A stretch of DNA of 64,000 nucleotides from Bacteroidia bacterium (GTDB taxonomy: Bacteria; Bacteroidota; Bacteroidia; Bacteroidales; Prolixibacteraceae). Below the pieces are notes generated by a model that was given only the letters and a program-made list of their open reading frames with translations, did not search any database and had not been told where the DNA came from. How positions within the stretch are numbered: the first letter of the stretch is position 1; the number at the start of each line of letters is the position of its first letter. This document shows, piece by piece, positions 1-64,000 of the stretch. The stretch lies in NCBI GenBank assembly GCA_026391295.1, contig JAPLDS010000073.1, positions 1 through 64,000 of the forward strand, written 5' to 3'. The position numbers and the translations under genes are program-made.

Positions 1-5
1 CTCAA

Positions 6-45
6 TATCAATATAAACATGATATATGTCATGTTAATATTGATA
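6..45. repeat. Near-perfect 40-bp inverted repeat
   Basis: Two 17-bp arms (6-22 and 29-45) match at 16 of 17 positions around a 6-nt centre. The inner part reads AACATGA-N6-TCATGTT, which has the TGA-N6-TCA geometry of CRP/FNR-family operators. No T-run follows, so a standard intrinsic terminator is less likely than an operator or the 3' hairpin of a gene left of the window. Confidence 0.6.
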
Positions 46-633
46 CAACTCGTAAATTACTGGTGTAACTTTAACTTTTACTATTCCACCTAAGCAGAAG
101 GTCCAAATTAACCTACACGAATACCCCAGAATCTTTAACGATTAAGTTTAAATTTATCACATTCTTGATTTTTACGCAATTCTAGACTTTAATACACGTT
201 AGAAAACAAAATTTAAATTTCAAATCAATTGAACGGCTTGACAGGCGCTGATTAATTTTTAAAGATTTAAAGCAAAAAGTAAAATAAAATGTCTAAAACA
301 TGATAAAAGTCATATTATTGCCCTTGTCATTCGTCCCAAAATAGATGAAATATAATACAGCTAATATTTTTAGGTGATTAAAGAAATAATTTAAAACTTT
401 GGAATTGAATTTACAGACTACCCCCAAGAATCCTGGCTAAAGCATTTCTCAAAACAGATAGGTAGTCGAATTACAACAAAAACAGTTCAACATTCGTGTC
501 ACTCAATTAGAAGTTACAATACATCCAACAATAGAGAATTAAAATACCTATTAGATCATCTCAGTGTTTTTGAAGTTAATACGTAAGCAAATAGATTAAA
601 TCGACTAGTCAGTCACATTAATCTAATTATTAG
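46..633. other. AT-rich leader region without a supported gene
   Basis: This gap precedes the LytTR regulator gene. It contains a second copy of the AACATGA-N6-TCAT motif at 297-316 (17 of 20 bases equal to 16-35). A 63-codon open stretch at 395-586 (+) has no ATG and no recognisable product; it could be a gene remnant. No clear TAnnTTTG promoter was found close to the start codon at 634. Confidence 0.5.
297..316. promoter_or_regulatory. Second copy of the AACATGA-N6-TCAT motif
   Basis: The 20-bp site matches 16-35 at 17 of 20 positions and keeps the dyad AACATGA / TCATATT with a 6-nt centre. Two like-spaced dyads in one leader suggest binding sites for a dimeric regulator of the CRP/FNR class. 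This is a pattern-based inference; the binding protein is unknown. Confidence 0.35.
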
Positions 634-1443
634 ATGAATACTGCGGTCTTAATTAACGATAAAGACAATGCCCTACTAACATTAATTGGGCTTCTGTGTA
701 ATTTCAATTCGTTGAAATTAACGATCTGTGGGACCACCAATCGTTTAGACGAGGGTGTTCAGCTCATTAAACGGACCAATCCTGATCTTGTATTTATCGA
801 TCTTGACATGCTTGACGAAGATGGGTTATCCATCTACACACATTTTAGCAATCCAGCATTTAAAATAATCTTTGTTTCTGGCGATCAGCCTCCGATTTTG
901 GATATTTCGAAATCAGACACTTTTGCTCATCTTCAGAAGCCACTAACAATTAGTGAGCTTCAATCTAAGATTCAGATTTTATTAGAGTTATATGGTGACG
1001 AACAAGAGTTTCATGCTCACGCCTACCCTATTCAAAACGCTGGTCGCCCAACGGTAGAAGGGACCACAATTGTTTTAGATGTCGAGAGTGGCTTTATGGT
1101 TGAGAACACGAACAACATTGAGTTTTGCAAGGCCAATCAGGCATATTCGATCATGAAATTACACACAGGGAATGAAGTGTTAATCACCAAATCGCTAAAA
1201 TACCTAGAGCGGTTGCTAGGAAATAATCAGTTCTACAGAATACACAAATCATACCTGGTCAACATCTTATATATCTGCCGTTATGTAAAAGGGAAAGAGA
1301 GTTTTATCCTATTAAAAAGTGGAATAAAGATTCCTGTTTCAGTACGGGTCAGTTATACGATAAATAAAGATATCAAACGATTGCTCGAACATAGGGGGAC
1401 AATCTGCCCAATTAACCCGGCTGATTGTCCATTACATCACTAG
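634..1443 (+). CDS. LytTR-family response regulator
   Basis: The 269-residue protein has an N-terminal receiver domain (about 1-118) and a C-terminal LytTR DNA-binding domain (about 160-260). Asp56 in the FIDLDM segment is the likely phosphoacceptor, and the HKSYLVN segment is typical of LytTR. Proteins of this class bind DNA as phosphorylation-controlled dimers. No histidine kinase is encoded nearby. The acidic pocket near residues 8-11 (NDKDN) is less canonical than usual. The gene precedes the polysaccharide operon on the same strand, so it is a plausible regulator of surface glycan production. A 13-nt-loop hairpin starts at its stop codon. The start at 634 is the first ATG of the frame and gives a complete receiver domain. 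Confidence 0.88.
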   Translation: MNTAVLINDKDNALLTLIGLLCNFNSLKLTICGTTNRLDEGVQLIKRTNPDLVFIDLDMLDEDGLSIYTHFSNPAFKIIFVSGDQPPILDISKSDTFAHLQKPLTISELQSKIQILLELYGDEQEFHAHAYPIQNAGRPTVEGTTIVLDVESGFMVENTNNIEFCKANQAYSIMKLHTGNEVLITKSLKYLERLLGNNQFYRIHKSYLVNILYICRYVKGKESFILLKSGIKIPVSVRVSYTINKDIKRLLEHRGTICPINPADCPLHH

Positions 1444-1465
1444 CACTAAGCCCTATCTAGTGATG
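1435..1465 (+). promoter_or_regulatory. Hairpin overlapping the stop codon of the LytTR gene
   Basis: Perfect 9-bp arms (1435-1443 and 1457-1465) enclose a 13-nt loop, and the left arm includes the TAG stop. No T-run follows. It may act as an attenuator or processing site between the regulator and the polysaccharide operon. Confidence 0.4.
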
Positions 1466-1564
1466 CCAAATCAAGGGCCTGCTTAGTTACTATCCTGTGA
1501 CTGAGGAGGCGAAGCTGGGAAAAGCCGAAAGTCCAAGGCGACAAAATAGCCAAAAAAATTCACC

Positions 1565-2680
1565 ATGAAACAACCATCACCTCAAACAACTCTACCTTCC
1601 ACGGAGGACGAAATCGATCTTTTAGCTTTAGCTCAAAAGATCTGGAAAGGACGTGCCTTTGTTTTACAAACTGTTGCAATTTGCACCATTCTTGGGATTG
1701 CCATTGCATTAATCACTCCCGCAGAATACTCGGCCAGCAGCACTATTGTACCGCAGCTAGGTGATTCAAATACTAAACTTGGTGGATTAGGTGGGCTAGC
1801 AGCTTTAGCTGGTTTAAACGTTGATATGGCTGCACAAAGTGGCATTGATCTCTCTCCAGTAGTGTACCCTCAGATTGCAAGTAGCATCCCCTTTCAATTG
1901 GAGTTGATGAATACGCCTCTCAATTTCAAAGTGTCCGATAATTCAATAAGTCTTTTTGATTATTTAACCAAGTTTCAAAAGCAAACAATCTTAGGAACAA
2001 TTAAGAAATACACCCTAGGATTACCGGGTATACTATCTAAGTTGCTACAAGGGGAAAAGGCAGTTACAATTGATTCATCTAATAATGAACTAACTCCACT
2101 TAAATTAACTGACGATCAGGTGGAGATTATGAATTCACTTGTTGATATAGTTACACTATCCATGATGACAAAAGATGGGTATATTAAAATTACTGTCAAC
2201 CTCCCAGAGCCATTAGCTGCAGCCCAACTTGCCATTAAGGCACAAAAATTATTGGAAAAATACGTAATTGATTTTAAGACTAAAAAGGTACAAGCCAATC
2301 TCCTATTTATTCAAGGGAGTTATTTAAAAGCCAAGGACGAATTTGAAAAAGCTCAAGTAAAACTTACTATGGCGAATGACAGAAGCAAAGGATTCATAAG
2401 TGGCATACCGCAGATTGAGACTGACAGACTCCAAACTCAATACACCATAACTTTCAGTGTTTATCAGGAATTAGCACGACAATTTGAACAAGCAAAGATT
2501 CAAGTTAAAAAGGAGACTCCCATTTTTACAATTATAGAGCCTCCAATGGTGCCGCATGAGCGCTCAAAGCCACAACGATCTATAGTCGTTCTAATCTGGT
2601 TTTTTATAGGAGGTGCTATTGGTATCGTTGTAATATTTACGAAGGATTATTTTGAGACTATGAAAGTAAGGCTAAACTAG
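1565..2680 (+). CDS. Wzz/GumC-type polysaccharide chain-length determinant
   Basis: This 371-residue inner-membrane protein has the Wzz layout: a cytoplasmic N-terminus, a transmembrane helix near 33-52, a long periplasmic part with a predicted helical stretch around 240-315, and a second transmembrane helix near 338-358. A glycine/leucine-rich segment (GGLGGLAALAGLN) lies around 72-86. Wzz proteins set the modal length of glycans made by a Wzy polymerase. No cytoplasmic tyrosine kinase domain follows the second helix, so it is not a full Wzc co-polymerase. The gene begins 121 nt after the LytTR gene and leads the biosynthetic run that follows. Confidence 0.85.
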   Translation: MKQPSPQTTLPSTEDEIDLLALAQKIWKGRAFVLQTVAICTILGIAIALITPAEYSASSTIVPQLGDSNTKLGGLGGLAALAGLNVDMAAQSGIDLSPVVYPQIASSIPFQLELMNTPLNFKVSDNSISLFDYLTKFQKQTILGTIKKYTLGLPGILSKLLQGEKAVTIDSSNNELTPLKLTDDQVEIMNSLVDIVTLSMMTKDGYIKITVNLPEPLAAAQLAIKAQKLLEKYVIDFKTKKVQANLLFIQGSYLKAKDEFEKAQVKLTMANDRSKGFISGIPQIETDRLQTQYTITFSVYQELARQFEQAKIQVKKETPIFTIIEPPMVPHERSKPQRSIVVLIWFFIGGAIGIVVIFTKDYFETMKVRLN

Positions 2681-2732
2681 TTTCATAAGCAAAATCGAGA
2701 ATAATAAAAACGAATAATCAATTAAATATACA

Positions 2733-4040
2733 ATGAATTACGCTTTAATCTTGCAAGACAAAATAAGTCAAAACTTGGAAGTTATTGGCATTATTGGTCT
2801 TGGCTATGTTGGGTTACCCTTGGCGGTAGGGTTTGCGAAGGCAGGACTTCAAGTTATTGGATTTGATAAGTCAACCGACAAGGTTAACAAGATAAATCAA
2901 GGTGATAACTACATCAAAGATATCCGCGACGCTGTCTTGCGCGAGGTTGTTGATAGCATAAAGCTTACTGCAACCGCTGATTTCACGCGGATAAAAGAGT
3001 GTGATGCTTTACTAATCTGTGTACCAACACCACTAGATAAATTCCGAAAGCCCGAGATGAGTTATATCGAGTCAGCCTGCAAGACTATTGGGCAGCACAT
3101 GAAGGCAGGAACTTTTATAAGTCTCGAGAGTACCACCTACCCAACAACCACCGAAGAGTTGATGCTACCGATTATTGAGAAGACTTCTGGGTTAAAGAGC
3201 GAGGTAGATTTCTGGCTTGCTTATTCACCCGAACGTGTCGATCCAGGGAATGTAACTTTTCATACGAAGAACACCCCTAAAGTATTAGGCGCCATATCGA
3301 AAGAGGGGTTGGAAATCGGTGAAAAAATATATTCCAAGGCTATCGACAAGCTACATTTGGTTAGCTCAACTAAAGTTGCCGAAATGGTTAAGATCTTAGA
3401 GAACACCTATCGGTTAGTGAATATAAGTCTGATTAATGAATTGGCCTTATTATCAGGCAAGATGGGCATCGACATTTGGGAAGTTATTGAAGCAGCGAAG
3501 ACCAAGCCATTTGGTTTTCAAGCTTTTTATCCTGGTATAGGCATTGGAGGGCATTGCATTCCGCTGGATCCATTTTATCTTGAGCACATTGCCAAGAAGT
3601 ATGATTTTGATTTAAGCATGATACATGCAGCGGGTCATATTAACATGAGGATGCCGAATTACATGACCAACAAGATCACCTCGGCATTAAACAGTCACAA
3701 GAAATCAATTATGGGCAGCAAGATTCTCTTTCTAGGTGTGGCCTACAAGCCCAATATTGACGATGAACGCGAATCTCCTGCCTTAAAAATCATGGGTGAA
3801 GTTGCTAAAAAAGGTGGCGTGGTTACCTATCACGATCCTTATATTCCCGGTATCAAAACCGAAAATAGAACTTTTCAATCGGTAATCCTAAACAAGGAAG
3901 CGCTTAATGAAGCTGATTACATAGTAATTACGACCAATCATGAGAATTTTGATATTGATTTTATTACAGGCAATTCGAAGTTGATTGTTGATTTACGAAA
4001 TGTAACAAAAGAAAAATCGGAAAAGATATATAAACTATAA
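2733..4040 (+). CDS. UDP-N-acetyl-hexosamine 6-dehydrogenase (WbpA/WecC/TviB-like)
   Basis: The 435-residue cytosolic enzyme belongs to the UDP-glucose/GDP-mannose dehydrogenase family. It has an N-terminal Rossmann NAD-binding motif GLGYVGLPLA (about 22-31), a central dimerisation domain, and the catalytic segment GGHCIPLDP, whose Cys forms the thioester intermediate. A C-terminal UDP-binding domain carries FLGVAYKPNIDDERESPAL. The family oxidises C6 of a UDP-sugar to a uronic acid with two NAD+. The closest family feel is the UDP-GlcNAc or UDP-ManNAc type rather than UDP-glucose, but substrate cannot be settled from motifs. It would supply an acidic sugar to the glycan. The next gene starts 2 nt after its stop. 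Confidence 0.9.
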   Translation: MNYALILQDKISQNLEVIGIIGLGYVGLPLAVGFAKAGLQVIGFDKSTDKVNKINQGDNYIKDIRDAVLREVVDSIKLTATADFTRIKECDALLICVPTPLDKFRKPEMSYIESACKTIGQHMKAGTFISLESTTYPTTTEELMLPIIEKTSGLKSEVDFWLAYSPERVDPGNVTFHTKNTPKVLGAISKEGLEIGEKIYSKAIDKLHLVSSTKVAEMVKILENTYRLVNISLINELALLSGKMGIDIWEVIEAAKTKPFGFQAFYPGIGIGGHCIPLDPFYLEHIAKKYDFDLSMIHAAGHINMRMPNYMTNKITSALNSHKKSIMGSKILFLGVAYKPNIDDERESPALKIMGEVAKKGGVVTYHDPYIPGIKTENRTFQSVILNKEALNEADYIVITTNHENFDIDFITGNSKLIVDLRNVTKEKSEKIYKL

Positions 4041-4042
4041 CA

Positions 4043-5266
4043 ATGTCATTAAAAGAAAAACTCTCTTATAATCTTATAATCCAATCTATTGGGCCTACTC
4101 TGTCTTTTCTGACAATATTTATTATTGCAAAATTCGGAGGAGCTGAGGTACAAGGGCGTTATGCCAGTGTAACAGCTTGGATAAATTTGGCTGTTGTCAT
4201 TGGGACGTTTGGATTTCCACAAGGGTTTATCTACTTAATTAACAAACTTTATGTTTCGCCCAAGGTGCTGTTTAAATTCACAAGTTTCTATTGTTTAGTT
4301 TTCATCGTATGTTTCAATTTAATTGTTCTCACATTAATTGAGCTTAATATGGTTAGTCCATTAGTTCTAAGTACACTCTCTCAAGTCATTCTTATTAGTT
4401 TGCCAGTTACTATGCTAGTATTTCATGGACTTCTTCGGGGTATATATCTCACTCATAATCAAAGCATTTTATTTGCAGCATTTTCTATTCTTCCAGCTAC
4501 CTTTCTTTTTCCATTCGTATTAACCGGCGTTATTTTACATCAGTACAATTTTCATTTAATCTATTTAGTTTCTTCAATACCAGTTCTGATTACCGTTTTA
4601 ATCTTAGTAAAGCCTATTCTAAACAGTTCAGAAAGCTCTTCAATAAAAACATTTCCCTGGACTGCTTTATTCAATCATGGAACGAACTCTTTTTTACAAG
4701 CATTGTTTTTTGTTCTCCAACCAATAATTGCTTATTGGTTTATTAACAAATACATTGGCGGCGAATTAGAAATTGGTTATTTTAATCTTGGTCTTTTCCT
4801 GTTTCAAGGCTTTTTAGTACCAATTGGAATGGTGGCTCCTCTACTTTTCGAGCATTGGACAAAAAATGACGATCAAAACCTGATCATGAAATTTAACAGA
4901 TTCAAAGTTTTTTTTATTGAGTTAATTATCGGGGGAATGTTAGCCTTGCTGTTAAACTATTTTATACCACTTGTATTTGGATCCGAATACATCCCATCAA
5001 TACAGGTTGTGCAAATTTTACTGTTTATAACTCCGGTTATTTTCCATGTCAGAGTTTTAATTCCTGCAATACATTCTAAAGGCTATCCACAGTATAATAC
5101 TATTATCGGATTGGCAAGACTGCTCGTATTTATATGTTTATCTTATGTATGGATCTTAAATTCCAGCAATCTACTCGTTGGGTTGGCAATTTGCTGGACC
5201 ACATCAGAGATAATTGGAGCATTATTAACCCTAAGAGCATATAACTTACTCCCAAAGACTAAATAA
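4043..5266 (+). CDS. Wzx-type polysaccharide flippase
   Basis: The 407-residue protein is almost wholly hydrophobic, with about 12 predicted membrane helices, as expected for the MOP/PST flippase superfamily. It would move undecaprenyl-diphosphate-linked repeat units across the inner membrane. Assignment rests on hydropathy, length, the N-terminal LSFLTIFIIAKFGGAEVQGRYA-like start region of the family, and its place between sugar-synthesis and transferase genes with a Wzz and a Wzy candidate. It starts 2 nt after the dehydrogenase stop, so translation is probably coupled. Base composition is more AT-rich than the housekeeping genes, usual for exchanged surface-glycan genes. Confidence 0.8.
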   Translation: MSLKEKLSYNLIIQSIGPTLSFLTIFIIAKFGGAEVQGRYASVTAWINLAVVIGTFGFPQGFIYLINKLYVSPKVLFKFTSFYCLVFIVCFNLIVLTLIELNMVSPLVLSTLSQVILISLPVTMLVFHGLLRGIYLTHNQSILFAAFSILPATFLFPFVLTGVILHQYNFHLIYLVSSIPVLITVLILVKPILNSSESSSIKTFPWTALFNHGTNSFLQALFFVLQPIIAYWFINKYIGGELEIGYFNLGLFLFQGFLVPIGMVAPLLFEHWTKNDDQNLIMKFNRFKVFFIELIIGGMLALLLNYFIPLVFGSEYIPSIQVVQILLFITPVIFHVRVLIPAIHSKGYPQYNTIIGLARLLVFICLSYVWILNSSNLLVGLAICWTTSEIIGALLTLRAYNLLPKTK

Positions 5267-5280
5267 CTTGAAGAACTATT

Positions 5281-5832
5281 ATGGCCATAATTATTCTATT
5301 TAAAAATATTGCCGCAAATCTTTTTGAAATAATATATTATTTGATAGGAAACATAAGAGCAAGCCTTCTTGGAGTCAGATTAGGAAGGGGGGCAAAAGTA
5401 AGCCCTAAAGCAAAAATTAAAGGTGCATATTTTATCGATAATGCCACAGTTGGTTCAGCTGTAGTTTTAGGAGAAGGTAGCTATATTAATTCTGGATTTA
5501 TCATGACTGGTATTATAGGCAAATATTGCTCAATTGCGTATAACGTAATTATTGGACCTACTGAGCATAATCCTAAAATATTCTCTACATCTCCATCTCA
5601 TGCAACTAAACTTGGATTACCTACCAGCAAAGTCGAAAAGCTGGTAGCTCCGCCAATCATTGAGGATGAAGACTGGATAGGCGCTAACGTTGTAGTTCTG
5701 AAAGGAGTAATTATAGGTAAGGGAGCTATAATTGCTGCTGGAGCAGTTGTAACAAAAGATGTACCTGCAATGGAAATTTGGGGAGGTGTACCTGCTAGGT
5801 TTATTAAAAGAAGAGAGCTCAAAATATTCTAG
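5281..5832 (+). CDS. Hexapeptide-repeat acyltransferase (CatB/WbbJ type)
   Basis: The 183-residue protein shows left-handed beta-helix hexapeptide repeats from about residue 35, for example the IIGKYCSIAYNVIIGP region and the later GANVVVLKGVIIGKGAIIAAG-type run, and ends in the usual GVPARFIKRR segment. A His in the TEHNP loop matches the catalytic His of the xenobiotic acetyltransferase subgroup. The enzyme would add an acetyl (or other acyl) group from acyl-CoA to a sugar of the repeat unit. A short hydrophobic N-terminal helix precedes the repeats. Donor and acceptor are unknown. It lies 14 nt after the flippase gene and 6 nt before the polymerase gene. Confidence 0.82.
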   Translation: MAIIILFKNIAANLFEIIYYLIGNIRASLLGVRLGRGAKVSPKAKIKGAYFIDNATVGSAVVLGEGSYINSGFIMTGIIGKYCSIAYNVIIGPTEHNPKIFSTSPSHATKLGLPTSKVEKLVAPPIIEDEDWIGANVVVLKGVIIGKGAIIAAGAVVTKDVPAMEIWGGVPARFIKRRELKIF

Positions 5833-5838
5833 CCACTT

Positions 5839-7206
5839 ATGCAAAATAGAGAATTTTTTGGATTATTAGGATTGTTAGTTTATTTCATAAGCTTGGCACT
5901 TTCTATAGTAATTGTTGCTCCAAAAAACGCAAGTAAACTCTTCAACTTGAAGCATTTCTTGCCTCTACTTTTTTTATCTCTTGTTGCCCTTTACGTATTG
6001 CCCTTATCTTTTTTTAATTATTCATTTTCAACACCTAGCGGAATTATTAGTGATCATTTTTATTCGTTTGCCGGATATATTCCACTTGCACTTGTTTTGT
6101 GCAGCATGTTTAATCTGGTTTTTTCTTTTTCATACCGCAAATTAGTTTTCAGAAAGGTCTATGTTGAACAGAGCAGTGAATCGAAGGAATTTTCAAAATT
6201 TGAAGTTTTCTTTATTTATATTCTTTTCTCAATCAGCATTTGGTTGTTATATCAGTTAAGTAAAGAAATTGGAGGTCTCCCCGGTCTTATCCTTTCCGGT
6301 TATCAAGTAACAGAATTATTTATTAATAAAGGTCATTATACAGTTGGTTTTGAATGGATTGTCACATTGAGTCTTTTATTGTGGGGAAATGCCTTGACTA
6401 CCCAAAGAAGAAAAAAGATAATTCCAACCATGCTTTTATTACTTACAGTAGCAGCTTCGTTTGCAATAATGGGACGAAGAGGAGCTCTTGTCATTTTAAT
6501 CGGTTCGTCAGTTTATTTGTTTCATCAATTATACAAACCAATCAAAACATATAAAATATTAGCTATTGGAATTCTCGGGTTTTACCTCTTAACTCTTATT
6601 GGTTTTCTTCGTGGAGATTCTTATGAAAATTTTTCTTCTTTAGTTGATAAAATGCAAATAAAAAAGGGAAGCCTTGATAACGACAACTCAGTCAGTTTCT
6701 TTTATACCATTACTACTGGAAATTTTGCTGTTCCATTCGAAACGTTCCCTCAAGTAATAAAATCTTTGGGTAATGAATATAATCCGGGATTTGGAGTATA
6801 TAGCCTACGACCCGTTACATCTATAATTCCTTCAGCGTTGTGGCTGGAAAGACCGCTTCCTTTAGCTAATTGGTACATGAAAACCTTTTATGGGACAACA
6901 CCGCTCAATGAAGGAAGACAATTCTTTCTGCTTTCGGCACCTTTTATGGATTTTGGACCTTCTGGCATAGTTATAATCGGGATAATATTTGCTTTTTTTT
7001 GGAGAAGCATATTAAAGATAGGAACCGAAAATAAAAAAGATATTCTTGCTATTACTTTCATTGCAATAATCATTGCAAGTTCTCTGAATATTGTTTCTTC
7101 TGATTTAGCCGGCTGGATGATTGCTTTTTCAAAAGGATATGCGTTCCCGATTATTCTGATATATTCCTTTAAAAAGATAAATCAATTGTCTCTTAAATAT
7201 CACTGA
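5839..7206 (+). CDS. Wzy-like O-antigen/capsule repeat-unit polymerase
   Basis: This 455-residue integral membrane protein has about ten to twelve hydrophobic helices and one large hydrophilic loop (about 265-350), the layout of Wzy and oligosaccharide-repeat polymerases. MGRRGALVILIG near 213-224 resembles the Arg-rich element common in this group. Sequence identity within the family is very low, so the call depends on topology and on the presence of Wzx and Wzz genes in the same run. It would join lipid-linked repeat units at the periplasmic face. Its stop overlaps the start of the next gene by one base (TGATG), which implies translational coupling. Confidence 0.75.
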   Translation: MQNREFFGLLGLLVYFISLALSIVIVAPKNASKLFNLKHFLPLLFLSLVALYVLPLSFFNYSFSTPSGIISDHFYSFAGYIPLALVLCSMFNLVFSFSYRKLVFRKVYVEQSSESKEFSKFEVFFIYILFSISIWLLYQLSKEIGGLPGLILSGYQVTELFINKGHYTVGFEWIVTLSLLLWGNALTTQRRKKIIPTMLLLLTVAASFAIMGRRGALVILIGSSVYLFHQLYKPIKTYKILAIGILGFYLLTLIGFLRGDSYENFSSLVDKMQIKKGSLDNDNSVSFFYTITTGNFAVPFETFPQVIKSLGNEYNPGFGVYSLRPVTSIIPSALWLERPLPLANWYMKTFYGTTPLNEGRQFFLLSAPFMDFGPSGIVIIGIIFAFFWRSILKIGTENKKDILAITFIAIIIASSLNIVSSDLAGWMIAFSKGYAFPIILIYSFKKINQLSLKYH

Positions 7207-8414
7207 TGAAACTATTCTATATTACTGCTTCATTCCCTTTTGGCTCAGGAGAATCATTTTTGATACCTGAGATTAAAGCTTTAAGAAATGAAAGCGTAAA
7301 TATCATTGTCGTACCACTCTTCCCCAGAGGCGCACTCCGTAACGATTGGGAGAATCTCCCTGGCAGAATATTTTTGGAGAAACTTATATCGCTAAAAATA
7401 CTCAATTGCTTTCTGTTATTTTCATGTTTCCATCCTATCTCACTTTATAAGCTAATTGTATTGCTTAAAGATTCGACCTTTTCACAATTCTTTAAAAATC
7501 TGGCAATTCTGCCAAAATCGGTATGGATATCCTCCATCATAAAAGCAGAAAAGCCAGATCATATACATGTGCACTGGGGTAGCACTACATCTTCTGCCGT
7601 AATGCTGGCTTCGGTAATTACTACAACTCCATGGTCATTAACCTGTCATCGTTGGGATATTTACGAAAACAACTTACTCCGCAAGAAATCTGAACGATCT
7701 GAATTTATTCGTTTCATTTCGGAAAAAGGGAAAACTGATGCCCTAAGATTTGGAGTTTTATCTGAAAAATCAGTTTTAATACCGATGGGAACTGAAATTC
7801 CAAGCAAACCCAATTCACCAGTATGGGAAAAGGAAAGTTTGGAATTTATTGTAATGTGTCCTGCTAACCTTATTCCAGTAAAAGGCCATATTTATTTAAT
7901 AGAGGCTGTAGATATATTGGTGAATGAAAGCTATAAAATAAAACTACTTATAGCTGGTGAAGGGTTCTTAAGAAAAGAGTTAGAAATCCTGATAAAAGAA
8001 AAGGGAATTTGTGCAAATGTTGATTTCCTGGGGCAGCTGCCACACAAAGCGCTACTGGATTATTATTCCAGCGGAAGAATTCACCTAATGGTATTACCAA
8101 GTATTGATTTAGGAAACGGCGAACACGAAGGAGTTCCGGTATCGCTCATGGAAGCAATGAGTTATGGGGTTCCGGTAATCTCAACTGAAACTGGATCAAT
8201 CAATGAATTGTTGCCCAAAGAAATAGGGTTAACTATTCCTGACAAATCTGCGAATGAACTGGCTCTCAAAATAAAATTCCTTTATGACAATCCGGATGAA
8301 TATAATAGTGCTTCAAAGCTATGCAGGAAAATTATAAAAAAAAATTGGAATATAAATACATCTGCTAAAGCATTAATAACATTAATTAGAGCAAATTCTG
8401 ATTTGGCAAACTAA
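7206..8414 (+). CDS. GT4-family glycosyltransferase
   Basis: The 402-residue cytosolic or membrane-associated enzyme has the GT-B fold signature of Glyco_transf_4/Glycos_transf_1. The C-terminal half holds the EX7E element in EHEGVPVSLMEAMSYG (near 310-325), followed by GVPVISTETGSINELL. An HVHWG segment in the N-terminal half resembles the acceptor-side motif of WcaL/AmsK-type transferases. It likely adds one sugar to the undecaprenyl-linked repeat unit. Its ATG overlaps the polymerase stop by one base. Donor sugar is not predictable from sequence. Confidence 0.88.
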   Translation: MKLFYITASFPFGSGESFLIPEIKALRNESVNIIVVPLFPRGALRNDWENLPGRIFLEKLISLKILNCFLLFSCFHPISLYKLIVLLKDSTFSQFFKNLAILPKSVWISSIIKAEKPDHIHVHWGSTTSSAVMLASVITTTPWSLTCHRWDIYENNLLRKKSERSEFIRFISEKGKTDALRFGVLSEKSVLIPMGTEIPSKPNSPVWEKESLEFIVMCPANLIPVKGHIYLIEAVDILVNESYKIKLLIAGEGFLRKELEILIKEKGICANVDFLGQLPHKALLDYYSSGRIHLMVLPSIDLGNGEHEGVPVSLMEAMSYGVPVISTETGSINELLPKEIGLTIPDKSANELALKIKFLYDNPDEYNSASKLCRKIIKKNWNINTSAKALITLIRANSDLAN

Positions 8415-8451
8415 GCCATACTGAAATGGAAAGTTATTTAATTTTTCAGAT

Positions 8452-9687
8452 ATGAACATTTTGTATCTCGATCATTATGCGGGCAGTCCAACGTTGGGAA
8501 TGCAGTTTCGTCCGTATTATTTATCCAAAGAATGGATAAAACAAGGTCACAAGGTTACCATAGTTGCTGCTAGTTATTCACATCTGAGAACAACTCAGCC
8601 AATTACAAAAAATGATCTGGACGAAGATATTATTGATGGCATTACATATATCTGGATCAATACTCCCGAATATCATTCATCAGGAATAAAAAGGATTCTT
8701 AACATCCTGACTTATGTTATAAAACTTTTTAAATATAGCAATAGGCTTTTGCTAAAAACAAGCCCCGATGCAGTGATAGCTTCATCAACGTATCCTTTAG
8801 ATATTTATCCTGCATTTCGAATAGCCAAAAAATGCAAGGCTAAACTTGTTTTTGAATTGCACGACTTATGGCCATTATCACCAATGCTAATCGGTGGTTA
8901 TTCCCAATATCATCCGTTCATCTGGCTATTGCAAAAAGCCGAAAATTTTGCCTGCCGGAAAAGTGATTGCGTTGTCTCAATATTAGGCAATACAAAAGAT
9001 CACCTCATACTGCATGGATTGAAAAGTGAAAAGTTTTTCCATGTCCCAAATGGTTTTTCTGAAAATGAACTAAATTTCGAAGGGACTCCGATCCCAGAGG
9101 AGCATGAGGAATTATTACAAAGGTTAAATGCAGAATCGAATCTGATTATAGGTTATGCTGGTGGGCATGCACCCTCAAACGCATTGAAGAGTTTCGTTTT
9201 AGCTTCAAAATATTTCGAGAATACTTCTACTATATCGTTTGTACTGGTAGGAAATGGGAATCAGAAAAATGAATTAATGCAAATAGCGAAGAATAACAAT
9301 CAGAAAAACATTTATTTTCTACCTTCAGTAAATAAAACTTCAATTCCACAATTATTACTGAAATTTGATTTGCTCTATGCCGGTGGCACAAGCAGCATCC
9401 TGCATCAATATGGCACCTCATACAATAAAATTACGGATTATATGTTGGCTGAAAAACCCATCATTTTTGCGGTTGATGAACCCAATTGTCTTGTTGAAAG
9501 AGTTGGATGTGGAATCCAAATTCCAGCTGAAAACAAAACAAAACTAATAGAAGCCATACAATTGCTTTCAAATTATTCTCAAGAGGAAAGGGAAGAAATG
9601 GGAAAAAAAGGAAGACAATATGCGCTAAGCAATTTAAATTACACAAGTCTATCAATAAAAATCATTGAAGTAATAGAGAACCCTTAA
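8452..9687 (+). CDS. GT4-family glycosyltransferase (WbuB-like)
   Basis: The 411-residue protein has a GT4-type GT-B architecture. The N-terminus (NILYLDHYAGSPTLGMQFRP) and the central ELHDLWPLSP segment match the WbuB-like group, in which an N-acetyl-amino-sugar is often the donor. The C-terminal part has the YAGGHAPSNAL donor-domain start but lacks a strong EX7E match. It probably adds a second sugar in repeat-unit assembly. It begins 37 nt after the first GT4 gene and belongs to the same run. Confidence 0.85.
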   Translation: MNILYLDHYAGSPTLGMQFRPYYLSKEWIKQGHKVTIVAASYSHLRTTQPITKNDLDEDIIDGITYIWINTPEYHSSGIKRILNILTYVIKLFKYSNRLLLKTSPDAVIASSTYPLDIYPAFRIAKKCKAKLVFELHDLWPLSPMLIGGYSQYHPFIWLLQKAENFACRKSDCVVSILGNTKDHLILHGLKSEKFFHVPNGFSENELNFEGTPIPEEHEELLQRLNAESNLIIGYAGGHAPSNALKSFVLASKYFENTSTISFVLVGNGNQKNELMQIAKNNNQKNIYFLPSVNKTSIPQLLLKFDLLYAGGTSSILHQYGTSYNKITDYMLAEKPIIFAVDEPNCLVERVGCGIQIPAENKTKLIEAIQLLSNYSQEEREEMGKKGRQYALSNLNYTSLSIKIIEVIENP

Positions 9688-9735
9688 ACCACTATTATAA
9701 TATCTTAATTTAAGTCATATTAATTAATCCTAATT

Positions 9736-10965
9736 ATGATTATCCCATTTTCACTTCCTATTATTGACTCTGATGTGATTGCTGAAATGAACGATACACT
9801 GACTAATACCGGTTGGTTAACATCCGGACCTAAAGTTTTGGTCTTGGAGAATGAATTCAAAAAATTAACCACTGCTGAAGCTGTCGTTTGTGTAAATTCA
9901 TGGGTTTCAGGGGCAATGCTTATGCTTCGCTGGCTTGGTGTGGGTTATGGAGATGAAGTTATTGTACCTTCCTATACTTATTGTGCTACCGCATTGGCTT
10001 GTTTAAACATTGGGGCAATACCTGTGATGATAGACGTATTAGATGATTTCACCCTTGATCCAACCAAAATCAAAGCTGCCATAACTTCTAAAACTAAAGC
10101 AATAATTCCTGTAGATATTGGTGGATGGCCGTGTGATTACGACCAAATTCATACTGTTTTAAATGATCAAGAAATTAAAAGTAAATTTATTCCGCAAAGT
10201 CCCAATCAGGAAAAACTAGGACGCATACTCGTATTGGCTGATGCAGCACATTCTGTTGGCGCTAATTACAAAGGCAGGCCAATAGGTACAATTACAGATG
10301 TAACAGTCTTTTCTCTTCACTCCGTAAAAAACATCACCACCGGCGAAGGTGGGGCGATCTGTTTAAATCTACCAAAACAATTTGATCATATAGAAGAATA
10401 CCATTATCTTAAAGCATTGTCCATAAACGGACAAACCAAAAGTGCTTTTGAGAAAAATCAAGTAGGAGAATGGAAATATGATATCATCGGTCAGGGACTC
10501 AAAGTAAATATGCCGGATATCTGTGCTTCGGTTGGATTGGCGCAAATCAGAAAATATAAATCAACTCTACTTCCGGAACGTAAGGAAATCTTTAATTTCT
10601 ATAATCAAGAATTCTCAAAACACACCTGGGCAATTCTTCCTAAATCAGAATCAGAAGAACGAATCTCTTCTTTTCATCTTTACATGTTGAGAATAAAAAA
10701 CATTACAGAAGAACAACGTGATGCCATAATTCAACATATCAGTTCGAAAGGTGTTGGAGTAAACGTTCACTATATACCGATGCCTATGTTGACACTTTTC
10801 AAAAACTTAGGATATCAGATGGACGATTATCCAATTACATATAAATTGTATGCTAATGAAATCTCCTTGCCTGTTTATAACGGATTAACAAATGAACAAC
10901 TACAAAAAATAGTTGAGACGGTTATTGAGGCATACTTCAGTGTAGTTAATGAGCCTAGACATTGA
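9736..10965 (+). CDS. DegT/DnrJ/EryC1/StrS sugar aminotransferase
   Basis: The 409-residue PLP enzyme belongs to the DegT family. Lys198 in FSLHSVKNITTGEGG is the expected Schiff-base lysine, and Asp169 in LADAAHSVGA the PLP-pyridine partner. The family transfers an amino group, usually from glutamate, to a keto-sugar nucleotide. The next gene encodes a candidate 4,6-dehydratase that could make its 4-keto substrate, so the pair may build a 4-amino-4,6-dideoxy sugar. An insertion of about 25 residues (around 140-165) before the PLP Asp is longer than in ArnB-like members. Confidence 0.9.
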   Translation: MIIPFSLPIIDSDVIAEMNDTLTNTGWLTSGPKVLVLENEFKKLTTAEAVVCVNSWVSGAMLMLRWLGVGYGDEVIVPSYTYCATALACLNIGAIPVMIDVLDDFTLDPTKIKAAITSKTKAIIPVDIGGWPCDYDQIHTVLNDQEIKSKFIPQSPNQEKLGRILVLADAAHSVGANYKGRPIGTITDVTVFSLHSVKNITTGEGGAICLNLPKQFDHIEEYHYLKALSINGQTKSAFEKNQVGEWKYDIIGQGLKVNMPDICASVGLAQIRKYKSTLLPERKEIFNFYNQEFSKHTWAILPKSESEERISSFHLYMLRIKNITEEQRDAIIQHISSKGVGVNVHYIPMPMLTLFKNLGYQMDDYPITYKLYANEISLPVYNGLTNEQLQKIVETVIEAYFSVVNEPRH

Positions 10966-10995
10966 AAAAAATTTGATCAAATCAAATCAATTCAA

Positions 10996-12234
10996 ATGCA
11001 AACCAATTTCAATCTAGATAATTTCATAACCACCAAGGTTACCAAACGCCCGAAAAGCTTATTGTTAGATGATTTTATTAAATATACTACAGAACTAAAT
11101 AAGCGAATAAATGGCAAAAAAGTTCTGGTTATTGGTGGTGCAGGGACGATCGGATCATCATACATCAAAGCAATCCTAAAGTTTCAGGTAGCTAAATTGG
11201 TGGTGGTTGACATCAACGAAAACGGACTTACTGAACTAGTGCGAGATTTGAGAAGTTCAAATGATTATAACATTCCAGATGAGTTCATTACCTATCCGGT
11301 AAACTTCGGAGACCCCGTTTTTGAAAAGATTTTTAATGAACATGGTCCATTTGAAATAGTTGCCAACTTTGCAGCTCATAAACATGTCAGAAGTGAGAAA
11401 GATATCTTCTCAATAGAAGCCATGATCGAGAATAATGTGCTTCGGGCTCGTAAACTGCTCGATTTATTACTACAGCATAAACCGGAACATTTCTTTTGTG
11501 TCTCAACAGATAAAGCGGCTAACCCAGTAAACATCATGGGAGCCAGCAAGAAACTGATGGAGGAGTTGATTATGGCTTATTCGGATCGGTTGCCTATCAA
11601 AACGGCCCGATTTGCCAATGTCGCCTTTTCAAACGGCAGTCTCCCGTTGGGCTTTTTGGAAAGACTCAATAAAAACCAACCTTGGTCGTGCCCACGAGGC
11701 ATTCGACGATTCTTTGTCTCACCACAAGAATCCGGTGAATTGTGTTTAATGGCCTCCATCATGGGCGAATCAGGTGATATATTCTTCCCTAAGCTGGACG
11801 AAGAACGGGATATGATTCCGTTTGACCAAATTGCAATGGATCTTCTAAAAACGATGGGCTTAACTCCGGATATTTGTAAGACTGAAGAAGAAGCAAAAGA
11901 GAAAGCTAGTGTCAATCAAGACATCAGAACAAAGGGTGGAGAAATTTTAACTTATCCGATCTATTTCTTTGGCTCGAATACTTCAGGAGAGAAAGCTTTT
12001 GAAGAGTTCTTTACCGATGATGAAGTACTTGACAACGACTCGTTTGTTAACCTAGGGGTGGTAAAGAATTCGAAAAAACGGAGCATCCAAGAGATCGACA
12101 CCATTTTTGATGAGCTAATGCAGCTGTTTGCATCTGGCCATGTTATAAAAGCTGCTATTGTGGATATTCTTACGCATTACCTGCCCAATTTTGAACATAT
12201 TGAAACGGGGAAAGGACTAGACTCAAAAATGTAA
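10996..12234 (+). CDS. NDP-sugar 4,6-dehydratase/epimerase of the FlaA1/CapD family
   Basis: The 412-residue soluble protein has an extended-SDR Rossmann motif (VIGGAGTIGSSYIK, about 43-56) and a STDKAANPVNIMGASKK segment, in which the usual Tyr of the YxxxK pair is Met. That S/M/K arrangement is known from the FlaA1/WbpM group of UDP-GlcNAc 4,6-dehydratases. Unlike WbpM it has no membrane domain, and it is longer than PseB-type enzymes because of a C-terminal extension from about residue 330. It probably makes the 4-keto-6-deoxy intermediate used by the preceding aminotransferase. It begins 30 nt after that gene. Confidence 0.85.
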   Translation: MQTNFNLDNFITTKVTKRPKSLLLDDFIKYTTELNKRINGKKVLVIGGAGTIGSSYIKAILKFQVAKLVVVDINENGLTELVRDLRSSNDYNIPDEFITYPVNFGDPVFEKIFNEHGPFEIVANFAAHKHVRSEKDIFSIEAMIENNVLRARKLLDLLLQHKPEHFFCVSTDKAANPVNIMGASKKLMEELIMAYSDRLPIKTARFANVAFSNGSLPLGFLERLNKNQPWSCPRGIRRFFVSPQESGELCLMASIMGESGDIFFPKLDEERDMIPFDQIAMDLLKTMGLTPDICKTEEEAKEKASVNQDIRTKGGEILTYPIYFFGSNTSGEKAFEEFFTDDEVLDNDSFVNLGVVKNSKKRSIQEIDTIFDELMQLFASGHVIKAAIVDILTHYLPNFEHIETGKGLDSKM

Positions 12235-12306
12235 TTCAAGAATATAACTGACAAGCTTTAAGATGAGCAAGAAATATCTTTCTTAAACCTAGCTTCATAA
12301 TCATTT

Positions 12307-13050
12307 ATGTATTCAAAATTAGGCAAACGATGTTTTGATATTATTGCAGCATTAATTGCGCTAATATCATTAATACCCTTTTTACTTCTTATCTGCATCC
12401 TATTAGTCTTTACTGGCGAACATGAGGTTTTTTATTTCCAAGAAAGACTTGGTTATAAAAAGAGCAAATTTTTAATCTGGAAATTTGCTACCATGCTGAA
12501 ATATAGTCCGAATTTAGGCACGGGTAGTATTACGTTAAGAAACGATCCACGTGTTACATTAATAGGACGTTTTTTAAGAAAAACTAAGATTAACGAATTA
12601 CCACAGCTTGTAAATGTATTAATTGGGAATATGTCGATTGTAGGTCCGAGACCGCAAATGGATATTGATTTTATAAAATTCCCAGTTCATATCAGAAAAG
12701 TTATAAATAATGTCAAACCAGGCCTATCTGGCATTGGGTCTATTATCTTTCGCGATGAAGAACAATTATTGTCGTCTGCAGAAGGTGATAAGCATTTATA
12801 TTACAAAAGGTATATTGCTCCCTACAAAGGAGAAGTAGAACTTTGGTATCAAAAGCATCTCTCTTTTTACACCGATCTCATGCTAATTTTCCTAACGGCA
12901 TGGGTGATCTTATTCCCCAAAAGCGAATTGGTCTTTTCCATCTTTAAAGACCTACCCAAGCGCCCGGAGATCTTCGAAATAAAACAAAGAGGAAAAAGAA
13001 ACACTGATCTGTCAATTGTTAAATCAGTCCGCCCACTGGCGGATCCGTAA
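12307..13050 (+). CDS. Monotopic phosphoglycosyl transferase (PglC/WcaJ C-domain type)
   Basis: The 247-residue protein has the bacterial sugar-transferase fold: an N-terminal re-entrant hydrophobic helix (about 11-36), the ERLG segment, RKTKINELPQ, and GNMSIVGPRPQ. It would transfer a sugar-1-phosphate from a UDP-sugar to undecaprenyl phosphate and so start the repeat unit. In the well-studied PglC dyad Asp-Glu, the Asp position here is Asn96 (INELPQ), followed by Glu97. The C-terminal residues (SVRPLADP) are encoded by a palindromic repeat at 13028-13043, so the tail seems altered by a repeat insertion. It is the last biosynthetic gene of the first block. Confidence 0.85.
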   Translation: MYSKLGKRCFDIIAALIALISLIPFLLLICILLVFTGEHEVFYFQERLGYKKSKFLIWKFATMLKYSPNLGTGSITLRNDPRVTLIGRFLRKTKINELPQLVNVLIGNMSIVGPRPQMDIDFIKFPVHIRKVINNVKPGLSGIGSIIFRDEEQLLSSAEGDKHLYYKRYIAPYKGEVELWYQKHLSFYTDLMLIFLTAWVILFPKSELVFSIFKDLPKRPEIFEIKQRGKRNTDLSIVKSVRPLADP

Positions 13051-13070
13051 CATCTCCCGACAAGTCGGGA
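13028..13070. repeat. Two GC-rich interspersed palindromes
   Basis: TCCGCC-cact-GGCGGA (13028-13043) and TCCCGA-caag-TCGGGA (13055-13070) are perfect stem-loops. Short palindromes of this style are scattered through many Bacteroidota genomes. The first lies inside the 3' end of the sugar-transferase gene, the second directly downstream of it. Confidence 0.6.
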
Positions 13071-13092
13071 CAGGTTGTGTTCAAATTCAGTC

Positions 13093-13308
13093 ATGAAGAA
13101 TTTCAAGATAACCATACCGGACAATAAAGAGCATATTTTCCTTGAAATGATGAAGAAAATCTCGTTTGTAGAAAAAGTTGAAGCCGCAAATGAGCTTACA
13201 ATATCAGAAGAACATCAAAGAATCGTGCATCACCGAATTCAACGGATGGAAGAAAATCCTGAGAGCTGTTTAAGCTGGGAAGATATTGAACGTAAAATAA
13301 AACTCTAA
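13093..13308 (+). CDS. Putative antitoxin of a RelE/ParE-type module
   Basis: The 71-residue protein starts KNFKITIPDNKE and ends in an NPESCLSWEDIERKIKL tail, the pattern of small addiction-module antitoxins common in Bacteroidota. The C-terminal acidic/amphipathic part would wrap the toxin. An upstream TTG at 13075 extends the frame by six residues, but the ATG at 13093 is preferred because the conserved start begins there. The toxin gene follows 5 nt downstream. The pair sits in the repeat-rich segment between the two blocks of the polysaccharide locus. I cannot tell whether the antitoxin itself binds DNA. Confidence 0.75.
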   Translation: MKNFKITIPDNKEHIFLEMMKKISFVEKVEAANELTISEEHQRIVHHRIQRMEENPESCLSWEDIERKIKL

Positions 13309-13313
13309 ACTTA

Positions 13314-13616
13314 ATGTTTAAGGTTATTTATGCCAATGAGCTTTATAACGATATCCAAAATGCAGTAGATTTTTATAATTCCAGAGCAAAAGGCTTAGGA
13401 GTTCGTTTTTTTAAAACTGTTAAAATTCAGACATCAGAAATACAATCAAATGCCTTTGGCTTTCAAGTGCGGTATGCTGATGTACGGTGTATTCCTTTAT
13501 ACAAATTCCCATATACCATTCACTATAGAGTAATTGCTGATACCAATACCATTATGATTATTGCAATTTTTTGTGATTTTCAAAACCCTGAAACATGGGC
13601 AGATCGGCTGAAATAA
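13314..13616 (+). CDS. RelE/ParE-superfamily toxin
   Basis: The 100-residue protein has the ParE/RelE layout: an N-terminal helix with AVDFYNSRAKGLGVRFF, then beta strands ending in PYTIHYRVIADTNTIMIIAIFC. YNSRAKGLG is the usual helix-turn element of this group. Members either cleave ribosome-bound mRNA (RelE) or poison gyrase (ParE); which applies here cannot be told from sequence. It is encoded 5 nt after its presumed antitoxin, appears intact and has a normal length. Such modules are frequent in variable surface-glycan loci and may stabilise the region. Confidence 0.82.
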   Translation: MFKVIYANELYNDIQNAVDFYNSRAKGLGVRFFKTVKIQTSEIQSNAFGFQVRYADVRCIPLYKFPYTIHYRVIADTNTIMIIAIFCDFQNPETWADRLK

Positions 13617-13695
13617 AAAATCTTCCGATGAATGGGGACAGGCCGTGTAACTTGTATTCTAACAAAAAATACAGAAGGATTATTTAAAAATCACG

Positions 13696-13729
13696 AATTA
13701 CGCTTTCAATAGAATTATTCGTAATTTTG
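13696..13729 (+). promoter_or_regulatory. Inverted repeat overlapping a -7 box upstream of the second antitoxin gene
   Basis: Arms AATTACG (13696-13702) and CGTAATT (13720-13726) form a dyad. The right arm overlaps TAATTTTG (13722-13729), which fits the Bacteroidota -7 consensus TAnnTTTG. The layout suits autorepression of the antitoxin gene at 13766. No -33 TTTG was seen at the usual spacing. Confidence 0.4.
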
Positions 13730-13765
13730 TTAAAACTTAAGCACTGAAGTCTAAGAATTAAAGCC

Positions 13766-13972
13766 ATGATAACAATCGAGATCAACGAAAGAACGAAAGC
13801 TGGGAAAGCCATTTTAGAAGCAGCTCGTGTTATGGCCCAGAAAAGTGTAGGGATTGAGATTACCAAAGAAAATGCTATCCTAACTTCGAAAATAAAACGA
13901 AACCACAAGAATCAAATACTCTCTAAGACAGAAAAAGACAACTTCTTAGACGAATTGCAAAATGAACTTTGA
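13766..13972 (+). CDS. Putative antitoxin paired with a broken RelE/ParE toxin
   Basis: The 68-residue protein begins MITIEINERTKAGKAILEAA, a pattern seen in short RelB/Phd-like antitoxins of Bacteroidota, and ends in a charged helix. Its last 11 bases overlap the start codon of the next reading frame, the usual arrangement in toxin-antitoxin operons. The partner toxin gene carries a frameshift, so the antitoxin is now probably without a functional cognate. No identifiable DNA-binding motif was recognised, but the dyad over its promoter suggests self-regulation. Confidence 0.65.
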   Translation: MITIEINERTKAGKAILEAARVMAQKSVGIEITKENAILTSKIKRNHKNQILSKTEKDNFLDELQNEL

Positions 13973-14224
13973 ATTTGAAAAGTCATTTGTCAAAGATTTC
14001 AGGAAACTAACAAAGAACTTGCCAGCTCCATTCTGGAAGTAGCAAAACAAGTTTCAGAAGCTACATCCGCGAATGAAATAATCAATCTAAAAAAACTTTC
14101 AGGTGCTAGATCGGCTTACCGAATTAGAATTGGTGATTATCGGATTGGTGTAATCATAGAAAAAAATATAGTCACATTTGTTGCCTTCGCTCATCGAAAA
14201 GAAATCTATAACCGCTTTCCTTAG
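13962..14224 (+). pseudogene. Frameshifted RelE/ParE-type toxin gene
   Basis: From ATG 13962 the frame reads NFEFEKSFVKDFRKL and then meets an early TAG. Moving to the -1 frame at the CTAACAAAGAA stretch restores KELASSILEVAKQVSEAT and continues to a stop at 14222-14224 with GARSAYRIRIGDYRIGVIIE and AFAHRKEIYNRFP, the classic C-terminal half of RelE/ParE toxins. The interval is one base short of an intact frame, so a single-base deletion near 14005 explains it. The start overlaps the antitoxin gene by 11 nt. A sequencing error is the main alternative. Confidence 0.75.
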
Positions 14225-14234
14225 ATACCCTAGA

Positions 14235-14435
14235 GCGGCAGTGCCGCGAAATATTTGTAGCAAAAGACAAAATCAAACGAAGGAAGGTGCAGCGCACCGT
14301 AATATAACAACCAGCAGATAATAAATATTTAGGTGTTCTGCACCTAAGATTTTTTTCCGCCTAATTTTCTACAAATATCAACGGTGCTCTGCACCTAAAA
14401 TCTTCACAGACAATCCATACAAAGCGGCAGAGCCG
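14235..14435. repeat. Cluster of short palindromes, partly framed by an inverted repeat
   Basis: This lies in the 527-nt gap between the broken toxin and the UpxY gene. Five small palindromes occur: GCGGCA/TGCCGC (14235-14247), GGTGC/GCACC (14286-14298), AGGTG/CACCT (14331-14345), GGTGC/GCACC (14383-14395) and CGGC/GCCG (14425-14435). Perfect 10-bp arms ATATTTGTAG (14251-14260) and CTACAAATAT (14369-14378) enclose about 128 bp, like a miniature inverted-repeat element. No coding capacity was seen. The rest of the gap (14436-14693) is AT-rich and unremarkable. Confidence 0.55.
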
Positions 14436-14693
14436 TGATAAAATTATAGAGATCATCCGAGCCTCCGAGTAATCAGTGGTCAGAAATATAGATAAACACG
14501 GAAAAAAATTATAGAACAATTCTAAATTACAGGGATATTGAATTTTAATATTCGGACCAAAACACAAAAGGGAAAATCATAAGACACTAATCTATAATAT
14601 ATTGAGGATCAAACTATTTAAAACGATTAAAAATAAGACAAAAAGCGATTTAACTGACGCATAACCAACAAAAGAGATTTGTATTCAACTGAG

Positions 14694-14701
14694 TATATTT
14701 G
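14694..14701 (+). promoter_or_regulatory. Candidate -7 promoter box for the UpxY/export block
   Basis: TATATTTG fits the Bacteroidota -7 consensus TAnnTTTG and lies 50 nt before the UpxY start codon. No -33 TTTG is found at the spacing seen elsewhere in this window, so strength or activator need is unknown. Confidence 0.45.
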
Positions 14702-14751
14702 CATTGATTCATCATATTCTCAGATTACAATAGTCCTAACCTTTTGTAAGT

Positions 14752-15276
14752 ATGCCACTTCTAGATCCCTTCACTCAACCTCAATGGCACGCCGCGTATG
14801 TGTCATCACGCGCCGAAAAAAAAGTGCTTTCCGAATGTCAATTTCAAAACATTGAAGCCTATCTTCCCCTACAACACAAACTGCACCAATGGAGCGATCG
14901 GAAAAAATGGGTTGACGCACCGCTGATACCTGGATATCTGTTTGTCCACATTGGTCCTATAGAACAAAATAAAGTCTTACAGCTAACCCATGTGATTCAA
15001 TTTGTCCGCTTTGAACGTAAACTTGCCGTCGTTCAAGACTGTGAAATTGAGCTTCTAAAACGAATGTTGGAACAACATGAATTAGAGGTAAGTGTTACCA
15101 CCGAAGAGCTACTCCCAGGCAAAATAGTGGAGATAACAGCCGGCCCAATGATCGGCCTTCGTGGTGAACTTGTTAGTATTAGGGGGAAAAATAAAGTCTC
15201 GGTACGAATACTTCCATTGGGAATAACTGTTCTAATCGAATCAGCAACAACCCATCTTACCTTAGTTCCTGCTTGA
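14752..15276 (+). CDS. UpxY-family (NusG-like) transcription antiterminator
   Basis: The 174-residue protein has an N-terminal NGN-type domain (QWHAAYVSSRAEKKV, about 12-26; PLIPGYLFVHI, about 62-72) and a C-terminal KOW-like part (EITAGPMIGLRGELVSIRGK, about 125-144). This is the pattern of NusG paralogues that Bacteroides uses to read through its capsule operons (UpxY). It would load on RNA polymerase at the leader and allow full transcription of the operon. In Bacteroides the gene is normally first in the capsule locus; here it heads only the second block, after most biosynthetic genes. The VanZ-like frame follows in phase directly after its TGA stop. Confidence 0.88.
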   Translation: MPLLDPFTQPQWHAAYVSSRAEKKVLSECQFQNIEAYLPLQHKLHQWSDRKKWVDAPLIPGYLFVHIGPIEQNKVLQLTHVIQFVRFERKLAVVQDCEIELLKRMLEQHELEVSVTTEELLPGKIVEITAGPMIGLRGELVSIRGKNKVSVRILPLGITVLIESATTHLTLVPA

Positions 15277-15279
15277 AAT

Positions 15280-15648
15280 ATTAGTGCAATCTGGCTAATA
15301 TATTTAGGCATACTGGCTACTCTTTCTTTAATAGCAGGGAATGACCTTCCTCAACTTGCCGTTTTCGCAGGCTTCGACAAGTTAGTACATAGTTGTCTAT
15401 ATTTCGGATTAACCCTTCTGGGATGCTGGACACTGCATGCCGAATTAAAAAACAGTCGAATTATTCTGATCGCCCTCTTTTGCCTCCTCTGGGGACTAGT
15501 CATGGAAATTTCACAACTCGAAATGAAGCTTGGACGGGCCTTCGAATGGACAGATGAAGTTGCAAATGGCATTGGGATCTTGGTAGGGATTGGCCTTTAC
15601 TTGATGATCTTTATTCACTATAAAAAGTCGTTGAAGACCAATGACTAA
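15280..15648 (+). CDS. VanZ-like membrane protein without a standard start codon
   Basis: The frame is open from the UpxY stop (15274-15276) to TAA at 15646-15648 and encodes a VanZ-like protein with about four hydrophobic helices. Key segments are AGNDLPQLAVFAGFDKLVHS, a GLVMEISQ element and FEWTDEVANGIG, all typical of VanZ. No ATG, GTG or TTG occurs before an internal ATG at 15502, which would delete half the protein. The most upstream possible start is ATT at 15280; CTG (15316) is another option. Reinitiation at the UpxY stop, a rare start codon or TGA readthrough giving a fused protein are all possible. The role of VanZ-like proteins in glycan loci is not settled. Confidence 0.65.
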   Translation: MSAIWLIYLGILATLSLIAGNDLPQLAVFAGFDKLVHSCLYFGLTLLGCWTLHAELKNSRIILIALFCLLWGLVMEISQLEMKLGRAFEWTDEVANGIGILVGIGLYLMIFIHYKKSLKTND

Positions 15649-15724
15649 GTCAATGGCCTAAGAATCAAAAACAGCCTTTAAAAATATCTTTAAGGTCTCT
15701 GCATTCGACCTATTCACTCCGATT

Positions 15725-15756
15725 TTAACGTTAATCTATAAATCCTAACGTTAGGA
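15725..15756. promoter_or_regulatory. Two TAACGTTA palindromes with centres 20 bp apart
   Basis: TTAACGTTAA (15725-15734) and TCCTAACGTTAGGA (15743-15756) share TAACGTTA. Their centres are exactly 20 bp, about two helical turns, apart, which would put two dimers on one face of DNA. They lie about 70-100 nt upstream of the WecA-like gene. An operator pair is inferred; the protein is unknown. Confidence 0.4.
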
Positions 15757-15827
15757 AACTCAAAAAATATTTTTAGCAGACCTATTGATCCAAACCTTAC
15801 CTTAGAACAAACTTAAAGTCAAGTATT

Positions 15828-16997
15828 ATGTTAGATTTACTCTACTCCATCTTACTTCCTTTAGCTATAGCAGCACTTGCATGCTACTACAGCATCCCCT
15901 TTCTTGTGCATGCAGCCAAAGGACTGCATATCTTAACCAAAGTCAATTCTCGTACAGCAAGCCAGACCAGAATCCCGTTACTTGGAGGGTTTGCGATCTT
16001 TATGGGAATGGTAGCAGGCATCATTGTGATGCAAGGTCAATATTCCATCACCAACCTATGGGTATTCCTATTCGCCTGTTTGATTATGATCCGCATTGGT
16101 CTTAAAGACGATATCCATAGTCTTAGTCCAATCCGCAAACTTACAGCTGAATTTATTGCAGCGATGGTCCTGTTTTTATTCGAAGGGATTCGAATAACCC
16201 AATTTCACGGACTTTTTGGCCTTACCACAATTCCACTTAGCGTATCCATATTCGTTACATTATTTGTAGTTATATTAATTATCAATGCGTTTAACTTATC
16301 GGATGGCATCGATGGTTTAGCTGCTGGTATCGGAATTTTGGCCGCCCTAATTCTAGGGATCGGATTTTATTTAAATCAACGGTATGACTTTGCCCTCTTG
16401 TCGAGTTCGTTTGCCGGAGGATTAATCGGCTTCTTCTATTTCAATGTCTATGGACATAAAAATAAACTATTAATGGGTGACGCAGGGTCCCTTTTGGCTG
16501 GGTTAGTCATTTCATTGTTAGTAATAGAATTCAATGAAATCCCCAATCCAAACTACCTCAATCTACTACCCTTAAAAACAACTCCAATTTTAATTTGTGC
16601 AATACTGATCTATCCCTTAACAGATATGACACAAGTGGTAATATGCAGGTTGTGGACTGGCAAACACCCGTTCGTTGCCGATAGAAATCACCTACATCAC
16701 AAACTTTTAGACCTAAAATTCACGCACAAGAAAACAAGTTCAATCATCATTCTCGGCAACCTCTGCTTTATTATTATAAATTTGATTTTTAACGAGGAAG
16801 ATATTCCACTTCTAATTGCACTTAATGTCACAACGGTTATTAGCATTGTGCTATTTATTCGATTATATGCTTTAACCTACAAGAGATCCCACACAGTTAA
16901 CACGACGCTATACATTGAATTCAAGAAAGAAATCCCTGTCTACGGACAAGTAGATTTAAAAGATCAACATCCAGACAGTGAGAAGCTATCGGTATAG
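15828..16997 (+). CDS. Polytopic phosphoglycosyl transferase of the WecA/MraY family
   Basis: The 389-residue membrane enzyme has about ten or eleven helices and all family landmarks: KVNSRTASQTRIPLLGG near the N-terminus, GLKDD(I) at about 90-94, NAFNLSDGIDGLAAG (about 152-166) with the catalytic Asp pair region, GDAGSLLAG, and the RNHLHHKLLDL motif. It transfers HexNAc-1-phosphate from a UDP-sugar to undecaprenyl phosphate. With the monotopic enzyme at 12307 the locus encodes two possible initiating transferases. This one may serve a different glycan or a shared O-antigen-type pathway. It lies upstream of the export protein on the same strand. Confidence 0.9.
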   Translation: MLDLLYSILLPLAIAALACYYSIPFLVHAAKGLHILTKVNSRTASQTRIPLLGGFAIFMGMVAGIIVMQGQYSITNLWVFLFACLIMIRIGLKDDIHSLSPIRKLTAEFIAAMVLFLFEGIRITQFHGLFGLTTIPLSVSIFVTLFVVILIINAFNLSDGIDGLAAGIGILAALILGIGFYLNQRYDFALLSSSFAGGLIGFFYFNVYGHKNKLLMGDAGSLLAGLVISLLVIEFNEIPNPNYLNLLPLKTTPILICAILIYPLTDMTQVVICRLWTGKHPFVADRNHLHHKLLDLKFTHKKTSSIIILGNLCFIIINLIFNEEDIPLLIALNVTTVISIVLFIRLYALTYKRSHTVNTTLYIEFKKEIPVYGQVDLKDQHPDSEKLSV

Positions 16998-17054
16998 GCG
17001 ATCCATGCTCCATAGTTAGTTCTAGTTTATCCTTATCTTAAAGAATCAATTACC

Positions 17055-19796
17055 ATGATGAAATTATTTATTCGAAGCAGGATGATCGTGATCTTCCTGC
17101 TTGGCCTTTGCCTTTATGCACCACTTTTTGCTCAAATTAAACCAACTCCCGCCATTCTGGCCATGGTTAATAGTGAGCTGAACAAACGCGGTCTTACTCA
17201 AGATGAGGTGCAAGCCCGTCTAGTCAGAGAGGGTATTGATCCCAATAATATCCCACTGGATCAAGTTCAGGGCTATCGCAATCGAGTAACTGCAATATTG
17301 GATAGAATGCAGCAAGAGAAAGCGACACAAAAAGCAGTGACGTTGCAAAGCAATGATACAGCAGCTTTACCGCCGAGCAATGTCAATGTACCTGCTACAG
17401 TATCAACGGTAAGCCAAGGACCAGCGCCAATCACAACTCATGCTGAAGCTGTTGCAGAGGCAGAACAGCGAGTGAATCAAAAAGAGGCTTCAAAAAAACA
17501 TGCAGGAGCAGCTATCTATGGTCATTCGATGTTTACCGATAAATCGTTAGATGTCTTCAGAACAACGGATGGAGCTCAAGCACCAGAGAGCTATATTTTA
17601 GGTGAAGGTGATGAGATAAGAATTACCATATTTGGAGCTTCCCAAACAGATATTCAACAAAAAATAAACTCCGAGGGGTTTATACAACCTGTCGGGACGG
17701 CAAAAATTTATCTTAAAGGGCTTAGCTTGGCACAAGGTCGCGAGATTATTCAAAAGCGATTATCAAGTGCTTATACCTTTAGAGCCGATCAGATTGCGGT
17801 CACCATTGCAACCTCGCGCACAATCCTTGTTAACATATTTGGAGAGACAACGATCACCGGGGGCTTTACCATTTCGGCTCTTAACTCTGCCTTAAATGCA
17901 ATAAGCGCCAGTGGAGGCCCAACTGGGATTGGTTCGGTCCGTACTATTCAGCTTATTCGTGGGAGCACGAAGAAATTAATAGACATGTATGCGTTTATGA
18001 ATGACCCTACCGTTCAGTATCGTTATGATTTGCAACAGAACGACATTATCTATATACCAGTGGCCAAAATACTTACGAGCATTGAAGGTGCAGTAAAAAG
18101 ACCAATGACTTATGAGATGCTTGAACAGGAGTCGCTGCTTGATTTAATTCAATTTGCTGGGAACGTCAACACTGATGTCTTCCCTGATTTTGTGCAGATA
18201 CAGCGTTTTACAAATGGAGAGGAAGTTTTAAAAGAATGGAACTTAGCTGAAGTGCTTCAAGGTAAGACCAAAGTGCCGCTACAAAATGGGGATGTAGTTC
18301 GAATTAAAACCATCGGAAAACCGATGCTAAACTATGTCGAAATCGAAGGGAGCGTATACTATCCAGGGAGGTACGAGCTAGCTAACAATGCATCTCTTTC
18401 AAGTATTATTGCGAAAGCGAAGCCCGATCTACAAGCAAAAACTGATATCCTATTTATCGAAAGGGTGCGCTCTGATAAAACCATTGAATTTCTAACGATC
18501 CCCTTTCCTTCAGAAACAGGAAATGATCGGTCTAATTTCAAACTAGAGCCACTTGATAAAATCCGCATTCTTAATCAAGTAACCTATCGGGATGTTGAAG
18601 ATATCCAAGTCAATGGCCAGGTAAGGGAGCCCTTTAAACGAGCATTCGCCTTAAACGATAAGATCTCAGTTGACCAAGCGATCGAAATGGCTGGAGGCTT
18701 AAAAACGAATGTTTATCCAGTGGCATATATTTTCAGGCACAATCTGTTTAATCCAGCGAAGACTGAGTATATCCGTGTCGATTTAGAAAAAGCCAAGCAG
18801 ATGTATCTTCAACCTGGCGATCAACTAAATATTTACGATAATAGCAGATATACGAACGTTGGTGAAGTAAAGATCGTGGGAGCAGTAAAAAATCCTCAAG
18901 GATTTACGTATGACCCATCGTTAACCTTGCGTGATATCTTTACCAATATTGGAGGGTTTACAATTAGTGCTGCATACAACCGTATCGAGGTCTTTCGGAC
19001 TAAGATCTCACCTACCGACAAAGTGAAATTCGAATTGATAACCTTGACTTTAGATAGCACTTATAAAATCACAAATACGGATAACTTTTCTCTGCAACCC
19101 TATGACTACATCGTTGTACGCAGCACCCCTAATTTCAATTTAGGACGTTCTGTAGAGCTAAACGGACAAGTAAATTTCCCAGGGGTCTACCCATTGACAG
19201 GCGAAGAAAGCAGTTTAAGTGAAATAATTGCAAAAGCTGGTGGCTTGTTACCCGATGCCGATTTAACTGGATCTAGCCTGTTCCGAACTTATAAAGCGAG
19301 AGGAGCAATTAGCATAGACATTAACAACAGTTTTAAAAAAGCAAACAATACAAAATTTGACCCCATACTTTTTGAAGGTGATGTGATAAACATCAATAGA
19401 CGTGAGAATATTGTGACGATTCGAGAGCTGGGCACTCGGATTCCTCAAAATGGATACAACACCGAAAACGGCTTACACAATGTGGTCTTTCAAGGGAAAA
19501 AATCAGCGAAGTGGTATATTAATAATTTTGCTGGAGGTTTCGACAAAAAAGCGGATCGCAATAGTGTGGTGATTACCTTACCGAACAAGCAAATGAAAAG
19601 CACAAAAAGATTCCTTATTTTCAGAAATTACCCAAGCGTTCCGGCAGGCTCTTTGATTACCATGGAGCTAAAACCGCCTAAAATAGAGCGTAAAGAAGGA
19701 GAAAAGAAAAAAATGGATTGGCAGACTTTCTGGCAAACGACCATGTCGGCCATGACAGCTGTGCTAACAATTTTGGTTGTGAATAAAAACTTTTAA
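17055..19796 (+). CDS. Large Wza-family polysaccharide export protein with repeated SLBB domains
   Basis: The 913-residue protein has a signal peptide (about 1-26, ending near LFAQ), a variable linker, a Poly_export domain starting near ESYILGEGDEIRITIFG (about 174-190), and several SLBB-type beta-grasp domains between about 260 and 800. A hydrophobic C-terminal helix near 890-908 could be the outer-membrane segment. It is much longer than E. coli Wza and lacks a lipobox, both usual for Bacteroidota members. It would form the periplasm-spanning outer-membrane exit channel for the glycan. It is the last gene of the second block; a strong terminator follows. Confidence 0.9.
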   Translation: MMKLFIRSRMIVIFLLGLCLYAPLFAQIKPTPAILAMVNSELNKRGLTQDEVQARLVREGIDPNNIPLDQVQGYRNRVTAILDRMQQEKATQKAVTLQSNDTAALPPSNVNVPATVSTVSQGPAPITTHAEAVAEAEQRVNQKEASKKHAGAAIYGHSMFTDKSLDVFRTTDGAQAPESYILGEGDEIRITIFGASQTDIQQKINSEGFIQPVGTAKIYLKGLSLAQGREIIQKRLSSAYTFRADQIAVTIATSRTILVNIFGETTITGGFTISALNSALNAISASGGPTGIGSVRTIQLIRGSTKKLIDMYAFMNDPTVQYRYDLQQNDIIYIPVAKILTSIEGAVKRPMTYEMLEQESLLDLIQFAGNVNTDVFPDFVQIQRFTNGEEVLKEWNLAEVLQGKTKVPLQNGDVVRIKTIGKPMLNYVEIEGSVYYPGRYELANNASLSSIIAKAKPDLQAKTDILFIERVRSDKTIEFLTIPFPSETGNDRSNFKLEPLDKIRILNQVTYRDVEDIQVNGQVREPFKRAFALNDKISVDQAIEMAGGLKTNVYPVAYIFRHNLFNPAKTEYIRVDLEKAKQMYLQPGDQLNIYDNSRYTNVGEVKIVGAVKNPQGFTYDPSLTLRDIFTNIGGFTISAAYNRIEVFRTKISPTDKVKFELITLTLDSTYKITNTDNFSLQPYDYIVVRSTPNFNLGRSVELNGQVNFPGVYPLTGEESSLSEIIAKAGGLLPDADLTGSSLFRTYKARGAISIDINNSFKKANNTKFDPILFEGDVININRRENIVTIRELGTRIPQNGYNTENGLHNVVFQGKKSAKWYINNFAGGFDKKADRNSVVITLPNKQMKSTKRFLIFRNYPSVPAGSLITMELKPPKIERKEGEKKKMDWQTFWQTTMSAMTAVLTILVVNKNF

Positions 19797-19834
19797 ACAA
19801 AAATAAGCATCAAATTATCTTATCGTTAAACACC

Positions 19835-19864
19835 AAAAGCCCTCTTCATCGGAGGGCTTTTTTT
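19835..19864 (+). terminator. Intrinsic terminator after the export gene
   Basis: The stem AAAAGCCCTC / GAGGGCTTTT is followed by a T-run. It lies about 40 nt after the SLBB protein stop and marks the end of the polysaccharide locus. Confidence 0.85.
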
Positions 19865-20004
19865 ATGCGTGTACCGATTGTTTAGTTCACTTAAATTAAA
19901 ATTTCAACCTCCCATTCGTTCGATGTAATTTTTTTCATAGGTTTGTAACACCTAAACCTAAGCTCAGAAAATAATTCCAATCATACCTTACTGCTGAGAT
20001 AACT

Positions 20005-21321
20005 ATGAACACACTTAATCGTAGATCATTTGTAAAACAGTCGAGCCTGGTGACAGGCACAACCTTAGCCGCTACGATGTTAGCTGGCAGTGTGAGCTGC
20101 AAATCAGCATCCGACCATGTGCGCGTTGGGCTCATCGGGTGCAAAAACATGGGCTTTAGCGATCTGAAAGCCTTTCTTGGTGAACCAAATGTGAGCTGTT
20201 TAGCGCTCTGCGATATCGACAAAACAATCCTCGAAGATCGAGCATCTGAGGTGGAGAAACTAACCGGTAAAAAACCAATCCTATACGCCGACTTCAGAAA
20301 ACTATTGGAGAATAAAGAGATCGATGCTGTAATTATCGGCACTCCCGATCATTGGCATGCCATGATTCTTTTAATGGCCTTAGCAGCTGGAAAACATGTC
20401 TACGTTGAAAAACCAATGGGACATAGTATCGAAGAGTGCATGATGATGGTTCAGGCAGCTGAGAAATATCCTAAACAGGTTATTCAAGTTGGGATGTGGC
20501 AACGAAGCTGTCAACATTGGCTCGATGCCTCTGAATATGTTAGATCAGGGAAACTTGGTGAAGTAAACCTTGTTCGTGCCTGGATCTACAAAGGGATGGG
20601 AACTCCAGTGCCGGCTCAACCAAATTCGCAAGCACCTGACACCGTCGATTATAACATGTGGTTAGGTCCAGCACCATTGCGACCATTCAATAAAAATAGG
20701 TTCCATTACGATTTCAGATGGTTCTGGGATTACGCCGGTGGTGCCATGACCGACTGGGGCGTTCATCTACTCGACTTTGCGATGCACGGCATGAATGTCG
20801 GATTTCCAGACTCCGTTTCTCCAGGAGGAGGATGCTACCTCAACAAAGGCGTTATCGATACTCCAGATATCCAACAAGCCATTTACAGCTATCCCAAACA
20901 CACCATGATCTGGGAATGCGGATTAATACCACGCATGGGACCTTATGGAATGGGACATGGCGTATCATTCACCGGTACCAAAGGAACACTGATCGTTTCG
21001 AGAAATGGATGGCAAGTAACCGCCGAAGTGAGCAATAAAGACAAAAAGAAATACATCGACGATGTGCCAAGTCAACCTGCCATCGGCGGACTTAAAGAGC
21101 ACGTGCAAAACTTCCTTAACGGCATCCGGAAAGGGGATAAACAACGCGCATCGGTGCAAATTGGTGCTCAGACAGCTATGGTATGTGAAATGGGCAATAT
21201 AGCCTACCGCACAGGCAAACTGATCCACTGGGATAGCAAGACCATGAGCTTTGCCGAAGAGGATGCTCAGAAACTTACGAAGCTAAGCTACCGCGATCCG
21301 TGGAAACTTCAAATATTTTAG
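20005..21321 (+). CDS. Tat-exported Gfo/Idh/MocA-family oxidoreductase
   Basis: The 438-residue protein begins with a Tat signal (NRRSFVKQSS, about 5-14) and a hydrophobic stretch ending in a Cys at about 32, which might be lipidated. The NAD(P)-binding Rossmann part starts at about 39 (VRVGLIGCKNMG), and VEKPMGHS near 134-141 is the family's catalytic-side motif. Such enzymes act on sugars, sugar acids or glycosides in the periplasm; substrate is not predictable. A TAGGTTTG box at 19938-19945 may be its -7 element. It converges with the rhamnosidase gene, whose stop is 12 nt away. Confidence 0.88.
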   Translation: MNTLNRRSFVKQSSLVTGTTLAATMLAGSVSCKSASDHVRVGLIGCKNMGFSDLKAFLGEPNVSCLALCDIDKTILEDRASEVEKLTGKKPILYADFRKLLENKEIDAVIIGTPDHWHAMILLMALAAGKHVYVEKPMGHSIEECMMMVQAAEKYPKQVIQVGMWQRSCQHWLDASEYVRSGKLGEVNLVRAWIYKGMGTPVPAQPNSQAPDTVDYNMWLGPAPLRPFNKNRFHYDFRWFWDYAGGAMTDWGVHLLDFAMHGMNVGFPDSVSPGGGCYLNKGVIDTPDIQQAIYSYPKHTMIWECGLIPRMGPYGMGHGVSFTGTKGTLIVSRNGWQVTAEVSNKDKKKYIDDVPSQPAIGGLKEHVQNFLNGIRKGDKQRASVQIGAQTAMVCEMGNIAYRTGKLIHWDSKTMSFAEEDAQKLTKLSYRDPWKLQIF

Positions 21322-21333
21322 TCGAGATCTAAA

Positions 21334-24033
21334 CTATTTTATCACAAAGAGATAACTTCCAGCTGGAAGGGTCAACTGATAAACCGAAGGGGCGAGTTTC
21401 TGAAAATGAAACAAGCCCTTTTCTTTCAGCTCTACCCCATTTTGGAAAATTTTAGCTCCTTTAAGGACTAGCTTAGCCGTGCTACTCGGTGGTACCGTAA
21501 CCTGATATTCCGTTTTACCCTTCGATTTTTTCCAAGCAGAGCGAATCTCTCCGTAAGGACCAATATGAGTCGCCTCGAAAGATCCTAGTCCCTTCACAAA
21601 ATCGGGTTTTAAGATGATATTTTTAAATCCAGGCAGTGTCTCGTCGGGATAGATACCACCTAACGACTTATAGAACCAAGCCCCAATCTCGCCAAACATA
21701 ATATGATTCAAGGAGATATCTGATTTGGCATCAATAGGCCAATTTTCATACAGTGTTGTGGCTCCGTTCACAATCCACCAACCCCAGGAAGGGAATGTCT
21801 TTTGAAGGGCTAACTCATAGGCCAGATCAGCATAACCATTGGCGCTCAAAGCATTTAAGATGGTTTTGGTGCCCAGCAAACCTACATCAAGATGCTGCCC
21901 ATCGGCAATCACGCGTTTCGCTAAGTTTTCAGCCACCTTACTGCGCAATTCATCCGGCACGACACCCCAATGCAGCGGTGCACTTAACTCGGTTTGAAGT
22001 CCAGTTCCATAGATCCCAGTCTCCCGATTTAGATATTTAGCGTTAATGGCATTTTTGATCTTCTCGGCCAGCGCCTCATATTTCAGATGATCGGCATTTT
22101 TACCAAGCACCAAAGCCGCTTTTGATAAGATTTTAGCATCGGTAAAATAAAATAGCGAAGAGGTTAATTCCCTTGGTGCTTTTGACTTCACCGGTATCCA
22201 GTCGCCTAAGCCCCAATCGGTCAAGCCAGATGGACTAATTTGAGTGATATGATCGACATAGCGGGTGATGTTAGGATAGCAATCCGATAAGAGTTTAGAA
22301 TCGCCATAAAAGAGATAAACATTCCAAGGAATGATAGCGATGGTACTGGTCCAGTCTGGTCCATTAGCCCAGGTATAACCCCACCCACTCGTTGGAATAA
22401 TTGCAGGCAAGACGCCATTGGGCTGCTGCTCATCACGATGATCGGCTAACCATTTCTCATAAACGGTAATCCCATCAAAATTGTAAAGTCCCACTTCAAT
22501 AGCGGTATGTGCATCACCAGTCCAACCATTCTTTTCACGATGTGGACAATCGGTCGGATAGCCAAATAGGTTGGATAAATAACTGCTATTTGTTGCTTTC
22601 CAGATCTTGTTTAGAACACTATCTGAGGAGGTAATATGTCCAACTGGAGGGACATCGCTATGCATAAAATAGCCTGTCAGACTCTCTTTGGTAAGCTCAA
22701 CAGGCTTATCGCTTGTGACCTCAACATACTGAAAACCTTTGTAGTTAAAGGTTGGCTTAAAGATCTCTTCTCCCTCCCCTTTTAAGGTATAGATATCGGT
22801 CGAAAATGGGTCCAGATCGTTGGTTGGACGGTAGTGTGCGTCGATGTTCGAGATGTCGACTAACTTATTAGATCCCAATCGTTCACCATGCTTTAATCGG
22901 ATCACCGTACCCTTTTCACCGCGCACTTTTAATTGAGTTACACCAGCGATATTTCGACCCAAATCAAAAATATAATGGGTGTTACTGATCGTTGTTAATT
23001 TAGCCGTTTTGATCACTTCCACGTCCCGTATTGGCTGCAAAGATTGAGAAACCACATTCATGGAAGGGACATGAACAGGAATCGCATTTTTCCATAAAGC
23101 GTCATTAAATGCGCTAAGTTTCCAGCCATCTTGTTGCAGACGATTATCGATATGTTCTCCGGTATAAATACTATTGAAAATGATTGAGCTAAGTGATGTT
23201 TTCCAGTCTACACCTGAGGAGATAGTCTCTTCCGAACCATCGGTATAAGTCACCTTAACATCCATACAAAAGCGAGGGCGAGCACGCCATGGTGCCTGGT
23301 CGAAATACCAAACAGCCGTAGATTGATGGTTGTACCATCCATTGCCCAACAAGACGCCTAATGCATTCGTGCCTGAAGTCAATAATTTAGTGATATCGTG
23401 TGTGACATAGAGTGTACGGCGGTCGAAACGGGTATAAATGGGGTCGAGACGATGGTTTCCAACCTTTTCGCCGTTTACATAAAGTTCAAATAGTCCACCA
23501 GCAGCCACATAAGCGCGTGCAGAGCGAATCTGCTTGGTCACATTGAATGTTTTTCGAAAGATCGGTGCTGCTTTCAGGGTAATATCACGGGTATCGGTGA
23601 TCCAGGTACCTTTCCAATTTTGCATCTCCATCATGCCGGTTTCAAAACTTGCCACAGCCAATTTAGTCGATGGCTGACCTTTGGCATCCCATGTTTTTAG
23701 CGTCCAGAAGTATTTGGTGAAGGGATTTAAGACAGGACCTTGATAGTTAACCAGCATCTTGTCTGAATTCACTTTTCCGGTATACCAGGTGTCCCCAATT
23801 TCTTGAAGAACCTTTACTGAATCTGTCCCAACGATAATCTGATACGCTGATTGTGAGGCCTCAGGGGTGCGATCGTCAACATACCACGAAAAGCGAGGAT
23901 GGGTGACGTCGATACCGATTGGATTGATTAAATATTCGCATCTTAAATTTGTAGGTATCGATGCAGCAAGTAGCTTTTGAGACGGCAAGGCAAAGCCTAA
24001 GCACAGGAGAACAAAGCAAATTCGAGTTTTCAT
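21334..24033 (-). CDS. GH78 alpha-L-rhamnosidase
   Basis: The 899-residue secreted enzyme has a signal peptide (about 1-23), an Ig-like/beta-sandwich N-terminal part (ASIPTNLRCEYLINPIGID), a Bac_rhamnosid_N lectin-like domain and an (alpha/alpha)6 catalytic domain. The motif DCPHREKNGWTGDAH carries the conserved acidic residues, and the Glu in TTLYENWP is the expected second catalytic carboxylate. It would release terminal L-rhamnose from plant, algal or bacterial glycans. No SusC/SusD pair adjoins it, so it is not in a classical polysaccharide utilisation locus. Confidence 0.93.
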   Translation of the reverse strand: MKTRICFVLLCLGFALPSQKLLAASIPTNLRCEYLINPIGIDVTHPRFSWYVDDRTPEASQSAYQIIVGTDSVKVLQEIGDTWYTGKVNSDKMLVNYQGPVLNPFTKYFWTLKTWDAKGQPSTKLAVASFETGMMEMQNWKGTWITDTRDITLKAAPIFRKTFNVTKQIRSARAYVAAGGLFELYVNGEKVGNHRLDPIYTRFDRRTLYVTHDITKLLTSGTNALGVLLGNGWYNHQSTAVWYFDQAPWRARPRFCMDVKVTYTDGSEETISSGVDWKTSLSSIIFNSIYTGEHIDNRLQQDGWKLSAFNDALWKNAIPVHVPSMNVVSQSLQPIRDVEVIKTAKLTTISNTHYIFDLGRNIAGVTQLKVRGEKGTVIRLKHGERLGSNKLVDISNIDAHYRPTNDLDPFSTDIYTLKGEGEEIFKPTFNYKGFQYVEVTSDKPVELTKESLTGYFMHSDVPPVGHITSSDSVLNKIWKATNSSYLSNLFGYPTDCPHREKNGWTGDAHTAIEVGLYNFDGITVYEKWLADHRDEQQPNGVLPAIIPTSGWGYTWANGPDWTSTIAIIPWNVYLFYGDSKLLSDCYPNITRYVDHITQISPSGLTDWGLGDWIPVKSKAPRELTSSLFYFTDAKILSKAALVLGKNADHLKYEALAEKIKNAINAKYLNRETGIYGTGLQTELSAPLHWGVVPDELRSKVAENLAKRVIADGQHLDVGLLGTKTILNALSANGYADLAYELALQKTFPSWGWWIVNGATTLYENWPIDAKSDISLNHIMFGEIGAWFYKSLGGIYPDETLPGFKNIILKPDFVKGLGSFEATHIGPYGEIRSAWKKSKGKTEYQVTVPPSSTAKLVLKGAKIFQNGVELKEKGLFHFQKLAPSVYQLTLPAGSYLFVIK

Positions 24034-24464
24034 ATTGAACTAGTAAGAGGTTATAAGTCTGTCAATTCAGTCACTGAAAAATACGTTTAGGACTGCGTTT
24101 AGTTTGTTCAAAAATAACTTAAATACTAAGAACTAAAAGCAAAATAATTGCATTCGCGCTAACAAACTAAAAATCAATAACTAGAATCCAAATAGATACG
24201 AAATTTATCAATTTAGACTTAAACAAGACAATAAGAACTCATCATTTATGGGGGAAAAAACAATCAGTAAGATTAACCGATAAAATTACAGATATCTCTA
24301 TTTAGAAACACTTTAAATAAGCACCTAAGCCTGTTTAATTATTTGATTTATAAATCATTATAAGAGCCTAATATTTATCAATTCTAAAAGTCCTTTACTC
24401 CAAAAACAAGGGCTCTGAGAATTCTAAATATAATGCTAAATTCGCGTAGTAATTGATTTTTGAT
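24034..24464. other. Divergent intergenic region between GH78 and the FNR-like regulator
   Basis: The 431-nt AT-rich spacer must hold promoters for both divergent genes. On the minus strand, the reverse complement of 24109-24116 reads TATTTTTG, a possible -7 box for the rhamnosidase gene, but the nearest CAAA (-33) is 23 nt away rather than about 18. No clear promoter was found for the regulator and no coding frame was seen. Confidence 0.4.
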
Positions 24465-25196
24465 ATGCACGCCTCTACGCCTCTAAATAGCTGTGATTCC
24501 TGCGAAGGATGCCAATATAACTGCTGCCTTTCCGGCAATTGCGGTGCCGCAAATATTTTTGTTGGTTTAAGTCAAGAAGATCTGCGGTCGATTATGGAGA
24601 CCAAGCGTCAGATTAAGTTTCGTGCTGGCGAGACCATCACCAAGCAAAACACCCCTTTAACCCATATTATCTGTATCAAGAGCGGGCTAGCGAAGGTTGT
24701 TTCTGAAGGTCCAAAGGGGAAGAATCTCATTGTTGATTTGATCAAAGACAACAATATTTTTACGGGTGGTGGCACTGTCATTGATGACTGGCATCACTTC
24801 ACGGTTGCGGCATTAACCGATATCGAGTGTTGTTTTATTGAGACTTCAAAGATCTTCAGTTATCTTTCGACTAATAGTTCTTTTGCGATTGATTTAATGA
24901 AGCTTTACAATGGTCAGCATATTAAAATGCACCAGACTTTGATTAATCTTATTCACAAGTATATGCCAGGCAGAGTAGCGGACACGTTACTTTATTTAAA
25001 GAACAATGTATACGACACTAATCCGTATCAATTTATCTTAACCAAGCAAGAACTCGCCGAAATGTCGGGCATGACCAAGGAGAGTTTTATCCGAAATTTA
25101 AAAGATTTTGAAGATTCTGGAATTATCAATCACTCCCGTAATTCCATCCACATCCTTAAGGAAGAGGATCTTCTGGAGATTAGCCGGAATGGCTAG
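24465..25196 (+). CDS. Crp/Fnr-family regulator with an FNR-like cysteine set
   Basis: Starting from ATG 24465 (a TTG four codons earlier is possible), the 243-residue protein has an N-terminal Cys cluster at 10, 13, 16, 20, 21 and 26, a cyclic-nucleotide-binding-like beta-roll (about 30-145), a dimerisation helix and a CRP-type helix-turn-helix (QELAEMSGMTKESFIRNLKDF). Cys122 and Cys123 sit in IECCFIETS, the place corresponding to Cys122 of E. coli FNR. Together these could hold an oxygen-labile Fe-S cluster. In the recognition helix, Lys-Glu-xxx-Arg is closer to CRP than to FNR. The gene precedes the cytochrome cluster and is a likely redox regulator of it. Confidence 0.85.
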   Translation: MHASTPLNSCDSCEGCQYNCCLSGNCGAANIFVGLSQEDLRSIMETKRQIKFRAGETITKQNTPLTHIICIKSGLAKVVSEGPKGKNLIVDLIKDNNIFTGGGTVIDDWHHFTVAALTDIECCFIETSKIFSYLSTNSSFAIDLMKLYNGQHIKMHQTLINLIHKYMPGRVADTLLYLKNNVYDTNPYQFILTKQELAEMSGMTKESFIRNLKDFEDSGIINHSRNSIHILKEEDLLEISRNG

Positions 25197-25202
25197 TTGA
25201 CA

Positions 25203-25225
25203 TATATCAATCAAATCTTGATATA
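25203..25225 (+). promoter_or_regulatory. Hairpin directly after the FNR-like gene
   Basis: TATATCAA (25203-25210) and TTGATATA (25218-25225) form a perfect 8-bp dyad with a 7-nt centre. There is no T-run. It may end or process the regulator transcript or be an AT-rich operator. Confidence 0.4.
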
Positions 25226-25251
25226 ACACCCCCTAATTCTTGTTATAAATC

Positions 25252-25299
25252 CATGTTCGTGAGTGAACATGTCAATGGTTTTTTCCCCGAATAAATTTG
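25252..25299 (+). promoter_or_regulatory. Palindrome plus -7 box upstream of the cytochrome genes
   Basis: CATGTTC-N6-GAACATG (25252-25271) is a perfect dyad. TAAATTTG (25292-25299) fits the -7 consensus, and no -33 TTTG is present at the proper distance. If transcription starts about 5 nt after the box, the dyad centre lies near -42, the classic class II activator position for CRP/FNR proteins. The FNR-like protein encoded just upstream is the obvious candidate, by inference. Confidence 0.45.
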
Positions 25300-25490
25300 C
25301 TGTCTTGGTACTTTTACTCCCGTAATCAGTACTTAATAACGATTGATTTCGCAAGAGGTTATTCTTAACAAAAAACAGCATATATCATGAATCTTCTAAA
25401 TTCAAACATTTAACTTGAACCTTCGAGCTTTTAGCTAACTGGTTTTCGGAAAAAATTTCTATTAATCACAACCCTTTCACTCACAAATCT

Positions 25491-26834
25491 ATGAAACTCA
25501 AGAGACATTACCCGATCTTATTTTTTGTTTTTGTTCTTCTAATTGCAATAACATCCTGTGTTAAAGAAGGCCCGATGGGATTAACAGGGGCAGCTGGGAA
25601 AGATGGCACGAATGGAGCAGATGCCAATGAAACCTGTAAGATGTGTCACAATCCAGCAAAAGTGGATATAATCTCTACTCAATTTCAGCTCTCCAAACAT
25701 GACTATGGCGAGGCTGCCTTTGAAGAAGCTGGCAACACAAGTTGTGCTCCATGTCACTCGCAAGAAGGATTTAAATATGTGGTGAAAAGTAAAGTTCCTA
25801 GTAGCTTTACTTTAAATTCAACGACGAACAAGTATGTCAATGATTATGCTAGTATTACATCCGCAGCCTATGGTGAGCTAAAATGTGCAACATGCCATAG
25901 TTCATTGCATAATACGTATACATCTTCTGATCTCCCATCCCTTACAACTGTGGCTCCAGTCTCAATGACCATGTGGGGAGGAAAAAAAGAGATTAATCTC
26001 GCAGCAGATGGAGGTAATAGTAACTTATGTGTTAAATGTCATCAGCCACGTCCATTCAGCAATGCCCTAACAGGAAATGTCCTTGACTACAATCTTTTAG
26101 CAACGACAACTGGTGTTGTTTACGACGGAAACCCAGTGGGTTCAACAAACATCATCAAACCTAGCTATAGAACACATACCCATTATGGAACTGTTGGAGC
26201 GATTTATGCAGGTACTGGCGGGGTTGAATTTGCAGGTACACTTCCTTACACTAGCTCGAAGCATACCACTGCAGCGTCTTGTATCGATTGTCATATGGGA
26301 GCCAAAGGTGGACAAAGTGATTTAGTTGGAAAAGCTGGTGGACACACATTCGTTGCGAAAGGAAATCTTACAACCTGTAATACTACTGGATGCCATTCTA
26401 CAGCGATCACTTCAACTAGCACGACCTTATGGATCAATCCAAGAGCAGAAATTAAAACGCTCCTAAACACATTGGCATCTAAACTTGTAATTAGTGGAGT
26501 AGAAATCTTAAATAGAAATCCAGATGCGACCACGAATTTATGGGCAGGTATTACTACAAACAATTACGATGGATATTTAAATATTTACGATCCAATCACC
26601 AATCCTACAGGACAAACATACAATGTAAGTAGCTTCAAATATGTAGGAACCCCTCCATCAACATGGTCTGCTGCACAGATTGCATACAATGCCACCTTGC
26701 CAACCATTACATTGTCCTATAGCCAAATGGGAGCCCTAATTAATTTCCAACTTTGTCTTAGAGAGTATAGCTTAGGAATACACAATTTTGCTTACAGCAA
26801 AGCTTTACTAACCAATTCTATTGCCAAATTATAA
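25491..26834 (+). CDS. Six-haem c-type cytochrome lipoprotein
   Basis: The 447-residue protein has a lipoprotein signal ending at Cys23 (AITSC), then six collagen-like G-X-Y triplets (about 27-44). Five CXXCH haem motifs (Cys49, 85, 132, 180, 264) and one CX4CH motif (Cys296) follow, plus a haem-free C-terminal part. No CXXCK site is present, so it is not a NrfA-type nitrite reductase. It probably sits on the outer membrane or periplasmic face as an electron carrier or terminal extracellular cytochrome; which face cannot be told. The motif spacing matches no reductase I know. It opens the cytochrome run and is separated from the next gene by a hairpin with a T-run. Confidence 0.85.
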   Translation: MKLKRHYPILFFVFVLLIAITSCVKEGPMGLTGAAGKDGTNGADANETCKMCHNPAKVDIISTQFQLSKHDYGEAAFEEAGNTSCAPCHSQEGFKYVVKSKVPSSFTLNSTTNKYVNDYASITSAAYGELKCATCHSSLHNTYTSSDLPSLTTVAPVSMTMWGGKKEINLAADGGNSNLCVKCHQPRPFSNALTGNVLDYNLLATTTGVVYDGNPVGSTNIIKPSYRTHTHYGTVGAIYAGTGGVEFAGTLPYTSSKHTTAASCIDCHMGAKGGQSDLVGKAGGHTFVAKGNLTTCNTTGCHSTAITSTSTTLWINPRAEIKTLLNTLASKLVISGVEILNRNPDATTNLWAGITTNNYDGYLNIYDPITNPTGQTYNVSSFKYVGTPPSTWSAAQIAYNATLPTITLSYSQMGALINFQLCLREYSLGIHNFAYSKALLTNSIAKL

Positions 26835-26858
26835 AATAAGGTATTCGCGTGAAAAGAT

Positions 26859-26900
26859 AAAAAAAGACTTCTTTTTTTAAAAAAATTGGAGTCTTTTTTT
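26859..26900 (+). terminator. Terminator-like hairpin after the six-haem lipoprotein gene
   Basis: AAAAAAAGACT (26859-26869) pairs with AGTCTTTTTTT (26890-26900), with an AT-rich centre and a T-run. It could end transcription or set the ratio between the first gene and the downstream cytochrome genes. Confidence 0.6.
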
Positions 26901-26925
26901 AATCCTAACATTAAAAATGTAAGTT

Positions 26926-27297
26926 ATGAAAAGACGTTTAATATTCCTTATTCCCATTCTGCTTGTTGTCGTAAGTTGTAAATATGATTTCATATTACCA
27001 GTGCCAGAAGCTCCGGTAACCGCGGGGGTAAGTTTTGCAACTAAGGTTGTTCCAATCTTTACCACAGGAAATAAATGCACTTCGTGCCATAAGGCAGGTG
27101 GACAGTCCCCTGACTATACTGCAGAAAAAGCATATAGCTCTATTGTACCAAACTTAGTTAATACTAGTTCCCCCAACCAGAGCCTAATTTATACTTTAGC
27201 AGGACCTTCAACTTCAACACACAATTGGAAAAAGCTTTCTGCCAGTGAGGCCGCTATTATCTTACAATGGATAACAGAAGGATCAAAAAACAACTAG
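26926..27297 (+). CDS. Small one-haem lipoprotein
   Basis: The 123-residue protein has a lipoprotein signal ending at Cys18 (VVVSC), a single CTSCH haem motif at Cys51, and a C-terminal LSASEAAIILQWITEG segment like the end of cytochrome c-type domains. It resembles the small haem lipoproteins found near c-type cytochrome genes in Bacteroidota. Lack of an obvious Met ligand leaves the haem's sixth ligand open. It is followed after 22 nt by the DUF5777 barrel gene, so lipoprotein and barrel are likely made together. Confidence 0.75.
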   Translation: MKRRLIFLIPILLVVVSCKYDFILPVPEAPVTAGVSFATKVVPIFTTGNKCTSCHKAGGQSPDYTAEKAYSSIVPNLVNTSSPNQSLIYTLAGPSTSTHNWKKLSASEAAIILQWITEGSKNN

Positions 27298-27319
27298 TAG
27301 AAATTTAACATTCGCAATC

Positions 27320-28249
27320 ATGAAAAAATATATCCTATTTATTATCCTGTTCTCCCTGATTGGAACATATGTTTATGCTCAAGATGGGACGGCTGATACA
27401 ACCGCTGTTGTCGTCGAAAAAGACAAACCCGTTCGATCCCCATTTGAAAGCGGATATCTTATTGATGCACAGACCACAGTAATCCAGCCAGCACATACGC
27501 TTGAGGCTGTCATTCAACATAAATTTGGAACCATACAAAATGGTCACTCCGACTTATGGGGTATATTCTCACCTGGTGCCAGCATTCGATTAGCTTTAGA
27601 TTATGTTCTTGTCAAGAACTTCCAAGTAGGTGCAGGGATCAACAACAAAAAAATGACTAGTGACTTCAATGTAAAATGGACACTGCTTCAACAAACCCGA
27701 AAAAATACGGTACCATTTGCTGTTACTGTGTTTGGGAATGTTGGAATTGACGGTCGAAATATCAGCGAATTTGAATCCGGAAATGTTCAAGTTGCTCATG
27801 AATTAGGACAGGTTAATTTATTCAAATTCCCAGATCGTTTAAGCTATTTCTCTGAACTTATTGTAGGGCGTAAATTCTCAGAGAAGATTTCACTTCAAGC
27901 CGCAGTGAGCTTCACGCATTTTAATGTAATCGGATTGCCCTATGACCATGACAAAGTGGCCTTACATCTAAATGGGCGATTCAAGGTATCACCCCAAGGG
28001 TCTATAATCTTCAATTACGATTATCCACTAAAGATTAAAGATATTTCAGAGCAATGGACTTTTGTTAATCCAGCAAAACCAAATCTAGCATTCGGTTATG
28101 AAGTATCAACAAGCACCCACTCTTTTCAAATGTATATGGCTACTGCTACAGGATTGTTAGCCCAAGAAAGCATAATGAGCAATCAAAATGACTTAACCAA
28201 GCAGCAGTTTGTAATTGGATTTAATATTACAAGGCTCTGGGGATTCTAG
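27320..28249 (+). CDS. DUF5777-family outer-membrane beta-barrel protein
   Basis: The 309-residue protein has a signal peptide (about 1-20, ending VYAQ) and then alternating hydrophobic strands typical of a barrel. The C-terminus is VIGFNITRLWGF, with a terminal aromatic as expected for outer-membrane insertion. The SPFESGYLIDAQTTVIQPAHTLE region and the following HKFGTI are typical of DUF5777. The function of this family is not established. Its place between two haem lipoproteins and periplasmic cytochromes suggests a barrel that may hold or expose a cytochrome, as in porin-cytochrome conduits; this is inference. Confidence 0.8.
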   Translation: MKKYILFIILFSLIGTYVYAQDGTADTTAVVVEKDKPVRSPFESGYLIDAQTTVIQPAHTLEAVIQHKFGTIQNGHSDLWGIFSPGASIRLALDYVLVKNFQVGAGINNKKMTSDFNVKWTLLQQTRKNTVPFAVTVFGNVGIDGRNISEFESGNVQVAHELGQVNLFKFPDRLSYFSELIVGRKFSEKISLQAAVSFTHFNVIGLPYDHDKVALHLNGRFKVSPQGSIIFNYDYPLKIKDISEQWTFVNPAKPNLAFGYEVSTSTHSFQMYMATATGLLAQESIMSNQNDLTKQQFVIGFNITRLWGF

Positions 28250-28314
28250 AACTAAACCAGATTACTGTTCCTCAATTTTGACTTTGATTTTTTAACCTTA
28301 AAAAAGACAACAAA

Positions 28315-28737
28315 ATGAAACGGACTTTACGTAATTTAATCATTGGTATTTTAGGCGGGTTCTGTATGCTGATGCTGTTAAGCTTTGCAGCATCGCAAGA
28401 TCAAAAAACTGGTGCACCATGGGTTGTTCCAGCAAAATACAAAGCCATGAAAAACCCACAAAAGGGCGATCCTGCAGCCCTTAACACGGGGAAAATGCTT
28501 TATACCAAACATTGCAAATCGTGCCATGGAGGCTCTGGTGCTGGTGATGGTCCCAAAGCCAACAGCATGAAAACTAAAGTTAACAGCTTTAAAGATTCTA
28601 AATTCCAGGCCCAGAACGATGGAGATCTCTATTTTGAATCGTTTGTCGGTCGTGATGAGATGCCGAATTTCGAAAAGAAGATCCTAGACGATGAAGAGCG
28701 TTGGGCTATCGTCAGTTTTATTCGGACTTTGAAATAA
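28315..28737 (+). CDS. Class I c-type cytochrome (small periplasmic carrier)
   Basis: The 140-residue protein has an N-terminal hydrophobic export segment (about 7-26) and a single CKSCHGG haem motif at Cys67. GRDEMPNF supplies the probable axial Met, and the ending WAIVSFIRTLK is typical of class I cytochromes. It would shuttle one electron between inner-membrane quinol oxidases and outer partners. It is clearly a paralogue of the protein encoded at 30645. A stable hairpin follows the stop, so its transcript level may differ from that of downstream genes. Confidence 0.9.
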   Translation: MKRTLRNLIIGILGGFCMLMLLSFAASQDQKTGAPWVVPAKYKAMKNPQKGDPAALNTGKMLYTKHCKSCHGGSGAGDGPKANSMKTKVNSFKDSKFQAQNDGDLYFESFVGRDEMPNFEKKILDDEERWAIVSFIRTLK

Positions 28738-28741
28738 TCTC

Positions 28742-28762
28742 CCTTAGCCGCTTTGGCTAAGG
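28742..28762 (+). promoter_or_regulatory. Hairpin after the first small cytochrome gene
   Basis: CCTTAGCC (28742-28749) and GGCTAAGG (28755-28762) form a perfect 8-bp stem with a 5-nt loop and no T-run. It is likely an mRNA-stabilising or processing element. An equivalent hairpin follows the paralogous gene at 31064. Confidence 0.5.
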
Positions 28763-28790
28763 TCCTACTTTAATCTTTCACAGACACAAA

Positions 28791-29732
28791 ATGCGAACCT
28801 CGTATCTTTTGTTCCTGTTTGCGTTAATCCTTCACGGAATAACGCTTCAGGCCGAAGAAAAAAATGAAAATACTGATGTGAATGGCTGTCTTAAATGCCA
28901 TTCACATCAAACCATCACGTTTACCAACACGCTAACTAAGCATGAAGATAAACGGTTAATGAACCCATTTTACATCTTAGATAAAGACCATTTTGCTAAA
29001 GGGGTACACGCGAAGTTTAAATGCATCGATTGCCATTCTTCTGAGTACGAACAGTATCCTCACAAAGCCGAATTAAAACTAGAGCCCTTAAACACCTGTC
29101 TAGACTGTCATGGAGGAGATGTAAAGTATGCCTCTTTTCAATTTGAAAAGATTGATGAGGAGTTTCAAAAAAGCATCCATTTTAAAAAAATCGGTGAAAG
29201 TTTCACCTGTTCCAAATGTCACAATCAGCATTATTACCAAGCTAAATCAAGGAATAGCGCCATTGTAAGTGATATCGTATTATTTAGCAATGAGATGTGC
29301 ATGTCATGCCATAGCAACAACACAAAATTTCAATTGCTTTCTGATAAGTTAAAACCAGCATTAGCGCAAATTCACGATTGGCTACCCAATCAGGAGCTCC
29401 ATTTTAAGAATGTACGGTGCATAGAATGTCACACCCAGTTGGTTGATTCTTTAGCAGTCTCACATAATATTTTGCCCAAAGAGAAAGCCTTGAAGAATTG
29501 TGAAGAGTGTCATTCGAAAAACTCGATGCTTGAAGCTTCGTTGTACAAATACAAAAACCTCCAATCAAGAAATCAAGAAGGGAAGCTAAACACAATCATC
29601 TCGAATAAATCATATGTTATTGGCGCCTATCAGAATACTTGGCTACAACGAATCAGCTTTATCATCTTGGCACTTGTATTACTAGGTATTGGATTCCATG
29701 TGATTGCACGAATTATGAAGAAACTGATATGA
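28791..29732 (+). CDS. Seven-haem c-type cytochrome with C-terminal membrane anchor
   Basis: The 313-residue protein has a signal peptide (about 1-21), seven CXXCH motifs (Cys33, 78, 103, 140, 170, 210, 237) and a C-terminal transmembrane helix (about 287-306) with a short basic tail. It would be a periplasmic multihaem domain held at the inner membrane. The b-type cytochrome gene overlaps its stop by 4 nt (ATGA), implying a two-subunit complex that takes electrons from quinol. The combination resembles Geobacter CbcL, which fuses a multihaem c domain with a b-type domain, but here the parts are separate genes. No catalytic reductase subunit is linked. Confidence 0.85.
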   Translation: MRTSYLLFLFALILHGITLQAEEKNENTDVNGCLKCHSHQTITFTNTLTKHEDKRLMNPFYILDKDHFAKGVHAKFKCIDCHSSEYEQYPHKAELKLEPLNTCLDCHGGDVKYASFQFEKIDEEFQKSIHFKKIGESFTCSKCHNQHYYQAKSRNSAIVSDIVLFSNEMCMSCHSNNTKFQLLSDKLKPALAQIHDWLPNQELHFKNVRCIECHTQLVDSLAVSHNILPKEKALKNCEECHSKNSMLEASLYKYKNLQSRNQEGKLNTIISNKSYVIGAYQNTWLQRISFIILALVLLGIGFHVIARIMKKLI

Positions 29733-30361
29733 AAGAGTCTGAAAACAAGATCTACTTCTACCCGATCTGGATTCGAATTTGGCACGGTCTAAATGCCATT
29801 GGAATTCTGGTTTTGATCTACACTGGGATTACCATGTATTATTCAAACCGTGGATTTCAACTGATGGATTTCCAACTTGCGATCAACATGCATAATATTA
29901 CGGGGATCATGGTCGGTCTAAGTTATCTGATTTTCAGCATAGGCAACCTAAGAACAACGAATCATAAACACTACAAAGTAAAACGCATTGGCATGTTTGA
30001 GAAGGTTTTAAAACAAAGCCAATATTATATGGTAGGCATGTTTAATAATCAGCATCCTCCCTTTCCCCTATCAGAAAAGAGAAAATTTAATCCACTACAA
30101 AAATTGATCTATTCAATTATTATGTATGTTTTTATGCCCGGACTTATTATTACCGGCATTGGTTTGTTGTTCCCCGAACTAATTATTGAAAATGTGTATC
30201 ATCTAAGTGGAATATTTCTGACTGCCCTACTTCATGCCTCGCTTGGTTTTTTAGTCTCCATATTTTTAATCATTCACTTGTATGTTGCCTCCATTGGCAA
30301 ACACCCCTTAGAAAACTTTAAAAGCATCCTGAACGGATACCACGACCCCAACAAGCATTAG
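29729..30361 (+). CDS. b-type cytochrome membrane subunit (HydC/PhsC-like)
   Basis: The start at 29729 is chosen because it overlaps the upstream stop by 4 nt and gives a normal N-terminus; a longer frame from 29639 would run inside the previous gene. The 210-residue protein has four hydrophobic helices with His in IWHGLN, NMHNITG, LLHASLG and IIHLYVA, the usual ligands for two b haems. The family passes electrons between quinones and periplasmic c haems or hydrogenase/reductase subunits. With the seven-haem partner encoded upstream, it would serve as the quinol-oxidising half. Confidence 0.85.
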   Translation: MKESENKIYFYPIWIRIWHGLNAIGILVLIYTGITMYYSNRGFQLMDFQLAINMHNITGIMVGLSYLIFSIGNLRTTNHKHYKVKRIGMFEKVLKQSQYYMVGMFNNQHPPFPLSEKRKFNPLQKLIYSIIMYVFMPGLIITGIGLLFPELIIENVYHLSGIFLTALLHASLGFLVSIFLIIHLYVASIGKHPLENFKSILNGYHDPNKH

Positions 30362-30396
30362 ACCTTATAATTCAACAGATTAACCACGAAGAATCA

Positions 30397-30484
30397 TTCT
30401 AAATAATGAAAAATGCTTATTTAGAACCAATAAAAATCAATTTTATTCCTGCTTTATATCAACAGAACTTGATCGTTATATCAA
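30397..30484 (+). promoter_or_regulatory. Dyads upstream of the second cytochrome module
   Basis: In the 283-nt gap before 30645, TTCTAAATA (30397-30405) and TATTTAGAA (30418-30426) form a perfect 9-bp inverted repeat. TTGAT-N6-ATCAA lies at 30469-30484. The second has FNR-type half-sites, though with spacer 6 rather than 4. They suggest a separate, possibly redox-controlled promoter for 30645-32708. No TAnnTTTG box was found. Confidence 0.4.
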
Positions 30485-30644
30485 TAGGCATTAGTCTTTG
30501 AAAAAAGATATCCTTCCTACTTTTGAATAGTCATTCAGACGGATTTACATAGTTGTTTTCATTGAATTAAAGTTCAACATTACGTCTTTCTTTCCTAACA
30601 ACATTCGGCTGCTTGGTTTATGTTTAATCTTTAAAACAACTCGT

Positions 30645-31064
30645 ATGAAAAATTTCAGTATTCTCTTAAAAAGTTTGAGTCTGATGATGTGCCTTGTAGC
30701 CATTTCGTCCTTTGTATCAGCCCAAGATCAAAAACCTGGCGCGGCCTGGGAGATCCCAGCAAAATACAAAGCGATGAAAAACACCCTTAAAGGAGATGCA
30801 GCTTCAGTTAATGTTGGCAAGAACTTGTATGCGAAACATTGCAAATCATGCCATGGCGGTGCTGGATTAGGCGATGGCCCAAAGGCATCTAGCATGAAAA
30901 CAAAAATTGGATCATTTAAGGATGCCAAATTTCAATCTCAAGTAGATGGCACATTGTACTACCAAATTTTCGTAGGACGCGATGAGATGCCTGCTTTTGA
31001 TAAAAAACTAGCAGAAGAAGATGACAGATGGGCCCTTGTAAATTTTGTCCGCTCACTAAAATAA
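30645..31064 (+). CDS. Class I c-type cytochrome, paralogue of the 28315 gene product
   Basis: The 139-residue protein has a signal peptide ending near VSAQ (about 26), a CKSCHGG haem motif at Cys66 and GRDEMPAF with the probable axial Met. Most of the mature sequence matches the product of 28315 (for example PAKYKAMKN, KSCHGG, GDGPKA, SMKTK, FKDAKFQ), so the two come from duplication. This copy precedes the seven-haem NapC/NirT gene, whereas the other precedes the b/c module. A 16-bp hairpin follows its stop. Confidence 0.9.
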   Translation: MKNFSILLKSLSLMMCLVAISSFVSAQDQKPGAAWEIPAKYKAMKNTLKGDAASVNVGKNLYAKHCKSCHGGAGLGDGPKASSMKTKIGSFKDAKFQSQVDGTLYYQIFVGRDEMPAFDKKLAEEDDRWALVNFVRSLK

Positions 31065-31073
31065 ACATCCTTT

Positions 31074-31109
31074 TAATTCGGCACTGAGTGAATACTCGGT
31101 GTCGAATTA
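31074..31109 (+). promoter_or_regulatory. Long hairpin after the second small cytochrome gene
   Basis: The 16-nt arms at 31074-31089 and 31094-31109 pair throughout (two G-U pairs) around a GAAT loop, with no T-run. The free energy should be strong. It probably protects the 3' end of the cytochrome mRNA or cuts read-through into the next gene. Confidence 0.6.
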
Positions 31110-31211
31110 CTTGCTCTCTTTAACCAATTACTCAGCTATAAAGGGCAATAAACCTACCTAGTAGGGATTAACTTTAGTCTATTTTCCTCTTTACCCTCTC
31201 AATCTACGGAT

Positions 31212-32708
31212 ATGCAATTGCCAAAATCTTCTAAAAACTTGCTAACCATTGCTGGTGTAATCATAGCAATATCAAGTCTCGCATTGATTCTACTCTTGTT
31301 TATTGTCTCTAATTTTATCTTCCCAGATAATAATTTTCTAGGCATATTTATTTATATGGCTTTGCCAGCGTTATTATTCTTTGGACTTCTTCTTATTCCA
31401 ATTGGGATGATTCGCACAAAAAAGCGTAATAAAAAAAATGAAACAGCAGACGAGCAATATCCACTTTGGGATTTCAACAAACCATCAACACGAAATGCCG
31501 CTGCCATATTTCTTGTTGGAACTATCCTTTTGGCCATTCTCTCCTCGATTGGAAGCTTTCAGGCTTTTCACATCACCGAATCAAATGAGTTTTGCGGTAA
31601 ATTATGTCACGTGACGATGAAACCAGAATATACCGCTTATCAAAATTCACCACACTCCAGAGTAAACTGCGTAGAATGCCATGTTGGATCAGGAGCTGGA
31701 TGGTATATCCGCAGTAAAATGACTGGTTTATATCAGGTTTATGCAGTTATCACGAATAATATACCTCATCCCATAGCAACACCTATAACCAATTTACGTC
31801 CTGCAATGGAGACTTGTGAGCATTGCCATTGGCCTCAAAAATTTTACGATCGGAAACAGAAAAATAAAATATCCTATTTAGCCGATGAGACTACCTCGGC
31901 TTGGAATATTCACCTTCAGATGAAGACCAGTGCCAGCAATAGTGCTCAAGGTATTGCGCAAGGAATACATTGGCATATTAACCCTGATGTGAAAATTGAA
32001 TACAAGACCACTTCGGCAAACCGCGAAAAGATCCCTTGGGTTAGATACACGAATCTTAAGAGTGGTGCAGTCACCATCTATGAAGATACTAAAGAGAAAA
32101 CCACAACTTCTCAATTGGATTCTATGGAGATGCGGAAAATGGATTGTATCGACTGCCATAACAGACCATCTCACAATTACAAGAACCCTCAAGACTTTAT
32201 TGATGAGCTGATTACTGCAGGAAAAATACCTCACTCTTTACCAGACGTGAAGATCGTGGCTATGAACATTCTAAATCAAGATTATTCGACAACAGACAGT
32301 GCGATGATCGCCATTGAGAAACAAGTGAATGAATATTACACTTCGATGTATCCGAAACTTGTAGCAAGTAAGAAAAATGAGATCGATCAGACTATTGCTG
32401 GTATTAAGGAGGGGTTCAGTCAGAACATATTCCCAGAGATGGGTGCTAAATGGTCGGCTCATCCCAATCACTTAGGCCACCTTGAATCGGTAGGTTGCGA
32501 CCGTTGTCATAACGATTTGCATATCTCTACTGGAGGGAAAAAGATCTCACGCGATTGTAATCTATGCCATAATATTGTCGCTCAAGGAGCCGATTCAACG
32601 ATGGAAGTCGCTAGTTCTTTCAAGCCTCTTGAATTCAAACATCCAGTAGATATTGGGGATAAATGGAAGACTAAGTTATGTTCTGAATGCCACTCTAAAT
32701 TGTATTGA
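31212..32708 (+). CDS. Seven-haem NapC/NirT-family membrane cytochrome (ImcH-like layout)
   Basis: The 498-residue protein has three predicted transmembrane helices (about 9-33, 42-65, 96-118), then a periplasmic region with one CX3CH motif (Cys128, FCGKLCHVTM) and six CXXCH motifs (Cys153, 202, 312, 429, 449, 490). The first part matches NapC/NirT/NrfH quinol dehydrogenases. Three helices, about 500 residues and seven haems match what is described for Geobacter ImcH, an inner-membrane cytochrome needed for high-potential extracellular acceptors. No reductase gene follows; a terminator closes the run. Electron transfer to the small cytochrome encoded upstream is a reasonable inference. Confidence 0.85.
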   Translation: MQLPKSSKNLLTIAGVIIAISSLALILLLFIVSNFIFPDNNFLGIFIYMALPALLFFGLLLIPIGMIRTKKRNKKNETADEQYPLWDFNKPSTRNAAAIFLVGTILLAILSSIGSFQAFHITESNEFCGKLCHVTMKPEYTAYQNSPHSRVNCVECHVGSGAGWYIRSKMTGLYQVYAVITNNIPHPIATPITNLRPAMETCEHCHWPQKFYDRKQKNKISYLADETTSAWNIHLQMKTSASNSAQGIAQGIHWHINPDVKIEYKTTSANREKIPWVRYTNLKSGAVTIYEDTKEKTTTSQLDSMEMRKMDCIDCHNRPSHNYKNPQDFIDELITAGKIPHSLPDVKIVAMNILNQDYSTTDSAMIAIEKQVNEYYTSMYPKLVASKKNEIDQTIAGIKEGFSQNIFPEMGAKWSAHPNHLGHLESVGCDRCHNDLHISTGGKKISRDCNLCHNIVAQGADSTMEVASSFKPLEFKHPVDIGDKWKTKLCSECHSKLY

Positions 32709-32751
32709 AATTAGCGAAGGCGCATTCATACATTATTATATAGTTTAACAG

Positions 32752-32788
32752 GCGATGCTGTACCACTGGTGCGGCATCGCTTTTTTTT
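32752..32788 (+). terminator. Intrinsic terminator ending the cytochrome cluster
   Basis: GCGATGC (32752-32758) pairs with GCATCGC (32774-32780), with further pairing inside, followed by eight T. It lies 44 nt after the NapC/NirT gene stop. Confidence 0.85.
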
Positions 32789-32800
32789 GTCTTTTTCCAT

Positions 32801-33290
32801 CCGTCCATCCGTCGGTTGACGGACGGACGGGTTAGAAAACATCCAATCAAGCTAGAGCCCTGAAAGGGTTCAACCCCTCGCGGGGCTGACGGATTCCAAC
32901 CCTCCTAATAGCCATAAGCTACCGCTCATGGCTATTAAAATATCACCCTTTCAGGGTTAAAAGAGTCTACGACGAAATCAACTCTTAATTCATAATTCCT
33001 TCTTTCCTAATTCGTTCTTAGTGCCTTTTTAGTGTCTTGGAGTCTTGGTGGCGCTTTTTTTCCTTCCGTCCGTCAACCGACGGACTGACATAATTGATTT
33101 CCTTCGTGCTTGATTCCGAACCTCCCCCAACCCCTCCAAAGGAGGGGAGTGTTGAGCTAGATATTATCCTAGTAAGATTTGAAGTCTCCCTTTTGGGGAG
33201 ATTTAGAGGGGTGCGATATGATGTTTTATAATAATACCACCCCTACGGGGTTTCTGATTACGACAGACATCATTCTTTCAACCCCTCCTA
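32801..33290. repeat. Cluster of interspersed palindromic repeats in a gene-free stretch
   Basis: The gap between the terminator and the fucosidase gene has no supported gene. It holds an inverted pair CCCTGAAAGGGT (32858-32869) / ACCCTTTCAGGG (32945-32956) around a TAATAGCCAT / ATGGCTATTA stem (32906-32937). Copies of a CCGTC-ggtt-GACGG palindrome occur near 32810-32825 and as GTCCGTC-aacc-GACGGAC at 33068-33085. CCCCTCC-aaa-GGAGGGG is at 33131-33147 and TCTCCC/GGGAGA at 33185-33201. Repeats of these types are common in Bacteroidota intergenic DNA. Confidence 0.65.
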
Positions 33291-33341
33291 ATTCGTAATT
33301 CTTAATTCATAATTCCGTCAGTCAGTTAATGGAAGAAAAGT

Positions 33342-33349
33342 TATCTTTG
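33342..33349 (+). promoter_or_regulatory. Candidate -7 box for the first GH29 gene
   Basis: TATCTTTG fits TAnnTTTG and lies 45 nt before the start codon at 33395. A -33 element was not found. Confidence 0.35.
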
Positions 33350-33394
33350 GCCTGCTAGAATTATTTCAACTAATCTTAACGAAACCCAGCAGCC

Positions 33395-34852
33395 ATGAAA
33401 AGATCTTTTCTAATCCTTCTAATCCTATTCGCTTTCACCCAGACAAAAGCAAGTGATAAACCCAAAGTAGTAGCATCACCTCAACCGGTCTATCCCCTTC
33501 CTACCGACAGGCAACTAGCATGGCATGAGATGGAGCAGTATGCCTTTATACACTTCACAACAAACACCTTCACAGGGAAAGAGTGGGGCTTTGGCGACGA
33601 GAGTCCAGAAGTCTTTAATCCATCTGCCATGGATGTTAACCAGTGGGTTAAAGTGATTAAAGAATCAGGGCTAAAAGCAGTCGTATTGACCTGTAAACAT
33701 CATGATGGATTTTGTTTGTGGCCAAGTAAATACACAGAGCATTCAGTAAAGAATAGTAAATGGAAAAATGGACAAGGGAATGTGGTCAAAGAAGTGGCTG
33801 AAGCCTGTCGAAAATACGGTCTAAAATTTGGCGTATACCTCTCGCCATGGGACCGCAATAACAAAGATTATGGGACACCAGCTTATATTGAATATTATAG
33901 GAATCAGCTAAAAGAGTTGTTTTCTCTATATAGTCCGATCTTTGAAATGTGGTTCGACGGAGCTAATGGAGGCGATGGATATTATGGTGGAGCGAGAGAA
34001 AAGCGCAGTATTAATGGTGCCACCTATTACGATTGGCCGAAGACAACAAGCATGGTACGTGGGTTGGAGCCAAACATTATTTTCTTTAGCGACGCAGGAC
34101 CGGACATCAGATGGTGTGGCAATGAACGTGGATATGCAGGAGAGACTAACTGGGGTAATATCACCAAAGACTCTATTTATGCCGGCAAGGATGGCATTCA
34201 GCAATTATTAAATAGTGGATCAGCTGATGGAACAAGTTATGTTCCGGCCGAAGTAGATGTATCTATTCGTCCAGGATGGTTCTACCATGCAACAGAAGAT
34301 TCTAAGGTAAAAACACCGGAAAAACTTTTTGAGATCTACCTATCATCTGTAGGAAGAGGATCGAATCTTATTCTAAATATCCCACCTGATCGTAGAGGCC
34401 TTTTGCATGAAAATGATGTTAAATCGTTACTTGGATGGAAAAAATTAATCGATGACGCATTCCAAAACAATCTTGCAAAGGGAGCAAAAATTAAGGCAGA
34501 TAGTTATCGGGGAGAATCAGGAAAATATGCACCGTCAAATACTCTAGATGGCAAGAAAGAGACATACTGGGCTACCGATGACAACAAAGTTAATGGAGAA
34601 CTAACAATTGACCTAAAGGGAAAACACGTCGTTAAATATGTTTTAATGCAAGAGTTTATTAAACTTGGTCAACGTGTAAAAGGATTTGAAATTTCAGTCT
34701 TAAAAGAGAATCAATGGGTAAAAGTTGGAAAAGGAACAACAATTGGATACAAAAAGATAGTGAAACTCGAACCGACAGAAACGACTCAAATTAAAATCTC
34801 CATAATAGATTCAAAAGCAGCGCCATTGCTATCAAACATAGAAATTTACTAA
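33395..34852 (+). CDS. GH29 alpha-L-fucosidase with C-terminal discoidin-like domain
   Basis: The 485-residue protein has a signal peptide (about 1-19) and a GH29 (beta/alpha)8 domain. Conserved segments are EQYAFIHFTTNTF, TCKHHDGFCLWPS and EMWFDGANGG, where the Asp is the expected nucleophile. From about residue 370 a beta-sandwich of the F5/8-type C kind follows (SNTLDGKKETYWATDD, ELTIDLKG), probably for sugar binding. It would remove alpha-L-fucose from glycans in the periplasm or outside the cell. The subgroup with ANGG after the nucleophile tends to act on linked fucose rather than aryl-fucosides, but this cannot be fixed here. Confidence 0.92.
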   Translation: MKRSFLILLILFAFTQTKASDKPKVVASPQPVYPLPTDRQLAWHEMEQYAFIHFTTNTFTGKEWGFGDESPEVFNPSAMDVNQWVKVIKESGLKAVVLTCKHHDGFCLWPSKYTEHSVKNSKWKNGQGNVVKEVAEACRKYGLKFGVYLSPWDRNNKDYGTPAYIEYYRNQLKELFSLYSPIFEMWFDGANGGDGYYGGAREKRSINGATYYDWPKTTSMVRGLEPNIIFFSDAGPDIRWCGNERGYAGETNWGNITKDSIYAGKDGIQQLLNSGSADGTSYVPAEVDVSIRPGWFYHATEDSKVKTPEKLFEIYLSSVGRGSNLILNIPPDRRGLLHENDVKSLLGWKKLIDDAFQNNLAKGAKIKADSYRGESGKYAPSNTLDGKKETYWATDDNKVNGELTIDLKGKHVVKYVLMQEFIKLGQRVKGFEISVLKENQWVKVGKGTTIGYKKIVKLEPTETTQIKISIIDSKAAPLLSNIEIY

Positions 34853-34951
34853 CCATAAACTATTTAAATATTTTGAAATTAATAGATTAGCCATCTTTAA
34901 AATGGTTTATAAATCTATTTTAGATCTAATCGAAACTGCAGATATAAGTGA

Positions 34952-34959
34952 TAAATTTG
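34952..34959 (+). promoter_or_regulatory. Candidate -7 box for the DUF4337-like gene
   Basis: TAAATTTG fits the -7 consensus and lies 30 nt before the ATG at 34989. No -33 element was seen at the expected spacing. Confidence 0.35.
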
Positions 34960-34988
34960 CTCGAAATAAAATTTAATTAGAACACATT

Positions 34989-35531
34989 ATGGCAGAAGAG
35001 AAGAAAGAAAAATGGACCACCTACATGGCCATTTCAACAGTACTTATCGTGGTATGCGCCACATTATCAACCTTTAAAGGTGGCGGTTATAGCACACGTT
35101 CATTAATGAATCAGACGTTGGCGTCAGATCAATGGGCCTTTTTTCAATCTAAGAGCTTGAAAAGTTACATCTTCGAGATGCAAAAAGACAACCTAGAATT
35201 ACAAAATCAGCAAAACGGGAAGCTCCAAGCCTCGGCAGAGATTATGGCTAAATATCAGGAAAAGATTGATATGTATACGAAGAAAATCAAGCAATATGAA
35301 TTAGAAAAAGAAGAGATTACCAAGAAAGCAAGAGCTTATGAAGCTGAGCGAGATATGTGCAAATTACACGGATCTGGGTTTGGCATCGCGGTGATTTTCC
35401 TTCAGATTTCTATCCTTTTATCGTCTATTTCAGCCTTAGCAAAGAAGAAATATGTCTGGTTTATAAGTCTTGGCGTAGGTTTAATTGGCATTTTCTATTT
35501 TGCCGATGGATTTTTTCTCTTCATCAAATAA
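34989..35531 (+). CDS. DUF4337-like membrane protein
   Basis: The 180-residue protein has an N-terminal transmembrane helix (about 11-28), a long charged helical stretch likely to form a coiled coil (about 60-118), and two more hydrophobic helices (about 127-148 and 152-178). The start region with VVCATLSTFKGGGYSTRS and ASDQWAFFQSKSLK is typical of DUF4337. The family has no known function. The gene stands alone between the fucosidase and the cold-shock gene, with its own likely promoter, so context gives little help. Confidence 0.75.
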   Translation: MAEEKKEKWTTYMAISTVLIVVCATLSTFKGGGYSTRSLMNQTLASDQWAFFQSKSLKSYIFEMQKDNLELQNQQNGKLQASAEIMAKYQEKIDMYTKKIKQYELEKEEITKKARAYEAERDMCKLHGSGFGIAVIFLQISILLSSISALAKKKYVWFISLGVGLIGIFYFADGFFLFIK

Positions 35532-35659
35532 TCAATCATTTAATAACTGACAGTTCGGGAGTAGTACCTCAAGACACTATCAGACAAGTCAAAACATTCA
35601 ACGTAAGAACCTAAAAAACAAATAATTAAGACTAAAATATCGACAGATGTGATTAGTAC

Positions 35660-35681
35660 GAGCCTTATAAGATAAAGGCTC
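35660..35681 (+). promoter_or_regulatory. Hairpin between the DUF4337-like gene and the cold-shock gene
   Basis: GAGCCTT (35660-35666) pairs with AAGGCTC (35675-35681) across an AT-rich loop. There is no T-run. It lies about 130 nt after the DUF4337-like stop and upstream of the cold-shock promoter. Confidence 0.35.
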
Positions 35682-35769
35682 ACAGCCGTTAAGTACAAAT
35701 GAAAACCATGACTTTTATCATAAAAACAAAGAAAAGATTTAGTCAAAATGAATAAAAGTGATAAAAAAC

Positions 35770-35799
35770 TTTGAAATTCATCATTTTGAGTTATATTTG
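35770..35799 (+). promoter_or_regulatory. Bacteroidota-type promoter of the cold-shock gene
   Basis: TTTG (35770-35773) is followed after 18 nt by TATATTTG (35792-35799), a full match to the -33/-7 consensus. The start codon lies 22 nt further on, so the leader is very short, unlike the long thermosensor leader of E. coli cspA. Confidence 0.7.
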
Positions 35800-35820
35800 T
35801 CGAGATTAAAAATAAATAAA

Positions 35821-36012
35821 ATGCAATCAGGTAAAGTAAAATTTTTCAATGAATCTAAAGGTTTTGGGTTCATCAAAGACAATGACTCTGAAAAAGAGTA
35901 TTTCGTACATGTAACTGGTCTTATCGACAAAGTTAGAGAGAATGATGATGTTACCTTCGATGTAACCGAAGGCAGAAAAGGATTGAATGCGGTAAATGTA
36001 AAACTAGCATAG
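35821..36012 (+). CDS. Cold-shock domain protein (CspA family)
   Basis: The 63-residue protein is a single cold-shock domain: GKVKFFNESKGFGFIKD holds RNP1 (KGFGFI) and EYFVHVTGL holds RNP2. It binds single-stranded RNA and DNA and probably melts mRNA structure. The ATG at 35821 is chosen over a GTG at 35758, since the latter would start upstream of the promoter and add residues foreign to the family. A strong terminator follows, so it is a one-gene transcript. Confidence 0.92.
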   Translation: MQSGKVKFFNESKGFGFIKDNDSEKEYFVHVTGLIDKVRENDDVTFDVTEGRKGLNAVNVKLA

Positions 36013-36043
36013 TCTTTACAAAACTAAATCAAGCAATTAAAAA

Positions 36044-36078
36044 AGAGAGCCTTACACTAATTGTAAGGCTCTCTTTTT
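36044..36078 (+). terminator. Terminator after the cold-shock gene
   Basis: AGAGAGCCTTAC (36044-36055) pairs with GTAAGGCTCTCT (36063-36074), followed by a T-run. Confidence 0.88.
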
Positions 36079-36109
36079 GCCCTATTCTGAACGATTAAAA
36101 CATTCTATT

Positions 36110-36571
36110 ATGGATTCTAGATTCATTGAAAACATTCGGGTATCTAAAAAGATGTTACTTTTTGAGGCAGCTTCGATTTGGATGTTTGCAGGCATCATGC
36201 TTTTAACCAGAGGGAAAATAATGCTTGAAAGTGCACAAGGGTTCTCCGTGGCGAACATATTTTCGTGTTTGGGGAGTGGAATACTCTTCTATCTCTATCT
36301 ATTTTCAAAAATATCATTTAAACATATCCAAAGAATTAAAAGTCTACCTGGAGGCCGACATTATCCTTATCAGTTTTTTAATTTCAAAAGCTATCTTATG
36401 ATGGCAGGGATGATTACCATGGGAATTACACTTCGCAAGACCTTAATAATCCCACTAGAATACCTATCACTTATTTATTGCACCATGGGGATTCCACTTT
36501 TCTTATCTTCGATTCGTTTTTTTTCTCATTTCATTAGGCTTCAACAAGATCCTATCCAATCAACTAATTGA
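36110..36571 (+). CDS. Hypothetical membrane protein, four helices
   Basis: The 153-residue protein has hydrophobic helices near 13-33, 46-65, 89-107 and 112-135. I do not recognise a family. The ATG at 36110 is preferred because a TTG start at 36077 would lie inside the terminator of the cold-shock gene. The DUF4268 gene follows 8 nt after the stop, so the two are probably co-transcribed. Basic residues between helices (SFKHIQRIKSLPGGRHYP) suggest loops in the cytoplasm. Confidence 0.6.
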   Translation: MDSRFIENIRVSKKMLLFEAASIWMFAGIMLLTRGKIMLESAQGFSVANIFSCLGSGILFYLYLFSKISFKHIQRIKSLPGGRHYPYQFFNFKSYLMMAGMITMGITLRKTLIIPLEYLSLIYCTMGIPLFLSSIRFFSHFIRLQQDPIQSTN

Positions 36572-36579
36572 GCTAACTT

Positions 36580-37062
36580 ATGCTTACCAAGGAGGAGAGA
36601 AAGATCCGAAGCATCCAATTCTGGACACAATTTGATGACTATTGCGAAACACTTCCTGAACTAAAAGGTCGCAAGAAAAAATGGATCCTGCACGACACTA
36701 AAATCAGTCATATTGACCTCAAATTTGACTTGAGCAAAAACTCTGCTATTGTAGCAATTGAAATAAATCATAAATCTGAATTTCGCCGCCTTCAAGCGTT
36801 TGAGCAACTGGAGCGATATCGCTCACTTTTAAACGAAGGATTTTCAACCGATCTAACCTGGGATTTTTGTTACCTAAACGCAAACGATCAGGAAGTATGC
36901 CGCATCTACATTGAAAAACCTGATTTAGATCTTTACAATACAAACGACTGGAAGGATATCCAGCAATTCTTAGCCGCTAATATGCTAATTGCACAAAACA
37001 ACTTCTTAGAGATCCAAGAGAGCTTGCAAGAGGAGCTTAACGCATTACTAAGAGACAGTTAA
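36580..37062 (+). CDS. DUF4268-family protein
   Basis: The 160-residue soluble protein matches DUF4268: RKIRSIQFWTQFDDYC near the N-terminus, KKKWILHDT, and AIVAIEINHKSEFRRLQAFEQL in the middle. In larger proteins this domain is found with nuclease-like parts, and the alpha/beta core suggests a restriction-endonuclease-like relative, but no catalytic set is visible here. It is encoded 8 nt after a small membrane protein gene. Function is unknown. Confidence 0.7.
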   Translation: MLTKEERKIRSIQFWTQFDDYCETLPELKGRKKKWILHDTKISHIDLKFDLSKNSAIVAIEINHKSEFRRLQAFEQLERYRSLLNEGFSTDLTWDFCYLNANDQEVCRIYIEKPDLDLYNTNDWKDIQQFLAANMLIAQNNFLEIQESLQEELNALLRDS

Positions 37063-37146
37063 ACTATTCAAAACTCGGGTATAATTAATTTCTACATTGA
37101 TTTTGAAAAAAAGATTATACCCTATCGCGAAAGATTAAAGAAATGT

Positions 37147-37176
37147 ATTGAACTTAATCAAAATAGTGTATTTTTG
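37147..37176 (+). promoter_or_regulatory. Promoter of the acidic small-protein gene
   Basis: ATTG (37147-37150) is followed after 18 nt by TATTTTTG (37169-37176). The spacing equals that of the cold-shock promoter. The start codon at 37224 is 47 nt downstream. Confidence 0.5.
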
Positions 37177-37223
37177 AATAGACAACAGTTCATTATCTCA
37201 TTTTAAGACTCAAACAAAAAGCC

Positions 37224-37493
37224 ATGCTTCCAAAATTTCTTTTAGCAGACAATTCCCAAGTACTACCTGACAAAATTTTTGTCGTACACAACGAACAGCC
37301 TAGATTTATAGTAGGATGTGATGTAGAGGGATTTACCATAGATCAAGAAATCTATTGGATCGATGAAGAACCAGCTAGCGAAGAGCTAAAAAAAGAACTA
37401 CTTGAGATGGCTGAAGAGTTTATGGATCTTGAGTTAGAGTACGAGGAAGAGTTATATTTACTTGAAAACGAAGAAGATCAAGACGATAAATAA
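37224..37493 (+). CDS. Small acidic protein of unknown function
   Basis: The 89-residue protein has an N-terminal beta-rich half (LPKFLLADNSQVLPDKIFVV, PRFIVGCDVEG) and a very acidic helical C-terminal half (about 50-89, mostly Glu, Asp and Leu). I do not recognise a named family, though short proteins of this look occur in Bacteroidota. A good promoter lies upstream, and the PspC-domain gene follows after 21 nt, so the two form a likely operon. The acidic tail could mediate protein contacts or bind metal; this is a guess. Confidence 0.6.
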   Translation: MLPKFLLADNSQVLPDKIFVVHNEQPRFIVGCDVEGFTIDQEIYWIDEEPASEELKKELLEMAEEFMDLELEYEEELYLLENEEDQDDK

Positions 37494-37514
37494 GTTATCC
37501 TAAATTTTCACCTC

Positions 37515-37721
37515 ATGGAAATTCAAGCTCCAAAACGATTAACTAGAACGCGTGATGAAAAACTTTTAGCAGGCGTCTGTGGGGGTTTAGCAAAATACCT
37601 CGAGGCAGATCCAACTATTATAAGATTACTCTATGTCTTAGCTACACTTTTTACCGCGGTATTCCCTGGAGCCTTAATCTATTTGATCATGTGGATCATA
37701 GTTCCGAAAGAGAAAAACTAA
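37515..37721 (+). CDS. PspC-domain small membrane protein
   Basis: The 68-residue protein is a single PspC domain: RTRDEKLLAGVCGGLAKYLE, PTIIRLLYVLATLF and a C-terminal membrane helix ending in IMWIIVPKEKN. In E. coli PspC is part of the envelope phage-shock response; stand-alone PspC domains in Bacteroidota are common and less well understood. It is encoded 21 nt after the acidic small-protein gene, so the pair may act in envelope stress. Confidence 0.88.
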   Translation: MEIQAPKRLTRTRDEKLLAGVCGGLAKYLEADPTIIRLLYVLATLFTAVFPGALIYLIMWIIVPKEKN

Positions 37722-37823
37722 ATTGGTCTCTTTCAAAATCTAACTAACTAATCCGGTGCTTTGAATTAGTTCAAAGCTACAAAAGCTACTAAAACTAAAC
37801 CAATCTCAACCAAGATCAACTTC

Positions 37824-38744
37824 ATGAAAAGAAGAACTTTCATTCAGAATTCTGCTGCCCTAACGGCTTTTGCAGGAATTTCAAACACGGCTTTTGGCGC
37901 AGGTCAAACCGATGCTAAGCCATCAAATGCAGCAAAATTCAAACTTAAATATGCTCCTGGCTTCGGAAGTTTCCCTGAACTTGCAGGAAAAGATCCTGTT
38001 GAAGTTATCAAATGGTGTTCAGGCCAAGGTTTTAGGGCGATGTTTGACTTAGGACTACCGAAATATGCAATCGACAAGTCAGAGAAGGTAATGGCCGAAT
38101 TAGCCCGTCAAAATATGGATATGGGCCCATTCCTTATCTACGCTGATTTCAGCAAGGAGTCGATGGTCTTAAGAGATCCAGAGACTCGTGAGATGCTAAG
38201 AAACAAAGTACTCGATGGCGTGGAAGTATTTAAGCGCACAGGGGTAAAATGGGGTCTAATGGTGCCAGGCCGATACAATGAGCATATGGCTTGGGAATAC
38301 CAAACCGCCAACGTTATTGATAACATGCGTGAGCTTAGTGAAATCGCTGAAAAAGCAGGATTAACGATCGTTCTTGAACCTTTAAATAAACAGGATCATC
38401 CTGGACTTTTCTTAACTGGCATGCCGCAAACGTATGCAATTTGTAGAGCCGTCAATAGTCCAGCGTGCAAGATCAACGATGATTTATACCACCAACAGAT
38501 TACGGAAGGAAATATCATCACAAACATGGAAAAATCGTGGTCGGAGATTGCTGCTTTTCATCTTGGAGACAATCCTGGTCGTAAAGAGCCAGGTACAGGA
38601 GAGATGAACTACCGTAACATCTTTAAGTTTATCCACAACAAAGGTTACGATGGTGTGTTATGTATGGAGCATGGTCGAAGCATCACTGGCAAAGAAGGCG
38701 AACTCGCGCTCCTAGAAGCATACCGAATCGCTGATAATTTTTAA
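37824..38744 (+). CDS. Tat-exported hydroxypyruvate-isomerase-like TIM-barrel protein
   Basis: The 306-residue protein starts with a Tat signal (KRRTFIQNSAAL) and a cleavage site near 26. The rest is an AP-endonuclease-2-type TIM barrel like Hyi. Conserved metal-site segments are VLEPLNKQDHPG, CKINDDLYHQ, FHLGDNPGRKEPGTGEMNY and CMEHG, giving the expected Glu/Asp/His/Glu set. It would isomerise a keto-sugar or hydroxypyruvate-like compound in the periplasm. The GH29 gene starts 30 nt downstream on the same strand, suggesting a role in sugar use. Confidence 0.87.
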   Translation: MKRRTFIQNSAALTAFAGISNTAFGAGQTDAKPSNAAKFKLKYAPGFGSFPELAGKDPVEVIKWCSGQGFRAMFDLGLPKYAIDKSEKVMAELARQNMDMGPFLIYADFSKESMVLRDPETREMLRNKVLDGVEVFKRTGVKWGLMVPGRYNEHMAWEYQTANVIDNMRELSEIAEKAGLTIVLEPLNKQDHPGLFLTGMPQTYAICRAVNSPACKINDDLYHQQITEGNIITNMEKSWSEIAAFHLGDNPGRKEPGTGEMNYRNIFKFIHNKGYDGVLCMEHGRSITGKEGELALLEAYRIADNF

Positions 38745-38774
38745 TTTTTTACAATAATACCTAACAAAAATCAG

Positions 38775-39971
38775 ATGAAAAACAGAATTTTCCTAGCATT
38801 ACTAATCGTCTTTTCAACTTGTATCACGAGTAAAGGACAAAAAGATTACAAACCAACTCCAGAAAACCTCGCTTCACGTCAATGGTTTCAAGACTCCAAG
38901 TTTGGACTTTTCATTCACTGGGGGGTCTATTCAACCTTAGCCAGTGGTGAATGGGTGATGAATCAGCAAAAGATAGATAAAGCAACTTACGAACAGCTAC
39001 CAGCATTCTTTAATCCAACTGGATTTAATGCGGCCGAATGGGTGAAAATGGTTAAAGATGCTGGAATGAAATACATCACTATTACCAGCAAGCATCATGA
39101 TGGATTTGCCATGTGGGCAACCAAGCAAACCACATGGAATATCGTCGATAGAACACCTTACGGTAAAGATATACTCCGTGAGCTGGCCTTTGAGTGCCAC
39201 AAACAAGGAGTCAAACTATTCTTTTATCATTCGCATTTAGATTGGTACCAAGAGAATTACTATCCACGAGGAGGCACTGGAGGTAGCTCAAAGCGTCCAA
39301 ACAGTGGAGATTGGTATAAATATTTAGATTTCATGGATGCCCAGCTAACCGAGCTATTAACCAATTATGGTGAGATTGCCGGAATTTGGTTCGATGGATG
39401 GTGGGATAAAAAAGATGCAGAGTTTGAAAAAGACTTGCCAGGAAAGAATACGACTGGCTTTAGTGAAGAGTCAACAGTAGGTGCTCTGCCACTTGAGACC
39501 TGCGAAACTATGAATGGTGCATGGGGCTTTAATATCCATGATAAGAATTTCAAATCAACCACACAACTTATCCAATACTTGGTAAAAGCAGCTGGATTAA
39601 ACGCCAACTTCTTACTCAACGTTGGTCCAATGCCAAATGGTAAAATCCAGCCTGAATTTATCAAAACTCTTGGCGAGATGGGCATATGGATGAAAAAATA
39701 TGGTGAAACAGTATACGGAACACGAGGAGGCCCTATCGATGCGCATCCTTGGGGCGTTACTACTGCCAAAGGAAATAAAATTTACGTCCACTTAATGGGT
39801 GAATCAGACGAGAATATCCTACTGAATGACTTCGGAAAGAAGATCAAGAAAGCTTACCTCTTCGATGATCAATCTAAAGTTATTTTCAAACAAAACGAAT
39901 TTGGAATTACCATCAAAGTTCCTAGCGATAAACGGAAACCAATTGACACAATAGTTGTTATTGAAATCTAA
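38775..39971 (+). CDS. GH29 alpha-L-fucosidase, apparently with an internal deletion
   Basis: The 398-residue protein has a signal peptide (about 1-21), WFQDSKFGLFIHWG, TSKHHDGFAMW and GIWFDGWWD with the nucleophile Asp, followed later by LPLETCETMNGAWG and ANFLLNVGPMPNG. In relatives the WWD nucleophile segment is separated from the FEKDLPG element by about 35-40 residues, with a strand ending in an Asn-Asn-His-His type motif. Here WWDKKDAEFEKDLPG runs straight on. The frame is intact, so this looks like an in-frame deletion of a barrel strand and helix. Activity is therefore doubtful. It lies behind the Hyi-like gene. Confidence 0.85.
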   Translation: MKNRIFLALLIVFSTCITSKGQKDYKPTPENLASRQWFQDSKFGLFIHWGVYSTLASGEWVMNQQKIDKATYEQLPAFFNPTGFNAAEWVKMVKDAGMKYITITSKHHDGFAMWATKQTTWNIVDRTPYGKDILRELAFECHKQGVKLFFYHSHLDWYQENYYPRGGTGGSSKRPNSGDWYKYLDFMDAQLTELLTNYGEIAGIWFDGWWDKKDAEFEKDLPGKNTTGFSEESTVGALPLETCETMNGAWGFNIHDKNFKSTTQLIQYLVKAAGLNANFLLNVGPMPNGKIQPEFIKTLGEMGIWMKKYGETVYGTRGGPIDAHPWGVTTAKGNKIYVHLMGESDENILLNDFGKKIKKAYLFDDQSKVIFKQNEFGITIKVPSDKRKPIDTIVVIEI

Positions 39972-39994
39972 TTTAACTTGCTAGTTAAAAACAG

Positions 39995-40031
39995 AAGGGT
40001 GGATTCAATTTGATTGAGTCCACCCTTTTTT
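39995..40031. terminator. Bidirectional terminator between convergent genes
   Basis: AAGGGTGGA (39995-40003) pairs with TCCACCCTT (40019-40027), extended by inner pairs, with a T-run on the + strand. The 3' end overlaps the stop region of the thioredoxin-like gene. Confidence 0.8.
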
Positions 40032-40482
40032 ATTTTACTTTAAGTTGCTCCTGAATTATTTTTTCAAACTGATCTTTAGTCTCTTCGACAGACTTACCAA
40101 CACCACTAGTCATAATTGGATTTCCCTGCTGTGGAACCCATAAAAAAGCAGGAATACCACTGATGCCAAAAACAGTTGAAAGTTCGCGTTCTTGATCGGT
40201 ATTCACTTTATAAATCAATAGCTTACCCTTGTATTTAAGAGCGAGCTCTTCTAAGATGGGAGACGCTGTTTTGCAAGGACCACACCAATCGGCATAAAAA
40301 TCAATTACACAAGGTAACTTACCTGCAAATTTCCACTCCTTAGGATTCTTCTCATAATCCATTACCATGGCCTTAAATTGAGCTTTATCAATTTTCAATA
40401 CCTCCCCATCTTTTGCCTGAACATCAACTGAAATCAGGAGAAATAACATAAAGAAAAAAGAAAGAATACGCTTAGAGTTCAT
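40030..40482 (-). CDS. Secreted thioredoxin-like protein
   Basis: The product (150 residues from the ATG at 40480-40482; an upstream ATG adds 8) has a signal peptide ending near VQAK and a thioredoxin fold with WCGPCK. The cis-Pro is in GISGIPAFLW. It likely works as a periplasmic disulfide reductant or isomerase, perhaps for c-type cytochrome maturation, as this genome makes many; that link is inference. The shorter start is preferred because it gives a normal signal peptide (basic NSKR then hydrophobic core). It converges with the fucosidase gene. Confidence 0.88.
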   Translation of the reverse strand: MNSKRILSFFFMLFLLISVDVQAKDGEVLKIDKAQFKAMVMDYEKNPKEWKFAGKLPCVIDFYADWCGPCKTASPILEELALKYKGKLLIYKVNTDQERELSTVFGISGIPAFLWVPQQGNPIMTSGVGKSVEETKDQFEKIIQEQLKVK

Positions 40483-40663
40483 ACGATTAATAGATTTAAT
40501 GATCATGCAGTCTAAAAATTACAAGATCCATGTGATATATTATTAAAATAGGTAATTTCAACCTGAAAATTCGATGGCTAAATTAAGGATTCTAAATTAG
40601 ATTTAATTTAGTGCTTCAATCTATTTTACTTTATCTTGAAACATTGCTAAAAACCGATTAAAA

Positions 40664-41758
40664 ATGTCGAAACGGAAACTTAAGAAGATTGACCTTCATA
40701 AATTTGTATCGAAGACAGCCCAGAAAGGGAGTATTCCTGGAACTATTGAATATATAGGTAAAAAGAGGGAAGAAAACGTCACTATTGAGGTTATAGAATA
40801 TGATGAGTCAACTTTCACCAAGGTTACCAAGGTAAAAGCAGTCTCTGAATTGCCGGGTTTTCTAGAGCAACCAGGTATCAAATGGATCCAGGTAACTGGA
40901 GTGTACAACTCTGAAATCCTGCGAGAGATCGGACAACAATTCAACATCATATCGCTTGACTTAGAAGATATTGCAAACACAACACAGCGACCAAGAATAG
41001 AAGAACGTGATGATTATATTTTGTTGGTATTCAAAATACTTCAGCTGAATCCCGAAAATCAAGAGGTAACAATCGAACAGGTTAGTTTAGTTTTAGGAGC
41101 CAACTTTGTCATCTCTTTTCATGAAACGACACCGAACGATTTTGAGACCTTAAAGAGCAGAATTCTATCCAGCAAAGGGCGAATTCGAAAGATGAAAAGC
41201 GATTATCTAGCTTTCGCCATCATCGATATCATCATCGACCACTACTTCACACTTATTGAAGGGATAGGCGACAATATCGAAGAGATTGAAGAGCAGCTGA
41301 TCACCGCACCAGGGCAAGAGATTCAAGAAGCCATCTACAAAACTAAAAGGCGTTTAGGCTATGTCAAAAAAACCATCTGGCCTGCTCGCGAAGTTCTAAA
41401 TCAGGTCTACAACTCCGATCATCAGCTGCTCAACGAAGAGACAAGGATGTATTTTAGAAACAACTACGATCACACCATTCAAATTATTGAAACACTAGAG
41501 AGCCTTAGAGACCTTACCTCTGGGATGATGGACCTTTATCTCTCCACGGTAAGCTACAAGATGAATGAGATCATGAAAGTCCTAACGATATTTTCTGCCA
41601 TATTTATTCCTCTTACATTCTTTGCCGGTGTTTATGGCATGAACTTCAAATACTTACCAGAACTCGAGATGCGCTATGGGTACTTTATTTTCTGGGCCAT
41701 CATGATCATAATCACTGCATTTATGCTGCTATTTTTCAGACGAAAAAAATGGCTTTAG
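40664..41758 (+). CDS. corA: CorA-type magnesium/cobalt transporter
   Basis: The 364-residue protein has a large N-terminal cytoplasmic alpha/beta domain, a long helix (about 200-300) and two C-terminal transmembrane helices (about 303-324 and 338-358). The GMNF signature in FAGVYGMNFKYLPE sits after the first helix. CorA forms a pentamer and mediates Mg2+ influx. The gene is single, with an A/T-rich leader, and no M-box-like riboswitch is evident. Length and motif order match full-length members. Confidence 0.94.
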   Translation: MSKRKLKKIDLHKFVSKTAQKGSIPGTIEYIGKKREENVTIEVIEYDESTFTKVTKVKAVSELPGFLEQPGIKWIQVTGVYNSEILREIGQQFNIISLDLEDIANTTQRPRIEERDDYILLVFKILQLNPENQEVTIEQVSLVLGANFVISFHETTPNDFETLKSRILSSKGRIRKMKSDYLAFAIIDIIIDHYFTLIEGIGDNIEEIEEQLITAPGQEIQEAIYKTKRRLGYVKKTIWPAREVLNQVYNSDHQLLNEETRMYFRNNYDHTIQIIETLESLRDLTSGMMDLYLSTVSYKMNEIMKVLTIFSAIFIPLTFFAGVYGMNFKYLPELEMRYGYFIFWAIMIIITAFMLLFFRRKKWL

Positions 41759-41821
41759 ACGATAACAGACAGATCAATAAAAACAAACCACTATCTTTAA
41801 GCATTCAAAAACATACAAAAC

Positions 41822-42880
41822 ATGAGTCAACCAATCGTAACTGCAATTGCATCATTTGGAATGTCTGGTACCGTTTTTCAAGGACCCTCGTTAAAGATTT
41901 TTCCAGAGAAATACAAAATACATAAGATCTTAGAACGGACTAAAAACAGCTCCAGTCAGCGTTATCCTGAAGCAACCATCGTCCGCTCGTACGATGAGAT
42001 ACTGAACGATCCTACTGTCGAACTCGTTCTTGTCAATACTCCAGATTTCTTGCATTTTGAGATGGCAAAGCAAGCTATTGAAGCGGGAAAACATGTGGTG
42101 GTAGAGAAGCCATTCACCAAAACAAGTGAAGAAGCTAGAGAGCTAATCGCCTTAGCGAAGAAAAAAGGGGTTCTCCTTACAGTTTATCAAAGCAAACGAT
42201 TAGACAATGGCTTCTTGACCTTACAAAAGATTCTTGAAGATAAAATGCTCGGTCGAGTGGTAGAATACGAAGCGCATTACGATCGGTATAGGAACTACAT
42301 CCAAGAAGGCTCCTGGAAAGAGGACGGCGATGAGCGTACCGGCGTGTTATTTAATTTAGGATCTCATATTGTCGATCAAACTTTAGTATTATTTGGTATT
42401 CCCAAAGGAGTAACGGCTCACCTCAACGTCTTACGCACCGGAGGTCGAACAACAGATAATTTTGATATTCGGTTGCATTACGATAAGTTCAGTGCCATCC
42501 TTCGCTGCTCCTATTTAGTACGCGAAATGGGACCACAGTATATCGTCCATGGTACAGAAGGGTCATTTGTCAAGATGGCTACTGATCCACAAGAAGAGAT
42601 GTTAAAATTGCATCACCTTCCCAATGAGCCTCAATGGGGTGAAGATAAACCTGAAGACTGGGGAACACTTAATACAACGGTCAATGGTCTTCATTTCCAT
42701 GGAAAGATTGAGACGATACCAGGTGACTTAGCCGGTTTTTATGCGAAACTGCATGGAACGATCCGGGAAGGAAAAGAGCTCTTTGTAAAGCCCGAAGAGG
42801 CCTTAACTGTGATCAGAATACTCGAGGCTTGCTTAGAGAGCAATCGCCTGAAACAGACGGTTCCATTTGCAGCTGAATAA
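41822..42880 (+). CDS. Cytosolic Gfo/Idh/MocA-family oxidoreductase
   Basis: The 352-residue protein has no signal peptide. A Rossmann NAD(P)-binding N-terminus (VTAIASFGMSGTVFQGPS) is followed by VLVNTPDFLHFEMAKQAIEAG and VVEKPFTKTSEEA, then a C-terminal alpha/beta domain (GSHIVDQTLVLFG with the usual His). These enzymes oxidise or reduce sugars and inositols; substrate is unknown. The GMSG element replaces the usual GxGxxG, as in the YdgJ/YvaA-like group. A terminator follows, so it is probably a single-gene unit. Confidence 0.88.
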   Translation: MSQPIVTAIASFGMSGTVFQGPSLKIFPEKYKIHKILERTKNSSSQRYPEATIVRSYDEILNDPTVELVLVNTPDFLHFEMAKQAIEAGKHVVVEKPFTKTSEEARELIALAKKKGVLLTVYQSKRLDNGFLTLQKILEDKMLGRVVEYEAHYDRYRNYIQEGSWKEDGDERTGVLFNLGSHIVDQTLVLFGIPKGVTAHLNVLRTGGRTTDNFDIRLHYDKFSAILRCSYLVREMGPQYIVHGTEGSFVKMATDPQEEMLKLHHLPNEPQWGEDKPEDWGTLNTTVNGLHFHGKIETIPGDLAGFYAKLHGTIREGKELFVKPEEALTVIRILEACLESNRLKQTVPFAAE

Positions 42881-42903
42881 GATTTCAGTATGATAAAGGC
42901 TAT

Positions 42904-42938
42904 AAAAAAATCCGGAAAGAATTTTCCGGATTTTTTTA
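42904..42938. terminator. Bidirectional terminator
   Basis: The A-rich stem AAAATCCGGAAA pairs with TTTTCCGGATTTT, with T-runs on both strands. It separates the convergent Gfo/Idh/MocA and ettA genes. Confidence 0.85.
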
Positions 42939-42961
42939 TAGTTGAATAAGGTTGTAATGAC

Positions 42962-44647
42962 TTACTCCCCCAGTTTTTTATAGCGAATACGATGGGGGGT
43001 ACTATCGCCCAGTCGTTTCTTCTTGTTTTCTTCGTATTCGGAATAGCTTCCTTCGAAGTAATAGACTTGTGAATTTCCCTCAAAAGCTAAGATATGCGTG
43101 GCAACGCGATCTAAGAACCAGCGATCATGGGAGATCACTACGGCGCAACCGGCAAAGCTATCCAAACCCTCTTCTAGTGCTCTTAAAGTGTTAACATCAA
43201 TATCATTGGTTGGCTCATCGAGGAGCAGCACATTAGCTTCTGACTTTAATGTCAAAGCGAGGTGAAGTCTATTCTTCTCCCCACCTGATAATACGCCACA
43301 CTTTTTCTCTTGATCAGCACCACTGAAATTAAAGCGTGAAACATATGCACGTGCATTTGTCATGCGACCACCCACCATCACCTCATCAGTTCCACCTGAA
43401 AGCACCTGATAGACTGTTTTATCATTAACGATAGCTTCGTGACCTTGATCAGCATAACCAATTTTCACGGTCTCACCAACAGAAAAACTACCAGAATCTA
43501 TCTTCTCAAGTCCGAGGATCATCCGGAACAAGGTTGTTTTACCTGCACCATTGGGACCGATAACACCCACGATACCATTAGGTGGAAGGACAAAGTCGAG
43601 GCCCTCAAACAACAAGCGATCGCCATAGGCCTTTGAAACGCCGTGTGCTTCAATGACCTTATCACCCAAGCGAGGTCCATTCGGGATAAACAACTCTAGT
43701 TTATCCTCTTTCTGCTTCACATCTTCGTTCAATAATTTCTCATAAGCACCTAGTCGAGCTTTTGATTTGGCTTGACGAGCCTTTGGACTCATCTTCACCC
43801 ACTCTAGTTCTCGCTCAAGTGTTTTACGACGTTTAGAAACACCTTTCTCTTCCATTTCTAAACGTTTAGACTTCTGTTCAAGCCAACTTGAATAGTTGCC
43901 CTTCCAAGGGATCCCTTCTCCCCTATCGAGTTCCAGAATCCAACCAGCTACATTATCCAAGAAATATCGATCATGGGTAATACAGATAACTGTTCCTTTA
44001 TATTGCTGCAAATGAAGTTCTAACCACTCCACAGATTCTGCATCAAGGTGGTTGGTTGGCTCATCAAGTAATAAAATATCGGGTTGTTTAAGCAATAAAC
44101 GACACAGAGCTACTCGGCGCCTCTCGCCTCCTGACAGCACTTTAACCGAGGTATCACCGTCTGGACAACGTAGAGCGTCCATCGCACGTTCTAACCTATT
44201 ATTTAGATTCCAAGCATCAGTAGCATCAATTTTTTCTTGCAATACCGCTTGACGATCCATCATCTTATCCATAACATCTGGATTCTCATAGACCTCAGGC
44301 AGACCAAACTTCTGATTAATATCTTCGTATTCCTCCAAAATATCTACAATATCTTGAGCGCCTTCTTGAACGATGCCCATTACTGTCTTCGTATCATCTA
44401 ATTCAGGCTCTTGCGACAAATGACCCACGGTATATCCAGCAGAAAATGCCAACTCTCCGTTAAAATCTTTCTCTAGACCTGCGATGATTTTTAAAAGCGT
44501 TGACTTACCAGAACCATTTAAACCAATGATCCCAATCTTAGCTCCCAAATAAAACGAAAGCGAGATATCTTTAATAACGGTTTTTTGTGGTGGGTAAGTC
44601 TTGCTTACCTTATACATTGAGAATATAACTTGCCTATCTTCAGCCAT
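42962..44647 (-). CDS. ettA: EttA, energy-dependent translational throttle (ABC-F)
   Basis: The 561-residue soluble protein has two ABC ATPase domains: Walker A GLNGSGKST and GPNGAGKTT, signatures LSGGERRRVALCRLLL and LSGGEKNRLHLAL, and Walker B LLLDEPTNHLD and LLLDEPTNDID. The linker between them and the arm region suit EttA, as does the N-terminus (MYKVSKTYPPQKTVIKDIS). It binds the ribosomal E site and gates the first elongation steps according to ADP/ATP ratio. Length is close to E. coli EttA. Confidence 0.93.
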   Translation of the reverse strand: MAEDRQVIFSMYKVSKTYPPQKTVIKDISLSFYLGAKIGIIGLNGSGKSTLLKIIAGLEKDFNGELAFSAGYTVGHLSQEPELDDTKTVMGIVQEGAQDIVDILEEYEDINQKFGLPEVYENPDVMDKMMDRQAVLQEKIDATDAWNLNNRLERAMDALRCPDGDTSVKVLSGGERRRVALCRLLLKQPDILLLDEPTNHLDAESVEWLELHLQQYKGTVICITHDRYFLDNVAGWILELDRGEGIPWKGNYSSWLEQKSKRLEMEEKGVSKRRKTLERELEWVKMSPKARQAKSKARLGAYEKLLNEDVKQKEDKLELFIPNGPRLGDKVIEAHGVSKAYGDRLLFEGLDFVLPPNGIVGVIGPNGAGKTTLFRMILGLEKIDSGSFSVGETVKIGYADQGHEAIVNDKTVYQVLSGGTDEVMVGGRMTNARAYVSRFNFSGADQEKKCGVLSGGEKNRLHLALTLKSEANVLLLDEPTNDIDVNTLRALEEGLDSFAGCAVVISHDRWFLDRVATHILAFEGNSQVYYFEGSYSEYEENKKKRLGDSTPHRIRYKKLGE

Positions 44648-44800
44648 GATTTTACTTTTTTATTTGAGTCCCAAAATTCGTATTTTTAATCAGATTTGAC
44701 AATTTATTTTTTAGTTATTCCTATTTATTGTGAAATAGCAGGCAAAATAGACCTTCTCACTTCTCCAACGGTGAGAAACTGCAGATTCACATAAATAAAC

Positions 44801-44808
44801 TAATTTTG
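44801..44808 (+). promoter_or_regulatory. Candidate -7 box of the small membrane-protein gene
   Basis: TAATTTTG fits TAnnTTTG and lies 26 nt before the ATG at 44835. It makes the upstream TTG start (44826) less attractive. No -33 element was identified. Confidence 0.4.
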
Positions 44809-44834
44809 TCAAAGGGTTATTAAACTTGAACATT

Positions 44835-45221
44835 ATGAAAGAATTTCTTTCCATCGCGGTGATATCGATCTTGCTTTTCTTCGCGTTATCCATTTACTGG
44901 AAATATAGCTTTACCTACAGTGATGGTTACAGAGCTGGATTGCTGCAGAAATTTTCAAGAAAAGGGAATCTATTCAAGACCTATGAAGGTGAAATGATCT
45001 TAAGCAGTGTTCAAAGTAATGCGAACGTTGCCATTGCATCGGAGAAATTTCTATTCTCAGTTACAGATCAGAAGGTGGCTCAAGAAATTGAGAAAGCGCA
45101 AGGCCAAACAATAATTGTCCATTACCGCGAGAAAAATGGCACCCTGCCTTGGAAAGGTGAGAGTCATTATTTTGTCGATAGTATTAAGATCGCGCCATCC
45201 TTAAATCGTGGCTTGCGCTAA
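44835..45221 (+). CDS. Conserved hypothetical single-helix membrane protein
   Basis: The 128-residue protein has one N-terminal transmembrane helix (about 4-22) and a small periplasmic domain with YSDGYRAGLLQKFSRKGNLFKTYEGEM, a pattern found in short Bacteroidota proteins sometimes mislabelled as 6-phosphogluconate dehydrogenase. No enzyme motif is visible. The ATG at 44835 is used; a TTG three codons earlier is possible. It converges with the GH78 gene (33-nt gap). Confidence 0.7.
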   Translation: MKEFLSIAVISILLFFALSIYWKYSFTYSDGYRAGLLQKFSRKGNLFKTYEGEMILSSVQSNANVAIASEKFLFSVTDQKVAQEIEKAQGQTIIVHYREKNGTLPWKGESHYFVDSIKIAPSLNRGLR

Positions 45222-45254
45222 TTATTCTGTCCTAAAAACAGCTATCCATCTCTT

Positions 45255-47924
45255 TTACAGCTGATAACTTAGCGTATATTTTCCACTTCCGAGGCTTACT
45301 AAGTTAGAATCTTGAGATCCTAGAGTTATAATCTTCTCATTTAAGCTATACGATTTAGTACCGCTCTTTAAAACAACCTTTGCCAGACATCCCACTGGAA
45401 CTTCGACTTCTATTTTTAGGCTATTGCTCTCGATCTTCCAATTCACAGCCAGTTTTCCATTTGGTGTTTCTTTCGTTGATTTTGCCCACGTAACTCCTTT
45501 AGGAATTTGTGGATCGATGAACACCTGAGTATATCCCGGATAATTATCATCTGGCCGAATACCGCCTACCGCCTGATAAAACCAGGAGCCAATGCCGTTA
45601 TAGCAATTATGAATACGACTTCTCTGTCCAGACCAGTGCTCCCAAATTGTGGTAGCACCTTGATCGATCATATATAAAAATCCAGGGTAATCGCGTTTTT
45701 TCAACATGTTATAATACAGATCGACGGTTCTATTTTTAACCGCCCACTCCGTAAAGATTGGAATTCCAACCAGACCTGTAGCAATATGGCCTCCACGCTT
45801 TACCACGATTTCATTTTGAAGTGACTGAGTCACCTTGGAGATCAAAGAGTCCGGAACTAAGTTTGTTAAGAGCGGATAGCAATTATCTATTTGAGATCCG
45901 CTGGCATAGCTATATTTCTTGGCATTAAAATAGGCCTGATGAATCTGTTTTTTTAGTTTCTCATTTTGCAGAGCGTACTTTTGGGCATCCTCCTTTTTGC
46001 CAAGCAAGAGTGCTATCTTTTCCATTTTCTCTAAGCTCTGACTTACCACACAGTTATCGACTAAGTTAATTGACCCCTTATCTCTCTGATCAACCCCTTC
46101 AGGCACAGCCCAATCACCCAAATACCATCCTCTGTAATTTGTTTCTGGCCAAGGTTGCAGTAATCCATCTGGTGAATATTTAGCCACATAACCAAGCCAC
46201 TGTTGCATAACTGGGTAGTATTTCTCCAGCACTCGAGCATCGCCATAATTGAGGTAAGTCTTGTAAGAAGCGGTAATAATAAATGCACACCAATAGGGGC
46301 CACCGCCAGCTGGATAAGGGCAGGGAGCCGTATGGGGCATCCCTCCATCTTCACGAACACAATCACCCCATGCTTGTAGCCAATTCGAATATAGTGGACC
46401 TAAGTCAAACATCGTCTGAGCGGTTAATGTGGAAGCATTTCCATCTCCGCCATAACCTAAACGCTCTAGCTGAGGACAATCGACTAAATAACCACCAATA
46501 CTTAAGCATTTCAGCGTATAGAAAAGCATGTCGTGGATTGTATTCAGATCTTTATCTGAGCAAGCGAATGTGGCTGCTGGCTTATAGTCAGTATGTACTA
46601 GAAAAGCTTTAATGCACTCTTTTTTAGGTGCCGCAAGCAGATTGCTGATTTTTAGGTAGCGGAAGCCATGGTAATTGAACTTACTTTTAAAGATCTCATT
46701 CCCTGAGCCCTTCGCAACATAGGAATCTTCCTGACGTTGAGAAACAAACTTTCCATCTTTCTCTAGATGATCTGTATATTGAAGAATAACTTCTTGACCA
46801 GCTGTTAAACCTTCAAACTTAACCTCTGCAATTCCTGTAAGGGTAGTCCCCATATCTACAAGCCAAGTTTTAGAACCAAACGGTTTAACATTTGATACGC
46901 CAACCTCACCCTGAATTTTGTTTACCTCAACGGTCTGAGGTGTAACAAGATGATTCGGAATCTTTGTAATATAAACTGGGCTCCAAGTTTCTTTCTCTAA
47001 AGAGGGACCAGACAAATCGGCAAGCGTCGTATTTGCATTAATCTTCTCTCCACCAAAGTGTCCACCCTTACCAGTTTCTATAGCGGAATACCCACTAACT
47101 CTCGCTTTCCAAGAACCATCTGTGACAGAGAGAGTATTCCATTTGCCATCAACTAATTCTTCTAACCTCGCTTTGACTAATGGGCCCTTATACTCAACAC
47201 CTGGTAAATCAGCGGTATACCATCCACGTCCTAGCCATATTACAAGGTCATTATCTCCCTCTTTTAGGTAAGATGAAACATCATACGTTAAACTTAATGA
47301 TCTCTTATTAAACTGCGAAACAGCAGGTGCCAGCAGAGCATTTCCAACTTTTACCCCATTGATATAAACCTCATGATAGCCTAATGAATTAACATAAATC
47401 AATCGTTTAGTAGCTTTTCCAGTCAACTTTAAATGTGTGGTTAACAATGGACTTTCTGGATTTCCTGCAGATATAGGTAGGCCAATATAATCGGCTTTCC
47501 AGTCTACCCCAGCGAGCAAACCAACACTAAAAAAATTCGTTGAGCTCCAGGAAGAAGCTTGATCATTCTGATCCCACACACGAACTTTCCAATAAACTAA
47601 CGATCTAGAATCTAATTGCTTACCACCCCAAAGTACGATCCCTTTAGTTGTAGAGCTTATTTTTCCTGAACTCCACAAATTGGCTCCTTGTTCAGATAGT
47701 AGAGAGCTGTCAGTAGCAGCAATAATCTGATAGGCGTTTTGCCGAGTGCCATTCTGACTTGAAGCTATTTTCCAGCTTAACCCTGGCGCTGTCGTTGCAA
47801 TACCAAATGGATTTGTTAATCCCTCGCAATGCAAATCGTACAGAGATAATTTCTCTTGATCGGACGAAAAGGCAGAAAAGCCAATTAAAAGAAAGATCTG
47901 AAGGCAAAAAATTAATTTAAACAT
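45255..47924 (-). CDS. GH78 alpha-L-rhamnosidase (second copy)
   Basis: The 889-residue protein has a signal peptide (about 1-20), an N-terminal beta-sandwich (LSLYDLHCEGLTNPFGIA), a Bac_rhamnosid_N domain and an (alpha/alpha)6 catalytic domain. The motif DCPQLERLGYGGDGNAS has the conserved acid cluster, and TIWEHWSG supplies the second Glu. It differs strongly from the GH78 at 21334 (for instance in the motif GYGGDG against GWTGDA), so it belongs to another GH78 branch and may have another linkage preference. It is not flanked by SusC/SusD genes. Confidence 0.92.
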   Translation of the reverse strand: MFKLIFCLQIFLLIGFSAFSSDQEKLSLYDLHCEGLTNPFGIATTAPGLSWKIASSQNGTRQNAYQIIAATDSSLLSEQGANLWSSGKISSTTKGIVLWGGKQLDSRSLVYWKVRVWDQNDQASSWSSTNFFSVGLLAGVDWKADYIGLPISAGNPESPLLTTHLKLTGKATKRLIYVNSLGYHEVYINGVKVGNALLAPAVSQFNKRSLSLTYDVSSYLKEGDNDLVIWLGRGWYTADLPGVEYKGPLVKARLEELVDGKWNTLSVTDGSWKARVSGYSAIETGKGGHFGGEKINANTTLADLSGPSLEKETWSPVYITKIPNHLVTPQTVEVNKIQGEVGVSNVKPFGSKTWLVDMGTTLTGIAEVKFEGLTAGQEVILQYTDHLEKDGKFVSQRQEDSYVAKGSGNEIFKSKFNYHGFRYLKISNLLAAPKKECIKAFLVHTDYKPAATFACSDKDLNTIHDMLFYTLKCLSIGGYLVDCPQLERLGYGGDGNASTLTAQTMFDLGPLYSNWLQAWGDCVREDGGMPHTAPCPYPAGGGPYWCAFIITASYKTYLNYGDARVLEKYYPVMQQWLGYVAKYSPDGLLQPWPETNYRGWYLGDWAVPEGVDQRDKGSINLVDNCVVSQSLEKMEKIALLLGKKEDAQKYALQNEKLKKQIHQAYFNAKKYSYASGSQIDNCYPLLTNLVPDSLISKVTQSLQNEIVVKRGGHIATGLVGIPIFTEWAVKNRTVDLYYNMLKKRDYPGFLYMIDQGATTIWEHWSGQRSRIHNCYNGIGSWFYQAVGGIRPDDNYPGYTQVFIDPQIPKGVTWAKSTKETPNGKLAVNWKIESNSLKIEVEVPVGCLAKVVLKSGTKSYSLNEKIITLGSQDSNLVSLGSGKYTLSYQL

Positions 47925-48251
47925 ATCAGTTTAGTTTAGAAGATTACAAAAGAGCATTTGAATTGAATTCAATCTCATAAAAAATACACAATTCTATTTA
48001 GGCAAGAAACAACCCATTAGATGATGACAACTAGTAAACAATCACTTAGAAGTTGATTTAGAACCGAAAGATCGAGATTAGGCAATCGCTTAATTAGGAG
48101 GTTAATGATACAAATTAAATCCCAAGGTTCAAAAAAATATTTTTTTTTAGATATTAGTCTAGGCTAGCCCCCTATTTCATGTCGAAAACCAAACTAGAAC
48201 ATTAGGGCATGGAAGTTGTTATAAGAAGGTAGTTAACTTTAAAAAAACAGT
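47925..48251. other. Divergent intergenic region, nothing further identified
   Basis: The 327-nt AT-rich spacer between the GH78 gene and the old-yellow-enzyme gene must hold both promoters. I found no TAnnTTTG box, clear dyad or reading frame. Confidence 0.4.
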
Positions 48252-49340
48252 ATGAGTACAGTGAAATTATTTACAAAATACAAACTTGGAGATCTAGAAT
48301 TAAAAAATAGAATCGTGATGGCTCCTATGACACGTTGTCGTGCAATTGGGAATATTCCGAACGATTTAATTGCAACTTATTACGAACAAAGAGCAGGTGC
48401 AGGACTTATCATCACGGAAGGAGCCTCACCCTCGCCAAATGGTCTTGGCTATTGCCGTATTCCTGGATTATTCAATGAGGCACAAGCTGAAGGTTGGAAA
48501 AAAACTACAGATGCCATTCATGCAAAGGGAAGTGCAATTTTTGTACAACTGATGCATTCTGGTCGAATTAGTAGTTCGCACAACTTACCTGAAGGGGCGA
48601 TTACACTAGCTCCATCGGCCATAAATGCAGCCGGTCAGATGTGGACTGACGCACATGGAATGGTTGATTTTGATGTGCCCAAAGCAATGACTTTTGCAGA
48701 GATACAAGCAGCGATTACAGAATATGAGCAATCAGCTATTTTGGCAGTCAAAGCAGGCTTTGATGGCGTGGAGTTACATGCTGCAAATGGTTATTTATTA
48801 GAGCAATTCATCTCGCCAATTAGTAATCAACGGACTGATGAGTATGGCGGAAGCGTAAAAAACAGATGTCGCTTTGTACTGGAAGTTATCGACCGCGTGA
48901 TCAAAGCTACAGGAGCAAATAGAACAAGTATTCGTCTATCCCCATTTGGCGTGGCCAGCGACATGCCTCATTATCCAGAGATCGAAGAGACTTACACCTA
49001 TCTTGCTGAACAACTTAACGACAGAGGTATCATCTATATCCATTTAGTAGATCATAGTGCCATGGGTGCTCCAGCAGTTCCTTTCAGCATTAAAAATACA
49101 ATCCATACAAAATTCAAAAACACCCTAATCCTTACCGGTGGGTATAACCTGCAAACTGCAGAACAAGATCTTCAAAGCAACAACACAGACCTCATTGGTT
49201 TCGGCAGACAGTTTATCAACAATCCTGACTTAGTAGAACGACTTGAAAACAACTGGCCTTTATCTGAGACCTTAGATTTCGACACATTCTACTCTGCTGG
49301 CAAAGAAGGCTTTATCGACTACCCTACTTATTCAAACTAG
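48252..49340 (+). CDS. Old yellow enzyme (alkene reductase/NADH:flavin oxidoreductase)
   Basis: The 362-residue FMN enzyme is a TIM barrel with VMAPMTRCRA near the N-terminus, QLMHSGRIS, GVELHAANGYLLEQFISP with the substrate-binding His-Ala-Ala-Asn, and NQRTDEYGGSVKNR. The C-terminal GFGRQFINNPDLVERL closes the phosphate site. The family reduces activated C=C bonds and nitro-compounds with NAD(P)H. HAAN at the active site puts it in the classical NemA/OYE group. It is a single gene. Confidence 0.92.
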   Translation: MSTVKLFTKYKLGDLELKNRIVMAPMTRCRAIGNIPNDLIATYYEQRAGAGLIITEGASPSPNGLGYCRIPGLFNEAQAEGWKKTTDAIHAKGSAIFVQLMHSGRISSSHNLPEGAITLAPSAINAAGQMWTDAHGMVDFDVPKAMTFAEIQAAITEYEQSAILAVKAGFDGVELHAANGYLLEQFISPISNQRTDEYGGSVKNRCRFVLEVIDRVIKATGANRTSIRLSPFGVASDMPHYPEIEETYTYLAEQLNDRGIIYIHLVDHSAMGAPAVPFSIKNTIHTKFKNTLILTGGYNLQTAEQDLQSNNTDLIGFGRQFINNPDLVERLENNWPLSETLDFDTFYSAGKEGFIDYPTYSN

Positions 49341-49366
49341 GTTAGAAACCGCACTTTTATCGACTG

Positions 49367-49442
49367 AAATGCCGTGAGGTCTTTGCAGATCTTTGTTATC
49401 CAATTACGGATGATGGATTTATGCAATAGCCTTGCGGCATTT
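49367..49442 (+). terminator. Possible long-loop terminator after the old-yellow-enzyme gene
   Basis: AAATGCCG (49367-49374) can pair with CGGCATTT (49435-49442), extended by G-U pairs to about 13 bp, around a loop of about 50 nt. A short T-run follows. Confidence 0.35.
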
Positions 49443-49514
49443 TACATTCATTGAATTCCCAAACACACTTCAACCTTTCAAATTAAAAAGTTAAATTTGA
49501 CCAAAATTAACTTT

Positions 49515-50390
49515 ATGATTAAGTCAATGACCGGTTATGGGAAAGCAGAATGCGAGCTAGCCCAGAAAAAAGTAACCATTGAAATTAAATCGCTCAACAG
49601 CAAGCAGCTCGAATTAAACACTAGAATGCCAAGTGTTTATAGAGAAAAAGAACTGGAAATCAGACGAGAGCTATCCGACAAACTGATTCGGGGCAAAGTT
49701 GATTTCAGTCTGTTTATTGAATCGTTGGGAGTCGAGAGTAACAGTGCCATAAATGGTTCACTCGTAAAAAGTTATTTCAGTCAACTTTCTGCCATCAGTG
49801 CCGACCTAGGTGTTCCAATTAACGAGCACACTTTACAGATCGTCATGCAATTGCCTGAAGTTGTGAAGATGACTCGTGATGAATTGAACGAAGACGAATG
49901 GAAAATTATCCAGAAAGGAATTGCAGAAGCAGCAGCAGCCTTAGAAAATTTCAGAATTCAAGAAGGTGACTCCCTGGCTAAAGATCTAATAATCAACATA
50001 AATAACATCACCGCCCTTTTGGAACAAGTGGCACCTTTTGAGCTTGAACGGGTCACTAAAATAAAAGAACGGATTGCTGAAGGTTTGAAGGAGTTGTCAT
50101 CACCTGATGGTGTCGACCATACCAGACTTGAACAAGAGATGATCTTTTATCTAGAAAAACTAGATGTCAACGAAGAGAAAGTTAGACTAAAGAATCATTG
50201 CGTCTATTTTCTTGAAACCATGGAATTGAATGAACCTACTGGAAAAAAACTAGGGTTTATTGCTCAAGAGATTGGCCGTGAAATCAATACGTTAGGCTCA
50301 AAAGCCAACCATACAGAGATGCAAAAATTAGTTATCGGGATGAAAGATTCCTTAGAGCGAATTAAAGAACAACTGCTCAACGCCTTATAA
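49515..50390 (+). CDS. yicC: YicC-family endoribonuclease
   Basis: The 291-residue protein has the YicC N-terminal domain (IKSMTGYGKAECEL, NSKQLELNTRMP) and the DUF1732 C-terminal domain (LDVNEEKVRLKNHC, GKKLGFIAQEIGREINTLGSKAN). YicC proteins are reported to be RNases that help degrade small RNAs. ATG 49515 is chosen because a TTG at 49497 overlaps a -7-like TAAATTTG (49492-49499) and the family begins with MIKSMTG. gmk and nadD follow on the same strand, a conserved order in Bacteroidota. Confidence 0.9.
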   Translation: MIKSMTGYGKAECELAQKKVTIEIKSLNSKQLELNTRMPSVYREKELEIRRELSDKLIRGKVDFSLFIESLGVESNSAINGSLVKSYFSQLSAISADLGVPINEHTLQIVMQLPEVVKMTRDELNEDEWKIIQKGIAEAAAALENFRIQEGDSLAKDLIININNITALLEQVAPFELERVTKIKERIAEGLKELSSPDGVDHTRLEQEMIFYLEKLDVNEEKVRLKNHCVYFLETMELNEPTGKKLGFIAQEIGREINTLGSKANHTEMQKLVIGMKDSLERIKEQLLNAL

Positions 50391-50424
50391 AATCTTATCC
50401 GATTACGCTAAAAATAGAAATGCA

Positions 50425-51003
50425 ATGAGTGAGGGCAAAATGGTTATTTTCTCTGCTCCGTCGGGGGCTGGCAAGACAACAATTGTAAAGCATTTGTTAT
50501 CCTTAGGCCTAAACTTTGCATTCTCCATTTCTGCGACTACCCGCAAACCCAGAGGGGTTGAAATAGATGGAAAGGACTATTATTTCTTAACTCCTGAAGA
50601 GTTTCAAAGCAAAATTAACAACCATGAATTTCTTGAGTGGGAAGAAGTTTATCCGGGATGTTTTTATGGAACATTAAAATCAGAAGTTGAGCGAATACTT
50701 CAAGCTGGCGGACATATCCTTTTTGATATCGATGTTGTAGGCGGAAGTAATATCAAAAAGCAGTATGGCGACAAGGCTCTGGCTGTTTTTATCCAAGCGC
50801 CATCTATAGAGGAGTTAAGAAACAGATTGCTAAATAGGTCTACGGATCATCCTGAAATCATTCAAGAACGCATTGCCAAGGCGGAGTTCGAGATGAGCTT
50901 CGTGAAACTTTTTGACATTGTCATAATTAACGACAGACTTGAAGATGCACTTTTAGAAGCTGAAACAAACGTGAATAGATTTTTAAAAGGGACAAATCAA
51001 TAG
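50425..51003 (+). CDS. gmk: Guanylate kinase
   Basis: The 192-residue enzyme phosphorylates GMP and dGMP with ATP. It shows the P-loop SAPSGAGKTT (about 10-19), the GMP-binding segments SISATTRKPRGVEIDGKDYYF and EWEEVYPGCFYGT, and the lid NRSTDHPEIIQERI. Length and motif order match the family. It is 34 nt after yicC and 86 nt before nadD, in a housekeeping operon. Confidence 0.95.
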   Translation: MSEGKMVIFSAPSGAGKTTIVKHLLSLGLNFAFSISATTRKPRGVEIDGKDYYFLTPEEFQSKINNHEFLEWEEVYPGCFYGTLKSEVERILQAGGHILFDIDVVGGSNIKKQYGDKALAVFIQAPSIEELRNRLLNRSTDHPEIIQERIAKAEFEMSFVKLFDIVIINDRLEDALLEAETNVNRFLKGTNQ

Positions 51004-51089
51004 CCTAAAGGCCTAAAGTTTAAGATCACGTCTTTGATAAATAAAATTTAGTGTGCCGAAAACATAAATAGAATTCTATCCTGATCTTG

Positions 51090-51653
51090 ATGAAAATAGC
51101 TATTTACGCTGGGTCTTTTAATCCGATACACAATGGTCATCTCGCTATTGCAAGGGAGGTTTTACATCAAGGTGCAGCAGAACAGGTTTGGTTTTTAGTT
51201 TCTCCACAAAATCCATTGAAAGTTAACAGTGATCTTTTGCCTGAGCAAGATCGACTAGAGATGGTTCGCTTAGCCATCGAGGAAGAACCGAATATGATTG
51301 TCAGCGATTTTGAGTTTCGGCTCCCTAGGCCTTCCTACACCATTCGAACCCTTGATGCTCTTAAAAAAGATTTTCCCACTCATCAGTTTGTGTTATTAAT
51401 CGGCGGTGACAACTTCGCCATTTTTCAAAAATGGGTCGAATACCAGCGGATTATTTCAGATTTTGGATTGATTGTTTATCCCCGACCAGGATATGAATCA
51501 GCAGATATCTTAAAATTTAAAAACACCACTTGCTTAACAGCCAAGCTATTAGATATTTCCGCTACTGAATTAAGAGAGAAAGCTAAAAAAGGTGAATCGA
51601 TAGATTCTTTAACGTCTGCTAAGGTAGCCAATTACCTCCAGCGACTGCTTTAG
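51090..51653 (+). CDS. nadD: Nicotinate-nucleotide adenylyltransferase
   Basis: The 187-residue enzyme makes deamido-NAD from NaMN and ATP. The nucleotidyl-transferase motif GSFNPIHNGHL (about 8-18) and the C-terminal ISATELREKAKKGESI are present, with LIGGDNFAIFQKW in between. The ATG at 51090 is preferred to the TTG directly before it. It closes the yicC-gmk-nadD run. The following ABC transporter genes are on the opposite strand. Confidence 0.94.
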   Translation: MKIAIYAGSFNPIHNGHLAIAREVLHQGAAEQVWFLVSPQNPLKVNSDLLPEQDRLEMVRLAIEEEPNMIVSDFEFRLPRPSYTIRTLDALKKDFPTHQFVLLIGGDNFAIFQKWVEYQRIISDFGLIVYPRPGYESADILKFKNTTCLTAKLLDISATELREKAKKGESIDSLTSAKVANYLQRLL

Positions 51654-51668
51654 ATCAAAAGGCAAATA

Positions 51669-52784
51669 TCAATACCACTTAAACGTTTTTATCCCAATCA
51701 CAAAAGTGGAGACTCCAACTGATGCCAGTATCACTGCTTCGCGCCAAACATCGACAAAGGTACCACCTTCATTGAAAATAGTTCGGAAACCATCGGCAAT
51801 CATACTTAGGGGGAGGTATTGGATAACAGATACCGCCCAATCTGGAAAGTTATGATAACTAAAAAACACACCTGAGACAACCATCATAGGAGTCACAATC
51901 GCATTAATCATTCCGTTACCAACCTCAGAGCTTGCAGTACGTGAAGATATCAAGATGGCAATGCCAGAAAAAGCAATATTTCCGGCCATAAATAAGAGAA
52001 TCAAGGCACTCACACTTCCCTGTATCGTCACATCAAAATAGATCCAAGCAAAGATAAATAACAGGATAGCCTCAGCCAGGTTCATAAAAAAACGAGCTGT
52101 TATTAAGGCAATTAGAAGATTTGTCTTTCGCATTGGCGTCGCTACCATTCTTCGCAAAAGTTTTTTTGATCGACGATCAATGATGGTATAACTAATTCCC
52201 CAGCAACAGGCCATCATAATTCCCATCCCCAACAAACCAGGAATTAAAAAGTCGACATATCGAGATCCTTTCAGTGTTAATGGGACAATAGACTCCTGCA
52301 TTTTTGCATACGACTTCGTTCCATTTTGCTCAAAATCAGCAGCTAATTGATAAGCAGCTTTCGCATCCTGACTAGAAGGATCGAAGGAATATTTAGAACC
52401 CCTATTTGAGTCTTCAATAATCACAGATACCTTCCCCTTTTTAAGCAGACGATATGCATTTGAAGATGAGGTCTCAAAATAATTCAGCTGAGCATCCCCT
52501 AATTTTTCATTCTTTAAAGTCACCAAATAACTGCTATCCTTTTTGATGCCATTTTCAGTCAGGCCAGCGAACAGTTTACTCTTACGACCATCAATGGTCT
52601 GTTCTGTCCGAACAATTGCAATCTTAGCATGTACTCCCGTTTTCTGCGTAAAAGCAATACCCAGTCCCCAAGCCATCAAGATTGGGAAAATAACACCCCA
52701 AAAGATGACTGCCGGTTCCCGAATAATCTCAGCAAAATGGGCGACGACTAGACGATAAAGCTGATGATTTGTAATTTTATTCAT
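51669..52784 (-). CDS. ABC-2 type transporter permease
   Basis: The 371-residue membrane protein has one N-terminal helix (about 25-45), a long extracytoplasmic domain (about 50-175) and five C-terminal helices, the usual ABC2_membrane_3 layout (YhhJ/YbhR type). It probably exports drugs, lipids or another small molecule with the ATPase encoded upstream; the genes overlap by 8 bp (52777-52784). There is no membrane-fusion protein or TolC-like gene nearby. Confidence 0.87.
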   Translation of the reverse strand: MNKITNHQLYRLVVAHFAEIIREPAVIFWGVIFPILMAWGLGIAFTQKTGVHAKIAIVRTEQTIDGRKSKLFAGLTENGIKKDSSYLVTLKNEKLGDAQLNYFETSSSNAYRLLKKGKVSVIIEDSNRGSKYSFDPSSQDAKAAYQLAADFEQNGTKSYAKMQESIVPLTLKGSRYVDFLIPGLLGMGIMMACCWGISYTIIDRRSKKLLRRMVATPMRKTNLLIALITARFFMNLAEAILLFIFAWIYFDVTIQGSVSALILLFMAGNIAFSGIAILISSRTASSEVGNGMINAIVTPMMVVSGVFFSYHNFPDWAVSVIQYLPLSMIADGFRTIFNEGGTFVDVWREAVILASVGVSTFVIGIKTFKWY

Positions 52785-53517
52785 AGAGATGTCGGCCGGT
52801 TAGAGATATAAAAAGTTCGTCAAGTGACCGGTGTCCACCGCCAAGAGCTAATATTTCAGCTAGTGTTCCCTGAGCCAAGATTGTTCCTTGATCCATTATA
52901 ATGATCCTATCACATAAATATTCGGCTTCCTCCATATAATGCGAGGTAAGTATCAGCGAGGTATTTTGAGATTTCTTCAGACCTAACAAGATGTTCCATA
53001 TCTCACGGCGAGCATTGGGATCGAGTCCAGTTGTAGGTTCATCAAGCAATAAGATTTGCGGTTTATTCAAAAGTGCTACCCCTAAAGCTAAGCGCTGACG
53101 TTGACCTCCAGAGAGATTATCTACAAAAGCTTTTTTCTTATCTTCTAATCCAATCAAAGCAAAAACCTCGTCAACCCGATGGGCATCAAGCTTATAGAAA
53201 CTTGCAAAAAGACGCATGGTCTCATATGCGGTGAGCTTATCCATAAAACGAGTCTCTTGCAAGGAAAGGCCAATTAGTTGATGCAGTTCATGTTGGTTAT
53301 TTTTCCACTGCAAACCGGAGATAAAGATCTCCCCTTCATCGGGATTCTGTATCCCTTCAACCATCTCAACTAAAGTTGTTTTGCCAGCACCATTCGGGCC
53401 TAGTAAGGCCACAAACTCACCTGGTTTAATGGAAAGACTAACGCCTTTTACCGCATGAACATCTTTAAATGATTTCTTTACGTTACGTACTTCTACAATA
53501 AATGGCGCATCAATCAT
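52777..53517 (-). CDS. ABC transporter ATP-binding protein
   Basis: The 246-residue ATPase has Walker A LLGPNGAGKTT (about 37-47), signature LSGGQRQRLALG, Walker B ILLLDEPTTGLD and the switch His in LTSHYMEEAEYLCDR. This is the DrrA/CcmA-like exporter type. Overlap with the permease gene implies translational coupling. It is the first gene of the minus-strand pair; upstream DNA to the tRNA gene has no other frame. Confidence 0.92.
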   Translation of the reverse strand: MIDAPFIVEVRNVKKSFKDVHAVKGVSLSIKPGEFVALLGPNGAGKTTLVEMVEGIQNPDEGEIFISGLQWKNNQHELHQLIGLSLQETRFMDKLTAYETMRLFASFYKLDAHRVDEVFALIGLEDKKKAFVDNLSGGQRQRLALGVALLNKPQILLLDEPTTGLDPNARREIWNILLGLKKSQNTSLILTSHYMEEAEYLCDRIIIMDQGTILAQGTLAEILALGGGHRSLDELFISLTGRHLYE

Positions 53518-53645
53518 TTGTTGGATGAGATTAGATTTTCACGATGGTAAAATTATCCAAATATTTAAAAGAATGATATTAAAAATTAAATTTATTTTGA
53601 TGTTATTAGATTGTTAATTCACCCCTTATCTTTCCGGTTTTTTCT

Positions 53646-53653
53646 TATTTTTG
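53646..53653 (+). promoter_or_regulatory. Candidate -7 box for tRNA-Ser
   Basis: TATTTTTG lies 28 nt upstream of the mature tRNA 5' end and fits TAnnTTTG. No good -33 element was found. Confidence 0.4.
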
Positions 53654-53681
53654 TGTGCCACCGCAACCATTAAATTGCATA

Positions 53682-53768
53682 GGAGAGATGCCAGAGTGGT
53701 CGAATGGGACGGTCTCGAAAATCGTTGTACTGTTAACGGTACCGGGGGTTCGAATCCCTCTCTCTCCG
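53682..53768 (+). tRNA. tRNA-Ser (anticodon CGA)
   Basis: The acceptor stem GGAGAGA / TCTCTCC is perfect. The anticodon stem ACGGT / ATCGT encloses loop CTCGAAA, giving anticodon CGA (codon UCG). A long variable arm typical of tRNA-Ser and the T-loop TTCGAAT are present. The CCA end is not encoded. Confidence 0.95.
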
Positions 53769-53878
53769 CAAAATAAAACATTAAATAGTCTAATAAGACG
53801 ATTGAAAATCTTCAATGAAGTGCTTCACTAACAATCAAATTTTAAAAATCTACTCAATCCCCGTCAAAATTCACACTT

Positions 53879-55580
53879 ATGAGATCTAAGAAATTTAACA
53901 TCAAGTTATTTATCGGAATTGGATTTACCTTATTGCTTGCTTCACATCAAACTGATGGTCAAACAAGTAGTCTAAAAGATAGCAAAACACCAAAGTTAGT
54001 GGTCGGAATTGTAGTCGACCAAATGCGTTACGATTACCTTTCGAAATACTATGCCAAGTTCTCCGAGAATGGGTTTAAGAAGTTAATGAATCAAGGCTTC
54101 AATTGTAAAAATGCAAATTACAACTATTCACCAACCTATACCGGACCTGGTCATGCTTCAATATACACAGGTACCACGCCAGCCTATCATGGTATCATAG
54201 GCAATGACTGGTATGTTAGAGAAACTGGCAAGACAACTTATGTTACAGATGATGCGACCGAAAAAACAGTTGGCAGTTCTGCTGGTGGCGCTGGTAAAAT
54301 GTCGCCACGAAATCTCTTAGCCTCAACAATTGGGGATGAGCTTAAACTATATTCAAATCTTAAATCAAAGGTCGTTGCAGTGTCCTTGAAAGATAGGGCG
54401 TCTATCTTGCCCGGTGGACACCTATCAGATGGCTCGTATTGGTTTGATTCTGGATCAGGTAATTTTATCACCTCTACCTTCTACAAAAAAGAGTTGCCAA
54501 CTTGGGTGACTATTTTCAACGAGAGAAAATTAGCACATACTTACCTATCAAAACCGTGGAATACATTGTTGCCAATCGATCAATATACCGAAAGCGCCGC
54601 TGATGATAATCCTTATGAGGGTCTTTATGGAAAAGAGAAAAAACCTGTATTCCCGCATGATCTGCCTTCAATTTACAATCAAAAAGATTTTGGCATCATT
54701 CGCTCAACACCTTTTGGTAATTCAATAACCAAAGATATCGCGATAGCAGCTTTACAAGGCGAGAATCTTGGTAAAGGACCATATACCGACTTATTGGCCG
54801 TAAGCTTCTCTGCAACCGATTATGTGGGGCACAAAATGGGGCCTCAATCGGTGGAAGTGGAGGATACTTACCTTAGACTAGACCGAGATATTGCTGAATT
54901 ATTAACCCTTCTTGAAAAGAATTACGGAAAAGAGAACATTCTCGTATTTCTTACCGAAGACCATGCAGCGGCCTATGTATCAGCTTACCGCAGACCATGC
55001 AGCGGCCTATGTATCAGCGGAATTAACTGATAACAAAATGAATGCTGGTTATTTTAATGGTCTTGCATTTTCAGACTCTGTAAAAGGCTACCTCAACAAA
55101 TCGTATGGAGATACAAGTTTAGTCTCTTTTATGGTTAACAACCAAATTTATCTGAATCGGAAACGGATTCAACAAAAGAATTTAGATCTCAAATCAATCA
55201 CAGCCGACCTTGCAAATTATGTTTTGCAATTTAATGGGGTAGCAAATGTGTACACGGCAGAACAATTAAATGGTGACGTTTTAAAAAACAAATCAGCTGA
55301 ATTAATTCAAAATGGATTTTACCGAAAAAGATCGGGCGATCTAGCCATCTTGCTTGAACCAGCTTGGCTAGAAGAACTGTCAACTACTGGCACTACTCAT
55401 GGAAGCACCTACACTTACGACACTCATATTCCATTGCTCTGGTATGGTGCACAGATCAAACCAGGCTATACTTCTGCAGCTATTGACATTACTGACATTG
55501 CACCAACAATTGCTGCATTGTTAAATATCATGGCACCTAACGCATGTATTGGCAAACCCATCGTAAGCATCACAAAATAG
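53879..55580 (+). pseudogene. pafA: PafA-type alkaline phosphatase gene with a frameshifting duplication
   Basis: The first frame (53879-55030) encodes a signal peptide, VVGIVVDQMRYDYLS with a metal Asp, PTYTGPGHASIYTG with the likely catalytic Thr, and SATDYVGHKMGP with further metal ligands. At FLTEDHAAAYVSA it leaves the family sequence and stops. A second frame continues with LTADHAAAYVSAELTDNK to 55580, including YTYDTHIPLLWYG, the last metal His. The break is a 34-bp tandem duplication (54950-54983 and 54984-55017). Removing one copy restores a single protein of about 555 residues. As it stands the protein lacks its last metal ligand and is probably inactive. PafA is a periplasmic phosphomonoesterase. 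Confidence 0.85.
54950..55017. repeat. 34-bp tandem duplication inside pafA
   Basis: Copies at 54950-54983 and 54984-55017 differ at one base (A54957 against C54991). The unit length is not a multiple of three and causes the frameshift. The arrangement could revert by slippage or recombination. Confidence 0.9.
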
Positions 55581-55652
55581 TTATAACAAGAAATAGCCGA
55601 GGGAGAAATAGCTTCCAAGAGTGATAAAAATTAATGACCCCGAACTGCTTAA

Positions 55653-58160
55653 ATGAATCTTTCTCCTGAAACGTATGCTGATGTGATCCTGCCTCTTCCC
55701 TTGGCAGGATCTTTCACCTATACTATCCCAGAAGAACTCGAAGGCCAGATTCAGCCTGGGATGCGGGTGATTGTTCAGTTTGGAGCAAAGAAATTCTACT
55801 CGGCTTTAGTGCATAAGATTCATGATCAAAAGCCAATCAATTATCAAACAAAGCCGATTGAATATAGCATAGATTCAAGCCCAATAATCGCTAATTCGAG
55901 CTTTGCTTTTTGGGAATGGATTGCAGGATACTACCATTGTGCACTAGGTGAAGTTCTGAAAGCAGCCCTTCCTTCGGGCTTGAAATTAGAGAGCGAAACG
56001 CGGATTAATTTCAATGCGGAGTTCATTGAGCAAGAAGAAACAATGCTTACCCCTAAAGAGCAACTTTTATTTGAGCTAATTCGTGAAAAACACAGTCTGT
56101 CAATTGCAGATCTAAACAATTCATTGCTTAAAAAAGGGGCGTTAGTGCTCGTCAAAGAGTTATTGCAAAAAGGAGCTGTCTCAATTGAAGAGGAGATGAA
56201 AGAGAGTTATCGACTAAAGACACAAACCTATATTACGCTCCACGACAATTTAAATACCGAAACAAAGGTCAGCAACACTTTAGATTCCATCAAGAAAATT
56301 CCGTTACAGCATCAGCTGCTACTCGGATTTCTTGCGCTGACAGAGGATCAAAAATCGGAACCTCGCGAAGGGATTACGAAAAAAGAGCTACTCAGTCATA
56401 CCGGGATATCAGTTGCAGTATTCAATGGGCTGATCAAAAAAAATATTCTAACTGCGATTGAGAAATCGGCCGATCGACTTGCCTCCTTTGATGGAGAACT
56501 AAAAGCCATCTCGCAATTAAGTCAGGCCCAAACAGAGGCCTACGATGCGATAAAACTTTCGTTCGACCAGAAGCCTGTCACACTGCTGCACGGAGTTACC
56601 TCAAGCGGAAAGACAGAGATCTATATTAAACTTATTCAAGAGTGCCTCGAACAAGGAAAACAAGTGTTGTACTTACTTCCAGAAATTGGGTTGTCGACTC
56701 AAATTATTGGCCGTTTAACGCGAGTATTTGGAGATAAAGCAGGTATTTATCATTCAGAATTTAGTGATTCTGAGCGAGTAGAGATCTGGAATAAGGTGCT
56801 CAATTTTGGCAAGATTAAAGAAGCAAATCGAACCGAAAACGACTATCAGCTTATTGTAGGCACTCGATCATCCTTGTTTCTGCCGTTCACCAATTTAGGC
56901 TTAATTGTCATTGATGAAGAACACGAAAATAGTTTCAAACAGTATGATCCAGCACCTCGCTATCATGCTCGTGATGCAGCAGTGATTCTTGGACATCTGC
57001 AAAATGCACCTGTATTATTAGGCACTGCAACCCCAGCTGTTGAGACCTATTTTAATGCCCAATCCGGAAAATTTGGACTAGTCACATTAAGTGAGCGACA
57101 TCAGAAGATTGAGATGCCGGAGATCTTAACAGCAGACTTTAAAGATGCTTATCGAAGAAAGCAAATGAATTCACATCTGACGCCTTTATTGTTTGCAGAA
57201 ATGACCGAGGCCTTGGAGCGAAAGGAGCAAATCATACTATTTCAAAACAGAAGAGGATTTTCACCATTTGTAGAGTGCCGGCTGTGTGCTTGGATTCCCA
57301 AGTGTGCCCATTGCGATGTTAGCTTAACCTATCACAAGCACAACAACTCATTGGTATGTCACTATTGTGGCTATTCGATTAATCACCCTGGGGCCTGTTC
57401 AAGTTGCGGTGGCAAAGAGTTAACTAACAAAGGATTTGGGACCGAAAAAGTTGAGGAAGACTTGCAGCAAATCTTTCCAGATGCGAAAATAGATCGAATG
57501 GATCTTGATACAACACGCTCGAAACATGGGTTCGAGAAGATCATCAAGCGATTCGAGAACAAAGAGATTGATATTCTTATTGGAACACAAATGGTGACCA
57601 AGGGTTTAGATTTTGAAAACGTGAGCATTGTGGGGATACTTAACGCCGATAATCTCTTAAATCAACCCGATTTCAGGGCTTACGAACGTAGCTATCAGCT
57701 AATGGCTCAGGTAGGTGGACGAGCAGGGAGAAAAAATAAACGCGGGAAAGTGATCATCCAGACTTCAGAGCCTACACATCCGATCATTCTAAATGTTACA
57801 AACAATGATTACGAAGCGATGTACCGCGGACAAATAGCAGAGAGAGAACATTTTAAATACCCGCCGTTCCATCGTATGATTGGCATAACACTTAAGCATA
57901 GAGATAAAAGGGAGCTGGATCGTATCACTGACGAACTTTCGAACCGACTTCGCGAACGATTTGGCGCAAGAATTCTCGGACCAGAATATCCATTGATCAA
58001 CAGAATAAAACTGCAGTTTATAAAGCAGATATGGATAAAAATAGAGCGTGAAATCTCTGTGGTAAGCGCAAAAAGGCAGATGCAGGAGATTCTCGATCAA
58101 GTAAAATTGCGCGATGGGAACAAGGCCATTCAAATCGGCATTGATGTTGATCCAATTTGA
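55653..58160 (+). CDS. priA: Primosomal protein N' (PriA helicase)
   Basis: The 835-residue protein restarts stalled replication forks. It has the N-terminal 3'-DNA-binding domain (YADVILPLPLAGSFTYTIP), helicase motif I GVTSSGKTEIY (about 315-325), motif II DEEHENSFK, and the zinc-binding Cys cluster between about 544 and 590 (CRLCAWIPKCAHC, CHYCGY, CSSCGG). The helicase C domain follows with GTQMVTKGLDFENV. It is complete and of normal length for Bacteroidota. It is encoded 72 nt after the pafA remnant. Confidence 0.95.
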   Translation: MNLSPETYADVILPLPLAGSFTYTIPEELEGQIQPGMRVIVQFGAKKFYSALVHKIHDQKPINYQTKPIEYSIDSSPIIANSSFAFWEWIAGYYHCALGEVLKAALPSGLKLESETRINFNAEFIEQEETMLTPKEQLLFELIREKHSLSIADLNNSLLKKGALVLVKELLQKGAVSIEEEMKESYRLKTQTYITLHDNLNTETKVSNTLDSIKKIPLQHQLLLGFLALTEDQKSEPREGITKKELLSHTGISVAVFNGLIKKNILTAIEKSADRLASFDGELKAISQLSQAQTEAYDAIKLSFDQKPVTLLHGVTSSGKTEIYIKLIQECLEQGKQVLYLLPEIGLSTQIIGRLTRVFGDKAGIYHSEFSDSERVEIWNKVLNFGKIKEANRTENDYQLIVGTRSSLFLPFTNLGLIVIDEEHENSFKQYDPAPRYHARDAAVILGHLQNAPVLLGTATPAVETYFNAQSGKFGLVTLSERHQKIEMPEILTADFKDAYRRKQMNSHLTPLLFAEMTEALERKEQIILFQNRRGFSPFVECRLCAWIPKCAHCDVSLTYHKHNNSLVCHYCGYSINHPGACSSCGGKELTNKGFGTEKVEEDLQQIFPDAKIDRMDLDTTRSKHGFEKIIKRFENKEIDILIGTQMVTKGLDFENVSIVGILNADNLLNQPDFRAYERSYQLMAQVGGRAGRKNKRGKVIIQTSEPTHPIILNVTNNDYEAMYRGQIAEREHFKYPPFHRMIGITLKHRDKRELDRITDELSNRLRERFGARILGPEYPLINRIKLQFIKQIWIKIEREISVVSAKRQMQEILDQVKLRDGNKAIQIGIDVDPI

Positions 58161-58328
58161 CCAGTCGGCTTGAAATCCTTAGGAATACCGGAACAGCAAT
58201 CAATCACAAGCAGCTATTTATCAACACTATAGCGATAAGAATAGAATTAAAATATCATTAATTTCGTTTTTTTAACACCGGATTTAACCCATTTGAAATG
58301 GAATGGAAGCTAATTCAGGTTAAAATGC

Positions 58329-58336
58329 TAAATTTG
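58329..58336 (+). promoter_or_regulatory. Candidate -7 box of the parAB operon
   Basis: TAAATTTG fits TAnnTTTG and lies 25 nt before the parA start codon. No -33 TTTG at the right spacing was found. Confidence 0.4.
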
Positions 58337-58361
58337 AACCGATCTTTAAAAATTAGAATCA

Positions 58362-59162
58362 ATGGCAAAAGTAATTGCGATAGCAAACCAAAAAGGCGGG
58401 GTAGGAAAAACGACAACAGCGATTAACTTGGCTGCTAGTCTTGCTGTTTTGGAGTATCGGGTATTGCTTATTGATGCCGATCCACAAGCGAATGCTACTT
58501 CAGGAGTAGGTTTTGACGTACGCAACGTTAAGACTAGTATTTATGAATGTGTGGTAGATGATGTGGATCCAAGATCGATCATTTTAAATACAAAAACGCC
58601 AAATTTTGATCTTCTCCCTTCACATATCGACCTTGTAGGTGCAGAAATTGAGATGTTGAATCTTCCTAACCGGGAGAAGGTACTGAAACAAGTCATTGAC
58701 AAAGTAAGTTCTGATTATGATTTTATTTTGATCGATTGCTCTCCATCACTTGGATTAATAACTGTCAATGCTTTAACGGCTGCTGATTCAGTTGTGATTC
58801 CGGTACAGTGTGAATATTTCGCCTTAGAAGGACTAGGTAAACTACTCAATACCATAAAGATAATCCAAAGCCGACTAAACCCAGAGTTACAGATCGAAGG
58901 ATTTTTACTCACTATGTTTGATTCGAGGCTCAACTTATCCAATCAAGTTTACGAAGAGGTTAAGAAGCATTTTCAAGAGATGGTGTTTGAAACCGTTATC
59001 ACTCGAAACATCCGCCTTTCTGAGGCCCCGAGCTATGGCCTACCAGCGGTGGAATATGATATCACCTCAAAGGGAGCTCAGTCGTACCTAAATTTCGCAC
59101 GTGAGTTATTGCAAAATAACAACATGACGAAGATCGACCAGGCTGAAAAACTAGAACTATAA
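58362..59162 (+). CDS. parA: ParA/Soj-family chromosome-partitioning ATPase
   Basis: The 266-residue ATPase has the deviant Walker A KGGVGKTTTAINLA (about 11-24), DADPQANATSG and FILIDCSPSLG. It binds DNA as an ATP dimer and moves or separates ParB-parS complexes; in chromosomes it also affects replication initiation. parB starts 18 nt downstream. No canonical parS (TGTTTCACGTGAAACA) was found in the window. Confidence 0.93.
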   Translation: MAKVIAIANQKGGVGKTTTAINLAASLAVLEYRVLLIDADPQANATSGVGFDVRNVKTSIYECVVDDVDPRSIILNTKTPNFDLLPSHIDLVGAEIEMLNLPNREKVLKQVIDKVSSDYDFILIDCSPSLGLITVNALTAADSVVIPVQCEYFALEGLGKLLNTIKIIQSRLNPELQIEGFLLTMFDSRLNLSNQVYEEVKKHFQEMVFETVITRNIRLSEAPSYGLPAVEYDITSKGAQSYLNFARELLQNNNMTKIDQAEKLEL

Positions 59163-59180
59163 TTTAAAAGATATTGAATT

Positions 59181-60053
59181 ATGATAAAAAGAAACGCACT
59201 TGGAAGAGGCTTAGGCGCCCTAATTGAAGGCAGTGACATGCCTGTTGGTGCCCCAGTTTCAAATGAGATAGCTATCAATGAAATTGTGGCGAATCCGTTT
59301 CAACCGCGTATCCATTTTGATGAAGAGGCACTTTTTGATCTTTCTAACTCGATCAAAGAGCTAGGCATCATACAACCGATTACCCTGCGCAAGCTTGCTG
59401 ATCACAAATATCAGATCATAGCGGGTGAAAGGCGTTTTAGAGCCTCTAAGCTTGCTGGCTTAACAACAATTCCAGCCTTTATAAGAGAGGCAGGCGATGA
59501 GACCATGCTAGAAATGGCTTTGGTTGAAAATATTCAACGTGAAGATCTTGACGCTATTGAGATTGCCTTAAGCTATCAGAGACTAATTGACGAGTGTAAC
59601 CTAACACAAGAGACATTAAGTGAAAAGGTTGGGAAGAAACGTTCAACTGTCTCAAACTATTTAAGATTACTAAAGCTGCCAGCAACTGTACAAAAAGCGA
59701 TCAGAGAGCAGGAGATCACCATGGGCCACGCACGTGCCTTGGTGAACATACCTGAGCCTGAGACACAGATCATGATCTACAGACAGGTTGTCAAATACGA
59801 TTTTTCGGTACGAAAAACTGAAGATATTGTTAGAAAAATCAACTTAGAAGATGCTGAAGATCAAACTGGCGCAAAAAAGATAGCCCCATTCCCTGATGAG
59901 TATCGAGAGCTTAAAAATCACCTAACCAATTATTTTAAGACAAACGTGGTCTTTAAGATTAATGATCTTGGGAAAGGTAAAATTGAGATTCCATTTGGAG
60001 ATCCTAAAGACTTAGAGCGGATAATTGGAATATTTGACAAGCTAAATCTCTGA
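59181..60053 (+). CDS. parB: ParB-family chromosome-partitioning protein
   Basis: The 290-residue protein has an N-terminal ParB/Srx CTPase domain (NPFQPRIHFDEEAL, GERRFRASKLAG, ENIQREDLDAIE), a helix-turn-helix (LSEKVGKKRSTVSNYLRLLKLP) and a C-terminal dimerisation part. It loads at parS and spreads as a CTP-dependent clamp. The KRNALGRGLGALI start is the usual ParA-interacting tip. Adjacent DUF5683 and MltD-like genes follow in a conserved Bacteroidota order. Confidence 0.94.
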   Translation: MIKRNALGRGLGALIEGSDMPVGAPVSNEIAINEIVANPFQPRIHFDEEALFDLSNSIKELGIIQPITLRKLADHKYQIIAGERRFRASKLAGLTTIPAFIREAGDETMLEMALVENIQREDLDAIEIALSYQRLIDECNLTQETLSEKVGKKRSTVSNYLRLLKLPATVQKAIREQEITMGHARALVNIPEPETQIMIYRQVVKYDFSVRKTEDIVRKINLEDAEDQTGAKKIAPFPDEYRELKNHLTNYFKTNVVFKINDLGKGKIEIPFGDPKDLERIIGIFDKLNL

Positions 60054-60073
60054 AATAAATAGTGCAGACAAGC

Positions 60074-60715
60074 ATGCTGAGAACTATTCTTGCAGGACTT
60101 TTTATTTTAGTCATTCTCACAGCGGGTAATTTGGCATCCAATGCCCAACCGTTGAAAATATCGAATGACAGTCTTAAGGTGACAGCTCCTGTTCAAAAGG
60201 TGCAAAGATCCCCAAAGAAAGCCTCAATCTATGCCGCACTTTTCCCTGGTCTAGGACAGATATACAATAAAAAATATTGGAAGCTTCCCATTGTCTATGG
60301 TGGCTATGCAGGCTTAATCTATGTCTTAGGATGGAACAACAACAATTACTCTGATTACTCACAAGGCTATCGCATAATTGCTCAGTATACTAGCGCTGCA
60401 GAATTCAAGCCTGATGAGCGACTATTTTTAACCAATTTGATTAAAAATCCATCCATACGGCTAGATAATCCATCCACATTCACCTATATTTCCGATCAAT
60501 TAAAAAGCGGGAAAGATTTCTTTCGTCGCAACAGAGACCTTACGATCATCTGCATTGCAATGATGCATGTATTAAGTATTATTGATGCTAGTGTCGATGC
60601 GAATCTATTTGATTTCGACATCAACAATGACATTAGCATGAGAATCGAGCCTATGCCAATAAATCTTGGCACTCAAAACACTGGAATGGGACTTAATGTA
60701 GCCATTCGCTTTTAA
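60074..60715 (+). CDS. DUF5683-family membrane protein
   Basis: The 213-residue product (a GTG at 60062 would add 4 residues) has a signal peptide or signal anchor (about 4-24), then the DUF5683 core: KASIYAALFPGLGQIYNKKYW, PIVYGGYAGLIYVLGW and a helix near 150-165. The family is found in Bacteroidota next to parB, and its function is not known. The core resembles small TM2-like membrane domains. Neighbour genes suggest a link to cell-envelope or division tasks. Confidence 0.82.
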   Translation: MLRTILAGLFILVILTAGNLASNAQPLKISNDSLKVTAPVQKVQRSPKKASIYAALFPGLGQIYNKKYWKLPIVYGGYAGLIYVLGWNNNNYSDYSQGYRIIAQYTSAAEFKPDERLFLTNLIKNPSIRLDNPSTFTYISDQLKSGKDFFRRNRDLTIICIAMMHVLSIIDASVDANLFDFDINNDISMRIEPMPINLGTQNTGMGLNVAIRF

Positions 60716-60727
60716 TATTTCCAAATC

Positions 60728-62332
60728 ATGAAACAGATCTATCAACTCATAATTGCACTAATATTCTTGACTATAAGCATCAATGGCTATAGTCAAACAG
60801 AGGAGACACTCGTTAAGCCAGAATCAACAATCGAAGGAGCCCAGCAAAATGATTCGACTAAAATTAATCCTTCTGGACTTAATTTCAATGACAATATTGA
60901 TACGATTCTCTCAGACAAGCTTGACTCTATGATGCATACTTGGTATGTCGAGAACTCTTTCCCTGTAGATAGTTTAAATGCAGCATATGCAGCTGATTCA
61001 ACCTCCGAAGCAGTGCCAGATTCGATTTATGTACAACGATTACAGAGCCTGGATTCCTATATAGCCTTGCCATACAATGACATGGTTAAGAAATTAATTA
61101 ATTTCTATTTTAATCGTAGAAAAGGGATGGTTTCGGTCATGATGGGATTATCGAACTACTACTTCCCTCTTTTTGAAGAAACATTAGCTAAATATGATCT
61201 TCCAGCAGAACTAAAATACATGCCCATTATTGAATCGGCTCTAAATCCAAAGATTGTCTCTAGAGCAGGAGCATCAGGTCTTTGGCAGTTTATGTATGGC
61301 ACAGGAAAGATGTATGGATTAGAAGTTAATTCCTACATCGACGAACGGAACGATCCAATTAAGTCAACAGATGCAGCTGCTCGATACCTTAGAGATCTGT
61401 ATGCTATTTATGGAGATTGGCATGTCGTAATTGCCGCCTATAATTGCGGACCGGGTAACATCAACAAGGCAGTAAGGCGCTCTGGTGGGAAGCAAAGCTA
61501 TTGGGAGATCTATGCAAAACTGCCTAAAGAAACACGAGGATATATTCCAGTTTTTATTGCTGCTAATTATGTAATGAATTATGCCAAAGAGCATAGGATT
61601 GTAAGTGCAAGACCAAATTTCAATTTTTTAACGGATACAATTGTCGTCACATCCTATTTACATTTCGAGCAAATTTCGAATGTTCTGAATATACCTGTTC
61701 AAGAAATAAGACAATTAAACCCGCAATATAAGCGAGATATAATACCTGCAAAACCAGACAAGCAGTACGTATTAAAATTACCGATTGATAAAATCTCCCC
61801 TTTTATTGATGCACAAAATCAAATATTCGCCCTTGACAGAGAGAAATATTTTCCAGACAATCAATTAGTCCCAATAAAAGATGATCGAGGGTATCGTTAT
61901 GCCGATACTGGAGGTAAGCGTAAAATTTACTATACGGTAAAATCTGGGGACAAACCGAATTCTATAGCTGCAAACTATAAAGTGGAGATTAGTGATATCA
62001 GTGAATGGAATCACCTTAAGCACAATCGAATAAAAGTCGGGCAACGCTTAGTTCTTTACATAGATCAAAAGCAATCAAAGACAGTGGCAGCAAAAGTGAA
62101 TGAGCCTCAAAAACAATCGATAGAAACGGTTAAAAAAGAGGTTGCATCTGAGACCACATCAGATCAAAATGCAGGCTTTACATACTATATCGTGCGAAAT
62201 GGTGATAATTTAAATAAGATAGCCAAACAATTCACAGGAGTAACTGACATTGAAATTAAAGCCATCAACAACATAAAAAACGAGAGAAACCTTGTTATTG
62301 GACAAAAATTAAAAATACCAATAAAGAGTTAA
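60728..62332 (+). CDS. MltD-like lytic transglycosylase with two LysM domains
   Basis: The 534-residue protein has a signal peptide (about 1-22), an SLT domain (about 150-290) and two LysM peptidoglycan-binding domains (about 398-445 and 486-532). The catalytic Glu is in YMPIIESALNP, followed by SRAGASGLWQFM and AAYNCGPGN. It cleaves the glycan strand to form 1,6-anhydro-MurNAc ends during wall remodelling. No lipobox is present, unlike E. coli MltD. It is 12 nt behind the DUF5683 gene. Confidence 0.92.
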   Translation: MKQIYQLIIALIFLTISINGYSQTEETLVKPESTIEGAQQNDSTKINPSGLNFNDNIDTILSDKLDSMMHTWYVENSFPVDSLNAAYAADSTSEAVPDSIYVQRLQSLDSYIALPYNDMVKKLINFYFNRRKGMVSVMMGLSNYYFPLFEETLAKYDLPAELKYMPIIESALNPKIVSRAGASGLWQFMYGTGKMYGLEVNSYIDERNDPIKSTDAAARYLRDLYAIYGDWHVVIAAYNCGPGNINKAVRRSGGKQSYWEIYAKLPKETRGYIPVFIAANYVMNYAKEHRIVSARPNFNFLTDTIVVTSYLHFEQISNVLNIPVQEIRQLNPQYKRDIIPAKPDKQYVLKLPIDKISPFIDAQNQIFALDREKYFPDNQLVPIKDDRGYRYADTGGKRKIYYTVKSGDKPNSIAANYKVEISDISEWNHLKHNRIKVGQRLVLYIDQKQSKTVAAKVNEPQKQSIETVKKEVASETTSDQNAGFTYYIVRNGDNLNKIAKQFTGVTDIEIKAINNIKNERNLVIGQKLKIPIKS

Positions 62333-62344
62333 ATTTTAAGTTAA

Positions 62345-63757
62345 CTATTTCATTGGATTCTGGCTTGACTCAGAAATTCCTAAGGTTAGTTTTCCAGAAA
62401 AAATTAAATTAGCCTTTACAGATTCGGGGGTTAGATAGAGATCAGAGACACTTAATCTGTTTAATTTTCCTTGAAGCTCAAATCCGAATGCTAAGGGATA
62501 GTGAGTAATTGATTTCCTAATTTGAGACTCCATATCTGAAATATTTGATCCAAATGGAATGGCCAAAGAGCTCGTAATTGACCGTTCAATTTTTCCATTA
62601 AATAGCCATTTCGAAGATTTCAACAAAAGGTTATGAGTTTTTAAATCGAACTTCAGATCTTTAATTCGAAGTGTGGTATCTGCAGCGTTAAAATAGGGCA
62701 CACCCGTCAGATACAACAATCCATTTAAACTTCCAGAGACTTTAGTCTCAACAGCCATCCGTTGATAGGTTCCATAAACTCTGAAATTTTCAAATTTCAA
62801 TTTTCTAGACCCAAAGACAAAAACAGAATCCTTTAGTTGAGCATTTAGTTCTCTATTAATTGTCGGATAAGGAATATCGGTAAGCAGATTTATTTTAAAC
62901 GTATCGCTTGCAGCCTTAAGGGGTTGCATATCAGGCAATTTTGAAGCCTTCGCAGTAGCCGGTGGAATATCCATGGCACAAACAACCTCTGAAGCTATTG
63001 CGGCTCCAACTCTAATTTGGCCTACAGAACCTTTAATCGGCAAGACCGATATCGAGTTTGGAACGATTGACAACCAGGCATTGTAATTACCCGGAATCTT
63101 AAACGGATTAAACAACATAGCCCAACCTTTCTCTGCATAGGACCGAAAATTAAAATTAGAGGCAAATAGAGTATCTATTTGTGAGGAAAAACTCTTCAGG
63201 TAAGATGGCAGAAGCAAATTCGCAACAAGCGTTATAGGCACGTCTACGGTACCAATTTTAACTGCTGGCTTTTTGGTCCAGGTAAAACCATCTGAGGTGG
63301 TCTGGGTCTTAATGCTCCAATCTTGACCAAGTGTTAGCCTTGTTTTATAACGAAGTTTTATCTGTCCGTTATATTGCCACGAGTCTACGATTGGAAGATT
63401 GTAACCAAAAACTTTAACACCCTTCTGGAATGTTACATTAGCAGGCAATTCCCAACTCAATTGATCTTGGTCAAAATTTAGCTTAATCGCCCCATCTCGC
63501 GTTGCTAAAAATTTCAAGTTGTCGTTATCATGATCCAGGAAACTAGTATCTTGGTACAATACGTTCTCTACTTTTTCGTTTATTAACGCCTCCAGCTTAG
63601 ACGTTTTCACCTCTGCAAATAAATTAATAACTGATATCTGAGGCTTTGAAACGACGAGTGAATAATTCTCCTCTGGCATTAGGGGTTTCATAACCTGACA
63701 TTGAGAGAGTCCGATTATACAAATGATCCAAAGGATGTTGCGCTTCAGAAGAGGCAT
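62345..63757 (-). CDS. DUF4403-family lipoprotein
   Basis: The 470-residue protein has a lipoprotein signal ending near Cys20 (GLSQC) and a long beta-rich region matching DUF4403, with VSKPQISVINLFAEVKTSKLEALI at the N-terminus and an SVADLYLTPESVKA-like ending (SDLYLTPESVKANLIFSGKL). DUF4403 has a tubular-lipid-binding look in structural terms, but no function is fixed. It converges with the mltD-like gene with 12 nt between. Confidence 0.82.
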   Translation of the reverse strand: MPLLKRNILWIICIIGLSQCQVMKPLMPEENYSLVVSKPQISVINLFAEVKTSKLEALINEKVENVLYQDTSFLDHDNDNLKFLATRDGAIKLNFDQDQLSWELPANVTFQKGVKVFGYNLPIVDSWQYNGQIKLRYKTRLTLGQDWSIKTQTTSDGFTWTKKPAVKIGTVDVPITLVANLLLPSYLKSFSSQIDTLFASNFNFRSYAEKGWAMLFNPFKIPGNYNAWLSIVPNSISVLPIKGSVGQIRVGAAIASEVVCAMDIPPATAKASKLPDMQPLKAASDTFKINLLTDIPYPTINRELNAQLKDSVFVFGSRKLKFENFRVYGTYQRMAVETKVSGSLNGLLYLTGVPYFNAADTTLRIKDLKFDLKTHNLLLKSSKWLFNGKIERSITSSLAIPFGSNISDMESQIRKSITHYPLAFGFELQGKLNRLSVSDLYLTPESVKANLIFSGKLTLGISESSQNPMK

Positions 63758-63825
63758 AGTAAGAAATTTCCGATTAAATAAAATTTAATTCAGAGAATAA
63801 AAGAAGAACAAACCAACTAATAAGT

Positions 63826-64000
63826 TCAAAGAGCTGCTACCAACTCTTTAATTATCAAGCTCATCTTAGGCTCGGCTCGTTTTGCAACTTCTTGAACTTC
63901 TTCGTGTGATATTTCCACAATATGACCTGGAACACCACTATCTGTAACAATAGAGATGCCAAAAACTCGAATACCCATATGGCGGGCAACGATCACTTCA
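63826..64000 (-). CDS. Purine nucleoside phosphorylase, C-terminal end (partial)
   Basis: The last 57 codons of a minus-strand gene enter the window from the right. The peptide EVIVARHMGIRVFGISIVTD, then SGVPGHIVEISHEEVQEVA and a final KELVAAL, is the C-terminus of a class I trimeric purine nucleoside phosphorylase. The enzyme splits purine nucleosides with phosphate for salvage. The start lies beyond position 64000. Confidence 0.85.
   Translation of the reverse strand, partial: EVIVARHMGIRVFGISIVTDSGVPGHIVEISHEEVQEVAKRAEPKMSLIIKELVAAL

Follow-up and report, generated by a model that had tools for sequence, protein, structure and literature searches.

A conserved cytochrome gene cluster of Bacteroidales as a candidate FNR-controlled module for electron export

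The question raised by this locus is where its electrons end up. In the window, i.e., the whole stretch of 64,000 nucleotides that was analysed, positions 24465-32708 hold nine reading frames, an FNR-like regulator gene followed by eight cytochrome-related genes. A preliminary description read them as a path from quinol through two inner-membrane modules and small periplasmic cytochromes to haem lipoproteins of the outer membrane, with no terminal enzyme encoded. The gene set and its coordinates are as given there; the haem motifs were counted, and Pfam confirms DUF5777, cytochrome b561 (PF01292), NapC/NirT (PF03264) and Crp/FNR domains, while the small periplasmic cytochromes and the haem lipoproteins are supported by PF00034/PF13442, lipoboxes and haem motifs. 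The features of the locus are:

24465..25196, + strand: FNR/CRP-family regulator of 243 amino acids (Pfam cNMP_binding and HTH_Crp_2)
25197..25210, + strand: FNR box TTGACATATATCAA upstream of mhcA, matching TTGAY-N4-RTCAA
25491..26834, + strand: mhcA, hexahaem lipoprotein of the NrfA superfamily, OcwA-like, candidate terminal cytochrome (lipobox before Cys23, six haem motifs)
25566..25628, + strand: collagen-like Gly-X-Y spacer between the lipid anchor and the haem domain of mhcA, seen in the sequence and kept in 23 orthologues
26926..27297, + strand: lipoC, c-type lipoprotein with one haem, probably the partner of the barrel (lipobox, one CTSCH)
27320..28249, + strand: DUF5777 outer-membrane beta-barrel of about 12 strands (PF19089, E 6e-67)
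28315..28737, + strand: cytc1, small class I cytochrome c with one haem (PF00034/PF13442)
28791..29732, + strand: mhcB, periplasmic seven-haem cytochrome with a C-terminal TM helix at 282-310 (seven CXXCH, Cytochrome_C7, conserved His)
29729..30361, + strand: cytb, b-type membrane cytochrome and partner of mhcB, which it overlaps by ATGA (PF01292, E 2e-21)
30645..31064, + strand: cytc2, second small class I cytochrome c with one haem (PF13442)
31212..32708, + strand: imcH-like gene for a seven-haem inner-membrane quinol oxidase of the NapC/NirT family (498 amino acids, PF03264)
32750..32782, + strand: strong intrinsic-terminator-like hairpin 3' of the cluster (15-bp stem, then a T run)

The eight cytochrome-related genes are all present in the order first described, but they probably form two or three transcription units rather than one run, since gaps of 283 bp (cytb to cytc2) and 147 bp (cytc2 to imcH) separate them. 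The preliminary description had proposed to look for conservation of the gene order. About 25 Prolixibacteraceae/Marinifilaceae loci show it in a comparison of related loci, as do 10 of the 20 ImcH-bearing loci in a sample spanning the order Bacteroidales; the arrangement is therefore not due to chance. In several relatives cytc2 is missing or its place is taken by a CbcL-like fusion with 19 haems, and in several sampled loci of the order imcH is found alone. A CcsBA gene for haem-c maturation lies downstream of the cluster in relatives. About one fifth of the genomes sampled from the order encode a full-length ImcH-like protein, among them those of cultured species from marine and sediment sites. 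The cultured ImcH-bearing species have their reputation mainly as polysaccharide degraders. Strong mhcA-like and imcH-like matches occur together in 59 of 396 genomes and one without the other in 2 and 5, counts that are uncorrected for relatedness. A search for imcH among plasmids gave one partial NapC only.

The regulator gene adjoins the cluster in nearly all related loci. Its cysteines, an N-terminal cluster and a Cys-Cys pair at 122-123, are conserved in about 90% of 24 orthologues. The exact TTGAY-N4-RTCAA sequence is present in 20 of the 23 orthologous upstream regions and the remaining three have one mismatch, while the background is 4 of 492 other upstream regions and 0.3% in shuffles. 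The perfect boxes support FNR control of the cluster, and the regulator is predicted to be an oxygen-sensing protein of the FNR type.

Two inner-membrane quinol modules had been proposed, and both are recognizable by architecture and Pfam. ImcH is defined by a length of 495-519 amino acids, three TM helices, a CX3CH motif beside the TM region and six CX2CH motifs, and its homologues were stated to be found only in Fe(III) reducers (PMC6295460). The protein encoded by the last gene agrees with ImcH of Geobacter sulfurreducens in every published architectural feature; the two are likened by architecture, and the family models matched are NapC/NrfH/TorC. The three N-terminal helices span residues 7-41, 42-69, and 92-119, the CX3CH motif (CGKLCH at 128) is found beside them, and as in the Geobacter protein the similarity to NapC/NirT is confined to the N-terminal part. 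One CX3CH and six CX2CH are found in 20 of 20 orthologues, the former as CGTLCH in locus L057, and the only PDB relative is a weak match to NrfH. Unlike the Geobacter gene, the imcH described here is part of a fixed cluster with mhcA, lipoC, and DUF5777. The genome encodes two other NapC/NirT proteins, with NapC fused to an FGE-sulfatase domain and the genes placed beside sugar oxidoreductases; these are unrelated and were rejected as partners.

The other module, mhcB and cytb, has the features expected of a split CbcL-type protein. Members of the CbcL/MtrH/MtoC family have their c- and b-type parts in one polypeptide of 416-1034 amino acids, with conserved His in the membrane part and between 3 and 23 CX2CH motifs. 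The periplasmic c7-type multihaem part and the PF01292 membrane part are both present here, with seven CX2CH in mhcB and five His in cytb that are invariant across 26 orthologues. The difference is that mhcB and cytb are separate genes with seven haems, while a single polypeptide is found in the related loci L040, L049, L050, L053, L056, and L058, where fusions of 19 haems and a b-type part (about 940 amino acids) occupy the same position. The nearest NCBIfam model for cytb is thiosulfate reductase cytochrome b, below its cut-off.

As to the terminal step, the statement that no terminal enzyme is encoded holds for the classical ones; no multihaem protein with CXXCK was found among the genes neighbouring about 70 related loci. 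However, it overlooked mhcA, which belongs to the NrfA superfamily and is a candidate terminal protein. A terminal reductase always linked to the cluster had been named as an argument against the first reading, and this point is touched by mhcA, since an mhcA-type relative of NrfA and OcwA is present in nearly every cluster copy. The six haem motifs comprise five CXXCH and one CX4CH (CNTTGCH). Profiles match NrfA and octahaem nitrite reductase (E 4e-11), haem 2 aligns with the catalytic CXXCK haem of NrfA, and one homologue (L206) scores above the NrfA Pfam cut-off. It might then be that mhcA is an outer-membrane-anchored reductase of nitrite, hydroxylamine, NO or another soluble compound, with the rest of the cluster supplying electrons as NrfH does for NrfA. 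OcwA of Thermincola potens slowly reduces nitrite even though it has CXXCH at the corresponding haem (PMC6703420).

Such an activity is nevertheless unlikely. The CXXCK of the NrfA catalytic haem is CXXCH in 23 of 23 mhcA sequences. The catalytic Tyr and His of the NrfA distal pocket are also lost; at the Tyr position (third residue after the CXXCH of haem 3 in NrfA) mhcA has an invariant Arg, and the His position is variable. Besides the six haem His, five further His are invariant and one is 96% conserved, which is enough for six bis-His haems. Furthermore, the haem domain of mhcA has been swapped between close relatives, which is not expected for a housekeeping periplasmic enzyme. The DNA similarity to L037 ends exactly at the spacer (BLASTN breakpoint 25628), and the haem domains are 37% identical while neighbouring genes are 72-94% identical; L037 and L039 share 65%.

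The best fold match of mhcA is OcwA (PDB 6i5b), found with a query model of low confidence (pLDDT 66) in which the C-terminal helices are confident and form a three-helix bundle as in OcwA. OcwA is a cell-surface terminal reductase, and its C-terminal five haems make up a core resembling NrfA, in which the open, former active-site haem is bound by CXXCH (PMC6703420). mhcA shares this core, the CXXCH and the lack of any CXXCK, but has six haems instead of nine and is a Gram-negative lipoprotein with a collagen-like spacer; it is a candidate surface protein. Homologues with nine CXXCH occur in other families of the phylum. The lipid cysteine of mhcA begins the sequence C-V-K-E-G, a partial export signal that is one acid short of the minimal surface signal C-X-K-(D/E)2 (PMC5080379). 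mhcA is more likely to be the terminal protein than a carrier.

Between the periplasm and mhcA would lie lipoC and DUF5777, whose genes are adjacent in this order in nearly all cluster loci. The AlphaFold model of DUF5777 (pLDDT 80) has 12 strands, and its fold matches in the PDB are FapF, OmpG, and COG4313. Haem lipoprotein genes placed next to those for a barrel of the outer membrane and for quinol oxidases of the inner membrane are reminiscent of MtrCAB and the Geobacter porin-cytochrome complexes, but these have about 26 strands, a decahaem instead of a monohaem partner, and an unrelated terminal cytochrome. The strand number rules out an MtrB-type conduit, which is also unlikely because the DUF5777 family is widespread in Bacteroidota genomes lacking the cluster; for the latter reason DUF5777 is no marker of extracellular respiration. 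No paper on DUF5777 was found in a literature search.

Cyc2 likewise combines a one-haem cytochrome with a barrel of modest size, but as a fused 16-strand porin (PMC8406198), whereas the lipoC haem and the DUF5777 barrel are encoded separately. The two may represent a split monohaem barrel, since, of the eight mhcA homologues that are closest among those from outside the order, six adjoin a fused monohaem-barrel protein (one adjoins lipoC-DUF5777). The fused relatives lack the Cyc2 motif AXPXFAR[Q/K][T/Y] before CXXCH and read RPQYSILQ(T/S)(Y/F)GTKC. A minimal conduit, with lipoC seated in the 12-strand DUF5777 and feeding a hexahaem surface reductase that resembles OcwA and has a haem domain swapped among lineages, is put forward tentatively and is rather doubtful; if true, lipoC in DUF5777 would give the Bacteroidales a porin-cytochrome conduit of a new type, serving extracellular respiration.

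Elsewhere in the phylum DUF5777 genes adjoin a monohaem lipoprotein or YceI, a polyisoprenoid-binding family. This, and a fold resembling small substrate channels, would fit an outer-membrane part that acts in the periplasm on a redox compound, either lipophilic or soluble (quinone, isoprenoid or flavin shuttle, metalloid), instead of on solids, with DUF5777 as the channel. It is quite improbable here, as the cluster has no YceI and the nearest mhcA homologues outside the order have the fused haem-barrel protein and not DUF5777.

The genome encodes three haem-copper oxidase-family (COX1-family) proteins elsewhere, and cytc1 and cytc2 could therefore serve these. Neither NrfA nor any molybdopterin oxidoreductase was found genome-wide; with no molybdopterin-fold protein, ActB of alternative complex III is probably missing. 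The cbb3 systems are often under FNR control. The whole cluster could accordingly be a microaerobic route from quinol to cytochrome c that feeds the oxidases in place of a bc1 complex or alternative complex III, but the chances of this are slim. It leaves no role for mhcA, lipoC, and DUF5777, the oxidases could already be supplied by an FeS-NrfD-cytochrome c module (C78), and in other families of the phylum imcH, CbcL-like and mhcA-like genes accompany large multihaem clusters.

The reading preferred here, with a probability of roughly 0.6, is an FNR-controlled anaerobic module that exports electrons from quinol via mhcA to an acceptor outside the cell. Quinol would be oxidised at the inner membrane by the ImcH-type protein and the split CbcL-type pair, and electrons would cross the periplasm on cytc1 and cytc2. 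At the outer membrane lipoC and the DUF5777 barrel would pass them to mhcA, whose NrfA/OcwA fold would be kept off the membrane by the spacer and would reduce, e.g., Fe(III)/Mn(IV) minerals, humics or flavins. Observed are the genes and their conservation, the FNR box, the ImcH architecture, the relationship of mhcA to NrfA and OcwA and the swapped haem domain, while the direction of electron flow, a complex of lipoC, DUF5777 and mhcA, the surface position and the acceptor are inferred. The ImcH architecture, the CbcL-like fusions and CcsBA genes of relatives, the absence of NrfA and molybdoenzymes from the genome, the FNR box, the co-occurrence of mhcA and imcH, the fold match to OcwA, the haem-barrel proteins beside mhcA homologues outside the order, the exchange of the haem domain and the metal reduction by Labilibaculum count in favour of export. 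Against it count the DUF5777 barrel, which as modelled is not large enough to enclose a multihaem cytochrome, the frequency of DUF5777 with monohaem lipoproteins or YceI where strong imcH-like matches are missing, the possible use of the small cytochromes by oxidases, the solitary imcH genes, the incomplete surface signal and the low confidence of the mhcA model.

The route had been thought undescribed in this phylum. This holds for the cluster, of which no description was found, and a literature search for ImcH and Bacteroidota gave unrelated matches only; it does not hold for the parts, as a count of ImcH and CbcL homologues published in 2018 included Bacteroidetes (PMC6295460) and metal reduction has been reported. 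Labilibaculum was shown to reduce Fe(III)/Mn(IV) (PMC5760507), and Ancylomarina (L051), of the same family, has the cluster; the genes annotated as 'NrfHA' in L. manganireducens and L. filiforme may be imcH and mhcA. The entry modules appear Geobacter-like, while the outer-membrane part appears unlike known metal-respiration machinery. If the export reading is true, the cluster would help to explain metal reduction in Labilibaculum, and mhcA would be the second NrfA-derived surface reductase after OcwA, reached by a non-MtrB path through the outer membrane. Many 'fermenters' of lakes and sediments could then discharge electrons to iron or manganese.

The cytochrome cluster at 24465-32708 is best read as an electron-export module in which known quinol modules are combined with a new outer-membrane arrangement. 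Reading frames and Pfam confirm that the nine genes of the preliminary description are real and placed as it reported. The genome holding the window is 2.93 Mb in size and 97.5% complete. The features of the cluster are, in order:

fnr, regulator gene, first of the nine
mhcA, lipoprotein with six haem motifs
lipoC, lipoprotein with one haem
DUF5777, barrel gene
cytc1, between DUF5777 and mhcB
mhcB, seven haems and a C-terminal transmembrane (TM) helix
cytb, PF01292
cytc2, between cytb and imcH-like
imcH-like, seven haems, last cluster gene
32750, strong terminator-like hairpin 3' of the cluster

The genes probably form two or three transcription units, since cytc2 is separated from its neighbours by 283 and 147 bp. 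Glycoside-hydrolase-type genes (21334-24033 and 33395-34852; rhamnosidase-like and fucosidase-like, named from sequence only) bracket the cluster, and the flanking genes are of equal length in the related loci L036, L037, and L039.

The nearest relatives of the window are freshwater Prolixibacteraceae MAGs, and the cluster is also found in cultured relatives including Draconibacterium, Mariniphaga, Maribellus, Sunxiuqinia, Gaoshiqia, and Ancylomarina. When one genome was kept per species, giving 29 loci, the order fnr-mhcA-lipoC-DUF5777-(cytc)-mhcB-cytb was retained in about 25, contig ends allowed for, usually with imcH next. A gene encoding about 1040 amino acids lies 3' of the cluster in many loci; in L054 it is CcsBA of haem-c maturation. 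Among 295 Bacteroidales genomes, 70 gave an imcH profile match at E<=0.001 (57 full-length or long), and 20 loci of the order viewed at larger scale contain the full core in 10, the remainder having imcH alone or with other modules. In a phylum sample of 396 genomes strong imcH matches were found in 61, namely the window's genome and families outside its class; the remaining orders of the class gave none. In a tree, imcH from the order groups into a single clade (support 0.96), adjacent to the sequences from the other class or classes.

A canonical FNR box (TTGAY-N4-RTCAA) is found 5' of mhcA, exact in 20 of 23 loci and one base off in the other three. The pattern turns up in 0.3% of shuffles; among 492 further upstream regions from the same loci it is present in 4, one of them preceding a DUF5777 gene and another a 16-haem gene. 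Cysteines cluster near the N-terminus of the regulator and are paired at 122-123, both conserved features that would suit an oxygen-sensing [4Fe-4S] FNR; the pair is comparable to Cys122 of E. coli.

ImcH homologues of the Geobacter group are 495-519 amino acids long, with three N-terminal TM helices, an adjoining atypical CX3CH and six CX2CH motifs (Zhong and Shi, PMC6295460). The imcH-like protein agrees in all these respects (498 amino acids, three TM helices, CGKLCH, six CX2CH), and its haem motifs are kept across 20 orthologues except for one CGTLCH. ImcH homologues were assigned to Fe(III) reducers only, with one ImcH and five CbcL homologues tallied in Bacteroidetes (PMC6295460). MhcB and cytb together resemble a CbcL-like protein split in two. 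In six loci a CbcL-like protein of about 940 amino acids (19 CXXCH, C-terminal cytochrome b) adjoins cytb, between cytb and imcH wherever the latter is present, and several of these loci also have a small four-haem cytochrome. An FeS-NrfD module is encoded with cytc and fnr in some loci of the order, which suggests that interchangeable quinol modules feed the small cytochrome. At L137 (6599-9780) and L140 (11355-14570), from other families of the order, FeS, NrfD, a protein of about 300 amino acids and a class I cytochrome, with their own FNR-like gene, adjoin imcH. Elsewhere in the window's genome two four-haem NapC/NirT domains are fused to formylglycine-generating-enzyme (FGE-sulfatase) domains (contig C25, ~99109-100650, L065 9110-10651; contig C6, ~43326-44864, L066 9327-10865), both adjoining Gfo/Idh/MocA sugar oxidoreductases.

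The modelled DUF5777 barrel has about 12 strands (pLDDT 80) and resembles FapF, OmpG, and COG4313 channels, while MtrB-type conduits have 26 (PMC8406198). As the family is widespread (99 of 248 genomes) and often adjoins a monohaem lipoprotein or YceI, DUF5777 by itself was rejected as a marker of extracellular respiration. The genome's second copy lies on contig C55 (L067 8580-11871) between a three-haem lipoprotein, one motif being CX4CH, and a YceI protein, a combination seen widely in the phylum. Outside the order, eight mhcA homologues exceed 230 bits against the profile. One (L206) adjoins lipoC and DUF5777, and six directly adjoin a protein of 394-431 amino acids with one N-terminal haem motif and, judging by sequence, a probable barrel that ends in an aromatic residue. 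The architecture of these fused proteins recalls that of Cyc2, whose defining motif they do not have. Fused and split forms hold equivalent positions next to mhcA, an indication that lipoC and DUF5777 act together as a unit.

In the PDB the mhcA profile hits octahaem nitrite reductase and NrfA at E 4e-11 and, less strongly, MtrC; one homologue from another family exceeds the NrfA Pfam cut-off. Haem 2 aligns to the catalytic CXXCK haem of NrfA, and all copies have CXXCH there; an invariant Arg stands in place of the catalytic Tyr, and conservation does not extend to the catalytic His. A C-terminal GxHNP segment known from several NrfA proteins is retained. Six non-motif His residues are conserved (five invariant, one at 96%), making six bis-His haems possible. 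Confidence in the AlphaFold model is low as a whole (pLDDT 66) but good for its C-terminal helices. Among PDB structures the model is closest to OcwA (E 8e-4, probability 1.00), the terminal reductase on the cell surface of Thermincola. Haems 5-9 of OcwA can be superimposed on NrfA, and the motif at its open haem differs from CXXCK (PMC6703420). Both proteins lack CXXCK at the haem aligned to the NrfA active site. Strong mhcA-like and imcH-like matches occur together in 59 of 396 genomes and singly in just 2 and 5; because these genomes are mutually related, the p-value of the association should not be taken at face value. Haem 6 (26376-26396) is CX4CH (CNTTGCH and similar) in the window, L036, L038, L040, and L044, and CXXCH in other alleles. 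More distant homologues in other families of the phylum (L216-L229) are mostly 660-915 amino acids long with nine CXXCH, and could be nonahaem OcwA-like proteins.

Between the window and L037 flanking DNA is 77-87% identical, but similarity breaks at 25628, where a collagen-like spacer ends, and returns at 26852, immediately after the stop codon. As proteins, the two mhcA versions are 37% identical, while the products of neighbouring genes reach 72-94%. L037 and L039 share 65% identity in mhcA, although outside this gene L037 has its closest relatives in the window and L036. Over 16 loci mhcA identity correlates with that of the core genes at 0.40, other genes at 0.78-0.97. This exchange of the haem domain is like that of surface proteins, which typically swap a single exposed domain, but it can also be explained otherwise. 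The minimal surface signal is C-X-K-(D/E)2 after the lipid cysteine (PMC5080379), and mhcA, with C-V-K-E-G, is one acidic residue short of it; the L206 homologue has CTSDDP.

Genome-wide searches for NrfA and for molybdopterin oxidoreductases found neither, and an FeS-NrfD-cytochrome c module lies on contig C78. Three COX1-family proteins, which neighbouring genes suggest are of aa3, cbb3, and quinol nitric-oxide-reductase-like types, are encoded elsewhere in the genome, so the organism is probably capable of respiring oxygen, and the small cytochromes of the cluster may serve that purpose. As for electron export, the preliminary description proposed a route from quinone to the outer membrane; it holds as regards the genes present, the inner-membrane modules and control by anaerobiosis, but it over-read the barrel of about 12 strands and did not recognise what mhcA is. 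Reduction of Fe(III) and Mn(IV) is known from Labilibaculum (Marinifilaceae; PMC5760507), and this opens a direct test of the electron-export reading.
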